From assembly GCA_036172665.1 (NCBI GenBank), contig CM069872.1, positions 54,360,101 through 54,424,100 on the forward strand: a DNA stretch of 64,000 bases, in the 5' to 3' direction. The notes below the pieces were generated by a model, which was not told where the DNA came from, searched no databases, and worked only from the letters and a program-made list of their open reading frames with translations. A program made the position numbers and the translations under genes. The DNA is from Prosopocoilus inquinatus. Taxonomy: Eukaryota; Arthropoda; Insecta; Coleoptera; Lucanidae. Shown piece by piece: positions 1-64,000 of this stretch. Numbering within the stretch: position 1 is the stretch's first letter; every line of letters begins with the position of its first letter.

Positions 1-925
1 CCTCGGCGACTAAATTTTCCGAAACTGCGACAATGGCAAACTTGGCACTCTTTTTTCTTTGCCGAACGGAAATAAGAAATACGAACGAATGTGAAAGAAG
101 AATTTTAAAATAATTTGTTTTGGGCTGCCGCAAATTTAAAATGACTTCCTCCCCGGCGGCGTCTGCGCAGTGCTCGCAAGAAAAAAAGCTCAATGTTGCC
201 AACAGTCGAAAAGAAAAGTATCTAACCAGAAAACGAAAAATTCAGAAGCTGCTCGATGAACTCTTCATTTCAATCGAAAATTGACGTTGCGTATTTCAAA
301 CTGAATAAAAAGAAATCCTCAATGTTGCCAATTGTCGGAAGTAAAAGTGCCTTACCACGAAACGAAAAATTCAAAGGCAGCTCGATGAACTCTTCATTTC
401 AATCGAAAATTGACGATGAACTCTTCATTTCAATCGAAAATTGACGTTGCGTATTTCAAACTGAATAAAAAGAAATTCTCAATGTTGCCAATTGTCGGAA
501 GTAAAAGTGCCTTACCACGAAACGAAAAATTCAAAGGCAGCTCGATGAACTCTTCATTTCAATCGAACATTTGACGCTGCGTACTTAACAAATCGAATAA
601 AAAGAAATACTCAATGTTGCCAATGGTCGAAAATAAAAGTGCCTTACCACGAAACGAAAAATTCAAAGGCAGCTCGATGAACTCTTCATTTCAATCGAAA
701 ATTGACGATGAACTGTTCATTTCAATCGAAAATTGACGTTGCGTATTTCAAACTGAATAAAAAGAAATTCTCAATGTTGCCAATTGTCGGAAATAAAAGT
801 GCCTTACCACGAAACGAAAAATTCAAAGGCAGCTCGATGAACTCTTCATTTCAATCGAACATTTGACGTTGCGTACTTAACAAATCGAATAAAAAGAAAC
901 ACTCAATGTTGCCAATGGTCGGAAC
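1..925. repeat. Left arm of a large foldback element, with internal tandem units
   Basis: From its first base this arm is the reverse complement of 3141-3644. It contains tandem units of about 130-170 bp built on CAGCTCGATGAACTC and CAATGTTGCCAA, arranged with a period near 300 bp. The extra copies make this arm longer than its partner. The element may continue beyond the window start. Confidence 0.85.
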
Positions 926-2283
926 AAAAAAAGTAACTGATCACGTGGCTTCGATTTTCAAACGATTCCGGGGGTTTTTGAGTTGATTTTGAAACAATTT
1001 GCGATGTGATTGGGATTTAATTAATGATATGCGCCCGCGGCCATCCACCATTGTTTGCTGCACGATTCTAAAGGGCGGCGGAGGGTGGGGGAGGGGGTTG
1101 GGGGACGGGAGGGGTAGTACATCATGACGTAAGATTCCAGTAAATCATTAATAAGTCCGTTTCGTGGTGCACGTGATAATTATCAAGATCGCCGCGCCGG
1201 GAATGATCTAAGATGGGAATTAAGCCATTTGCAGATTGGTCCGAGCCTAATTAAATCATCTGTGTTTGCAGTGAGCACTGTGGGGTAGGGGGGGGAGGAA
1301 GGGTTGTCAAGGGGGTGGTGGTGGTGGTGGAGAGGGGTTAATAATTCATCATGTCCATACCTTAAGATTATTACACAATACTGGCGATGCTGCGCCGGAT
1401 GTCTCACAGGAAACGTCTTGGTCTTTAGTAATTTGTAATAAAGCAAAGAAGGAGTAGGTGGGGGGGAGAAAGGGGATCGATTTTTTCTTCTTTTCTTTTG
1501 TTATTGTTCAGAGGGGAAATTTCAATTTCGCTGTTCGGAGTGGGTGAGTGAGTGAGTGAGTAGCTAGGAGTATTATACATACTAGATACATAGATAAACG
1601 AGGCGAACGAATAATATTGAAAAGTCGCAGTGGCGGCGGCGGCGGCGGCAGCAGCATTTGAATGCACGTTTCATTAGCCTAGATGTATTGCGGGACAATG
1701 CATGTGGCTTCCCGAGTCCCGCAAGTTACACAGTTATCAACTGGGAACAACAATGCGGTCCAAAGTTCACGGAAGTGGAGCTTTTGCAAGGTGATACGTG
1801 GTGTGGCTCGGCCTGCCCCGATGTTTCTATCGGGCTTGCAACAATGGTCGAGACGGGCATTGTAAGCCCAGCAGACGCAAGACAATGAGGATGAAAACAA
1901 TCAGCATCGCCATAGCGATGCACCATCACCGCGGGCAACTGGTTTCACATTCCAATTTGCGTTGTTGGTGGTGGTGGTGGTGGTGGTGGTGTGGTGGTAC
2001 ACGCTGCCACAAAGAGTAATTTTTGCAAACTGCTGCTACGGAAACCTCCTCCTGTTCTGTTACGTTCAACAAAGGCGGAGGAAGATACTTTCCGTTTAGA
2101 TTGTATTTAAAAAAAGAAAGAACTGTGTACATTCGAAAGCAAATTAAAAAACAAAAAAACGGTAGACAGTTACAGGTTCCTGTAATTTTACGACGATTTC
2201 ACGCACAGATGAGATGAGACACTTCGAACATGACGAATGACAAAACTTCAGTCAGAGACAACTTTAATCATGAGATGAGAATA
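926..2283. other. Single-copy GC-richer island
   Basis: Lies inside the foldback. It has G-rich runs (1083-1114 and 1281-1332), GGT and GGC microsatellites (near 1316, 1632 and 1965) and a lone TTACAGG/CCTGTAA palindrome (2170-2185). Several overlapping short reading frames on both strands (about 1.66-2.0 kb) match nothing I know. Probably non-coding, possibly regulatory. Confidence 0.4.
1083..1114 (+). other. G-quadruplex-prone run
   Basis: Six closely spaced runs of three to five G within 32 nt. Confidence 0.5.
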
Positions 2284-2822
2284 TACAGGGTGTCCCAAGA
2301 CTCTAGAAAAGTCCAAGAACGCCCGTAATATACAGGATGTTCCATTTGAAAAAAAATGACTAATTTTACAGTACTCGAACTGAATCGTAGTGTTGTTTAC
2401 AGCCGCTAGGTTTTTAAAAATCACAAAATATTGTAAAAGCAGAGAGATTTAGAAATATTTTGGTCCAAGGTTGACTGTCGCATCATTAAAATTGACAATT
2501 TGGCAGACGATCAAACCCGACCCATTTCTTTTGCATAAAATTAAAAATAACTCGGTAAATACTAAAAATAAGCAAGTATTATGTTATATCATTTTTATCG
2601 TCTCTTCAGGGGCTAACCGAAACTGCAACAAAATATGTAGTGTTCCATTTAAAAAATAATAAGTTAGGTTTGTAACTTATTAAATGAACAACCTGTATAT
2701 TTGAAAATAATTTTAGGTTAAGCGGAATGAAAACTTACACAACTTTTGTCAAGACCTTTTCTTGATGAAACGTATTTAAAGAGGCATTTTTGGACTTTTC
2801 CGGACGTTTGGGACACCCTGTA
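2284..2822. mobile_element. MITE with ACAGGGTGTCCCA termini
   Basis: Terminal inverted repeats of about 35 bp begin ACAGGGTGTCCCA, with TA at both ends. There is no transposase; length is 539 bp. This terminus is very common among insect Tc1/mariner-type non-autonomous elements. Confidence 0.85.
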
Positions 2823-3140
2823 CAGTGACCAGCAGAAAGTTGGGAAAATCCTTTATTATTGATTTCTCGGAAAAATTTATTCTTTATGAAAGCTCCTGCA
2901 CGTTTCCAAACTTAAGATTCACGCATCGAAGTTCGAATACCTCCTGTCATATACCGAGGAAGTCAAAATATTTGAAACCGACATAAGAGTAAAGTGCCTT
3001 TATTTTCCACGCCACGCGGAAATCTTATTTGGGAAAGTTAGTCAGAATTATTATTTGATCTCAAATATGAAATCGTCAAACCTTAACCTAACGCCTACAA
3101 GAACGAAGAAAATTCTGATCTGTGAAAAGGAAGAAAAAGA
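2823..3140. other. Spacer inside the foldback
   Basis: AT-rich. Its right part (3075-3130) is a diverged copy of 3690-3750 and 4035-4090. Nothing else recognised. Confidence 0.5.
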
Positions 3141-3644
3141 ATTTTTCGTTTCGTGGTAAGGCACTTTTATTTCCGACCATTGGCAACACTGAGTATTTCT
3201 TTTTATTCGATTTGTTAAATACGCAGCGTCAAATGTTCGATTGAAATGAAGAGTTCATCGAGCTGCCTTTGAATTTTTCGTTTCGTGGTAAGGCACTTTT
3301 ATTTCGGACAACTGGCAACACTGAGAATTTCCTTTTTATTCAATTTGATAAATACGCAACGTGAAATGTTCAACTGAAATAAAGAGTTCATCGGGCAGCC
3401 TTTGAATTTTTCGTTTTCTGGTTAGATACTTTTCTTTTCGACTGTTGGCAACATTGAGCTTTCTTTTCGCGAGCACTACGCAGACGCCGCCGGCGAGGAA
3501 GTCATTTTAAATTTGCGGCAGCCCAAAACAAATTATTTTAAAATTCTTCTTTCACATTCGTTCGTATTTCTTATTTCCGTTCGGCAAAGAAAAAAGAGTG
3601 CCAAGTTTGCCATTGTCGCAGTTTCGAAAAATTTAGTCGCCGAG
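3141..3644. repeat. Right arm of the foldback element
   Basis: Reverse complement of the left arm, nearly identical over about 500 bp, and ends in GTCGCCGAGG against CCTCGGCGAC at base 1. The next 2.7 kb is an A-rich array whose first units reuse part of this arm. Confidence 0.85.
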
Positions 3645-6340
3645 GAAATACAAAGAACAGAAATATAGAAACAAAAGAAAATCGACAAACCTTAACAAAA
3701 CGAATACCAGAAAAAAGAAAATTGTGATCTGTGAGAAGAAAGAAAAAAAAAACACAAATTAATGACGAATTGTCCGAAGACTTCAAGTGGGTAAAAAGAA
3801 CAAAAAGGAAATCAATGAAAACAAAGGAAAACTGAAACAAAAAACGAAAAAAAAAAACAATGAACTATCGACGTTTGCGAAGCGAAAGAAACAAAGGAAA
3901 AGTCGTCCGTTCGGCAAAGAAAAAAGAGAAAGTTTGCCATTCTCGCAGTTTCGAAAAATGTAAAACAATCGGTGCGTGCGATTTTGCCGCCGGGGAAGTA
4001 CAAAGAATAGAAAAACAGAAACAAAAGAAAACCGCCAAACCTTAACAAAACGCCTACAAGAAAGAAAAAAGAAAAACTGTGATCTGTGGTAAGTGTCGAT
4101 CGTGACAAACAACAAAAAAAAGAACGAAAAAGAGAACAAATTAATGACGAATTGTTCGAAGACTTCAAGTGGGTAAAAAGAACAAAAAAGAAATCAATGA
4201 AAACAAAGGAAAAATGAAACAAAAAAAAACGAAAAAAAAAGAACAAAACAATGGAAGATCGACGTTTCCGAAGCGAGAAAGAACCAAAGCAAAAGTCGTC
4301 TGAAACGCGATGGAATACAAAATCGAAAATAAGGTAGCAGTTCGACATAAAAAAATAAGGTAGTTAGAGTGACAACGAAAGACGAAGAATACGGCGAACG
4401 AAAAAACAAAAAAACAAAAGAAAGTCGACGCTTCTGGATCGAAGCCTACAGAAAATCGAATCGCCAGGAGAGAAAACAAAAGAAGAAATGAAAAAAACAA
4501 ATTAATGACGAAAAATTAAATTGATTCTTGTCCGAAATTGTAAGTAAATGACGATTTTTTTTATATGACTTCGAGTAGGTATTGAAATAGATAAAAGAAC
4601 AAAAGAAATCGATGAAAACAAAAGAGAACTGAAACAAAAAACGAAAAGAAAAAACAAAACAACGGAAGATCGACGTTTCTGAAGCGAAAGAAACAAAGAA
4701 AAGTCGATGATTAAAACGCGATGATATACAAATCGAAAATAAAAAAAAAAACAGTTCGACATAAAAAAACAATAGTTAAGACTAAGAACAAAATATGAAG
4801 AATTCGGCGAACAAAAAAACAAAGGAGAGTCGACGCTCTTGGATCGAAGTCTATAGAAAATCTAATCGCCAAGGAGAGAAAACAAAAGAAGCAAAGAAAA
4901 AAACAAACGAACGACGAATTGTCCGATGGCTTCAAGTAGGTAAACACTAAAACTGATTAAAGAACAAAAGAAATCGATGAAAACAAACGAGAACTAAAAA
5001 CAAAAAAAAAACGAAAAGAAAAAACAAAACAGCGGAAGATCGACATTTTCGAAGCGAAAGAAACAAAGGAAAGTCGACTAAAATGCGAAAAATCAAAAAT
5101 TTAAAAAAAAAACAGTTCGCATAAACAAAACAAAATTCGAAGAACTCGGCGAACAAAAAAAAAAACAAAAGAAAGTCAACGCTTCTGGATCGAAGTCTAA
5201 AGAAAATTTAATCGCCAGGAGAGAAAACAAAAGAAGAAACGACAAAACAAATTTACGACGAATTGTTCAATGGTTTCAAGTAGGTATTAAAACTGGGAAA
5301 AAAGAAACTAAAGAAATCGATGAAAACAAACGAGAACTAAAACAAATAAAGAAATAAAAAAACAAAACAACGGAAGATCGATGTTTTTGAAGGGAAAAAA
5401 AACAAATAAAAGTCGATTAAAACGCGATTGAAAGTAAGAAAATAGTTCGACATAAAAAATAGTTAAGACTAACAACAAAATATGAAGAATTCGGCGAACA
5501 AAAAAAAAAAACAAAAGAAAGTCGACGCTCCTGGATCGAAGACTAAAGAAAATCTAATCGCCAGGAGAAAACAAAAAAAGTGAAAAAAAAAACAAATTTA
5601 CGACGAATTGTTCAATGGTTTCAAGTAGGTATTAAAACTGGGAAAAAAGAAACTAAAGAAATCGATGAAAACAAACGAGAACTAAAACAAATAAAGAAAA
5701 AAGAAAACAAAACAACGGAAGATCGATGTTTTTGAAGCGAAAAAAAACAAATAAAAGTCGATTAAAACGCGATTGAAAGTAAGAAAATAGTTCGACATAA
5801 AAAAATAGTTAAGACTAACTACAAAATATGAAGAATTCGGCGAACAAAAAAAAACAAAAGAAAGTCGACGCTCCTGTATCGAAGACTAAAGAAAATCTAA
5901 TCGCCAGGAGAAAACAAAAGAAGTGAAAAAAAACATATTAACGACGAATTGTTCAATGACTTGAAGTAGGTATTAAAACTGGTAAAAGAACAAAAGAAAT
6001 CGATGAAAACAAACGAGAACTAAAAACAAAAAACGAAAAGAAAAAACAAAACAACGGAAGATCGACGTTTTTGAAGCGAAAGAAACAAAGAAAAGTCGAG
6101 TAAAACGCGATGAAATACAAATAAAAAATTAGAAAAAAAAAACAGTTCAACATAAAAGCAATAGTTAAGACTAACAGCAAAATATGAAGGAACAAAAAAA
6201 AACAAAAGAAAGCCGACGCTACTGGCTCGAAGCCCAAGAAAATCCTAATCCTAATCGCCAAGAGAAAACAATAGACGAAATGAAAAATCAATTTAATGAC
6301 GAATCTTTCTGATATGAATCTTTCAAAACTTGCGACACAT
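3645..6340. repeat. A-rich tandem array, unit about 340 bp
   Basis: Units start near 3765, 4145, 4500, 4910, 5257, 5600 and 5941 with GACGAATTGT, then a GAAACAAAAGAAATCGATG phrase, a CGGAAGATCGACG phrase and TCGCCAGGAGAGAAAAC. All long reading frames here are by-products of low complexity. Confidence 0.85.
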
Positions 6341-7769
6341 CATGAACTATACTCTTAGTATAAGGGCCGCTATGAAAACGGAACGCATACCGCAGTGCCC
6401 TCTAGCGCAGAAAAGAGTGTTGAAAAGACGCGCCCGTTACGTAGCGAGTTGAAATAACACATGACCGTAGTTTTTGTAACAGGAACGGGAGCTTCCGGTG
6501 GTTCGTCGGTTTTATCTTATTGAAAAGCTCGCGTCGCATCTCGTCGCCGAGTTAGCCTCTCTTAAAGACAGTTCTTCTTTTGTTCCAGTTAATTTTGTCC
6601 TAGTTTGACGCGATATAAAATTCAAAATGCGAAGGTGTTTGGCAATTTGAAGAAAACAAAAAAAAAAACAGACTTTTCTCGAAAGCAGGACGAGAATGAA
6701 ATTTAAATCAAGCGTCCCAAAGATAATTCTCGGCGAAGAGGCGGCGGCGGAACAATAGGACTAATAATTCCGAAACATCAACTAATTTGCATTTGAGCGA
6801 CGCGACCGACCACCACCGCCACCGCCACCGCCACCGCCGGAGTTCGGTTTTATTCCCGGGCATTAAAAGTTTACACAGCTCTTATTCAAAGACAATCCGT
6901 CAAATTAAAGTGCGGCGTCAATAACGCGCCGCGACGTCGACGTCGACGACGACGACGAGGACTGACGAAATTACGGGGGGCGGCGGAAGCGAGAAAGCGC
7001 TAATTTCGTCGTCTTCTACTTCTACTTCTTGTTCTCGCGCCATGCAAATTGAGTAACACTTCCTTGGAATTATTTTAGAACGGCAAGAATCGGGGATTTA
7101 AAAGGTTTTTATCTTTTCGTTCCACGACGAAGACAGCACGACTGGGACCACGGCGGGGGCCCGAAGACAACCCGGCCCAACACAGATCTGAGTGTCTTTT
7201 CTTGTAAACGCCTAAGTGATACGTGCTTTCGCATGCATGACGCCTTTCAACGTTGAATGCTCAATTTCATTTTACATTACTTCATTTTTCTTTTTTCATG
7301 TTTTCAAACATCTTCAGGCGTCGATTTTGCAGAACGCAGTTAGTTTAAAATTTAAAAACCAGGGCGAAGCTACTTAAAAATCCGGACAAAATCCGGACAG
7401 GTGTTTCATTTGTAATAGAGAAAATGAATTTATTTTTTTTATGCAATGCGGAATGCGAGCGTGTATAACGCGATCGGTTGACCTACTGAAACGTTTAATG
7501 GATGCCGATGCCGCATAATTCTGCAATGCACGTAATTGCAATAATTTCGAAACGAATTTTCATTATTATTGTTTATATTTTCATGATTATTTTGCTTGTT
7601 TTGCTTTTTGTACTTTGGTATTTCAATAAAAAAAAAAAATTAGCCAAATAAATTCATCGCGATAAAATTCTCCGTCCTGCCGGTCACTTTTTGGGTTTGG
7701 GATCTTGTTAAAATCCGGACCGTTATCAAAACACTGAAAACCCGCCCGGACTTCTCCGGACTGCAGTAT
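6341..7769. other. Single-copy island
   Basis: GC-richer, with CGC/CCACCG runs (6810-6838) and a GACGACGTCGTC-like stretch (near 6932-6960). It contains two ATGCAAAT or ATTTGCAT octamer-like sites (near 6788 and 7043). From about 7380 it carries several ATCCGGAC phrases typical of a decayed DNA transposon end. No supported gene. Confidence 0.4.
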
Positions 7770-8826
7770 AACCCGAACATATCCGGGGAAATCCGGACGT
7801 ACGGCGACCTTATGGTCATAGATAGTTACTAATTACAAGCGAATAAACATAACAACTACTTAATTGGAGGTTAGAACGAAGAGCTGTCAAATTTTGACAA
7901 CGCAGTACGCGTCACGCAGTATCACCAACTGTGTACTGCTCAGCGTTGCCAATCAGCTCGGCCGAAAATTCCTTTTTCAACGAGTTTCCTAAATTAATCT
8001 GGCGAATTTAAATCGGACCTTTACGATTACAAAAAAAAAAACAAAAAAAAAATATTCATCAGCTAATTTATAATGTTTCTCTGCAATTAATTGTTAAAAC
8101 AAACGAAAACAAAATATTAAAGCAACCTAACCTTGCACTTTGCAGCAGTCAGAAGCAATGTTGCCAAGTCATCAGATTTGGAAGTTCGTGCTGCCTTTTT
8201 CTTTAGGGGAAAAATCGATTTTGACATTACAAATCGAATTATCCCGAGATGGCGCTTAATAATATTATTAACAATAAACAGAAACTGAAATAATTTATTT
8301 AACCCGAACATATCCGGGGAAATCCGGACGTACGGCGACCTTATGGTCATATATAGTTAGTAATTACAAGCGAATAAACATAACAACTACTTAATTGGAG
8401 GTTAGAACGAAGAGCTGTCAAATTTTGACAACGCAGTACGTGTCACGCGGTATGACCAACTGTGTACTGCTCAGCGTTGCCAATTAAGTCGACCAAAAAT
8501 TCCTTTTCCGGCGAGTTTCCTAAATCAATCTGGCGAATTTAAATCGGAGGTTAAAGTTAAAAGCACGATTACAAAAATAAATATTTATCAGCTGATTTAT
8601 AATACTTTTCTGCAATTAATTGTTAAAACAAACGAAAATAGAATATTAACGCAACCTAACCTTGCACTTTGCAGCAGTCAGAAGCAGTGTTGCCAAGTCA
8701 TCAGATTTGGAAGTTCGTGCTGTCTTTTTCTTTAGGGGAAAAATCGATTTTGACATTACAAATCGAATTATCACGAGATGGCGCTTAATAATAATAATAA
8801 TAATAATAAAAAGAAACCGAAATAAA
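7770..8826. repeat. Tandem duplication of a 531-bp unit
   Basis: Copy one is 7770-8300 and copy two is 8301-8826, both starting AACCCGAACATATCCGGGG. Each contains GTTGCCAA, an AGCAACCTAACCTTGCAC stretch and GAGATGGCGCTTAATAAT. The middle of this unit recurs at 19340-19470. Confidence 0.85.
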
Positions 8827-10110
8827 GATATATTATTGAATAGAAAAAGATTAATCAAAAATTCGTTTGCGGTTTCGTTTTTTGAATGTAACGCGATCGT
8901 CACTTGTTTATTTGTGAATTATTATTTTCAAGTTCGAAATTCGTACTCGAGCGTTTCCGATTTCTTTTCTTGCGATCGTCGTTTGTTTCCGTTTGTTTCA
9001 AATGTTTCCGTCGCTTTCGGAATTTTTGTTTTTGGCGCTGTTGCCGTCCGTCATCGTTTAAAAGAAGACGTCGTCACGTCGGTTTTGAATTAATAATTTG
9101 TTTTTCTTTTCTTTTTTCTTTTTCTTTTTTGTTTTATCTCCTGAAATTATTTCGTTTCCTTTCCGTATTTCTGCAGACTCCGCGGTGAAAGTTTGCGATC
9201 GTCGTTTGTTTTTTTCTTCTCCTTTTTCGTTCTGAAATTAATCGATGGAAAATTTTTTCCGTCTTCTTCCTCCGCGGATAATTAGTGGTCGGCATTTGTT
9301 TTTTTCCTGTTTTTTTCAGATATTTTATTACAGAAATTTGTTTTCTTTTTGTTGATTATTGTGAGATCGTCATTTGTTTCATTTTTCGTTCTGAAATTAA
9401 TTAAGCAAAAGTTTCTTGCACTTTTTTTCCTCGGTGAATACTTAGTAGTCGTCATTTGTTTTTTCTTGTTTTCTTCAGATATTATATAGAAATTTGTTGT
9501 TTTCTTTTTGTTGATTATCGTGAGATCGTCATTTATTTTTTCTTGTTCCTTTCTGTAATTAATCGATCCAAATTTGTTTGCACTTCTTTTTTCTGAGCGA
9601 CTAATTAGTAGCAGTCATTTGTTTTTTTTTCTGTTTTCTTCAGAAATTTTCATTTGTTTCGCAAATATGTAAGTACCACGACTGAAACTTGTTTTTTTTT
9701 TGTTGATTATTGTGAGATCGTCATTTGTTTCTTGTTTTTTTTTCGTTTTCTTCAGATGTTTCGATTCTATGGAAATTTGTTTTTTTTTTTTGTTGATTTT
9801 TGTAAGATCGACATTTGTTTTTTCCTTTTCCGTTCTGAAATTAATCAATCAAAAATTGTTTGCACTTCTTTTTCTTCGGCGACCAATTAGTAGTCGTTAA
9901 TTGTTTTTTTTTTTTCTGTTTTCTTCAGAAGAAATTTTCATTTGTTTCGCAAATAAGGATCACGACGGAAATTTGTTTTCGTTCGTTGCATTATTGTGAA
10001 ATTCGAATTATTATTATCCACAGTCTTGAATATTTCTTGTTATTATTATTTTTTTATATTTTAAATCCGGAATTCGTTTTGAGTTCTTTTCTTCTGCGCG
10101 TATGATCGTC
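8827..10110. repeat. T-rich tandem array, unit about 150 bp
   Basis: Repeats of GATCGTCATTTGTTT, TTCTGAAATTAAT and TTTTCTTCAGA, clearest from 9180 to 9960. Reading frames are low-complexity artefacts. Confidence 0.75.
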
Positions 10111-11395
10111 AATTGTTTTTTTTTTCTAACTTCACTTTACTAGATTAGTCTGGGGAATTTTTTCGTTTTTAGCGGCGGTTTCTCGATTGTCAAAAACGTT
10201 TTTCGTTTTTTTTAATTGCTTCCAATTTTTCAGAAATTATCTAAAATTTTTTTTGGAAATTTTAATTTTTCCACTTCGATCTTGTTTCTGGACCTTTTAA
10301 AAATGTTCTTCTTTTTTTGGTTCTGATTGGTTACCCTTTTTTCTGTCTTATTCTCGCAGCGAAACGCAGCGATTGTCTTTTGTTCCAGAGAAGACGAAAA
10401 AATCCCTAGATTTTGATGAGTTTTTGCAACTTTTCCCTTTTTTGCGTTTGAAATTATCTCTAGATTCATCGACGTCTTCTCCAACTTGGCAACACTGTAA
10501 CAGTACAATCACATTTTAAAAACGTTCTGTTTTTTTTTTTGTTCTGATTGTGTACCCTTTTTTCTGTCTTATTCTCGCAGCAAAGTGCAGCGATTGTCTT
10601 TTGTTACCGAGGAGTCGAAAAATTCCCTAAAAAATTTGAAATTATCCCTAGATTTAACGACTTCTTCCCTAAATTGGCAACACTGTAACAGTACAATTTC
10701 ATCGCGGATTGTGTTAAGCATTGTGATCTTCTACACGTATGATCGTCATTTGTTTTTTCTTACTTTAGTCTGGGCAATTTTTTCATGAAATTAGTGTGGG
10801 GGTTTTTTGATTGTGTCAAAAACGTATTTATTTTATTTTTTTTAATTACTTCCAATTTTTCAGAAATCAAATAATTATTATAATTTCTTTGGAAAATTTT
10901 TATTTTTCCACTTCGATCGTGTTTCAGGGTCTTTAAGTTTTTTTTTTTTTTTGCTTGGTTATGATTGTTTACGCTTTTTCTTTGTCTTATTCTTGCAGCA
11001 AAACGCAGCGATTATCTTTTGTTTCCGAGAAGTCGAAAAAATCCCTAGATTTTGATGAGTTTTTGCAATTTATCTCTTTTCTGCTTTTTTTTTCGTTTGA
11101 AATTATCCCTAGATTCAACGACCTCTTCCCCATGTTGGCAACACTGTAACAGTACAATCAGATTTTAAAAATGTTATTGTTTTTTTTTTAATTTAGGTTC
11201 TGAATGTTTATCCTTTTTCTGTCTTAGTCTCGCAAAATCTAACGATTGTCTTTTGTTTCCGAGAAAATTCCCTAGATTTGAATGAGTTTTTTCCTTTCTC
11301 CTTTTCTTTTGTTTGAAATTATCTCTAGATTTAACGACTTCTTCCTTAAGTTGGCGACACTGTAACGATACAATTTCGTCATATTGTGGGTTGGT
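10111..11395. repeat. T-rich tandem array with GGCAACACTGTAAC boxes
   Basis: Three to four units marked by AGCGATTGTCTTTTGTT, TCCCTAGATTTTGATGAG and TTGGCAACACTGTAAC (near 10486, 10676, 11132 and 11352). Confidence 0.8.
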
Positions 11396-11750
11396 TGTGT
11401 CGGGCAAAGATGACATCCGCGTTTAAAGGTAGGTAAGACAGAAACCTGTCAGCTGCGCGACAATTGCGAAGGAGCGCGCCGGCCCACGAGGAAATTAATT
11501 AAACATTGTTAGTAAGTAATTACTTTGACTGATGACTGTTTGCTATTGCATCTGTCGACATATTCCGCGCCGCTTCGGATGACGAATCGCGCTCTGTCTG
11601 GAATTGAAGGAAACGCACGAATCTAATTCCCGTATTTAAACCTCGATTAATAATCGGCGAGGAGGAAAGGCGCGCCTCCATTTTAGAATAAAATTCAAAA
11701 GCCAATTACATTCGTCGGTTTAAAGCAAAAAAAATAAAAAATTGCTGACA
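11396..11750. other. Single-copy GC-richer island
   Basis: Mixed-composition sequence with no convincing reading frame, possibly conserved non-coding DNA. Confidence 0.35.
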
Positions 11751-12031
11751 ATTACAGTTTCCTGTAATTTTTCTCCCCTCCATTTAAATAAATTTTCTGT
11801 CCGCAACTGTACATGAAGCGAAAATTATTATTTTCTTTTTTGCTGTATGTACAGTTACATCATTCATTATTAATTTTTGTATTTTGTTTTGCATTTTCTT
11901 TACTTTGCTGCATCAATAAACTAAAGTGAAACTTAAAGAAGAAAAAAGGAAAAGAAAATCCAGATTCGAGGCGAAGTCGTGTTTAAACAGTACCGTCTTG
12001 GAGGAAGAAAAAAATTACAGGAAACTGTAAT
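11751..12031. mobile_element. MITE with ATTACAGTTTCCTGTAAT termini
   Basis: Both ends are an 18-bp near-palindrome followed by inverted TTTTTCTCCCCTCC-like sequence. Length 281 bp, no coding capacity. First of several copies in the window. Confidence 0.75.
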
Positions 12032-12201
12032 TTTTGCCGTCGGCGGTTGAACGCAGGGTTGCGTTCAGAAACTGTAACCGGGGGAAAGCAATTTGGGCGT
12101 TTAAAATGAAAAGCAAAATGTACAAAATTAATTACACGAGAGAGAAAGGATGTCACCCAGAGCGCGCTCTTTTCAGTTACTGTACGAGCCCCAGGATTTT
12201 A

Positions 12202-12431
12202 GGTGCTTTCTTTCGCTCACAAAATCGTGATCCAAACCTGTTTTGATTCAAAAACACACATTGTTTTCTTTGAATCTCTTCATTTTTAAAACTCGTTTGG
12301 ATTAAATTGTGGTTATTTACAAATGAACTGTCAATCAAAAATTCAAGTCACGTGTTTTGTTGCAACGGCTACGAAATTCAGGTCCAAACTATTCGAAACA
12401 CGATTCAAACTTTTAAGCGAAAGAAAGCACC
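12202..12431. mobile_element. GGTGCTTTCTTTCGCT MITE, copy 1
   Basis: 16-bp terminal inverted repeats flanked by TA on both sides, 230 bp, non-coding. Confidence 0.75.
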
Positions 12432-12712
12432 TATTTTACGAATGGTTCAAATGTGTAAGCTTTCAAAAATTTTAAGTGTCATTCGTAAAGCCGTGTTTAA
12501 ACAGTCCCATTTGAAAAAAGGAAAATTACAGGAAATTGTAATTTTTGCCGTCGGCGGTTGAACGCAGGGTTGCGTTCAGAAACTGTAACCGGGGGAAAGC
12601 ACTTTCGGCGTTTAAAACGAAAAGCAAAATGTACAAAATTAATTACACGGGAGAGAAAGGATGTCACCCAGAGCGCGCTCTTTTCAGTTACTGAACGAGC
12701 CCCAGGATTTTA

Positions 12713-12942
12713 GGTGCTTTCTTTCGCTCACAAAATCGTGATCCAAACCTGTTTTGATTCAAAAACACACATTGTTTTCTTTGAATCTCTTCATTTTTAA
12801 AACTTGTTTGGATTAAATTGTGGTTATTTACAAATGAACTGTCAATCAAAAATTCAAGTCACGTGTTTTGTTGCAACGGCTACGAAATTCAGGTGCAAAC
12901 TATTCGAAACACGATTCAAACTTTTAAGTTAAAGAAAGCACC
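12713..12942. mobile_element. GGTGCTTTCTTTCGCT MITE, copy 2
   Basis: Same as copy 1, duplicated with its flanks. The right terminus is mutated (TTAAAGAAAGCACC). Confidence 0.75.
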
Positions 12943-12988
12943 TATTAATGTGCATACGAATGTCTTTTTTTTTTCTTTATTTCTTCAG

Positions 12989-13088
12989 ATTGACGTCGAA
13001 AGCCTAGCGGCGTACACCTCCTCGAAGATGTCCCTGGCCAAGGAGAAGCCCCAAATAGTGCGACCCCTATCGAGGAAGGACATCTTCT
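12989..13088 (+). CDS. Isolated coding exon, possible SLC16 (monocarboxylate transporter) loop
   Basis: A textbook acceptor (long T/C tract then CAG) precedes 33 codons with strong GC3 preference like the real exons of Idh3a and ClpX. The peptide starts IDVESLAAYTSSK and ends PQIVRPLSRKDIF. A GT follows after one more base (phase 1), which would let the next codon be Tyr. The motif RPLSRKDIF(Y) is, from memory, like the cytosolic loop of insect monocarboxylate transporters; I cannot verify this. The exon sits inside a repeat copy (12525-13154) whose sister copy (12014-12524) lacks it. It is therefore either a real exon of a gene with very long introns whose flanks were duplicated, or a captured exon. 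No neighbouring exon was found. Confidence 0.5.
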
Positions 13089-13154
13089 GTCATTCGTAAA
13101 GTCGTGTTTAAGCAGTCCCATTTTGAAGAAAGAAAAATTACAGGAAACTGTAAT

Positions 13155-13970
13155 TTTTGCTTTCGACTGTCATTTTTATAGTTTTATTTTATAGAGCGGT
13201 CAGTTTTAAATTCAATTACTTTTCAAAAGACAGGATTATGGGATATTCTGAAGGGATTTTTATTCGATCCTGATCCATCGATGTTGACGTTCATTCCAAG
13301 TCGTACGTACGTACGTACACGGTGGAATGGATATTAATTTTTGCAAAGCGAAATATTTAGAATGAAAATATTTCTTTGCAATTACCAGTAAGCCTTCCAG
13401 TCTGATAGAGGAGCACAATACATCTCGCATAATGGCGCAGGCAGGAGGTATCCGCGGATCCGGCCAAATTATACAAAAGGTTCGCGTACAAAAGATTATT
13501 AAGTTTGACGAGTATTTAGTGCATGCCGATGTATTAACGTGCGGAGCCTTCAAAGCGGAGGCTCCGCCGGGGATGAACCGGCGCTTTAATTGCTGAGGAA
13601 CCGCCTGCTGAAAATATTGCAGATCCGCTTATAAGCGGCTTAACATTACCTCCTCCTCGGCGCGGCGGCGGCGGCGGCGAAATTGCGATTCAGAAATAAA
13701 GTGACTTCATTGTTAATATCTTGCTGAAGACAATTTCGTTTTGAATGCCGCTGTTCAAACACCTGGAACCCACTCCTCTCCCAAGTTATTAGCTTCATTC
13801 CTTTTCTAACTTAATCATGTCTTCGCATTGACGTTACCATTAAACAACGAAAACAATTCGATTTAGAAACTACGATCTACTCTTGTACAGGTAATTAAGT
13901 CAGTATTAGTATTTTCTCTCCACACAAAATAAAAAACACTGTAACAGACAAAAAGAAAAAAAAATAGACA
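13155..13970. other. Single-copy island
   Basis: GC-richer at 13420-13690, with a CGG run and a GTAC repeat (13300-13318). No supported gene. The stretch near 13545-13572 forms a GC-rich inverted pair (GGAGCCTTC / GGAGGCTCC). Confidence 0.4.
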
Positions 13971-14266
13971 ATTACAGTTTCCTGTAATTTATTTCCTCCA
14001 AAATGTTACCGTGTAAGTATGACTTCGCAGGTGACACTTAGGCTCGATTTTTCCATCACAGTTTAACTTCTTTAAGCTTCGTTTTATTCCCATCCTAACA
14101 ATTGTTTCCATAAGAATAAAACGGAGCTTCAAGTTAAGCTCCAATCGAAAACCTGGCCCTCAAAAGCTTTCGAATTCGACAGGCTCGAAACTTTTGTTGT
14201 AAAATCTGTGAAGTCGTATTTAAACAACAGCATTTCGGAGATAGAAAAATTACAGGAAACTGTAAT
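13971..14266. mobile_element. ATTACAG MITE with nested element
   Basis: Terminal inverted repeats extend about 60 bp, including GACTTCGCAG / CTGTGAAGTC. The TAGGCTCG element at 14040-14160 is nested inside. Confidence 0.75.
14040..14160. mobile_element. TAGGCTCG...CTGGCCCT small palindromic MITE
   Basis: Arms contain CTTCGTTTTATTCC and GGAATAAAACGGAG-like inverted blocks. A sister copy is at 14450-14577. Confidence 0.6.
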
Positions 14267-14449
14267 CGCCTATTTTTTGTTTTGTTTGCTTTCGGCCGTA
14301 AATCAACAAGCAATCAGTGATTCGTATGTACAGGGTCTTCGTCATAATTACAGCGGCGAGGATGAAATAGTACCGTCGCAGCGAAGGCTTCCGTTGCTAC
14401 GTCATCGACTAGAGCCTAAATTTATTGTGCGGCGAAATTACTGATAAAC

Positions 14450-14577
14450 TAAGGACTGGTTTTTCCATCACAGTTTAAGTTTAAGCTTCGTTTTATTCCC
14501 GTGGTAACGATTGTAAGAACAATTGTTTCCATAGGAATAAAACGGAGCTTAAATTGAAATTGAAAAACTGGCCCTAA
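14450..14577. mobile_element. Second copy of the small palindromic MITE
   Basis: Inverted GCTTCGTTTTATTCC / GGAATAAAACGGAGC blocks. The ends are GGACTGGTTTTTCC and GAAAAACTGGCCC. Confidence 0.65.
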
Positions 14578-14716
14578 GACGGGGACTTTTTAATCCTCGC
14601 TTCGGTGCAACCTGCGTGGTTTACGAAAGACGGAAAAAAAAAACGCGCAGGGACTTTTTAATCCTCGCTTTAGTCACAATCGATTGTATCTCACGTAACC
14701 CTGTTCTGCCCGGTAG

Positions 14717-14726
14717 GTAGACAACC
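14717..14726 (+). repeat. 10-bp target site duplication, left
   Basis: GTAGACAACC, repeated exactly at 17489-17498. Confidence 0.7.
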
Positions 14727-17488
14727 AGGGTTGCTAGATTGAGCGAAGTTCATTTCAGACATACTTGGCGCTTAAAGCGAATACTTCGCCCATTGTTTTC
14801 TTTTGTTTCTATTCGTTCATTTCATATTTTTACTTTCTCTTTTTTAATGTTTTAAAGAACTCATGTTATTCACGGTTAGGTAGTTTGTTTGTTATTTTTT
14901 GTCCTTTTGTTTCCTGCCTGACTCGCCCCTTCTCATTAGTTCTCTCTTGTTTCTTTCGAGTTTATTTTCATATTTCCAAATTTTCATCGATTTTAATTTT
15001 TTGTTGTTATCTGCGTGCATTTCTCTTTTGTTTATTTTCGTCAAATTGATTCTTCACATTTTGTTAACAGACGCACTGACGCTTTTCTTGCAGTTGTGTT
15101 TTGTTTTTTTCTGCTGCAGTTTTCTTTTCGTTTTTTTTGTTTTTGTTCGACTTCAGTTAATTTTCTTTTGTTTTTTCCGTTCTTTACGCTTTCATAGTAT
15201 CGATTTCATTCTTGCTTTTCTTGTCGAATTGTTTTTTCTTTGTTTCCCAAGAGTTTATTTTCATTTGCAAAATTTTTATCGATTTTCATTTTTTTTGCTC
15301 ATCGGTATGTATTTCTCTTTTGTTTATTTTCCTCAAATTGGTTCTTCACATTTTGTTAACAGACGCACTGACGCCTTTTTTGCAGTTGTGTTTTGTTTTT
15401 TTCTATTGCAGTTTTTTTTTTTTCGTTTAGATGTTAATTTGTTTTTGTTCGACTTCAGTCAATTTTCTTTTGTTTTTTCCGTTCTTTACGCTTTCATAGC
15501 ATCGATTTTTTTCTTGCTTTTCTTGTCGAATTATTTTTTTTTACAATTTATTGGCGTTTTTTAGTAATTTATCGTTTTTTTTTAATTTGTTCGGTTCGTT
15601 TGTTTTATTCTGTCCTTTTGTTTTCTGCCAGTTTCTTGACTGGCCCGGAGAATCGACGTTTGTTCATTTATTTCTTTTGTCTGTCCCTTCTTCTTTTGTT
15701 TTTTTTCTTTCTGTTTTTCGCATTTTTCTTCTGTCTTTTTAAATCGAATTGATTTTCACGTTTTACTGACCGACTCCCTTTGTTCAGTTCTCTTTTGTTT
15801 CCCACGAAATTGTTTTTAACTTAACTTTCGATGGTTTTCATTTTTTCTTGTCCATCTTAGTATCGTGGTATTTCTGTTTTTTTGTTTTTGTTTTTTTTTT
15901 AAATCATTGTTTGCTTTCGCATTTTTCATATGTTTATTTTTATAGCGCATTGATTTTTCACATTTTGTTGACTGACGCCTTTTTATAGTTGTCTTTTGTT
16001 TTCTCCTAGTCTTTTTTCCTGGTTTTTCATCTGTTTGTTTTGTTCGTTTTTTATTTATCTGTCGTGTCGTATTTTTATCTGCAAAATTTTCGTTAATTTT
16101 CATTTTTTTATCGATTTAGCGTGCTCTCGTATTTCTCTTTTGTTTATTTTTATCAAGTTGATTTGTCACATGTTTTTTTGTAGACTATCCGTTCTTCTTT
16201 TGTTTTTTTTTTCTGTTTTTCGCATTTTTCTTCGGTTTTCTTTTTTTGAACGAATTGGTTTTCGCATTTTGTTGACCGACGGCTTTTTACAGTTCACTTT
16301 TGTTTCCTAGAAGTTTGTTTTTAATTGCAAAATTTTCGTCGATTTTCATTTTTTTGTCTGTCTTAGTCTATGTCTTAATTTCCTCTCTTTATGCTTTCGT
16401 GTTTCTTTTTTGTTTGTTTTGAACAAATCGATTTTTCACATTTCGTTGAATGACGGGCTGACGCTCTTTTACAGTTGTGTTTTGTTTTCTACTACCGCGC
16501 ACTTTTTTCCTCTAGAGATTCATTTGTTTTTGTTTCTTTTTTGTTCAACTCGGTCAACAATTTTCTTTTGTTCTTTTTTCTGTTCTTTTTGCTTTCACAC
16601 TGTGCATTTCTCTTTTGCTTTCCCTGTCGAACAATCGATTTCTCGAATTTCCTGGGCGCTTCTTTTCGTAATTCATCGTTTTATTTGTTTTGTGTCCGTC
16701 ACAGTTGCGATCCTCTTTTGTTTCACGCACTGTATTTCGTCGTTCGTTGTTTTTTAAATAGTTTGCTTCAATTTCCTACGAACACTTTTTGATTCGTCCG
16801 CGATCTGCTTTTGTTTTTTTTTTTTTTTCTGTTCCAACCCTCGTATTTTGTTCCTTAATTTCTCTTTTGTTTCTGACCTTTTTGCACTCGTTAATTTTTT
16901 CTTTCTTTATTTATTGTGATTTTTAATGTTCGAAGTCGGCGATTTTTTTTGTCCTTTTTCTCTTCTTCATCTGTTGTTATTCGTAGTTCATCGTTTTTCA
17001 TTTGTTTTGCGTCAGCTGTGATCTTTTGTTTTGCGCACTATATTTCGTCGTTCGTTTCTTTTTGTTTGCTTTTATTTTCTACAAACTTTTTGATTCGTCC
17101 GGCCTCATCGTACGGCTTGGCGTTGTCGATCTTCTTTTGTTTTGTTTTTTTCTTCCGCTTCGAGCCTTGCATTTAATCGCGGTTTCTTTCATATATCTTT
17201 TGTTTTTGATTTTTTTTTGCACGTTAATTTTTTCTTTTTTTAATTTATTATGATTTCTGATATAATCTAAATCGGCGATTTTTATTTGTTTCTGTTTCTT
17301 TGGTATTATTTTACGTTACTTTATCATTACAAAAAATTTACATTCTTTTTTCATTTATTGCTCCTAATATTTCAAAAGCGTTACACAATTAATTAATTAA
17401 TATTTTTTTACACTTCGAAGTTTGACGTAATCGGCCCACTTTTTGTAAAACGTTCGGCTACACTTTTCAAGAAAAACCTGGCAACCCT
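14727..17488. mobile_element. 2.76-kb T-rich repeat element bounded by a target duplication
   Basis: Bounded by the exact direct repeat GTAGACAACC and by short inverted termini AGGGTTGCTAG / CTGGCAACCCT. The interior is tandem T-rich sequence with TCTTTTGTTT phrases, CACATTTTGTT(A/G)AC blocks and GCAATTTTCGT-like blocks. Longer units repeat near 14.95-15.25 and 15.24-15.55 kb. There is no protein gene. A 9-11 bp duplication suits Mutator-like or foldback elements, but the family is not identified. Confidence 0.65.
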
Positions 17489-17498
17489 GTAGACAACC
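17489..17498 (+). repeat. 10-bp target site duplication, right
   Basis: Exact match of the left copy, directly after the GCAACCCT terminus. Confidence 0.7.
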
Positions 17499-19339
17499 AA
17501 CTACACACGTAATTGACAAAACTGCAGCAAGAATTTTATTCAACTGTTACAAGATTAAATGAAGAAACACCCATATAAGTGGCTTGCGAGGGTTTTATTT
17601 ATTATTGCGTTATTATCAGTCAGCGGACTCGGAAAGTTTTCTCGGTTGAAACCAGTTTGAGACAGCGACGGTCCGACTCTGCGCGGACGCATTCTTATAC
17701 GCGGCTTTTAATCAGTCACTCCAACAACGTAAGGGTAAAAAACACAGATATAATTCCAGAAGATAATAAAAGCTCTCTCTTGAATATGATAGTCTAGGTG
17801 CGCTGTGCCGGCAAATGTGTTAAGTCGCGTATACATTCTGTTTATAACATCATACCGCTTCATTACAATAGTAAACCGTAAAACTTTTTCCGGTCCGTAC
17901 TATGGCTATTAGTCCACCAGTTGAATTTAATTATATTTGTACTGGGTACAGCCGCGAGCATAAAAAACGGGACATCTCTTCAATGGTTAAACTTCAAACG
18001 TCCTGTTTTTTTTTTTACGCTCTCGGCCGCATTTACGTATATTTGTTATCAATTTAATGCAGACCTGAAATGAATGACGCTGATAATATAACATTATGTA
18101 AATTACTATCTATCGGCAATGGTCAAAGCGATTTTATAATCACCCATCCCTTTTGTGAGCGCCGGCTGATTAAATTACGGCGGCGAAATAAATTTCGCGC
18201 GGATACTAAAAAAAAAATGAAAAAAAAAAAACATAAAAATAAAAAAAAATTGCAATAACACATATAGGGCATAAAAGAAGCGCGCTTATTCATTTGCATT
18301 TTTGATAGCTCCCAGCGACATGTCAATATGCACGGAGCGGACTTGCATTTCATTTCAAAGGCTTCCCCCCCCCCCTCCATCACCTATTATGTTATCGGCT
18401 TTTTTGTCGCCCTGCGCTATTTTCGAAACCGTACTTTTTAAAACCGATTAATTAGAGGGCTCGGGTTTGAATAGTTGCATAAAAATGCGGGGTGGAAAAT
18501 TAAAATTAAAAAAAGAAGAGAAAAAAATGAATGCGTGACGCTGAACGCGAAACAAGCAAAAAATGATCACGTGTCTTAGAACGCAAAACAAAACAAGAAA
18601 AAAAAAAACTTGTCCATTAAACAGCGAATACCAAAAGGGTATCATTGAAAGCCGATTTGCTGCTCTGCATTCGTTTAAAACAAGAGAGCCATGCACCTAG
18701 AACATGACCGTATAAAAGAGTTAATAGGATTTTGTAGGAGAGAGAGCGAGAGAGAGAGAGAGCGCGCATTAAAAACTCCACTGACGAGCTCGAATCATAA
18801 TTAATAACAAAGTGGGCGACCTTTTTTATGTCATCATGAGTTACGTGTACAAAGAGGTCTTTGTAACGATTTAAATGTACGAAAAAAAAATTCTGCAGCT
18901 TTTTTTTATGTGACAGTTGGCGACGCGCTAAAATAATTTCTTCAAATTTTGAGGTTATGTTTGTAATTCGAGATGCCAGCACGCACAGCCAAGAAGCTTC
19001 GTTCAAATCCAACTAATGATATAAAAAGAGAAAGAAAATGCTTCTCATCTGTTTTCGCAATGTTATTTATTGGATTTCGTGTATCGCCAGCTGCTAGATA
19101 AATAACTAACGTCAAATAAACGTCATTTTGAGGTTATTTTCCTAAAACGAGACGACAACAAAACTGGGTGCGTAAAGTCTTCTTGGTCAGCGCGTAGCGG
19201 TGAATAAATAAAACGAAAAGCAAGATAAGCAAAATCATTTGTATGAGAGAGAGAGAAAGAACATCATCCAAGAAACACCCACGACAGTTTACGAACGCGC
19301 TCCAAATACAGCCGTGCGACTCACTGATGCCAACAGTGT
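17499..19339. other. Mixed single-copy region
   Basis: No supported gene. It contains a small hairpin element with inverted GCCGCGAGC / GCTCTCGGC arms (about 17951-18030), a GA-repeat (18737-18766) and short A-rich runs. Confidence 0.45.
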
Positions 19340-19470
19340 TGAAAACAGTGTTGCCAACCGACTCGAACCCAAAAGTTCCTTCTTCGGCATTCGGTATTTC
19401 CCCCAGAATTCCCTTAATTAATCAGGCAAATTTAAATAGGAGGTTAAAGTTAAAAACACGATTACAAAAA
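19340..19470. repeat. Dispersed copy of the 7.8-8.8 kb unit
   Basis: Shares GTTGCCAA..., a run of CGAATTTAAAT-like sequence and GGAGGTTAAAGTTAAAA with 8475-8580. Confidence 0.65.
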
Positions 19471-19554
19471 ATAAATAAAAACAATAATAATAATAATAAA
19501 ATTTATTTATTAGCATCTTTGTTGTTACGTTTGGCAATTGTCGCGAAAAATTAT

Positions 19555-20960
19555 CCGCAAAACAATAAAAGGCAATCGTCTTTTGTTATCGACTTTGTTT
19601 TGTTCTCGAGAAAAGTCGAAATTCGTTGTGGGTAAAGTCGATCGCCTTTTGTTTCTTCGTTTTTCAATTTTCAGACAAATTATTTGCAAAAAAAAAATAT
19701 AAAAGGCGATCGTCTTTTGTTATAGACTTTGTTTTGTTGTCGAGAAAAGTCGAAATTCGTTGTGCGTAAAATCGATCGCCTTTTGCTTTTTTTTTTTTTT
19801 CGTTTTTCAAACAACGGACGAATATAACTGCGTCATTTTTGACAATTTTTGAAAAAATGATCGCCAAAAAATAAAAATGAAAGGCGATCGTCTTTTATCA
19901 TCGAGACTTTTGTTTTGTTCTCGAGGAAAGCTGAAATTCGCTGTGCGTGTAAAGTCGATCGCCCTTTGTTTCTTCGTTTTTCGTTTCTTAACTAGCGGAC
20001 AAATGTAATTGCGTCATTTTTGACAGTTTCAGGAAAAATTATTGCCGAAAAATAAAAACCAAATCGTCTCTTGTTATCGACTTTGTTTTGTTCTCGAGAA
20101 ATGTTGAAATTCGATGTGTGTAAAACCGATCGCCTTTTGTTTTGTTTTTTTTTCATTTTTCAAACAACGGATGAATATAATTGCGTCACTTTTGACAGTT
20201 TTTGGAAAAATTACCGCTAAAAAACGAAGAAATAAAAGGCGATCGTCTTTTGCTTTCGACTTTGTTTTGTTCTCGAGAAATGTCGATATTCGTTGTGCGT
20301 AAAGACGATTGCCTTTTGTTTCTTCGTTTTTCATTTTTCAAACAGCGGGTGAATATAATTGCGTCATTTTTGACAGTTTTATCAAAAATTATTGCCGAAA
20401 AATAAAAATAGAAGGCGATCACCTTTTGTTATCGACTTTGTTTTGTTCTCGAGCAATATCGAAATTCGTTGTGCGGTAAGTCGATCGCCTTTGGTTTTCT
20501 CTTTTCGTTTTTCAAACAACAGATGAATATAATTGCGTCATTTTTGATAGTTTTTGGAAAAATTACCGCTAAAAAAAGAAAATAGAAGGCGATCGCCTTT
20601 TGTTATCGACTTTGTTTTGTTCTCGAGAAAAGTCGAAATTTGTTGAGCGATCGCCTTTTGTCTCTTCGTTTTTCAAGCCATGGACGAACGGAAGGAATTC
20701 CTTAACAAAACTTGCAACAAAAAAATTAAAATAAAAGCCGATCGCCTTTTGTTTCTGACTTTGTTTTGTTCTCGAGAAGGGTCGAAATTCGTTGTTCGTA
20801 AAGTCGATCGCCGTTTGTTTTCCTTTTTCGTTTTTCAAACAACGGATGAATATAATTGCTCGACAAATCGCGTCAGTTTTGACGACAGTTTTTGGAAAAT
20901 TTTTTTGCCAAAAAGAAAATAAATAAAAGGCGTTCGTCTTTTGTTTTCGACCTTGTTTCT
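19555..20960. repeat. Tandem array, unit about 176 bp, with GGCGATCG hairpins
   Basis: About eight units. Each has AAAAGGCGATCG at the start and CGATCGCCTTTTG about 100 bp later, so each unit can fold into a 12-bp stem. CTTTGTTTTGTTCTCGAG is the internal marker. Confidence 0.85.
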
Positions 20961-20984
20961 GCTTTGCTTTCTGCAGCGACAACG

Positions 20985-22720
20985 TTGTGGAATCGATCAC
21001 GTTCGATTAAAAGCGATGAGTTTTTTATTCGCTCGCACAATTAAACGAACGTCTCTCCCTCCCCTCGCGACCGCGCTTGTAATTTTCGAATTCAATTTAA
21101 GCATGGGATTCACAAAGCTGTTTCTCAGCTTTCCAACGCCGTTCACCAGAAAACAAACAAACAACGCATTCTTGAGGTACAATCGAAATTCAAAAGTGGC
21201 GCGTTTTTTATTCGCTCGATTAATTGAACGTCTCTCCCTCCCCTTGTGATCGCGCTTGTAATTCTTGCATTAAATTTAAGAGTGGGGTTTACAGAGCTTT
21301 TCCTCAGCTTTCCAACGCCGTTTACCAGAAAACAAACGAACATCGCGTTCTTGAGTTACAATCGAAATTCAAAAGCGACGCGTTTTTTTATTCGCTCGAT
21401 TAATTGAACGTCTCTCCCTCCCCTTGTGATCGCGCTTGTAATTCTTGCATTAAATTTAAGAGTGGGGTTTACAGAGCTTTTCCTCAGCTTTCCAACGCCG
21501 TTTACCAGAAAACAAACAAACAAACAACGCATTCTTGAGGTACAATCGAAATTCAAAAGTGCCGCGTTTTTTATTCGCTCGATTAATTGAACGTCTCTCC
21601 CTCCCCTTGTGATCGCGCTTGTAATTCTTGCATTAAATTTAAGAGTGGGGTTTACAGAGCTTTTCCTCAGCTTTCCAACGCCGTTAACCAGAAAACAAAC
21701 GAACAACGCGTTCTTGAGTTACAATCGAAATTCAAAACCGACGCGTTTTTTATTCGCTCGATTAATTGAACGTCTCTCCCTCCCCTTGTGATCGCGCTTG
21801 TAATTCGTGCATTAAATTTAAGAGTGGGGTTTACAGAGCTTTTCCTCAGCTTTCCAACGCCGTTTACCAGAAAACAAACGAACAACGCGTTCTTGAGTTA
21901 CAATCGAAATTCAAAACCGACGCGTTTTTTATTCGCTCGATTAATTGAACGTCTCTCCCTCCCCTTGTGATCGCGCTTGTAATTCTTGCATTAAATTTAA
22001 GAGTGGGATTTACAGAGCTTTTCCTCAGCTTTCCAACGCCGTTAACCAAAAAACAAACGAACAATGCGTTCTTGAGTTACAATCGAAATTCAAAACCGAC
22101 GCGTTTTTTATTCGCTCGATTAATTGAACGTCTCTCCCTCCCCTTGTGATCGCGCTTGTAATTCTTGCATTAAATTTAAGAGTGGGGTTTACAGAGCTTT
22201 TCCTCAGCTTTCCAACGCCGTTAACCAGAAAACAAACGAACAACGCGTTCTTGAGTTACAATCGAAATTCAAAACCGACGCGTTTTTTATTCGCTCGATT
22301 AATTGAACGTCTCTCCCTCCCCTTGTGATCGCGCTTGTAATTCTTGCATTAAATTTAAGAGTGGGGTTTACAGAGCTTTTCCTCAGCTTTCTAACGCCGT
22401 TAACCAGAAAACAAACGAACAACGCATTCTTGAGTTACAATCGAAATTCAAAAGCGACGCGTTTTTTATTCGCTCGATTAATTGAACGTCTCTCCCTCCC
22501 CTCGCGATCGCGCTTGTAATTCTTGCATTAAATTTAAGCATGGGATTTATAGAGTATTTTCTCAGCTTTCCAACGCCGTTTATCAGAAAACAAACGAACA
22601 ACGCATTCTTGAGTTACAATCGAAATTCAAAAGCGACACGTTTTTTATTTGCTTAAATAAATGAACGTCTCTCCCTCCTCTCACGATCGCACTTGTAATT
22701 TATGAATTCAATTGAAGCGT
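20985..22720. repeat. 179-bp satellite array
   Basis: About ten copies. The central six (about 21587-22660) are spaced exactly 179 bp. Unit markers are GAACGTCTCTCCCTCCCC, AGCTTTTCCTCAGC and AACAAACGAACAACGCGTTC. Open frames of 60-72 codons on both strands recur only because the repeat does, and 179 is not a multiple of three. Confidence 0.92.
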
Positions 22721-22835
22721 GGGATGTACAGAGTTTTTTCCCAGCTTTCCAACGCCTTTTACCAAAAAAAACAATCGACGAATCGACAAGAACAAAAAAA
22801 GGGAAAGTGAGTGCATTTTGCAAATAAATTTGTTC

Positions 22836-22944
22836 GTTGGGGCTGTCCCGACGAGGAACAACCGGAACGTGCAACTTCAACAGGGCAGGGTGGGCATTGC
22901 CGCCTCGACGAACCGCCACTGGTATTTTAAGAATCACCGCAAGC
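22836..22944 (+). other. Weak candidate coding exon
   Basis: A GC-rich patch right after the 179-bp satellite reads openly (GAVPTRNNRNV then GIAASTNRHWYFKNHRK), with mostly G/C third positions. It ends at a good donor AAGC/GTGAGT. No good acceptor and no recognised family. Other frames are also partly open. Confidence 0.25.
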
Positions 22945-23666
22945 GTGAGTTGGGTTGCCTGACTTGGATTAGGCCACGTGAGACATTATTGCAAACACTG
23001 TGCGTAACTAAATTTTGACAGTAGATTTTTGAGGTTATCGCGAACGTTGCGATGTTGCCATGTTTTCTTTTCATCATGCAATCGCAGCCAAATCGGCAAC
23101 ACCGATCAACCCATGTACAGTGTCTGACTTGAATCAATTTCGATGAAGTGAATTTAAATTTCTTTAATTTAACATGACAGCCAACCTACTAATTCAAAAC
23201 CACGGCTTAATACGATGTCAAACAGCGAATGAATGGATTATATGCGTTCTTTTTTTAAATTAAATAATAAGTTACTGAACGGCGAACGACTATTTTTTTT
23301 TCTTTTTCAAAACAGAAATTAAAAAGGAAACCATCCGGATTTCGACGAGGCACTTTGAAGGTTACCGTCGATATTTAAATTTAAAATTCAATCAGTCTAA
23401 TTAGAGGCATTTCGACAGATTCATTCATCCAAATTTTCGTAATAAGAAAAAAAAACAGCCTTCGTCAATCGCATCTCATTTAAGTCGGGTGAACGAAGTT
23501 TCTGTTTTTTTTTGATTTGAAGAAGGGTTGGATTGGGTTGGGAAAACCTAGTTTCCGCTTAGAGCACTTTATTTAAGGCCCGATGTTACCACCTCCTGAT
23601 AAATTTATCTTTATTAGTGTTGCTGTGATGATCATGTTTTATTTTTATTAATCATAACGTTCAACT
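22945..23666. other. AT-rich region without recognised gene
   Basis: Contains GTTGCC and GGCAAC boxes near 23053 and 23092 in opposite orientation. Nothing else is supported. Confidence 0.4.
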
Positions 23667-23864
23667 GTATCTAAATTTTCGCGTCGATAAATTTTTCCAA
23701 ACAGCATCGAAATCGAAACTGCATCGTTTCGATTTCGATTTTACGTCACCGATGACGCAGGTTTGAATGTTCCTTGGCACACTGTATTTAAATAAAACCA
23801 GAAAAATTGACTGAAGAATTTACAGTTTGGAAAAATTTATCGACGCGAAAACAATTTAGAAACT
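23667..23864. mobile_element. Palindromic MITE with a nested hairpin
   Basis: Termini of about 35 bp contain CGCGTCGATAAATTTTTCC and its exact reverse complement. Inside is a perfect 14-bp hairpin (23706-23719 with 23726-23739, ATCGAAATCGAAAC). Confidence 0.75.
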
Positions 23865-26160
23865 ACCAACAAATGCCTCTTAAGATGTGCACAGTTTTCT
23901 TCTTCGTCCCTTTTTCTCTCTTTATCGCAGTCTGCATCATTTACTTTTAATTTTAATTAAAAATGTTAAAATTTCAGTAATTCCGTTCAAAAATTGTCTG
24001 CAATGAAATTATAAATTTTCTCTAACATTAATAATTTAGCTGTTGGTTGAAATCCATTTGTTGTATGATTTTTTTTTATACCTGAAAATATTTTGTTATT
24101 TGAAGATTCGGATTTTTATTTGAACAATTGCTTGCAATAAGAAAGGACGATTAACTGAACAGAAAAAAAGGGAACGAGTGACCAATTTCGACAATTCTAA
24201 AAATGTTGCTGTGCTGTCCAGCAAACCGCAGGAAACAATGCAGCGATCGCTTAAAAAAATAAATAAAAAGAATAGCTGTTCTGTTTCGTTTTATACGTAA
24301 ATTTTTACTAAATTTTAATTTATTTTTCATCCAGAAAAACCCTATTTGAATGCGGAACGTGTTAATTCGTTCTAATTGTAGTTTCTCCGTTGATCAAGAG
24401 ATGTCGCTGAGAAACAAGCGCCGGTTTCATTGCGAAATTTTGATTTCGTTTGCGGCAAAGTTTTATTTCAATAATCTACATAATTAAATTAAATTAAAAA
24501 AAAGAGTTAAGCCCGATTTTGTAATCGATTTAAAGGTGACTTTAAAGTAAAAGTCACATTCTGATGTGTAAGTAACTATGTTTTTGCATTCCTTTGACAC
24601 ATGACTGTCACATTTATTTGAAAATCTTTTTTAGTTCGATTATGAAATTTATTTTGCCCTCGGCAAGGTAATAGTTGGTCTTTTAATGTTCCGGAGGAAA
24701 ACTATTGTCGACGCAGGGATAATAACCGACAGTTAGATTTATCAGGAGGTGATAAGATCAGGCCTGATTAAGTCGTGTTAATCAAGTTCTCATCGATGAT
24801 TTGAAAGGTGGTAAACTAAACTGAGTTTCTGAACAACTTGTTAAGAAACTTGAACTCTATTTTGTACGCAGTTTTATACTGTCTGGTTCGGTAGTAAACG
24901 TCTTTTTTCTGTTTTTTTTTTTTTACTTTTGAAGGCGAAACAAACAAGATCGTGGTGATTAGATCCGACCTAAAATAAAACCGGGCAGGGGTGGAAGAAG
25001 GAAGCCCGCCCAAAAATAGCCGCCGCACTAATCTCTTCTGCAGCTCCGTGGATTTCCAGAACGCTCCTCGTCCTCCTCCTCCTCCTCCTCCCGGATTAGT
25101 ACATGCATGGAAGTGGATGTAGCGAAAAAGGAGGAAACTCCGTGTTTGGTTTGTTGGCGTTCGAAGCAAAGCAACTGCCGGAAGTGATACAATGCCGCAT
25201 ATGTCGTCACATGGAGTGTGTGACCTCTTCGACGGGGGGGTGCAGGTCATGTGACTACCGTTACGAAGCAGGCAGCACCCTCGACTACCACCGCAACGGT
25301 AGTTTTGGGGGGGTCCCTCAACGACTCGCTTGATTACAACACCGCACAGTGCACACGCAGCCAACCCCAAATAAATCATTAATAATAATAATTGACGAAG
25401 AAGCAGGTTTATTTCGGAAAAAGCAAAAAAAAAAAAAATACCAGGGCTTTCGGAACTTAACAACTTTTCAATAAGGGGTGGTTTCAGCAAGCGCAATAAT
25501 TTTCAAAATTTTCGCAGTAACTTTTACAGAATTTTCTTTTTTTTTTTTTTAATACAAACAAATAAGACACTCACCTCCTGCGTTTAATTTGTGGGATGGA
25601 TGGATGGATGGATGGATGATGATGATGACGACGCAGGTGAAATTCTTCTATTCTTCGCAACTATTATTTATTCCCGGCCGCCGAAGACACCGAATTCACC
25701 ACCACGATTTCAACAAACAAACAACCCCCCCCGTATGCGTCGTGGAGATACCATATAGATCAAAACACAAAACACTGGGTGATGTCGTCTCGGCAGCCAC
25801 GTGCTGGCGCGTTGACAGCCTTATACTGTATGAGAGGGGATGCTAAATGTGATAATAATCACCGAGGTGGGGCGCTATCACTCGCGGGGGCGGCGTCTCC
25901 CATTGTCTACAGGTGAGCTCCGCGTTAAAGCCGCGTGAGAATAAATATGCCCGATACAGGTGTCCCTTCCGGAGATTAAAGGATTCCACGGAATTTGACG
26001 GTGGATAGGAGGCGGCGGGGGCGGGGGCGGGTTCCTCATCGTGCTCTCCGTTTTCTTAACCCTTTTGTTTTCCCGTGAAATGTACACACATACGTTGCAC
26101 AGGACCGTAGCACGTGGTTGATTAAAAAAGAGCAAAGTTTAAAATGAAAGATGAAATTAT
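23865..26160. other. Long gene-free stretch with a GC-rich island
   Basis: 23865-24800 is AT-rich with nothing recognised. 24950-26050 is GC-richer with CTC, GGAT and GATG microsatellites (25070-25090, 25592-25627). It has E-box-like sites, including TCACATG near 25208 and TCATGTGAC near 25247. A 226-codon minus-strand frame (24816-25496) crosses poly-Gly, poly-Phe and Lys-rich low complexity and resembles no family. I treat it as non-coding. Confidence 0.45.
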
Positions 26161-26496
26161 TAGTCATTTACAAACTGTCCCCCCCCCTCCCCCCCATTAT
26201 TCAAAAACTGTTGCCCTGTTTTTTTTTTATTTTTTACTTTCAGGGTGCCTCCTTCAAGCTCATTTATTTTTATTATTTTTTCCTTAGTGGGCGCTTTTTT
26301 TTTAAATAATCGTTTCGTTTATTCAAGATCCTTGAAGAGTTGCAAAAAGTACAGGGAGATCAAAATTGACGGTCCTGATCCTAGCTTGATGTCAATTTTC
26401 TACTTTCAGACTTACCTCGTTCAACTAAAATTTTTATGATTAAGTTGATTCTTGTCCGATGAAAATTGTAAGTACAAATTTTACTTTTTTTCACTC

Positions 26497-26528
26497 CTGA
26501 AGAAGCTATAAATCTGTAGCGAAACGTT
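26497..26528 (+). ncRNA. Hammerhead-like motif A, copy 1
   Basis: CTGAAGA, one extra A, a hairpin GCTAT/GTAGC, GAAA, then CGTT. ACGU could form a two-base-pair self-complementary stem III with GUU as cleavage triplet. CTC before the core pairs with GAG after it (stem I). The extra base at the foot of helix II departs from the consensus, so it may be degenerate. Confidence 0.4.
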
Positions 26529-26656
26529 GAGCGTGTTTCCATCGTATTTCTGCACGGTTCGAGATTAAAAAAAATTGTACTTAACGTTTTTATGATTTTA
26601 TTAGGATGATTAGGTTGTTTTTAGATCTTTTTGAGTGCTTTTAAGTTGGTAGTGTA

Positions 26657-26691
26657 CTGAAGATGGCAGCTTAGCTGCCGAAATACGTATC
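26657..26691 (+). ncRNA. Hammerhead-like motif B, copy 1
   Basis: CTGAAGA, one extra T, hairpin GGCAGC/GCTGCC with loop TTA, GAAA, then TACGTATC. AUACGUAU is self-complementary and would be a stem III suited to dimers, with AUC as cleavage triplet. Stem I next to the core is weak (three pairs), with a possible distal TTTTA/TAAAA helix. Confidence 0.42.
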
Positions 26692-27119
26692 TATTGATAT
26701 AAAATTATTGTGGGCGTTCAAGCTCATTTTTTATTATTTTTTCCTTAGTGGGCGCTTTTTTTTAATAATCGTTTCGTTTATTCAAGATCCTTGAAGAGTT
26801 GCAAAAAGTACAGGGAGATCAAAATTGACGGTCCCGATCCTAGCATGCTGTTAATTTTTATTTTCAGGGTGCCCCCTTCAAGCTCATTTTTTAAATTATT
26901 TCTTCCTTAGTGGACGCTTTTTTTATAAATAATCGTTTCGTTTATTCAAGATCCTTGAAGAGTTGCAAAAAATACAGGGAGATCAAAATTGACGGTCCTG
27001 ATCCTAGCTTGATGTCAATTTTCTATTTTCAGACTTACCTCGTTCAACTAAAATTTTTATGATTAAGTTGATTTTTGTGCGATGAAAATTGTAAGTACAA
27101 ATTTTACTTTTTTTCACTC

Positions 27120-27151
27120 CTGACGAAGCTATGAATCTATAGCGAAACGTT
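27120..27151 (+). ncRNA. Hammerhead-like motif A, copy 2
   Basis: CTGACGA core variant. Helix II is a perfect five-pair GCTAT/ATAGC. Confidence 0.4.
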
Positions 27152-27280
27152 GAGCGTGTTTCCATCATATTTCTGCACGGTTCGAGATTAAAAAAAAATT
27201 GTACTTAACGTGTTTATGATTTTATTAGGACGATTAGGTTGTTTTTAGATCTATTTGAGTGCTTTTAAGTTGGTAGTGTA

Positions 27281-27315
27281 CTGAAGATGGCAGCTTAGCT
27301 GCCGAAATACGTATC
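27281..27315 (+). ncRNA. Hammerhead-like motif B, copy 2
   Basis: Identical to copy 1 through core, helix II and stem III. Confidence 0.42.
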
Positions 27316-27579
27316 TATTGATATAAAATTATTGTGGGCGTTCAAGCTCATTTTTTATTATTTTTTCCTCAGTGGGCGCTTTTTTTTTAATAATCGTTTC
27401 GTTTATTCAAGATCCTTGAAGAGTTGCAAAAAGTACAGGGAGATCAAAATTGACGGTCCTGATCCTAGCTTGATGTCAATTTTTACTTTCAGACTTACCT
27501 CCTTCAACTCAAATTTTTATGATTAAGTTGATTCTTGTCCGATGAAAATTGTAAGTACAAATTTTACTTTTTTTCACTC

Positions 27580-27611
27580 CTGAAGAAGCTATGAATCTAT
27601 AGCGAAACGTT
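27580..27611 (+). ncRNA. Hammerhead-like motif A, copy 3
   Basis: CTGAAGA core, helix II GCTAT/ATAGC. Confidence 0.4.
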
Positions 27612-27740
27612 GAGCGTGTTTCCATCATATTTCTGCAGGGTTCGAGATTAAAAAAAAATTGTACTTAACGTTTTTATGATTTTATTAGGATGATTAGGTT
27701 GTTTTTAGATCTTTTTGAGTGCTTTTAAGTTTGTAGTGTA

Positions 27741-27775
27741 CTGAAGATGGCAGCTTAGCTGCCGAAATACGTATC
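27741..27775 (+). ncRNA. Hammerhead-like motif B, copy 3
   Basis: Identical core; the base before the upstream strand of stem I differs (TTTGTAGTGTA). Confidence 0.42.
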
Positions 27776-28204
27776 TATTGATATAAAATTATTGTGGGCG
27801 TTCAAGCTCATTTTTTATTATTTTTTCCTTAGTGGACGTTTTTTTTTAAATAATCGTCTCGTTTATTCAAGATCCTTGAAGAGTTGCAAAAAGTACAGGG
27901 AGATCGAAATTGACGGTCCCGATCCTAGCATGCTGTTAATTTTTATTTTCAGGGCGCCCCCTTCAAGCTCATTTTTTAAATTATTTTTTCCTTAGTGGGC
28001 CCTTTTTTTTTAAATAATCGTTTCGTTTATTCAAGATCCTTGAAGAGTTGCAAAAAGTACAGGGAGATCGAAATTGACGGTCCTGATCCTAGCTTGATGT
28101 CAATTTTCTACTTTCAGACTTACCTCGTTCAACTAAAATTTTTATAATTAAGTTGATTCTTGTCCGATGAAAATTGTAAGAACAAATTTTACTTTAATTC
28201 ACTC

Positions 28205-28236
28205 CTGACGAAGCTATGAGTCTATAGCGAAACGTT
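28205..28236 (+). ncRNA. Hammerhead-like motif A, copy 4
   Basis: CTGACGA core; the change in the helix II loop (GAGTCT) leaves the stem intact. Confidence 0.4.
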
Positions 28237-28364
28237 GAGCGTGTTCCCATCATATTTCTGTCCCGTTCGAGATTAAAAAAATTTGTACTTAAATTTCTTA
28301 TGATTTTATTGGCATGATTAGGTTGTTTTTAGGTCTTTTTAAGTGCTTTTAAGTTGGTAGTGTA

Positions 28365-28399
28365 CTGAAGATGGCAGCTTAGCTGCCGAAATACGTATC
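28365..28399 (+). ncRNA. Hammerhead-like motif B, copy 4
   Basis: Identical to copy 1 across all 35 nt. Confidence 0.42.
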
Positions 28400-28662
28400 T
28401 ATTGATATAAAATTATTGTGGGCGTTCAAGCTCATTTTTTATTATTTTTTCCTTAGTGGGCGCTTTTTTTTAATAATCGTTTCGTTTATTCAAGATCCTT
28501 GAAGAGTTGCAAAAAGTACAGGGAGATCAAAATTGACGGTCCTGATCCTAGCTTGATGTCAATTTTTACTTTCAGACTTACCTCCTTCAACTCAAATTTT
28601 TATGATTAAGTTGATTCTTGTCCGATGAAAATTGTAAGTACAAATTTTACTTTTTTTCACTC

Positions 28663-28694
28663 CTGAAGAAGCTATGAATCTATAGCGAAACGTT
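28663..28694 (+). ncRNA. Hammerhead-like motif A, copy 5
   Basis: Core as copy 3. Its unit is truncated before motif B, at about 28805. Confidence 0.4.
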
Positions 28695-29100
28695 GAGCGT
28701 GTTTCCATCATATTTCTGCACGGTTCGAGATTAAAAAAAAATTGTACTTAACGTTTTTATGATTTTATTAGGATGATTAGGTTGTTTTTAGATCTTTTTG
28801 AGTGCTTCCTTTTTTCCTTAGTGGATGCTTTTTTTTAATAATCTTTTTGTTTATTCAGTATCCTTGAAGAGTTGCAAAAAGTACAGGGAGATCCAAATTG
28901 ACGGTCCTGATCCTAGCTTGATGTTCTTTTTTATTTTCAGGTTGCCCCCTTCAAGCTCATTTTTTGATTATTTCTTCCTTAGTGTGCGCTTTTTTTTAAA
29001 TAACCGTTTCATTTATTCGTCAGATCTTTTCAGTTGCAAGCAAAAAGTACAGGGAGATTGAAATTGATTGTCCTGATCCTCGCTTGATGTTAATTTTTAC

Positions 29101-29990
29101 CTTCAGGATGCCTCTTTCAAGGTCATTTATATATTTATTATTTTTTTCTTTGGTGGACGAGTTTTCGATAATTTTTTAATCATTATTCGTTCTGCTTTTG
29201 TTATCGTTTTTTTGTTTTTCTTTTTTTGCCAGGATTGGAAAACAATTGAAACACGACATGGAAAAAATGTCTCATAAAACGATTAAAAAAAATCATTTTT
29301 TATTGGAGGTTTATTAATGCGCCTTTTTTACTTTCACGCTCATTTTTTTTATTATTTTTTCCTTAGTGGGTGCTTTTTTTTTCTAAATAATCGTTTCATT
29401 TATTCAAAATCCTTTCAGTTGCAAGCAAAAAGAAGAGAGAGATCGAAATTGGTGGTCCTGATCCTAGCTTGACGTTAATTTTCTTACTTGCAGGGTGCCT
29501 CCTTCAAGTTCATTTTTTATTATTTTTTCCTTAGTGGGCGCTTTTTTATTTAAATAATGGTTTCGCTTATTCAAGATCCTTGATGAGTTGCAAGAAGTAC
29601 AGGGAGATCGAAGTTGACCGTCCTGATCTTAGCTTGATGTTAATTTTTACCTTCAGGGTTCCTCTTTCAAGGTCATTTATATAATTATTATTTTCTTCTT
29701 TGGTGGACGAGTTTTCGATAATTTTTTAATCGTCACTCGTTCTGCTTTTATTTTCGTTCTTTGTTTCTTTTTTTGACAGTAGATTGGAAAACAATTGAAA
29801 CACGACATGGAAAAAAAATCTCATAAAACGATTTAAAAAAAAATCACTTTTCATTGGAGGTTTATTAATGCGCTCGAAAAACAATTGATCTTCGAAGCGT
29901 AAGACATCGGTGGCTCTTCCAAGCTCATTTTTTTTTTCATTATTTCTTCCTTAGTGGGCGCTTTTTTTTAAATAATCGTTTCGTTTATTC
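29101..29990 (+). repeat. Diverged continuation of the array, unit about 550 bp
   Basis: Two copies (near 29100 and 29650) share TTTCAAGGTCATTTATAT, GGTGGACGAGTTTTCGATAA and AACAATTGAAACACGACATG, joined to start segments of the 26-29 kb unit. No hammerhead-like motif seen. Confidence 0.8.
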
Positions 29991-31790
29991 TAGATGTATT
30001 GCAGGCGGAGTTTTCGATAAGATGAGGTAACAAAAAAATTATTGACATTGAAATGAAAATAAATTGCTTATCAAAACGAAACGTCCCGCGCCGAAGTGAT
30101 TAAGATTATGTTATCTCGATGGAAGATCAACTCTAAAAAAAAAAAATAATAATAATAACAGTAACATTGAGAGGCGGTTTCTTTCGTTCCAGTTTCATCC
30201 TTAAAGCACACCGCAATTTGTAAAAATCAAAGAAAAATATAAAAGGTTAAAAAGTTGAAAAAGAAATGAAGACATCTATTTTTGACTTACCAAACCATCA
30301 GACGGGTAAGTCGCAATTTATTTAATTGATCATCTAATTATTATTATATTTATTCCTTGTCCTTGAAACGTATCCATTTTTTGCTAATTTTTTTTTCTTT
30401 CACCAAATTTGATATCGACTCAAAAAAAAAAAGAAATTCTTTTCATGATTATTTAAAAGAAAAAACAATTTATTGTGTTTAAAAGAGAAAAAAAAATATT
30501 CCAAAGCAGGTTCACGAAATCGAAACGAACCGTTGTAAAAACTTGCAACAAAAATTTAAAAAACTATATATTTTTTTTTAATTTAAAAGAGCAGGTGACG
30601 TCATTAAAAGAAAACGATTGCAAGAAATGTTAGAAGTAGTTTCAAGGCCAACCCAACCCAACCGAACCGAATAAAACAAGTGAAGCCGACCCAGAGAGAC
30701 AATTTAAAAAAAATAAATAAAAGGTAAAAATTAAAATTAAAACTGGAATACTACGTTCAAGGTCGACCCAACCCACTCAAACTCAATCAAACGACCAAGT
30801 AAAACTAAAAATTAAAAAAAAAACTGATAAAAAACTGAATATTAAAGATTAAAAACCAAAATAATTTCAAACAAATACAAAAGAGCAAGAAAGATTATTA
30901 CAAGGAATGTTAAAAATCTGAAGTGGTTTCAAGGCCAACCCAACCAAAGCGAAACGAATAAAACAAGTGAAGCCGACACAGAGAAACAATTAAAAAAAAA
31001 AGGATGATGTTAAATTAAAACGGGCGCCTTATTCTCTATCTTTTAAACCACGCCCATCTTCACTGAGCTCTAGCCTCTAACCTCACTGTAACAAAAGAAA
31101 ATGTTAAGAATAGTTTTTTTTTTGAGTCTAAATACCTAACGAACTCAAACCAAACGACCAAGAAAACAAAAAAAAATTAATGAAAATGTGAAAATTAAAG
31201 AACGATTAAAAATTAAAAGAGAATCTAAGTGAGACTCTGTTCGGAAACAAAGGAATGGAAACAAAAACAGAAAACGGGATCGATTAGTTCCTACAAAAAA
31301 GAAAAAAAAATGGAAAATATGAAGAAGAACCAAAATAAATAAATAGCTGGAACATTTTAATCAACAAAAAAAAAATACTGATAACATTTGCCTTAGAGAT
31401 TTAAATAGAAAACTGTTTCGTCATGTAAATTTTAGATAGGAGTTAAGAAGTAAAATGTTTTTTTTTTTTTTAATTTAATTAATTATTAAATTAAATTATT
31501 TCATTGGAATTAAATTCGTAGAAAACCGTTTTCAATTATGCAATTAAATTAATTAAAACGTGATTATTGTTGTTTATAAATTTGGGGCAAGATAAACCGA
31601 TGTGAACGGGCAGAGATAACCCCCCCCCCATTCCCTCGCCCCCCCGTCCCCGTACGTGGAGTACCACCCTCAAACAAGCTTTTAATGCAGCGCATACATT
31701 TTTCATTTCCTAGTTTCTTTGGTTTGGAAATATCATAGCCGCGGATGCAAATAGAGCGCAAGCGAGTTGACAATTGACAGATCCTTATTG
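29991..31790. repeat. A-rich region with CCAACCCAACC units
   Basis: Segments at 30640-30710, 30755-30800 and 30925-30990 share GGCCAACCCAACC and AGTGAAGCCGAC. Their reverse complement recurs at 43.1-43.45 kb. The rest is A-rich without a recognised gene. C-rich runs occur at 31620-31653. Confidence 0.6.
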
Positions 31791-31804
31791 TGTTCCAGCG
31801 TGGA

Positions 31805-31830
31805 GGGGGTGGGGGCGGGGGGGCGGTGGG
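31805..31830 (+). other. G-quadruplex-prone run
   Basis: Runs of five or more G separated by single bases, just left of the CT satellite. Confidence 0.45.
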
Positions 31831-31929
31831 ACTCTAATGTAAAAATCGCCCCCCGTAAAGGGGTGGATGCCGCTGCGACTATATTGAAATCAGAGCGTGC
31901 GAGACTCGCTCACATTAACTCGGAGCTTT

Positions 31930-34900
31930 ATGCGACGACGAGAGCGAACGCTTTTTGGTCCGTCAGAAGAGAGGGATGTTTTCGAGAGTGCACTCCTCTC
32001 TCTCTCGCTCTCACTCGTTCGTTTTGTTGTCCGTCAATGCGTTCTGTTACAAGCATTTCATGTGCTTTAAAAATTACTTAATTCATTTCTTTTAATGTCA
32101 CCTAACCTCAGTTTTTGCTTTTTTTTTTAAATTAAGAAAAAATAACAATCGCCTCGCGCTTTTTGGCCCGTCAGAAGAGAGGGATGTTTTCGAGAGTGCT
32201 CTCTCTCTCTCTCTCTCTCCGCCAATGTGTTTTGTTACAACCGCAGCATTTCATGGTGCTTTAAAAATTACTTAATTCATTTCATTTAATGTCACCTAAC
32301 CTCAGTTTTGCTTTTTTTTTTAATTAAGAAAAAATAACAATCGCCTCGCGCTTTTTGGCCCGTCAGAAGAGAGGGATGTTTTCGAGAGTGCACTCCTCTC
32401 TCTCTCTCTCTCCGCCAAAGTGTTCTGTTACAACCGCAGCATTTCATGGTGCTTTAGAAATTACTTAATTCATATCATTTAATGTCACCTAACCTCAGTT
32501 TTGCTTTTTTTTTAAATTAAGAAAAAATAACAATCGCCTCGCGCTTTTTGGCCCGTCAGAAGAGAGGGATGTTTTCGAGAGTGCTCTCTCTCTCTCTCTC
32601 TCTCCGCCAATGTGTTTTGTTACAACCGCAGCATTTCATGGTGCTTTAAAAATTACTTAACTCATTTCATTTAATGTCACCTAACCTCAGTTTTACTATT
32701 TTTTTTTTTAATTAAGAAAAAATAACAATCGCCTCGCGCTTTTTGGCCCGTCAGAAGAGAGGGATGTTTTCGAGAGTGCTCTCTCTCTCTCTCCGCCAAT
32801 GTGTTCTTTTACAACCGCAGCATTTCATGCTGCTTTAAAAATTACTTAATTCATTTCTTTTAATGTCACCTAACCTCAGTTTTGCTTTTTTTTTAAATTA
32901 AGAAAAAAGTAACAATCGCCTCGCGCTTTTGGCCCGTCAGAAGAGAGGGATGTTTTCGAGAGTGCACTCCTCTCTCTCTCGCTCTCACTCGTTCGTTTTG
33001 TTGTCCGTCAATGCGTTCTGTTACAAGCATTTCATGTGCTTTAAAAATTACTTAATTAATTTCTTTTAATGTCACCTAACCTCAATTTTGCTTTTTTTTT
33101 TAAATTAAGAAAAAATAACAATCGCCTCGCGCTTTTTGGCCCGTCAGAAGAGAGGGATGTTTTCGAGAGTGCTCTCTCTCTCTCTCTCGCTCTCACTCGT
33201 TCGTTTTGTTGTCCGTCAATGCGTTCTGTTACAAGCATTTTATGTGCTTTAAAAATTACTTAATTAATTTCTTTTAATGTCACCTAACCTCAATTTTGCT
33301 TTTTTTTTTAAATTAAGAAAAAATAACAATCGCCTCGCGCTTTTTGGCCCGTCAGAAGAGAGGGATGTTTTCGAGAGTGCACTCCTCTCTCTCTCGCTCT
33401 CACTCGTTCGTTTTGTTGTCCGTCAATGCGTTCTGTTACAAGCATTTCATGTGCTTTAAAAATTACTTAATTAATTTCTTTTAATGTCACCTAACCTCAG
33501 TTTTACTATTTTTTTTTTTTAATTAAGAAAAAATAACAATCGCCTCGCGCTTTTTGGCCCGTCAGAAGAGAGGGATGTTTTCGAGAGTGCTCTCTCTCTC
33601 TCTCCGCCAATGTGTTCTTTTACAACCGCAGCATTTCATGGTGCTTTAAAAATTACTTAACTCATTTCATTTAATGTCACCTAACCTCAGTTTTACTATT
33701 TTTTTTTTTAATTAAGAAAAAATAACAATCGCCTCGCGCTTTTTGGCCCGTCAGAAGAGAGGGATGTTTTCGAGAGTGCTCTCTCTCTCTCTCCGCCAAT
33801 GTGTTCTTTTACAACCGCAGCATTTCATGCTGCTTTAAAAATTACTTAATTCATTTCTTTTAATGTCACCTAACCTCAGTTTTGCTTTTTTTTTAAATTA
33901 AGAAAAAAGTAACAATCGCCTCGCGCTTTTGGCCCGTCAGAAGAGAGGGATGTTTTCGAGAGTGCACTCCTCTCTCTCTCGCTCTCACTCGTTCGTTTTG
34001 TTGTCCGTCAATGCGTTCTGTTACAAGCATTTCATGTGCTTTAAAAATTACTTAATTAATTTCTTTTAATGTCACCTAACCTCAATTTTGCTTTTTTTTT
34101 TAAATTAAGAAAAAATAACAATCGCCTCGCGCTTTTTGGCCCGTCAGAAGAGAGGGATGTTTTCGAGAGTGCACTCCTCTCTCTCTCGCTCTCACTCGTT
34201 CGTTTTGTTGTCCGTCAATGCGTTCTGTTACAAGCATTTCATGTGCTTTAAAAATTACTTAATTAATTTCTTTTAATGTCACCTAACCTCAATTTTGCTT
34301 TTTTTTTTAAATTAAGAAAAAATAACAATCGCCTCGCGCTTTTTGGCCCGTCAGAAGAGAGGGATGTTTTCGAGAGTGCTCTCTCTCTCTCTCTCGCTCT
34401 CACTCGTTCGTTTTGTTGTCCGTCAATGCGTTCTGTTACAAGCATTTTATGTGCTTTAAAAATTACTTAATTCATTTCTTTTAATGTCACCTAACCTCAA
34501 TTTTGCTTTTTTTTTAAATTAAGAAAAAATAACAATCGCCTCGCGCTTTTTGGCCCGTCAGAAGAGAGGGATGTTTTCGAGAGTGCTCTCTCTCTCTCTC
34601 CGCCAATGTGTTCTTTTACAACCGCAGCATTTCATGCTGCTATAAAAATTACTTAATTCATTTCATTTAATGTCACCTAACCTCAGTTTTGCTTTTTTTT
34701 AAATTAAGAAAAAATAACAATCGCCTCGCGCTTTTTGGCCCGTCAGAAGAGAGGGATGTTTTCGAGAGTGCTCTCTCTCTCTCTCCGCCAATGTGTTCTT
34801 TTACAACCGCAGCATTTCATGCTGCTATAAAAATTACTTAATTCATTTCATTTAATGTCACCTAACCTCAGTTTTGCTTTTTTTTAAATTAAGAAAAAAT

Positions 34901-35690
34901 AACAATCGCCTCGCGCTTTTTGGCCCGTCAGAAGAGAGGGATGTTTTCGAGAGTGCTCTCTCTCTCTCTCCGCCAATGTGTTCTTTTACAACCGCAGCAT
35001 TTCATGCTGCTATAAAAATTACTTAATTCATTTCATTTAATGTCACCTAACCTCAGTTTTGCTTTTTTTTAAATTAAGAAAAAATAACAATCGCCTCGCG
35101 CTTTTTGGCCCGTCAGAAGAGAGGGATGTTTTCGAGAGTGCTCTCTCTCTCTCTCTCGCTCTCACTCGTTCGTTTTGTTGTCCGTCAATGCGTTCTGTTA
35201 CAAGCATTTCATGTGCTTTAAAAATTACTTAATTCATTTCTTTTAATGTCACCTAACCTCAATTTTGCTTTTTTTTTTAAATTAAGAAAAAATAACAATC
35301 GCCTCGCGCTTTTTGGCCCGTCAGAAGAGAGGGATGTTTTCGAGAGTGCTCTCTCTCTCTCTCCGCCAATGTGTTCTTTTACAACCGCAGCATTTCATGC
35401 TGCTATAAAAATTACTTAATTCATTTCATTTAATGTCACCTAACCTCAGTTTTGCTTTTTTTTAAATTAAGAAAAAATAACAATCGCCTCGCGCTTTTTG
35501 GCCCGTCAGAAGAGAGGGATGTTTTCGAGAGTGCTCTCTCCCTCTCTCTCTCTCCGCCAAAGTGTTCTGTTACAACCGCAGCATTTCATAGTGCTTTAGA
35601 AATTACTTAATTCATTTCATTTAATGTCACCTAACCTCAGTTTTGCTTTTTTTTTTAAATTAAGAAAAAATAACAATCGCCCGCGCTTGT
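31930..35690. repeat. CT-tract satellite, two unit variants, about 19 copies
   Basis: Units of about 180-210 bp share CGCCTCGCGCTTTTTGGCC, GGGATGTTTTCGAGAGTGC, a (CT)n tract and TGTCACCTAACCTCA. The short variant has CCGCCAATGTGTT and ACAACCGCAGC. The long variant has CACTCGTTCGTTTTGTTGTC. Blocks of five units are themselves duplicated (about 32.57-33.5 and 33.57-34.5 kb). Confidence 0.92.
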
Positions 35691-36290
35691 TTCGCGCCGC
35701 CGGAGTAAATACGGTCGCTAATTTGTTTTTCCTTCTTTCTCCATTTCTTTATTAATTAGCCGGCGGTGACGTCGGGGGATGCACCCCGCGCGCAATTAGA
35801 GAAGTGGGGAATAACCGATGCGACGCGACGCGACGACTGCGGCCGCGTTTGATAGACAGCGCGACACGAGTGCTTCGCGCAGATTGCCGGGATCATCTAG
35901 CAACACTCACCCTCCAGACACCGACACCACTAACCGCCCCCTTGGCGCGCGGAGCGCCCCCCCTTTCCAGCGCGCTTTATCCGTCTTTACACAATGAATG
36001 ACGCCACACGTAGAAACTGATAAGATTTTCGATGCTCTGTGTGTGTGTACAAGCGACGATAAAACCCATCTCTAAGTGGTGTTAAGCATTCATAAAATAA
36101 TTAAACCCTTATTACTAGGATATACTATTTTATTCATTCCCAAATTCGTCTTTCACCGTTTGGCTTTTTTTTGTGTTTTTTTTTTTAATCAATGAGGCGT
36201 CGGAAAGGGTTGTTATTAAATTCGGGCGGTGTAGATAGAACAGATCCGAGATTGATTGGGGGGGAGGAGCAAGCGAAACCTTCAAACAAT
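35691..36290. other. Single-copy GC-rich island
   Basis: Contains CGATGCGACGCGACG and GGTGACGTCGG, and C-rich runs near 35936-35963. No supported gene. Confidence 0.4.
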
Positions 36291-36422
36291 ATTGACTACA
36301 AGGGTCGTTCAATATTCAAAATGATTAGGACGTTCGGTTGGTTATTTTTGCGCGGGGGTTTAAAAATTTCGGAACTTGCGTTGCAAGTCGATTTTGATTG
36401 CAATGCAATCTCTAAACGGTTA

Positions 36423-36449
36423 TTTCGCCCCCGTATGGGGCCTCATCGG
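36423..36449 (-). ncRNA. Degenerate hammerhead-like motif
   Basis: Minus strand CCGATGA (one change from CUGAUGA), helix II GCCCC/GGGGC, then GAAA. Probably inactive. Confidence 0.3.
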
Positions 36450-36577
36450 CAAACATTCTGAGCTTATCTACGGGGGTCGTTCAATATAATCAAAATAATT
36501 GGACGCTCGAAGGTAGTGTTTGTATTTTGCACAGGGAATTTCCGAAGGGTTTGCTTTTGATCGCAATGAAATCCTTC

Positions 36578-36613
36578 GGATGGCTATTTCGCCCCTGTTT
36601 GGGGCCTCCTCAG
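36578..36613 (-). ncRNA. Hammerhead-like motif
   Basis: Minus strand CTGAGGA, an extra G, helix II GCCCC/GGGGC, GAAA, then TAGCCATC with AU/AU stem III and AUC triplet. TTG before the core pairs with CGA after it, with one wobble. Confidence 0.38.
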
Positions 36614-37060
36614 CAACCGTTCGGAATTTATCTGCAGGAGTTGTTGGATATTCAAAATAATTGGTAGTGATGTATTTTGCGCAGGAGAAGGATACGCAAG
36701 TTGCTTTTTTTGATTGCAGTGAACCCCTTGATGCCTCATCAGCAAACTCTCAAGGCTTATTATTTATCTACAGGGGTCGTTCAATATTCCAAAATAATTT
36801 TGGATTAGATGCTTGGTTGTTATGTGTTTTGGGTAGGTAATTGCTGAAGGGTTTGCAAGTCGCTTTTTTGATTGCAATGAAATCGCTAGGGCCTCATCCG
36901 CAAACGTTCAAAGCTTTATTTATATTTATCATCTACAGGGGTCGTTCAATATTTCGAAATAATTTTAGACGCTTGGTGGTAATATATTTTGGATTTGTAA
37001 GAGTTTTCGTGCTATTGATTGCTGCAATTGAACCTTCGGATCTCGATAGCTAATCTGCTC

Positions 37061-38180
37061 CGATCCCTTTCTGTCCCCCTATTTGGGACTTCACCATAAA
37101 AATAAGTGTTTTTTTTTTTTGAAAAAAGCATTTTTTAAATTCAATTTTAATAATAAAACAAAAACAACAGTGAGACACTTTTTTCTTTGATAGTCGTGTG
37201 AAACGCAATAAAAAAACGGCAGAAAATAAAGTTTCTAAAGAAATTATAATTGTTTAATTTATGTGAAAAATGGTAAACAATTGAAAATTAAAAAAAAAAA
37301 AAACTTTTTGGCAGTCCAGAAAAAGCAAATTAAAAATGCCGAACCTCAATTATTGCATTATTAAAAAAAAAAAAAAAAGACGGAACAGTAATTCGAAATT
37401 TACAACAAAAAAAAAGAACAACACACGAAGAAAGACAAATCACAATCGTGATACAAAAGCGACAAAAACAAAAGACGATCGCGACGATTTGCAGTTGATG
37501 ACAATTCAAAACTCTTGGGAGATATTCTCGATGATCGATTTAAAAAAAAAAGATCGCATTATGTTCGAGAAAAAAAACAAAACGTTAAATAAATTGAAAA
37601 AGAAAAAGAAACACAAGAAACAAAACAAAACGATACTTTTCTATTTAACAGTCCCCCTGTTTTTTAATCATGCCTTCTTTATAAGTCTTCAGTTGGTCGA
37701 GTTTAAGTTCTCATTATTATTATTAAGCGCCAAATATGGATAATATGTTTTTTACGACGAAATAAATTTTCTTTTTGAACAAAAAAATCGAATTAATTCG
37801 AAACTTGATGAATTGGCAGTACCCCTCCCCCCCTTCCGGATTATTCCGGAAAGGATTACGTAATAAAAACATATTAAAAATAATTTTCTATGCAAACCTA
37901 AACTCTTATTGATGACGTCAAAATATGCGATTCCGATCTCTATTTGTTAGAAATAGGTTAGAAATATTTGACGACGGTAGGTGATTTTTGACAGGTCGAC
38001 AAAGAGACAATTGACGAATAGAACCGACTCACTTGGAGAAAATTGATTTCCCTTTTCTTGAATTCAAAGAGTTGATGATTCTCGTCTTACACTTCAATTT
38101 TTTTTCTCACTCTTGTTTGCACTAAAACGCATTCGTTCTCGCTCTACGTCGCGCATTCTTCTCGACCATCAACCAGCGAC
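37061..38180. other. A-rich stretch and short unique sequence
   Basis: 37100-37640 is A-rich low complexity that gives a Lys/Asn-rich 135-codon frame I do not believe. 37800-38180 has no recognised feature beyond leading into the next array. Confidence 0.5.
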
Positions 38181-41100
38181 GTTCATAATATAGAACAGTG
38201 ACGTCACTTGTTTGCCTTGTCGGAAAAGTATTTGCTTCCCCATAACCACACTAAAATCTGGTTCGTCGTTAAAACAGGCCCGATTTTTTCTACTTTTGAT
38301 GAATTTATCCGCCAGGTAATATCCTCGGAAACATTTTTCATGAATTATTTAAAAAATATGTGTTTCGTGAAATTTTTACGTCACTACTCTACGCTGCGCA
38401 CTTTTCTCGACCTCATCCAACGACGTTCATAATATAGAACAATGACGTCACGTGTTGGTTTTGTCGGAAAAGTAACTTTTGCTTCACCATAACCACACTA
38501 ATCTGGTTCGTGAAATTTTTACGTCATTTTACGCTATGTCGCGCATTCTTCTCGACCATCGTCCAACGACGTTCATAATATAGAACAATGACGTCACGTG
38601 TCTGCCTTGTCGGAAAAGCACCTTTTGCTTCCTCATAACCACACTAAAATCTGGTTCGTCGTTAAAATAGAACCGATTTTTTCACCTTTTGATAAATTTA
38701 TCTGCATGGTAATATACTCGGAAACTTCTTTTATGAATTATTTAAAAAATGTGTGTTTCGTGAAATTTTTACGTCATTTTACACTACGTTGCGCACTCTT
38801 CTCGACAATCATCCAGCGACGTTCATAATATAGAACAATCACGTCACGTGTTGGTTTTGTCGGAAAAGTAACTTTTGCTTCCTCATAACCACACTAAAAT
38901 CTGGTTCGTCGCTAAAATAGGTCCTTTTTTTTCAACTTTTGATGAATTTATCTGTCAGGTAATGTCCTCGGAAACTTTTTTCATGAATTACTTAAAAAAA
39001 TATGTGTTTCTTGAATTTTTTACGTCATTTTATGCTACGTCGTGCACTCTTCTCGACAATCATACAACGACGTTCATAATATAGAACAATGACGTCACGT
39101 GTTTGCCTTATCGGAATTTTCACCTTTTGACAAATTTATCTGCCAGGTAATATCCTTAGAAACTTTTTTCATGAATTATTTCAAAAATATGTGTTTCGTG
39201 AAATCTTTACGTCATTTTACGCTACGTTGCGCATTCTTCTCGACCATCATCCAACGACGTTCATAATATAGAACAATGACGTCACGTGTTTGTCTTGTCG
39301 GAAAAGTACCTTTTGTTTCCCCATAACCACACTAAAATCTGGTTCGTCGTTAAAATAGAACCGATTTTTTCACCTTTTGATAAATTTATCTGCATGGTAA
39401 TATACTCGGAAACTTCTTTTATGAATTATTTAAAAAATGTGTGTTTCGTGAAATTTTTACGTCATTTTACATTACGTTGCGCACTCTTCTCGACAATCAT
39501 CCAGCGACGTTCATAATATAGAACAATCACGTCACGTGTTGGTTTTGTCGGAAAAGTAACTTTTGCTTCCTCATAACCACACTAAAATCTGGTTCGTCGC
39601 TAAAATAGGCCCGATTTTTTCAACTTTTGATGAATTTATCTGTCAGGTAATGTCCTCGGAAACTTTTTTCATGAATTACTTAAAAAAATATATGTTTCTT
39701 GAATTTTTTACGTCATTTTATGCTACTTCGTGCACTCTTCTCGACAATCATCCAGTGACGTTCATAATATAGAACAATGACGTCACGTGTTTGCCTTATC
39801 GGAATTTTCACCTTTTGATAAATTTATCTGCCAGGTAATATCCTCAGAAACTTTTTTCATGAATTATTTAAAAAATATATTTTCGTGAAATTTTTACATC
39901 ATTTTACGCTACGCTGCGCATTCTTCTCGACCATCATCCAACGACGTTCATAATATAGAACAATGACGTCACGTGTTTGTCTTGTCGGAAAAGTACCTTT
40001 TGTTTCCCCATAACCACACTAAAATCTGGTTCGTCGTTAAAATAGGACCGATTTTTCCACCTTTTGATAAATTTATCTGCCAGGTAATATCCTCGGAAAC
40101 TTTTTTTATGAATTATTTAAAAAATGTGTGTTTCGTGAAATTTTTACGTCATTTTACGCTACGTCGCGCATTCTTCTCGACCATCATCCAGCGACGTTCA
40201 TAATATAGAACAATCACGTCACGTGTTGGTTTTGTCGGAAAAGTAACTTTTGCTTCCTCATAACCACACTAAAATCTGGTTCGTCGCTAAAATAGGCCCG
40301 ATTTTTTCTACTTTTGATGAATTTATCCGCCAGGTAATATCCTCGGAAACATTTTTCATGAATTATTTAAAAAATATGTGTTTCGTGAAACTTTGACGTC
40401 ACTAAGAGTAGTGATGACGTCAACAATGACGTCACGTGTCTGCCATGTCGGAATTTTCACCTTTTGATGAATTTAGCTGCCTGGTAATATCCTCTGAAAC
40501 TTTTTTCATGAATTATTTAAAAAATATATTTTCGTGAAATTTTTACATCATTTTACGCTACGCTGCGCATTCTTCTCGACCATCATCCAACGACGTTCAT
40601 AATATAGAACAATGACGTCACGTGTTTGTCTTGTCGGAAAAGTACCTTTTGCTTCCCCATAACCACACTAAAATCTGGTTCGTCGCTAAAATAGGCGATA
40701 AATTTTTTCAACTTTTGATGAATTTATCTCTCAGGTAATATCCTCGGAAACTTTTTTCATGAATTACTTAAAAAAATATGTTTCCTGAATTTTTACGTCA
40801 TTTTATGCTACGTCATGCACTCTTCTCGACAATCATACAACGACGTTCATAATATAGAACAATGACGTCACGTGTTTGCCTTATCGGAATTTTCACCTTT
40901 TGACAAATTTATCTGCCAGGTAATATCCTCAGAAACTTCTTTCATGAATTATTTCAAAAATATGTGTTTCGTGAAATCTTTACGTCATTTTACGCTAGGT
41001 CGCGCATTCTTCTCGACCATCATCCAGCGACGTTCATAATATAGAACAATGACGTCACGTGTTTGCCTTGTCGGAAAAGTATTTGCTTCCCCATAACCAC

Positions 41101-41560
41101 AACTCGTCGCTAAAATAGGCCCGATTTTTTTCAACTTTTGATGAATTTATCTATTAGGTAATATCCTTAGAAACTTTTTTCATGAATTATTTCAAAAATA
41201 TGTGTTTCGTGAAATTTTTACGTCATTTTACGCTACGTCGGGCATTCTTCTCGACCATCATCCAGCGACGTTCATAATATAGAACAATGACGTCACGTGT
41301 TTGCCTTGTCGGAAAAGTACCTTTTGCTTCCCCATAACCACACTAAAATCTGGTTCGTCGTTAAAACAGAACCGATTTTTTCACCTTTTGATAAATTTAT
41401 CTGCATGGTAATATCCTCGGAAACTTTTTTCATGAATTATTTAAAAAATATGTGTTTCGTGAAATTTTTACGTCACTATTCCACGTTGCGCACTCTTCTC
41501 GGCCATCATCCAACGACGATCATAATATAGAACAATGACGTCACGTGTTTGCCTTGTCGG
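38181..41560 (+). repeat. CRE-bearing tandem array with a 688-bp higher-order period
   Basis: Repeats of CACACTAAAATCTGGTTCG, TGATxAATTTATCTGCC, TCATGAATTATTTAAAAAAT, TTTTTACGTCATTTTACGC and TTCATAATATAGAACAATG. Identical segments recur at 687-688 bp (for example 38598, 39286 and 39973). Each subunit ends in a CRE/E-box junction. Recurrent 67-77-codon frames are repeat artefacts. Confidence 0.9.
40394..40438 (+). promoter_or_regulatory. Cluster of three TGACGTCA sites
   Basis: Perfect CRE palindromes at 40394-40401, 40415-40422 and 40427-40434, the last running into CACGTG. It is the densest point of the array. Confidence 0.5.
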
Positions 41561-43100
41561 AAAAGTACCTTTTGGATAAAATCATAATATCTTCGGAAAC
41601 TGTTATCGATAATACCTGGCAGATAAATTGATTAGGAGGTGACGAAATCGGGAGTTAGTCAATCAAACGTTAAAATCCTCAAACGTGAAATTTTTGTGCG
41701 TGAGATTTATGTACACCTGTCAGCAGTTATGATTACGCCATCTTGGTTCCAAAATGACGTCGCAATCAATTACGATGCTTCACAAAGCGCAAAAATGAGA
41801 CGACCTCTGCTTGTAATAGTTGGTTTGAATTTCGTAAATTAACGTTTGATGATTCAGTGCGTCGTTAAAGCGTGTAACAAAATTAGTGATTTCCCCGGTC
41901 GGATTTGTGCACGGGAAGCCCCTATCAACCCCGGAACATTAATATCACACCGAGAAACGTAATAATCCCGTCGACTTACAACGTACATATATAAAACCAC
42001 CACAAGTGCTATTGACGCGTGCCCCCTTAGTGGCCTATTATCGCGGTGCCCTTTTACTCCCGACCGACCCCGGCGACGGATCCGGGCAGCGCAAATACGA
42101 AACGAGATGGATCTCTCACCCCCCCGTGCATCCCCCAAAATCAGCATTCAATATGATGATGATGATGATGGTGACACAATGAGAGAACGCTCTGTACGCT
42201 TTTCATATTGGCATTACACTTCCCGGCGCCCCATAATTCATTCGCTAAATCGCTGAATGGCCGCGTTTGTTTTTGTGGGAAGCGCGCCGCGCGCGGATTC
42301 GTTATCGTTTTATCGCGGATCAATTAAACTAATCAGCAATATATTTCGCGTTATTTCTGCCGTTTGAACTATTCGCCATTTTAATTTATAACAAATTGAA
42401 TTCTCCTCTCTCGCCCCCACACCCTCCAACAACCAGCCAATCGGAATTTGCGACCGAACGACGGGAATTCAATCATCCTGTTTGTTTTTGTTTTTTTGTT
42501 TTTTGCTCTTCGTTCAAATCAAAAATGCAATAATTGTTTTTCACGCGAAACATAAATTATGCGTGTATGTTACACTCACAATCGACAAATCCAAGTAACT
42601 CAAGAATTTTTGACTCGCTTTAAGAGTCCAGGGGGTGTCGACTTAACTGAACGTGATGTACAATCGTGCGCATCTTAAGAAGTGCTACAGTTTGACATTT
42701 CTGTGAGCCTTGCAGCACAAGGTCTAAAGCATAGGTTCCCAAACTTTTTGGTATCGCCGCTCACTTTTTGCAAGACAAAAATTGTTTGCCGCCCCCCTCC
42801 CCCCCACGCCTTTGTAACAATTAAATAGCAAGTGTGCAATCACTGAAAAAATAGTGACCATGGGAGTAGCTAAACGGGGCAGTTATCCACCGCCAGCTCA
42901 ATGAACGATAAGAAACTATTTCACTTCTCTATCTGTCTGTAGATACTTCGTTAAGTAAAAGAAAGTTGGGTGGGAATGACCTTGAAACGTTTTCTTACAT
43001 TTCATTTCTTGGATTTTTTTCTTAATTCTTTCTTTCTTTTTCTTCAATTAATTTTTAAGTTAACATTACCATTTTATGTTTCAACTTTTTAGTTTTTTCG
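41561..43100. other. Mixed single-copy region
   Basis: GC-richer at 41850-42450, with a GATGAT microsatellite (42154-42171). Near 42730-42810 is a phrase (GGTTCCCAAACTTTTTGG then GCCGCCCC) like a decayed hAT terminus. No supported gene. Confidence 0.4.
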
Positions 43101-43690
43101 AATTTCCTTAAAATTTGTAATATTTTCAGTTGGTTTTAGTTTAGTTGGTTTGGTTTGACCTTGAAACGTTTTTAATGTTTCACATTTGAACGATTAAAAG
43201 CGCGGTTGGGTTCATTTGGGCTTAGTTCAGTATGGTCGGGTTCGCTTAGTTTTTCTTTTGTTTAGTTAGGTTAGGTTCACTTAATTTCGTTTTAGTTAAT
43301 TTTTAAAAATATTTACATTTTCTATGATTTTAATTTTTTTATTTTTATTTTTTAAGATTATTATCTGTAATTCTTTTCTTGGGTTGGTTTCGCTTAGGTC
43401 GACTTCAGTTGATTTGGGTTGGCCTCGAATTGAGGTGTTCGTATTTTCTCTTTTTTTTTGTTGCCGTTTAATCGTTTTTCGTTTTTTCATCGACCGGAGT
43501 TTTCGCTTGTTTTTCCGGTTAAAATGTTTCTCTCGTCCAAAAAAAAAATCAATATTCGTTTGTTTTTTTTTTGAGACAATTTTTTTCTCACAAATTATCA
43601 ATTTTATGTCAATTCAATTATTATTTTTTTTTTCGAATAAATTGGTCGGTAGCTGTTTTGTAATCTAAATTGAATTTCCATCCGTTTTTA
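43101..43690. repeat. GGTTGGGTT-type repeat, inverted relative to 30.6-31.0 kb
   Basis: GGGTTGGTTTCGCTTAGGTCG and GGGTTGGCCTCGAA are the reverse complement of phrases near 30650 and 30940. The rest is T-rich. Confidence 0.55.
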
Positions 43691-46640
43691 TTGCTGTTTT
43701 TTTTTAATATTGACGTTTTTTGATCAGGCGATTATTTGATCGTCTTTTATTTTCATTGAATCGTCAACCTTTTTTGTTTTTTTTTTAATGTTGACACGAT
43801 TTTTGGTCAGGTGATTATTTGATCGTCTTTTGTTTTCATGTTTTCACCTTTTTTTTGCTGTTTTTTTTAATATTGACGCTTCTTGATCAGGCGATTATTT
43901 GATCGTCTTTTATTTTCATTGAATCGTCAACCTTTTTTGTTTTTTTTTAATGTTGACACGATTTTTGGTCAGGTGATTATTTGATCGTCTTTTGTTTTCA
44001 TGTTTTCACCTTTTTTTTGCTGTTTTTTTTAATATTGACGCTTCTTGATCAGGCGATTATTTGATCGTCTTTTATTTTCATTGAATCGTCAACCTTTTTT
44101 GTTTTTTTTTTAATGTTGACACGATTTTTGGTCAGGTGATTATTTGATCGTCTTTTGTTTTCATGTTTTCACATTTTTTTGCTGTTTTTTTTAATATTGA
44201 CGCTTCTTGATCAGGCGATTATTTGATCGTCTTTTATTTTCATTGAATCGTCAACCTTTTTTGTTTTTTTTTTAATGTTGACACGATTTTTGGTCAAGTG
44301 ATTATTTGATCGTCTTTTGTTTTCATGCTTTCACCTTTTTTTTGCTGTTTTTTTTAATATTGACGCTTCTTGATCAGGCGATTATTTGATCGTGTTTTGT
44401 TTGTTTGTTTTCATCGAATCGTCAACCTTTTTTGTTTTTTTTTTAATGTTGACACGATTTTTGGTCAGGTGATTATTTGATCGTCTTTTGTTTTCATGTT
44501 TTCACATTTTTTTGCTGTTTTTTTTAATATTGACGCTTCTTGATCAGGCGATTATTTGATCGTCTTTTATTTTCATTGAATCGTCAACCTTTTTTGTTTT
44601 TTTTTTAATGTTGACACGATTTTTGGTCAAGTGATTATTTGATCGTCTTTTGTTTTCATGCTTTCACCTTTTTTTTGCTGTTTTTTTTAATATTGACGCT
44701 TCTTGATCAGGCGATTATTTGATCGTGTTTTGTTTGTTTGTTTTCATCGAATCGTCAACCTTTTTTGTTTTTTTTTTAATGTTGACACGATTTTTGGTCA
44801 GGTGATTATTTGATCGTCTTTTGTTTTCATGTTTTCACATTTTTTTGCTGTTTTTTTTAATATTGACGCTTCTTGATCAGGCGATTATTTGATCGTCTTT
44901 TATTTTCATTGAATCGTCAACCTTTTTTGTTTTTTTTTTAATGTTGACACGATTTTTGGTCAAGTGATTATTTGATCGTCTTTTGTTTTCATGCTTTCAC
45001 CTTTTTTTTGCTGTTTTTTTTAATATTGACGCTTCTTGATCAGGCGATTATTTGATCGTGTTTTGTTTGTTTGTTTTCATCGAATCGTCAACCTATTTTT
45101 GTTTTTTTTTCTTTAATGTTGACTATTTTTGGTCAGGTGATTATTTGATCGTCTTTTGATTTCATGTTTTCACCTTTTTTGTTGCTGTTGGAAGTTTTTT
45201 GATCAGATGATCATTTGATCGTCTTTTGTTTTCACTGAATCGTCAACCTTTTTTGTTTTTTTTAATATTGACGTTTTTTGATTAATCATTTGATCGTCTT
45301 TTATTTTCATTGAATCGTCAAACTTTTTGTTTTTTTTTATGTTAACACGATTTTTGGTCAGGTGATCGTCAGGTGATCGTCTTTTGTTTTCATGTTTTCA
45401 CCTTTTTTTTGCTGTTTTTTTTTTAATATTGACGCTTCTTGATCAGGCGATTATTTGATCGTCTTTTATTTTCATTGAATCGTCAACCTTTTTTGTTTTT
45501 TTTTAATGTTGACACGATTTTTGGTCAGGTGATTATTTGATCGTCTTATGTTTTCATGTTTTCACATTTTTTTTTTGCTGTTTTTTTTTAATATTGACGT
45601 TTCTTGATCAGGCGATTATTTGATCGTCTTTTGTTTGTTTGTTTTCATCGAATCGTCAACCTTTTTTTGTTTTTTTTTTTCTTTAATGTTGACTATTTTT
45701 GGTCAGGTGATTATTTGATCGTCTTTTGATTTCATGTTTTCACCTTTTTTGTTGCTGTTGGAAGTTTTTTGATCAGATGATCATTTGATCGTCTTTTGTT
45801 TTCATTGAATCGTCAATCCTTTTGTTTTTTTTTTAATATTGACGTTTTTTGATCAGGCGATCATTTGATCGTCTTTTATTTTCATTGAATCGTCAACCTT
45901 TTTTGTTTTTTTTTTAATGTTGACACGATTTTTGGTCAGGTGATTATTTGATCGTCTTTTGTTTTCATGTTTTCACCTTTTTTTTGCTGTTTTTTTTAAT
46001 ATTGACGCTTCTTGATCAGGCGATTATTTGATCGTGTTTTGTTTGTTTGTTTTCATCGAATCGTCAACCTTTTTTTGTTTTTTTTTAATGTTGACAGGAT
46101 TTTTGGTCAGGTGATTATTTGATCGTCTTTTGTTTTCATGTTTTCACCTTTTTTTTGCTGTTTTTTTTTAATATTGACGTTTCTTAATCAGGCGATTATT
46201 TGATCGTCTTTTGTTTGTTTGTTTTCATCGAATCGTCAACCTTTTTTTGTTTTTTTTTTCTTTAATGTTGACTATTTTTGGTCAGGTAATTATTTGATCG
46301 TCTTTTGATTTCATGTTTTCACGTTTTTTGTTGCTGTTGGAAGTTTTTTGATCAGATGATCACTTGATGGTCTTTTGTTTTCATTGAATCGTCAATCTTT
46401 TTTGTTTTTTTTAATATTGATGTTTTTTGATCATTTGATCGTCTTTTATTTTCATTGAATCGTCAACCTTTTTTGTTTTTTTTTTTAATGTTGACACGAT
46501 TTTTGGTCAGGTGATTATTTGATCGTCTTATGTTTTCATTGAATCGTCGACCTTTTTTGTGTGTGTTTTTTTTTTTAATATTGACGATTCTTGATCAGGT
46601 GATTATTTGATCGTCTTTTGTTTTCACATAGATATAAAAT
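43691..46640 (+). repeat. Dimeric T-rich satellite, period about 162 bp
   Basis: Two related half-units of about 80 bp alternate. One has CATTGAATCGTCAACC and GTTGACACGATTTTTGGTCAG; the other has CATGTTTTCACC and ATTGACGCTTCTTGATCAGG. Both contain ATTTGATCGTCTTTTGTTTTC or its TTATT variant. About seventeen dimers, with some half-units lost near 45.2-45.4 kb. Confidence 0.9.
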
Positions 46641-48487
46641 ATTTTTCTTCCTAGTTTCCTCTACAAATTCTTCACGATTTCTTTTGTTACCAATCAGTTG
46701 TCGTTCGTTTTAAACCGGTGAATTTCGGCAAAGGTCTCGGTGAATTTTTTCTTCTTTTGTTTTCATTTCTGAAAAGAAAACCGATCGTCGCTTGTTTCCC
46801 CGGGCGAATTTTTCGATCAAATCCGTTCGCGCTCTGCCGGTTGCATTGCCTATGTTCGCACTTTGCGACAAGGACCGGTATACAACAGTAGGGACGAAAT
46901 AAAATCCCGAATACAAAATTTCAAACATTTCAAAATAAATGATCGATAATTTCATGGTAAATTTCTTGTTTACTTAACGAGTACCTGAGTCCGCGCATTA
47001 TTCTTACGAAACATAAAAGCGTAAATGTGAATTAAATTAACACTTTTTAATTCACAGATTGCACTAAACGTTGATAAATACGCATAATCGAAAGAAATTA
47101 GCGCCGCAGTGTAAATTGATTGTAATTTTTCTTTAGCGGTTTGCGCTTCCGTAAAATTTATTTTTCGCGAGCGCCATCGCCCGAAATAAAAGAAGCAGAA
47201 AAGGGGGCGAAATTTATTTTATTAGCGAAACGTCACCACACCAAGTGCACGCATCTATTTGTATAAATTATTTTATTTCGGGCGTGCACAGATCTAGAAA
47301 TTTAATTTGCCCGAGCGAAGTCCTCGGGGAATTTCAAATATCTCATTTCACCCCCGACCATGTGCCGGGTCACAGTTGTTTCTAGGGTAACTTCAACCCC
47401 TGAATCACCATGTAGTATTCTTTTTCCGCAAAGGTGACATGTGTGGTTGACATTTTCCGTGTGCCTGTATGTACGAGTCTGCGTTGCATATTTTTAGCTT
47501 TATTATTAAATGTGTGTGCACGTTTTTTTTTAAATTAAATTTACGAATTTATCTTACAGTTTGAAACGTTTATTAATTTTAGCGAATCATGTAGTTTGTA
47601 CGTAGTTTTATATTGCGTGGAGCACTCTCTTTTATGAGCTGCAACTCAAAAATTTAAAAGGGTTATTACGTTTTTGTTTTTAACCGATTAAAAAAAAAAT
47701 AATAATAAACAACAAGAGGGTTGGCTAAAAACAATTTCCATTTTGTCCATTTTGCACTCTGCCCTTTTGAACTATGTACCTACTACCCCTACAAGTACCC
47801 ACTCGACTTCTTTCCTTCCTCTCGAACGCATATACATACATCCATAAAACGCCGCCCCAAACAAAAAATAAAAATAAAAAATAAAACTCGACGCCACAAA
47901 TTTTAAAATTCAGCAACACGATCGATCGATGTCTAAACCGATGCGATGCGATGCGATAAACTATGCAAAATGGTTCGAATCTAATTACTATCGTGAAACC
48001 CCGCAGTGTTCGAATGAAAGGAAAATTGCAAGTGACGTCACCGTCTCGAAAATCGAGTTTTCGAAGTAGGTGGCACTTAATTCGGGGGTGGGCAACTTTT
48101 AACATCTCATAATATTCGAGCGAGCACAACGCAACTTGAAAATACCGAGTGACAATAACTGATTGAGTTTATTTGATTAGATTGGCAACACTTTTCAATG
48201 TTTACGTTGGCATACCTGCTGGATTTTCAAATTCGAACTTTCTGTTAGCGCCAAACTCAAATGACTTCGTCCATTGTCAAATCAAAAATGAAATACATTG
48301 AAGTTTTAATTATCGCAGTTTATTATTTTAAAAATCGTTATTTTTATCAATGAATATCGATTAATTCAATAACAACGTCAAATCTAACCTATAAATCGAT
48401 CACTCGAAAATAACAAACCATGAACAGCGAGTTCTGCCAATCCACAACCAGTGTTCCCAACCTACTAAGTTCAACAATCATTCAACA
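46641..48487. other. Single-copy region
   Basis: 46990-47400 is moderately GC-rich. GATCGATCGATG and a GATGC repeat lie near 47921-47956. No supported gene. Confidence 0.45.
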
Positions 48488-48717
48488 GGTGCTTTCTTTC
48501 GCTTAAAAGTTTGAATCGTGTTTCGAATAGGGTGGATCTAAATTTCGTAGTTGTTGCAACTAAACACCTGACTGGAATTTTTGATTGACAATTCATTTTT
48601 TAAAAACTAAAATTCAATCTAAACAAGTTTTGAAAACAGAGAGATTCAAAGAAAAGAATGTCTGCTTTTGAATCAAGACACGTTTAGGTCACGTTTTTGT
48701 GAGCGAAAGAAAAAACC
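48488..48717. mobile_element. GGTGCTTTCTTTCGCT MITE, copy 3 (inverted)
   Basis: Reverse-orientation copy of the 12.2-kb element, more diverged. Confidence 0.7.
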
Positions 48718-49857
48718 TAGATGAGTTGGCAATACAATTTATATTCAACTAATTTGCAACACTGCGACCGGATGACACTGGATGACACATTTGACAGATA
48801 TTTGACGCAGCGAAAAAGTTGTAGGTTATAAACAGCCTTTACTTTGAATTTGAAACCAATTGTCAATGTCATTGTCAAACCGTCGTGAACCGGAAGTCAC
48901 ACCAGTAGGACCTTTTAAAAATAAAATTCACCATTGCCAACTCAAATATTATTTGTTTCTGTGTATTCTTTTTTAAATTCTTGGCTAAAGATATTTTCTT
49001 TTTCTTAATATGAACTTGCTTGTTTTTAAATTGTTTAAAATGCCATAATTATGGCTTTAATTATGGTTAACGCAGCCACAGTCTTAAACTTGGCAATTTT
49101 CTTACGTTTCGTTCGCGATTAACAGCTTCTTCGGAAATGGAAGGTTTAGTTCATCCGTTTCTGGCTCACTGGCACGTCTGTTTAATAGAATTTGACGTTC
49201 GTTTACTTAATAGAATTTGGCGTTCGTTTAATAGATTGCACTCAAAGTCTCTCTATTATATTTAGAGAAAATCAGCAACCAACAGATGGCGTCTTTAATA
49301 AGGAAAACAAAGAGCTGTCATTCGTGTTATTCAGTTTAATCTGTGGTATTTATTTTTATAGGTTAACCAAATGTCATTCCAGTGTTTTCCTTATTATTGG
49401 AACGTTCGTAAAGCCTCCGCTAGGTGTCGGCCACTCCGTGATTTTTCTAAAGTCGCTAGATTTTCCCGAATAAGATCAGCACGTAACGGATTACAGGAAA
49501 GAGAATTAAAAAAGACCCTCAGTGACGTCACCATTGATTTGTTAGTTGTCATCTTTGCAATTATTTAAGTTCGTACTTGTCAAACTATTTTTTTTTTGTT
49601 TTAAAGCACCTTTTATCAGCTTCCGCTTTACTTCCGTCTGCTTAATATAATAATAAATAGAAACTGTTCTCTGATTTGTTTAGTAGAATCGGCTATCCGT
49701 TTAATAGACCCGCGCTCTGTTTAATAATAGAAAATACTGCCTGTTGTCAAACAGACACGTCACACCATGCCAGTCAGTTAGGCAACCATACGTGCACATT
49801 TGGAACGTCTGCGTAACATTAGATATAATTGGCTGAGAATCACTGTAGAGGTCAGTG
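48718..49857. repeat. AT-rich region with TTTAATAGA repeats
   Basis: GTTTAATAGA phrases recur near 49180, 49227, 49683, 49703 and 49720, and GGCAA/TTGCC boxes near 48725 and 48935. No supported gene. Confidence 0.45.
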
Positions 49858-50080
49858 CAGAATTCTATTTCTGTGACGTCACGTTGCCTAGCAACGACAA
49901 ACTTTCGCCATTCGATAAGCAATAAAGACGACGCGACGTCACAAAAATAGAATTCTATTCATCGTGATCCCTGCATAGGATGGATGACAGATTTCCATTT
50001 TTGTGATGTCATATCGTCTCTATAGACTGCTGCTTATAGTTGACAGCTCGACGTCGGAAAAACAGAATCCTATTCGACGT
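49858..50080. repeat. Two adjacent palindromic units with CRE arms
   Basis: The first unit (49858-49960) has arms AGAATTCTATTTCTGTGACG and its inverted copy. The second (about 49988-50080) is a degenerate version, with GTGATGTCAT and TCGACGTCGG. Non-coding. Confidence 0.65.
49874..49895. promoter_or_regulatory. CRE next to X-box
   Basis: TGACGTCA (49874-49881) is followed after one base by GTTGCCTAGCAAC (49883-49895), a full RFX X-box palindrome. On the minus strand the order is X-box then CRE, as in composite RFX/CREB modules. Confidence 0.5.
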
Positions 50081-50364
50081 TAATCCTCCACAAAAAAACA
50101 GCAGCGATTCTGTTCTATTGCGATATTGTGGTTTGTCTTAACATGCAAGCAAGGAGAACGTTTTATAGAGCACAAGATTTCTTTTCTTTGTAGATAAAAA
50201 AAAAAATCTTATGAAGTCCGTTATTTATATTTATATTAAATTTAAGAAGTGTTTTCAATGCCCGAAAGCGTAGGTGCGTCTTAAATATTCAAACGAAAGT
50301 AGAAACACTTTCATAACTGTCATTTATTTAATGATTTTTTAATTTGTAATTAATAAGCGTTTAA

Positions 50365-50500
50365 TATTTTTGTCTTCTTCTTCTTCTTAATCGGTTCAAT
50401 TATTGGTTTCTGGCAACTATGGCCCTTTTAACCAGTCTCAACTTTATTTACTTCTGACCGCCTTTCAGGGAAAATAAGAAGAAGAAGAGTTCTTAATATT
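50365..50500. mobile_element. Small inverted-repeat element with CTT/GAA arms
   Basis: Inverted TTAATATTTTTGTCTTCTTC-like ends around a GC-moderate centre (GGCAACTATGGCCC). No coding capacity. Confidence 0.5.
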
Positions 50501-50579
50501 TTGAGGTTATGTAGCTTAAATTTTTGAATCGGGATGCGGGAAAATGAGTTCTCATCATTTGTTCGTGAAGTACAGATGC

Positions 50580-50790
50580 AAGCAAAAAATAGTAGACAAG
50601 ATACAGTTTCCTGTAATTCTTATTTCTCAAAATGGTAGGGATTAAAGACGAATTCATAAATTTTATCAAAGCCTTAAGCTACGAGAGTTTTCAAATTTTT
50701 CCATCGTCATCTGAGAAATCATTATTAATCAATACGATCTTGAGTAAAAATAACTACGGGAAACTATTTCTTGTCTACTATTTTTTGCTT
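50580..50790. mobile_element. ATTACAG-family MITE
   Basis: Inverted ends AAGCAAAAAATAGTAGACAA and a partner ending TTTTTTGCTT. The left end also contains ACAGTTTCCTGTAATT, as in the 11.7 and 14.0 kb elements. 211 bp. Confidence 0.75.
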
Positions 50791-51039
50791 TCAACAATAA
50801 AAAAGAAGACTTGTTAAAATAATTGTAGAAAGAAGAATCATCACATCACACACAGAGATATTAAAGTTTATAATTTAATTTACATAAAAATTGATAAAAC
50901 ACTTTACATAAAGTGAAAGAAATTTGTATTATACAATAAAGATTGAATGCAATAAGATTTATTTAATTTTTTAAATATTAGAAATAAAACGCGGTGGAAT
51001 TTTGTAAAGTATAGGTTGGCGGACCTGCGTGAAATTCAC
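50791..51039. other. AT-rich spacer
   Basis: Nothing recognised between the MITE and the Idh3a promoter region. Confidence 0.5.
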
Positions 51040-51731
51040 AAGAAATTCCGATTGGCCAAATCGCGGTTGCCGCGCGAATTCAAATAGTGTCCGCCAATCG
51101 GGCTCTTCCGCTTCTGAAAGCGTCGCCACAATTGGTTTCGAATGTAAAATGGCGGGACGCGCCATTTTCATTTTTTTTAACCGCGTCTCACATGGCTGTC
51201 ACCTGTGCCGTTACTCGTTCATTAAAAAGTGATCTTAATTCTAATTAACGTAATTAAAGGCGTAATCTCGACGTGCTTACAGCTGGGCTAAACCTCGAAC
51301 GCGTGAGTATGCATTAATATTTTGTGTGCGGCGTTTAAAAGCGAAACCGGTTATATTCAGTTCCTACGGCGACCTGCCTCAACGTCGTGTTTGCTTTAAA
51401 AATTCTCTAATGAGTTTCGAAGTGACAAAACCTCCTGCCTGAATAAACACAAACGGAGATCCTCGTGTCGTTGACACACGCGGGCAAAGTTTACTCGCGT
51501 AAATTGGTTTTATCGCATCACGTCGAGGATTATGAAGGCGGAAGATAAAAAAAGCCTTTTGATCGTTTCTGTCTAGCGTCGCAGACGCCACGTTCCGTTG
51601 GTTCAAACGTTGGCGCGGGATTTTACCAACTGCCGTCACATGATTTGACACATCTATTCCGGGTTCCGGGGCAATTGGCTGCATTATCATTTCGCCTTCG
51701 TACTATGCCACGATAAAATTAGAATCGCTTA
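51040..51731 (+). promoter_or_regulatory. Putative Idh3a promoter region
   Basis: This non-coding stretch is GC-richer than its surroundings. It holds three CCAAT/ATTGG boxes in mixed orientation (near 51051, 51094 and 51131), a 23-bp palindrome built of inverted AAAATGGCG blocks (51146-51168, YY1-like), and an E2F-like TTGGCGCGGGA (51610-51620) about 110 bp before the first ATG. No TATA box is obvious. The mixed orientation of the boxes would also suit a bidirectional promoter, but I see no supported minus-strand gene to the left. Confidence 0.45.
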
Positions 51732-53908
51732 ATGATGGCTACTAGACTCATCAAACGACTGGTACGTAATAATTTCGATTATCTCGATTTATGTAAGTCT
51801 CATGCAAGCAGGACGCTTTAATTTAGTTAAGGGCTTTTTGGAAAGAAGATCTTGTGATTTTCCACGCCGCTGGAAAATGTCGCCGCGCTCGCAGCTAGCT
51901 CAAGTTCCTTGTACTCTACGAAAAATCCGCCGATTCTATGCGCACCACACCGCGAAAATCCATTAAAAAAAAAGTGAAGAAGTACTTAGGCCCCCCTCGA
52001 CGAGTTACATAACTTCACGCTCGTTTTAAGGTTATTTAGAATCACATGCTCCGTTAATTTCTGCGTTCCAGGCGAGCTCGCGGATTTCCGGCGCCCGTTT
52101 CTACAGCAGTGGCGAGGTGAAGAAGTGCACTATAATTCCGGGGGATGGGATTGGGCCTGAAATATCAGCTGCCGTGCAGAAGATATTCGAAGCCGCCAAA
52201 GTCCCCATCGAATGGGAGAGCGTGGATGTAACGCCCGTCAGGGTAAGTCAAAGTCACGGCCCCCAGACACACCCAAGCAAGAATAAAATTAATTTAAGGG
52301 ACCCGATGGAAAATTCGGCATACCCCAAGCTGCCATCGATTCTGTGAACAAGAACAAAGTTGGATTAAAGGGACCTTTGATGACGCCCGTTGGGAAAGGA
52401 CACCGATCTTTGAATCTCGCTCTGCGGAAGGAATTTAATTTGTATGCTAACGTCAGGCCATGTCGGAGTTTAGAAGGGTATGTTGCATTTAGTCGATTGT
52501 TGCCTAATTAGTTAATCAGTATTCGCATAGAGTGATCAAAAAAGCATTTCAAACTTTAATGAAAACCAAAACAGATGACTTTAGGCCCGGCTTCGTTTCA
52601 TCTCAATTTAAATTTCATCTTCAGTTTATTCCCAAAAGTCGAATTGAGATGGAAAACCTAGGCCTTATTTGCACTTTTATACACTTTGAAGAGCTATAAA
52701 ATTTCAGTTATTCATTCACCTTCAAATAAAAAAGATAAATATTTACATTTCTCACTTGCACTCTTTTGAAATGTACACATTTTTTCATCGCCGTGCAAAC
52801 ATTTACTTTTCACGGCGGCACACATTAATGACGAACAATTAATTAATTCTCCTGCAGTTACAAGACGTTATACGATCACGTGGACGTGGTAACCATAAGA
52901 GAGAACACGGAGGGTGAATACTCGGGTATCGAGCACGAAATCGTCGAAGGCGTCGTGCAAAGCATAAAGCTGATTACGGAGGACGCATCCCGGAGAGTCG
53001 CGGAGTTCGCGTTTCAGTACACCAAAGAAAATAACAGGCGTAAAGTCACCGCGGTGCACAAGGCCAACATCATGTAAATATCTCGTTGGATTGTCGCAAG
53101 CAAGTTCCCCCCTAAAATCTGTCATTACAGGAGAATGTCAGACGGTTTGTTCTTGAGGTGCTGCCGTGAAATGGCCGAGAAGTACCCGGAGGTTAAGTTT
53201 GAAGAAAAATACTTGGACACCGTCTGCTTGAACATGGTGCAGGATCCCACACAGTACGACGTGCTGGTCATGCCTAATTTATATGGTGATATATTGTCGG
53301 ATATGTGTGCGGGGCTTGTCGGAGGCCTTGGCTTAACACCGTCTGGTAACATTGGTTTAAATGGGGCACTATTCGAATCTGTAAGTACTTTTCTTACTAT
53401 TCTATTATTATTAGTCCCCATGAACGTTATTTGGCAAATAAATTGAATTTTATGAATTGTGATTCGTCAAATAAATTTATTAGGAAGTTGGAAATATCAG
53501 GGCTTTTGATAGATAATTTGATAAGAATTTCCAATAATTTAATCACATCTTGAACTTTGAATTTTATTTTTTTTTCACTATCGCTATCTTCCCATTGATA
53601 AGTTTTAAATTGCTGACGTGTGTACACACACAGAATGACTCATTATTTACGCTGTTTGTATATTTTAGGTTCACGGAACAGCACCGGATATCGCTGGTCA
53701 AGATAAAGCAAATCCCACAGCTCTGCTTTTATCGGCCGTAATGATGCTGAAGTATATGGGGCTTAACGATCACGCAAGAGTCATCGAAAACGCGTGCTAC
53801 GACACGATTAAAGACGGTAAATTCCTGACCGGTGACCTGGGGGGCAAGGCGAAATGCTCGGAGTTTACGGCCGAAATCTGCAGCAAGATATCGTCTGCTT
53901 CGAAGTGA
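51732..53908 (+). CDS. Idh3a: NAD-dependent isocitrate dehydrogenase subunit alpha, mitochondrial
   Basis: The product is the catalytic alpha subunit of mitochondrial NAD-isocitrate dehydrogenase, which converts isocitrate to 2-oxoglutarate in the TCA cycle (family knowledge). The six coding exons are 51732-51761, 52072-52242, 52299-52477, 52858-53073, 53131-53380 and 53669-53908. All introns are GT-AG, phases agree, and two introns are only 56-57 nt. They encode 361 aa, close to the usual 360-375. Residues 1-25 are basic and Ser/Arg rich, as in a matrix targeting peptide. [11 protein letters not shown] is the N-terminal fold motif. Isocitrate-binding Arg110 and Arg120 (NVRP) and Arg141 (TIREN) are present, as are Tyr148, Lys195 (HKANIM) and the metal-site aspartates Asp228, Asp252 and Asp256, with the family signature starting NLYGDILSD at 248. 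Two adjacent ATGs begin the frame and I chose the first. The gene looks intact. The beta and gamma subunits are not in the window. Confidence 0.97.
52581..52676. repeat. Small palindromic MITE in Idh3a intron 3
   Basis: Starts TAGGCCCGG, ends CCTAGGCCT, with inverted TCTCAATT blocks inside. It resembles the two TAGG...CCATCACAG elements near 14.04 and 14.45 kb. Confidence 0.5.
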
Positions 53909-54392
53909 ATGAAGCCGCTTCTTGCAACTACTAGATAGAGTTAAAACAACCAATTCACCCATAGAAATATTTAATAATTTATTTTATGCTGTGCTGCATT
54001 TTGGTCTTTGTTTAGCCGTAGAAGTGATAAGCGAAACGAAATCTATAACCCGGCAGTATTAAGTGAAATCTGTGCGTCCAGTTTTAATTTTATTAGGGGT
54101 CAAATTCTGATCGTGATTTTTTTTGTGATTGGGACTAGTCTATTTTTATTTATTTTATTAGGGCATCATCTGCCCGCCACCTTGTACAAAGTCTTTTAAC
54201 GTCTTTTAATTTATTGTGTTCGGAAAAAAGGTGAACGCTCACAGATTTACACGCTGATGTTGTTATTAATTGAAACCAAACGAGAGAAGTTTCTTTTTTT
54301 TTTGTACTTCTTCATCGTACCAAATATTAAGTTTTTAAGTTTTTTCGTTGAATATTGTGTACATTTGAGGCCATGTTGTTGTTACCTACTTC

Positions 54393-54410
54393 AATAAAAA
54401 CTCGAATAAA
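54393..54410 (+). terminator. Poly(A) signals of the Idh3a gene
   Basis: Two AATAAA hexamers (54393-54398 and 54405-54410) lie 485-500 nt after the stop codon and are followed by a T-rich stretch. They are the first clear canonical signals downstream and precede the ClpX upstream region. Confidence 0.6.
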
Positions 54411-54786
54411 AACGTTTTTTTATTTGAAAAATTATGAATCCTTTTGTTTAAACTAAAGCAAGCGAGCAAAGTTAAATGAGAAATATCGAATATATCGAAA
54501 ATTAATTAATTAGAATAATTAGATGGTTACTTTCTGTACGCGCTAGATGGCGTCGCCTGTCAATAGACATTTCGGATTTACAGGAACCTGTAATCTGTGC
54601 TTCTCCTCGTTAATTAATTATAGTTGCCTCAGTGAATCTAATAAATACAGAATTGTTAACGGATTTCCTGCACATGCTTGTTATTATTGAAAATAGTTAA
54701 AGAAGATTACTTTAAAATATTGGAGTCGACTCTTATCCGATGAAAATTGTAAGTGTAGAAATTTTTTCTAATTTTCAAGCGGACGT

Positions 54787-54838
54787 TATGAAAAATGCAC
54801 AGTCGCTCAAGGTTTGAACGATCGTGCATTTTTCAAAG
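54787..54838. repeat. Hairpin with GAAAAATGCAC arms
   Basis: Inverted copies of GAAAAATGCAC flank a 25-nt centre. The element is flanked by sequence related to the 26-29 kb array units. Confidence 0.6.
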
Positions 54839-55314
54839 TGTACGGTTCAATATCAAAAAGAATTTCTATTTAATTATTTATTTATTTGGAATTGGGGCTT
54901 AGTTTATTGCATCAGAGATGGCGCCACTATGAGATTAAGAAATTGAAATACGTGATGCCAGACGTCAAGCGAGAACTGTCAAAAAAAAAGTAGAAATAAA
55001 CATCGTCCACAGTTGTGGCCAGCAAATTAATCGATCGCGGTTGAAATCAGGCCAAAATTCGAAGTGATTATTACGCACGCATGAATCTGTGATAATAGTG
55101 AAATCAGTGTAACGTTCCTAAGTATATTGTTTGTTATTCTATGTAAGCCAGTATTGTGTTCGTCGTTTTGTTGCGTCATGATCTCGAGACCTTGACATCC
55201 CATCAAGGATTAACGAAAATTTATTATTCACTGCTTGCTGCTTTTTCACTTTCATTGAATCCAGTTTCCATTCGTTTATGTGCAGCGGAGAAATCGCAAA
55301 ACCTCGCCTGGATA

Positions 55315-58300
55315 ATGAGCGGTGTGCGATGCAGTCTGACCACGGCAGGGAAGTTTGTCTTCGCTGTTCGAAGTACAAAGCTCCAACATGGTAAATGCCT
55401 TTCAATTTTTACATTTAAAACCGTACGTGTCAGTTAGTTGCCAATTATCATGATAAGAATGTGATAAGAATGTAACGACTCAAGCTATGTTTATCATTAT
55501 CATAATCATAATAATAATAACAATAACAATGGAATTTTACATATTAGTGATAAGTGACTTGTTTTTTCTTGCGTTTAGAAATAACTAATGCATAAAAAGC
55601 GAGTGATTTCGAAAGAACACCAGACATAATGAGTTGTGTTAACTTTGACCTAATTCACACGTCTTACGTGACCTTAAACTTTTGAATTAACGAGCCGTCT
55701 GCTTTCTAGGCATCCTGTCAGCGACGTACAACAAATCCTTCACGGCTTCACCTAAATGCCTGTCGACGAGCTTGATTTTATTGAAGGCGAGCGGCTCCGG
55801 CGATCCCACCGACGGCACTCCTCACACTCCCAAGGACGTTTCAAGCAATACCAGCGGGAGCGGCACGGCCGGGCCGGGGGGCGGGGGCAAAAACAAAAAC
55901 ACCCTGTCGTGTCCGAAATGCGGCGATCCTTGCACGCATGTCGAAACCTTCGTCAGCTCGACCAGGTTCGTCAAGTGCGAGAAGTGCCATCATTTCTTCG
56001 TGGTTTTGAGCGAGGTCGACAGCAAGAAGAAGGAGGGGGTCGAGACCAAGAGCGGCTTCTTCAGGAAACCTCCGCCGCCCCCCAAGAAAATCTTCGATTA
56101 TTTGAATAAGCACGTGGTCGGGCAGGAACATGCGAAAAAGGTTTTCAAAATCCAAGAGCCAAGAGTGAATAATATAATTAATAATTCGATTGCAGGTGTT
56201 ATCGGTGGCTGTGTACAATCATTACAAAAGAATTTTCAATAATACTCCGGCTCAGAGCAACAGCTCGCGCCAAGACATGGCCGTGATGGAGCAAGGCCCC
56301 CATCACAACTTCACACACAGAGGTAAGGAGTGCGCGTTGCTCTGTTTCATTTTCATCCGGCTTATAAACATGATGTGATATTTTTTTACGTGACGTGTAA
56401 CATGCGCAGATCTCCTGCATATAACAGGGCTGGGCCACGGCAATACGATGGGGTTCACGATTCAAAACTCGGCCAGCGACAACCCAAACAGGTCATCAAC
56501 GGCCGTCGGGTCTGAGATCCTCGATCGTACGTCGCACGATCTAAAACTAGAGAAGAGTAATATATTATTATTAGGGCCTACCGGGTCAGGTAAGCCAAAG
56601 CAAATCGTTTCTTTCTCTTCTTCCCCCCTTCAGCTTTTCGTTTTTGCTTCGCCCCCGCAGGTAAAACGTTACTGGCCCAAACCATAGCTCAATGTTTAGA
56701 CGTGCCGTTCGCCATATGCGACTGCACAACGTTAACACAAGCGGGATATGTAGGTGAAGACATCGAGAGCGTTATAGGCAAGCTCCTTCAGGATGCGGGG
56801 TACAGTGTGGAGAGGGCGCAGATCGGAATCGTTTTCCTGGACGAGGTGGATAAAATCGGTGCCGTGCCCGGCATACATCAGCTGAGGGATGTCGGGGGTA
56901 AGAAATGTTTTTTTTTTGCGTTTTCGATTAGTTTGGCAGGAAGGCGAAAGTTTTTCGGGCTCCTTTCCAAGAAGCTATTTTAGTCGGGCGTGTACACGCG
57001 CGTTAGAATTAAATTTAAACGATAGTAAATATTTACTGCGCTGTTTGTAAAGCTTTGATTTTATACGGTTTGTTGATTTCAGTTTTTTTTTTTTTTTTTT
57101 TTAATTTAAACAGGTTACATAAAATAGTAGCAAATAATTAGTAATACAAAAGTATTTTGCCAAATTTGGTAAAAACAAAAGAAAAGTTACAATGCCTTTT
57201 AAAGCACTCAGAAACTTCTCGACGAAAAAAATTATATTTTTGTCGCCTGTAGTATAGGCAATCATGCGGACTGTGGAGTTCATCGGTTTGCCTATCTAGA
57301 AGGCGCTCAACTCATTTATGTATTAGAGATATTAAAAAAAATGTACGCAATAAATTACTATTTACGTTAATTAATGAAAAAAATCTTTGCATTAATTAAT
57401 GAAAAAAAAAAAAAAATTAAATGAACCAATCATTATTATTTTTTATTAAGTGTCACAGTCTTTAGATAACAAACAATAATCATTATGCCGATTAATCACA
57501 ATGCTTTTTCGTTTTAAAACTGTTAATATTTCATGTGTTCAAGAACCGCCGCGTTGAATTGGAAGACGTACCTCGGTATTCCAATTAAAAATAATTGCAG
57601 CTCACTTCACCAATTTTTTGACGTTCTTTCATTTGTTTTGTTTTTGTCGGTGTCGTTGGATTGGTTACGTTCCAATTTTTAAGGTAGAGTGTAATTTGGG
57701 CGTGTAATCACGTCTCTCTCACTCACGATTGTTAACGTATGTTGCGTCTCGTTCGTCCGTTCTAAGAAGCCTTGTGTTTACTTCGTTGCCACGGCAACGG
57801 GCGAACACTTTCGCATCGTTTTCGGCAGTAGGATGAGAAAAGTTCGCCCGTTGCCATGACAACCATGTAAACACAAGGCTTCTTGGAACGGATGAACGAG
57901 ACGTCTGTCAATAATCATGAATGAGAAAGAAGCGATTATACCGCCCTGTTTGTGCTCTACCTTATAAAAGTGAACGACGTTTATTTTTTCAATTGTCTCT
58001 TCAACCTGTTACTTTTCTTTTGTTTTGGTTTTCCCCCCTCATTTCTGTTTTAATTATTTCGCTGAATTTCATGGCAGAATCTTTTCAGTTCTTCAAGCCG
58101 ACGTTTCTATTATGTTCTGTTTTCGCTTCGTTTCTCCGAATTTCAACGGCGTTCAGTTGTTTTAAAACATAATTACCGTGTTTTTCAAGCCTATCTCAAG
58201 TTATGGCCAACTTCATACGTGTGACCATCGTGTTTCTCAAGTCTATCTCAAGCCATGGCCGACTTCAAACAACATGTAAATTTTTGAACGCACTTTACGT

Positions 58301-61110
58301 TTAAAAATTTAAATTTACAGGCGAAGGCGTACAGCAGGGAATGTTAAAAATGCTGGAGGGGACCGTTGTCAACGTACCTGAAAGGAATTCACCGCGCAAG
58401 CTCCGGGGAGAGACCATCCAAGTGGACACGACCAACATCCTTTTCGTTGCAAGCGGTGCCTACAACGGACTGGACCGGCTGATTGCACGAAGGAACAACG
58501 CAAATGTATTTCATGCAAAGGAGATGTGACGCCCCCTTCGTTCTTAATTGTTTTCTTTTCTTGCACAGTACTTCGGGTTTGGTGCTCCGGCCTCAGCAAG
58601 CGAAGGCCGAAGGGCCGCATCACAGCAGGCCTTCAGCCAGAGCGACTTGTCAGCCGAAGAAGAGAACCGAGAGAGAGACCAAGCGCTCAAGCAGGTGCAA
58701 GCGAGGGACCTAATCGATTTTGGAATGATACCTGTGAGTGCTTTCAAATATTTTTTATTTACTTGTTTTTGAGCCGAAGCATTGCAGGAATTTGTGGGCA
58801 GATTTCCAGTATTAGTTCCGTTCCACAGTCTCGATAAGAACATGTTAGTGCGCATTCTGACCGAGCCGAGGAACGCTTTAATACCACAGTATCAAAGACT
58901 GCTCGCCATGGACCAGTGCGAACTCACTTTCACCCCCGAGGCATTGAACGCCATTGCGGTGATGGCGATGGACAGGAAGACCGGGGCCAGGGGCCTTCGA
59001 GCAATTCTGGTAGGAGACAATTTTTATTTTAATTCGGTTAAAGTCCACCCCTCTCCCTTTCTATAAATTTGGGATTCCCCTATTGACTGAGAAAAGGCTC
59101 AATAACGTCTGTTTTAATATAAAAGATAATTTTGAAAAGCTGGAAATTCGATTTGCATGCAATATTTTTGTTTTATTTTTAATTATTTCTAAGTTCTGCA
59201 TTAAAGCAGCTGACTTTCTTGAATTTATTAAGTTTTGTGCATTTGGGAAAAGTACAAGTTTGTCTTTTGAAGATAGAAAAAAAGCGAAAAATTGTTTTTA
59301 GTGTCAAAAAATCGAATCCTGAATAAGTCTGTCGCATTATTTAATTAATAGGAATTATGTACTTACTGTTTTCACTGCAGGCAATCACACAGACGGCTGT
59401 GCCAATTGGGTTGCCTATACCAAGGCCTCTTAATTTTTTTTCTGCTGAAAACTTCAATTTATTTTTTTTTTTAAACAGACAGTCTTGTTATTAAAATCGA
59501 TTGTCTACAATTTTTAAAGGCAATTTAATAAATTCCTTTGTTAAAACAGATGAAAATTAACTAAATAATCTTGAATCGAAACGCCAGAAGGTCACAAAAA
59601 ATTTTTGTTTCCATTCAAGTTTATTTATTTCTTTTAGTCACAAATATCATGGATAACCCGCTAGTATTTTGAAAATAAACTTTCGTGTGTCTATAATTTC
59701 GTTTGTGAAATCAGGAAGGATTGGAAAACCGTTTAAAACGCTCAAAAATTCGACTAGAAAAAATATTTTTGCCGCCTGTAGTGTAGGCAACCATGCGGAC
59801 GGTCGGGTTCATCGGTTTGCCTGTCTAAAAGGCGATCTGTTGAAAGAAAACATACTTTTCACTTTGGGGCAATCACACAAACAGTGGTGTTCATAGGGTT
59901 GCGTATACCAAGGCTTCTTATGTATTTATTTTTTTGAAAACTTCAATTTATAATTTTTAAACAGAGTTTTGTTAGTAAAATCGATTGTCTGTAATTTTTA
60001 AAGATAATTCAATAATTTCCTTTGTTAAGGCAGATGAAAATTAAATTTGGGTGTCTATAATTTCGTTTTTGAAATCAGGAAGAATTGGAAAACCGTTTAA
60101 AACACTCAAAAATTCGACGAAGAGAAATATTCTTACCGCCTGTAGTGTAGGCAACCATGCGCACCGCCGAGTTTATCGGTTTGCCTATCTAAAAGGCGAT
60201 CTGTTGAAGAAAGAAAACTTACTTTTCACTGTGGGCAATCACGCAAACAGTTGTGTTCATAGGGTTGCCTATACCAAGGCTTCTTGTTTATTTATTTTTT
60301 AAAAACTTCAATTTATTATTTTTAAACAGAGAGTTTTGTTAATAAAATCGATTGTCTGTAATTTTTAAAGGTAATGCAATGATTTCCTTTGTTAAGGCAG
60401 ATGAAAATTAAATTTGGGTGTCTATAATTTCGTTTTTGAAATCAGGAAGAATTGGAAATCCGTTTAAAACGCTCAAAAATTTGATGACAAAAATTTTCGT
60501 GCCGCCTGTAGGGTAGGCAACTGTGCGTGCCGCCGAGTTCGCGATTTGCCTATACCTCAAGGCGTTTTGTGGAAAAAATGTATTTTTAGACAAACTGCCA
60601 GCTTACTAAAATTAATTGTTTATAATTTTCAAACGTGTATCAATAACTTTCTCCATTTTACAAGTAAAAATCTAAAAATTAATTAAATTATCGAATTTTT
60701 GTACGCCTTTTACATTTCTGATTTGAAAGCGGGAAGAAACGGCAAACTCTTTAAATGCGTAAAACTTAGGAAACGCAGTCAAATGTTAAACTTTTTGACG
60801 AGGAAAGAGGAAAAGTCGGGGGGAAAACCTGGAAACGCCAAGAGGAAAGTTTGAATGAAAATAAAATGATCGTTTCCAAGACCAAATTTGTAGGGAGGGG
60901 TGGAAAAACGGGGGCAAAAATAATTTCTTTGCGACTGTTTAGGAGGCGATGCTGTTGGAGCCGATGTTCGAAATCCCCGGATCCGGAATCTCCGGGGTGC
61001 ACGTCACCGAGGAGTACGTCAAGGGCACAACGGGGCCCATGTACGTGAAGAGCGCCACGGCGGAGACGACAACGGACGACGAAGAGCTGAAAACCTCCAT
61101 CCGGATATAG
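55315..61110 (+). CDS. ClpX: ATP-dependent Clp protease ATP-binding subunit ClpX, mitochondrial
   Basis: This is a AAA+ unfoldase that feeds matrix substrates to ClpP and acts as a chaperone (family knowledge). The nine exons are 55315-55390, 55710-56140, 56196-56322, 56410-56589, 56661-56897, 58321-58505, 58569-58733, 58788-59009 and 60943-61110. All junctions are GT-AG with matching phases, giving 596 aa against roughly 600-630 in animal orthologues. A basic N-terminus suits mitochondrial import. The C4 zinc-binding domain has Cys93, 96, 115 and 118. Walker A GPTGSGKT is at 267-274 and is split by intron 4. Pore loop GYVG is at 300-303 and Walker B with Asp332/Glu333 follows. The sensor region [12 protein letters not shown] and the GARGLRAIL segment of the C-terminal small domain are present. 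Introns 5 (1423 nt) and 8 (1933 nt) carry transposon-derived repeats, while the other introns are 54-319 nt. An upstream in-frame ATG at 55156 is possible, but 55315 gives the expected targeting peptide. Confidence 0.97.
56898..57169 (+). other. ClpX intron 5, unremarkable left part
   Basis: AT-rich intronic sequence with a long poly-T run (57083-57102). No exon or element recognised. Confidence 0.6.
57170..57310 (+). repeat. Copy of ClpX intron-8 repeat in intron 5
   Basis: Contains the diagnostic phrases for 'gccTGTAGTaTAGGCAA', 'catgcgga' and 'catcggtttgcctatct' that recur in intron 8 of the same gene. Degenerate single copy. Confidence 0.6.
57785..57798. promoter_or_regulatory. X-box (RFX) motif, left arm of MITE
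   Basis: GTTGCCACGGCAAC fits the RFX consensus of two inverted GTTGCC half sites. It lies inside the ClpX intron 5 MITE. Confidence 0.45.
57850..57863. promoter_or_regulatory. X-box (RFX) motif, right arm of MITE
   Basis: GTTGCCATGACAAC is close to the canonical ciliary-gene X-box. It is the partner of the 57785 site. Confidence 0.45.
57965..58320 (+). other. ClpX intron 5, right part
   Basis: Contains a short direct repeat (CAAGTCTATCTCAAG with ATGGCC, near 58188 and 58236). No exon with matching phase was found between the GGTAAG donor at 56898 and the acceptor at 58320. Confidence 0.5.
59380..60560 (+). repeat. Tandem repeat of about 360 bp in ClpX intron 8
   Basis: Three fuller units begin near 59690, 60055 and 60425, with a partial one near 59380. 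Each carries TTTCGTTTxTGAAATCAGGA, a GCCGCCTGTAG block, a GGTTTGCCTxTCTAAAAGG block and a CCTATACCAAGGC block. The rest of the intron (59010-59380, 60560-60942) shows nothing I recognise. Confidence 0.8.
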
Positions 61111-61506
61111 CAAGACAATTCGCGGGCACGTTTTGATTTATGTGAGAAACAACAACTGACATCATCAAATACAAACTTTGGTAATAAATCTGTTTTAATT
61201 TGTTTTTAAATTAAATAATCTCAAAAGAGCTGTTAAAACTATTACTACCGCAACTAGACTATTTAATAACCAACACGTTTTATTTTATTTTTATTTTATT
61301 TTATTTTATTTAAAAGAGTTAGGTTGCGTAGTCTTCCTTGACTCTTTTTTTTTCTTTCTTTTTTGTTAATTTCGAACTTGCGAATAATAAATATTTTTAC
61401 CGACGTCGTTTGCTTGATCATTGTATGTGTGTATATAGACGATGAAATGTAAATAATACAGAAATTTTTGTTTTGTTTTGTAAAAAAGAAAAAAAAATAT
61501 AGGGGG
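61111..61506. other. Convergent 3' region of ClpX and the minus-strand gene
   Basis: Holds the ClpX 3' UTR and a TTTTATTTTATT repeat (61270-61310) that supplies AATAAA on the opposite strand. The two stop codons are about 400 bp apart. Confidence 0.55.
61183..61188 (+). terminator. Poly(A) signal of the ClpX gene
   Basis: AATAAA lies 73 nt after the ClpX stop, followed by a T-rich tract. A second candidate is near 61387. The gene is convergent with the minus-strand gene ending at 61508. Confidence 0.6.
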
Positions 61507-61512
61507 TTTATT
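61507..61512 (-). terminator. Poly(A) signal overlapping a stop codon
   Basis: On the minus strand the stop TAA of the 123-aa gene lies inside an AATAAA hexamer. A T-rich tract follows within 15 nt. If used, the 3' UTR would be only about 20 nt. Further AATAAA hexamers on this strand lie near 61270-61310. Confidence 0.4.
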
Positions 61513-62201
61513 GTTGCGTGTTGTAAAATGCCAGCCCGACTTCTCTCAGTTCCTTGTCTTCTTGCAGGAAATCGTTCATGTAGAGAGTGCGCAGCTTTTG
61601 TTGTCGTACCTAAAAGATTTTTTTCGCACTTAAAAAAAAATAAATAAATAAATAAATGAAATGATTAAAGAACAGATAAAATAGCGACATCTTACTATCG
61701 CTTTTTGACCTGACATTGCAGTAGGATAGACAAATTGAAGCGGGATTTGCTCCTAATAAGTTCCCCATGCAAGGCGGCCATGCTTGCTGTCAAAGCATAA
61801 TGAAAATTTTAGAAAAATTTTGTGCAAATCGTTTTTGATTGCAGCGAGAACCTCGAGCAGCCTCTGGACAGATGTTTCAGCCCTGCTTGGGGCTTCTTCA
61901 GCAATCAAAAACGATTTGCACAAAATTTTTCTGAAATGATTAAAAGTGAGTACGTGCCTCGGTGTTTAATTGTTGTAAGTGAAAGAGCTCTCGCCTCATA
62001 ACGACGACACTGGGGTGGACACCGAGGGGTGCCATCGTGCTCCTGTCGAGGTGTGTCGGATCTACTTTCACCGTCGCTTTATTTCTGCACAAGACAATAA
62101 ATAGGTTTGATTTTAATGACACATTCTTTTTCTTCTTACAGCAAGCACAGCTTTGCTATGTAATTCTTATTGCTTTTCTGGTCGTCCCTTTTGTCTGCCA
62201 T
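61508..62201 (-). CDS. Small four-exon gene, CFAP141 (C1orf189)-like candidate
   Basis: In minus order the exons are 62201-62140, 62084-61954, 61786-61710 and 61609-61508. They total 372 nt and encode 123 aa. Phases 2, 1 and 0 match at all three introns (55, 167 and 100 nt). Donors are GTAAGA, GTACTC (weak) and GTCAAA, and every acceptor ends in AG. The start is MADKRDDQKS. The last exon, VRQQKLRTLYMNDF through GLAFYNTQQ, aligns without gaps to the C-terminus of human CFAP141 as I recall it: VRQ, then Leu, Leu, Gln, Glu-Leu, and Gly-x-Ala-Phe-Tyr at the same spacing. CFAP141 is an axonemal microtubule-inner protein of motile cilia, so a sperm or chordotonal role would be expected. The first two exons are not recognised. 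The gene structure is well supported by phase agreement; the family call is moderate. A spliced non-coding RNA is the alternative but is unlikely. Confidence 0.7.
61811..61932 (-). repeat. Foldback element in intron 2 of the CFAP141-like gene
   Basis: Arms 61811-61842 and 61901-61932 are a perfect 32-bp inverted repeat around a 58-nt apical region. The element occupies 122 of the 167 nt of the intron, starting 21 nt from the donor and ending 24 nt from the acceptor. Its apical sequence matches units of the 36.3-37.06 kb array, so it is a dispersed copy of that family. Confidence 0.85.
61867..61901 (-). ncRNA. Hammerhead ribozyme-like motif, intronic, sense
   Basis: Minus-strand order is: CTGAAGA (CUGANGA core), a 16-nt helix II hairpin with AGCCC paired to GGGCT, GAAA, a two-base-pair stem III (AC with GU around ATCT), then a GTC cleavage triplet. 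The next three bases (CAG) can pair with TTG just before CTGAAGA to start stem I (one wobble). Every conserved core base of the hammerhead family is present. Stem III is very short, as in retroelement-borne hammerheads. Activity is not shown. Confidence 0.55.
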
Positions 62202-62408
62202 CGAGTCCTTCTACTCAAAAATTGACACTTGACAATGACACTTATGTACTTAAATTAATTTTTTTTTTTTAAAGCAAAGCCGAAAGATTAATTCAATACA
62301 ATTTATTACACAATATAATACAAATAACTTACTAAATACATAATATCTATGTGACAAAATATGATGAAGGATTTGTTTCAATGCATATTATTAAGCGTTT
62401 GATTGAGA

Positions 62409-62456
<48 letters not shown>

Positions 62457-63600
62457 AATAACAACAACGAGTTTGAGGATTCGTTTTTTATTTTATTTTA
62501 TTTTTATTTTTTTGGAACAATCCTGCAAGTCTGAGCGTACTAATAAAATTGTGCCCTCGAAGGTGAGATAGTTTAACATCGAACGGACATAATATTGCTA
62601 TACAACTGATTTTAATATAAAGGAAGAGTGTGAGCAATACATAAAACAATGCAGCATGACTAGTACCAGTGCTAATTCGTGTGTACTGTACAAATACACT
62701 TACAATAATAGAGATAGTGGTTTCGCAAGAAGGGGCATGAACGTGAGTGAACAAATCGCTGATTGTAATAATTTTAATAATTAATACAAAAAGGCGCAGT
62801 GTATGTGTGTGTGTGAATGCGAAAAGACAATCACAGAGAGAGTATTCTTGTATGTTACATACATTTTAAAGCGCTTACTTATAACTACAACCCCCAGCCG
62901 GTCAAAACAACAACCAACAACCAACCATCAACATTATTATTATTTTTTTCATTTCGCTCCCCATCACTTTAAGCGATGAGGAGTTACATAAATAAATAAA
63001 AGAGTGTTGATGGAATGGGAATGGAATTGATGATGATGATACAAGCCGACCGGCCTTTCCAAACTTTGTTTGCAACCGTTTCTCTTAAACAAAGGACAGA
63101 TAGTTTTATTGTCTAAACTCCTCCGCACTTGTAAACCTGCTTTGATGTGAACGAAATAAAACGCCCGGCTTAGGTAGGCCCCCCTCAGATCGTAACAGAA
63201 AGCAGAGATCACAAGTTTGCTTTTTGCGTCGCGATTAATCTACGCTTTAATGTTTATTAATTAATTAATTAATTAATTAATCATCGGTGTAAAAATACTT
63301 TTTGCTTTTTTCTCTTATTCTTTTTTTTTTGTTCTTCTAAGACCTCTAAATAATAAGATATGTCGTTAAATATATGCTTATTAGTGTAGAGATTAGATTT
63401 AGATATTATTGGTTTGGTTTGTTTTGTTTTGTTTTGTATGTACGTGTGTGTGTGTGATTTTCTAAATAATTTTTCTCCACGCAAATTTATTCCTATCGTG
63501 TGATTGTTTAAAAAATGTTTATATTATTACAGGGCGAGCAATGGTTTCTAAATTAAGGCGCACGAATAAGTTGCCTTCTTGCATTTCGCAAACGAGTTTT
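62202..63600. other. Region upstream of the minus-strand gene
   Basis: An (ATT)n microsatellite (about 62411-62452), TTAA repeats (63256-63282) and GTGTGT runs (63441-63456). No X-box was seen immediately upstream of 62201 and no supported gene. 62880-63250 is of mixed composition and could be the UTR of a gene beyond the window. Confidence 0.45.
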
Positions 63601-63609
63601 TCTTTCGTT

Positions 63610-64000
63610 GCTTTTAATTGATTGCATTTTAATTCACATTGTTAAACGTACCGCTGATTTTTGTATTTTATTTTGAATTCGTTCAGCGGTCCACGCAAGA
63701 AAAAAAGGCCGGCTTGAATCCGTCTTAAAAATGGTGTGTGATATGTCTCCGTGCTTGGAATCTGTCTTAAAAATGGCGAACGACATTTCTTCGTGTTTGG
63801 GAACTGCCTTAAAAATGGCGTCTCAGAAAAAAAAAATGCTTGACTTGACTTTCATTGTTTTCTTAATAGATTTTATTTTAATTCGTATTGTTGAACGCAC
63901 TCCTAAAGTTCTTATTTTCGTTTGAATTCATTCGGCAGTGCACACGAAAAAAGGCCTGTTGTCTCTGCAGCCGGAAGCTGTCTTAAAAATGGCGGACGAA
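63610..64000 (+). repeat. Direct repeat with CTTAAAAATGG units, running off the window
   Basis: Two copies of a segment (TTGATTGCATTTTAATTC... and TAGATTTTATTTTAATTCG..., each with a CGTTCAGCGGTCCAC-like end) start near 63618 and 63868. TCTTAAAAATGG recurs four to five times (63721-63990). Confidence 0.65.

Follow-up and report, generated by a model that had tools for sequence, protein, structure and literature searches.

The locus considered here raises the question of whether a hammerhead-type ribozyme core lodged in a short intron cuts the transcript that carries it, or is what a repeat has left behind in a host gene. It lies on the minus strand of a 64-kb window (the whole stretch of DNA analysed, from the beetle Prosopocoilus inquinatus), where a sequence-only reading had taken it for a sense-strand ribozyme able to cut the pre-mRNA in competition with splicing. 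We regard the element as probably a lone copy, degenerate and rearranged, of a repeat that carries a hammerhead (retrozyme-like or Penelope-like minimal type I); in RNA it would form a hairpin, with cleavage slow or absent. What appears to be new is an unusual fold-back form of a known kind of hammerhead, of which one copy is known, from this 64-kb window. The interest of the locus is that a hammerhead-bearing repeat would have turned fold-back in a short host-gene intron, its tandem relative elsewhere in the window serving as reference. Inserts of this kind are considered the raw material for the domestication of intronic ribozymes in amniotes (PMC3088659; PMC6155905). Were the fold-back form multi-copy, its arms would offer a retroelement a simple means of silencing its own ribozyme.

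A palindrome in an intron of a CFAP141-like gene

The gene model on the minus strand consists of an exon at 61954..62035, taken from an in-frame ATG and possibly longer upstream, a 167-nt GT-AG intron (61787..61953), a further exon (61710..61786), a 100-nt intron and a final coding exon with a stop codon (61507..61609, the end being approximate), with joins at 61954/61786 and 61710/61609 giving one frame of 86 aa. The unspliced frame reaches a TAA stop at intron positions 12-14, such that the gene model requires the 167-nt intron. The Pfam CFAP141 family (PF15104) matches the product in the part encoded by the final exon, over residues 53-83 only, with 24.5 bits against a curated cut-off of 27 (E=2.6e-5). 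A sequence search of the PDB with the product returned two sequences, CFAP141 (E=0.66 over residues 46-83) and one labelled FliJ (E=0.9), while a homologue search returned one protein (E=0.02; identity 60%, query coverage 41%) that has the C-terminal motif in common with the product. At the level of sequence the CFAP141 identification is good for the last exon, with the two exons that flank the 167-nt intron being predicted from the reading frame and the splice signals. The plus-strand open reading frames at 55691-61110 lie tail to tail with this gene and are presumably, as judged by eye, a mitochondrial ClpX gene; the open reading frame at 53078-53446 we take, also by eye, to be isocitrate-dehydrogenase-like.

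The element (61811..61932, minus strand) occupies 122 of the 167 nt of the intron, and its position within a same-strand intron, as originally proposed, is borne out by the GT-AG boundaries, the frame kept on both sides and the Pfam match downstream. It is bounded by a 5' arm at 61901..61932 and a 3' arm at 61811..61842 that are complementary at 32/32 bp, in agreement with the perfect 32-bp inverted repeat first described. This is the longest perfect inverted repeat in the window, the runner-up measuring 27 bp (arms less than 400 nt apart), and the longest seen after shuffling the window 20 times (order-2 Markov) was 18 bp (spacing up to 260 nt). A repeat finder extends the arms to 55 nt at 84% identity. 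Inside the perfect arms the next 18 nt agree at 10/18 positions, with transitions accounting for six of the eight differences (shuffle p ~0.02), such that part of the stretch at 61843..61866 is an imperfect inverted copy (10/18) of the helix II side.

The sequence-only reading had the inverted repeat bracketing the core. A complete minus-strand core is indeed present, but its C3 coincides with the last base on the inner side of the 5' arm; arm and core therefore overlap, and the description as bracketing is slightly inexact. On the other side the 3' arm begins 24 nt past C17, the intervening stretch (61843..61866) holding the CAG strand of stem I. No target-site duplication was identified at the element, and BLAST found no second full copy of the element region in the 64-kb window. 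The minus-strand 13-mer TTTAATCATTTCA occurs at 61657-61669 and at 61932-61944, in the two neighbouring introns; in the first intron it continues into CAG at the edge of the element and resembles a 3' splice site.

Layout of the core

Read on the minus strand the core runs in the order CTGAAGA, AGCCC-CAAGCA-GGGCT, GAA, ACATCTGT, C, CAG. CTGAAGA (61895..61901) supplies C3 to A9 and is followed by the 5-bp helix II AGCCC/GGGCT with its 6-nt loop CAAGCA (61879..61894), by G12 A13 A14 (61876..61878) and by the 8-nt stem III segment ACATCTGT (61868..61875), which extends from A15.1 to U16.1 and forms 2-3 bp. C17 is at 61867, and hammerhead numbering would place cleavage between 61867 and 61866. The 3' strand of stem I, CAG (61864..61866), pairs with TTG at 61902-61904 over 3 bp only. 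The CTGAAGA heptamer, the five-pair helix II and the GTC triplet (61869-61867) of the original description were all recovered at these positions.

Core criteria for hammerheads, as given in the part of PMC3088659 available, are C3 U4 G5 A6 N7 G8 A9, G12 A13 A14, A15.1, U16.1 and H17, and every one of these positions is occupied accordingly in the target. The core-adjacent pairs 10.1-11.1 (A-U), 1.1-2.1 (C-G) and 15.1-16.1 (A-U) are likewise present. The stems themselves are weak: stem III counts 3 bp in the target, against 2 bp in its relative u4 (see below), and the 2-nt loop that the third pair would close reduces it to 2 bp in a monomer. No loop-loop contacts were evident by eye in the target.

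Relatives of the core in the window

Two tandem arrays in the window carry motifs of the same type. The first, on the minus strand at 36300..37110 (GC 41%), is a degenerate array of 147-163-bp units (five anchors) homologous to the core and 3' arm of the target, in which the motif is kept in two of five units and lost in three. The motif of unit u4 lies at 36574..36618 with C3 at 36613, and that of unit u5 at 36410..36454 with a change of U4 to C. The second array, on the plus strand at 26492..28699, has two alternating motifs, five of type A with ACGT and four of type B, whose stem III segment is the 8-nt palindrome ATACGTAT, and start-to-start spacings alternating between ~460 and 624.

A strict descriptor combining the core criteria with short stems found two loci in the window, the target and 36613 (minus strand), against an expectation of 0.06 per window (150 order-1 Markov simulations); the 8-nt stem III segment was absent from every simulated hit. 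Allowing one extra base before helix II gave 11 loci against 0.065 expected (200 simulations), namely nine in the plus-strand array at 26.5-28.7 kb, 36613 (minus strand) and the target; u5 was missed by the descriptors because of its U4 to C change. The strict and looser descriptors replaced a first scan without the extra base, which had found four loci against 0.83 expected (40 simulations) and had missed most of the motifs.

Rfam gave a different picture: the 64-kb window had no matches at gathering thresholds, and 61500-62250 had none to a hammerhead family at E≤10, such that the covariance match by which the ribozyme was to be checked did not materialise. Permissive E-values over the motif groups of both arrays likewise gave no hammerhead match. 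With Rfam silent on 12/12 such motifs found in the window, it follows that sequences of this kind easily escape annotation.

Covariation among the other motifs was assessed with the pairing set beforehand by core numbering, using seven of the 11 non-target motifs (three of five type A, two of four type B, u4 and u5), which make six distinct rows. All 57 of 57 cells were paired, and two-sided changes occurred at six of ten pairs (two of three in stem I, four of five in stem II and none in stem III), a number reached in 10 of 500 shuffles. The covariation score was 0.767 compared with 0.259 in shuffles, none of 500 being as high. The rows are mostly related copies, four of them from two repeat types, and these changes thus represent few independent events.

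Two covariance models were then applied to the window, both with rough E-values. R1, built from the same seven motifs with the target omitted, matched the target at 61862..61906 with 38.9 bits (E=3.3e-9); the 11 better-scoring matches were array motifs, and the next match outside the three motif groups scored 13.3 bits (E=0.17). As R1 includes u4 and u5, which are repeat relatives of the target, it is not a test of the fold alone. R2, built only from the nine motifs of the plus-strand array, is such a test, with a modest score: the target had 15.7 bits (E=0.0047) and u5 17.1 bits (E=0.0015), these being the sole other matches below E=0.1, and u4 was not listed in the R2 search of the window. 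Types A and B of the plus-strand array were aligned with guidance from the model, and that alignment leans to the R1 structure. The designation hammerhead-like is therefore supported through descent and covariation, as far as sequence comparison reaches, and is not supported by Rfam. Pattern searches of viral contigs for the core, related cores and the arm, and of genome contigs for the arm, gave no matches; the collections are viral and prokaryotic and these zero counts say little.

Origin of the element

The core and 3' arm of the target (91 nt) align to the array at 36.3-37.1 kb with a score of 47. The best chunk of the window clear of that array scores 31, and 312 chunks (those of the array included and the target's own excluded) have a mean of 22.0 (sd 3.8). 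None of 2000 dinucleotide shuffles of the 91 nt reached 47, the highest being 43. A blastn comparison of the intron with 35.65-37.4 kb aligned 105 columns with 62% identity (E=5e-6 for a search of this segment).

Comparing the intron with the array piece by piece, with 1000 letter shuffles for each piece, separated the parts of the element. C3 to C17 match the array directly, as does the 3' arm (GCAATCAAAA.CGA.TTGCA), with none of the 1000 shuffles scoring as high in either case. The 5' arm matches in reverse complement only (0/1000 shuffles as high, compared with 455/1000 in direct orientation). No array homology was found for the 24 nt between C17 and the 3' arm (599/1000 shuffles as high) or for the intron flanks (159 and 120 of 1000). 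From these matches the repeat family accounts for the core and 3' arm, while the 5' arm copies the 3' arm in reverse. Their joint falls at TTGC, and in four aligned array units TTGC also immediately precedes the core (GTTTGC, GGTTGC), the simplest reading of which would be a joint by microhomology.

The course of events may be pictured as a snap-back or template switch, in reverse transcription or replication, that would have generated the long palindrome, with insertion or rearrangement then leaving it in the intron. In the pre-mRNA the 32-bp hairpin would most likely form co-transcriptionally, sequestering C3 together with the stem I strand, and the intron would be spliced out with the hairpin looped. 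Self-cleavage would be slow or absent; any residual activity would depend on a dimer, on a protein partner, or on the interval in which the 3' arm is still untranscribed.

Folding of the RNA and alternative explanations

In the intron RNA the hairpin has a predicted energy of -61.2 kcal/mol compared with -46.0 when the three-stem hammerhead fold is imposed; without stem I being required, helices II and III with an open core give -53.9 kcal/mol, a cost of only 7 kcal/mol. A stable three-stem fold is thus not predicted for the target in its own RNA, this fold lying 17 kcal/mol above the ensemble in the intron. The motifs of u4 and type B folded alone are equally unfavourable (P 2e-12 and 1e-10), and fold energetics consequently do not separate active from inactive members of the group. 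For this reason the fold probabilities were rejected as proof that the target is inactive.

An active intronic hammerhead, in which the nascent RNA would be cut after C17 in competition with splicing of the CFAP141-like pre-mRNA, is very unlikely. In its favour, the target has all the core positions, and all three of the core-adjacent pairs, that PMC3088659 lists, and conserved intronic hammerheads have been described in amniote genes (PMC6155905; PMC3088659). Against it, C3 and the stem I strand lie inside the perfect arm, stem I has 3 bp and stem III 2-3 bp, no loop-loop contact is evident by eye, and the three-stem fold has a probability of ~1e-12 in the intron and of 3e-8 to 7e-9 in nascent RNA that stops 8 to 20 nt past C17, short of the 3' arm. 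The proposal that the ribozyme cuts the pre-mRNA in competition with splicing is accordingly not supported. The companion suggestion that the hairpin draws the splice sites together is plausible as a model. A single intronic copy with no tandem partner, and with arms hiding C3, leads us to expect ordinary splicing of a looped intron with little or no cleavage. Minimal hammerheads of Penelope elements are described, in the parts of the sources available, as being without helix III and tertiary contacts and perhaps dimeric, with one cleaving only with the protein of the element (PMC7761336; PMC6155905; PMC11167929). It is highly improbable that hammerhead-bearing repeats acquired perfect inverted arms as a dispersed fold-back family, with those arms shutting down the ribozyme once the transcript is complete and confining its activity to nascent RNA, dimers or association with a protein partner; in this intron the element would then be a kinetic switch that decides whether the pre-mRNA is cut or spliced.

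Three further explanations set the ribozyme aside or give it another setting. It is unlikely that the element belongs to a mobile, MITE-like fold-back family carrying a hammerhead, with many dispersed copies and with arms that selection for mobility has preserved without mismatch; the contrast between arms perfect over 32 bp and an inner part alike at just 10/18 favours such a family, as does the existence of another palindrome with 27-bp arms, but the window has no second full copy and that other palindrome is not clearly of the same family (R2 9.8 bits, E=0.8). That the hairpin is a source of small RNAs (endo-siRNA or miRNA-like) from either strand, the core being mere ancestry, is improbable. 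The plus-strand intron RNA folds still better than the minus strand (-75.8 kcal/mol), probably because the inner mismatches become G-U pairs, and cmscan gave matches below gathering to MIR4245 (34.9 of 74 bits, E=0.00025) and mir-315 (23.7 of 63 bits, E=0.13). Any long stem can yield such miRNA matches, however, and the hairpin is without a conserved mature segment; with scores so far under gathering, these matches were not counted as a sign of miRNA function. An unrelated fold-back DNA with a loop that resembles a hammerhead by chance would agree with the silence of Rfam on hammerheads, yet the descriptor expectation of 0.06 per window, the R1 and R2 matches and the piecewise array homology all tell against it, making it extremely unlikely.

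Comparison with known systems

By the features compared, the target would belong with the minimal type I hammerhead motifs of animal retroelements, while failing the Rfam and stable-fold criteria. For Penelope-like elements and Terminons, minimal type I hammerheads were reportedly described by Cervera and De la Pena in 2014 and by Lunse in 2017. With these motifs, as characterised in the parts of the sources available, the target shares the core CUGANGA/GAA, helix II, a very short stem III, the absence of evident tertiary contacts (by eye in the target) and dispersal in noncoding DNA (PMC7761336; PAc of Anolis, PMC11167929). It differs from the Penelope type in the long palindrome of arms that sequesters the core, and no Penelope reverse transcriptase or pLTR has been shown nearby; no reverse-transcriptase open reading frame was recognised by eye among the 33 of at least 110 aa in the window. 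Its A10.1-U11.1 pair, moreover, lacks the extra base that the alignment places in the other motifs of the window. In a Penelope element of Anolis the start codon begins at stem II, with C3 and G8 before it, as far as the available part of the source goes (PMC11167929). By analogy this arrangement would fit CTGAAGATGG here and may be a published parallel to the extra base before helix II, the likeness being one of arrangement.

Animal retrozymes consist of 150-450-bp units that are repeated in tandem and carry type I hammerheads, and the array at 36.3-37.1 kb shares with the non-LTR retrozymes described in the available part of the source a short tandem repeat (147-163 bp) with originally one motif per unit (PMC7229834). 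The target, by contrast, is single and not tandem, and the motif of the array has mostly decayed. The amniote hammerheads of RECK and C10orf118 are, like the target, found in introns and probably derived from mobile repeats; they show conservation between species and in vitro cleavage, whereas the target is known by sequence alone and has weak stems (PMC3088659; PMC6155905). The available parts of work on Terminons (PMC6431247) and permuted hammerheads (PMC10085705) leave the reading of the target unchanged. No hammerhead inside a fold-back or in a CFAP141 intron was found in the literature searched, of which coverage was partial.

Repeats of other kinds also occur in the window. Further satellite-like tandem arrays with units of ~162-333 bp lie at 21009-22769, 32819-35688, 43685-46626 and elsewhere, and a second palindromic element at 23676-23851 has 27-bp perfect arms, a 122-nt spacer and CTAAAT/ATTTAG near its two ends.
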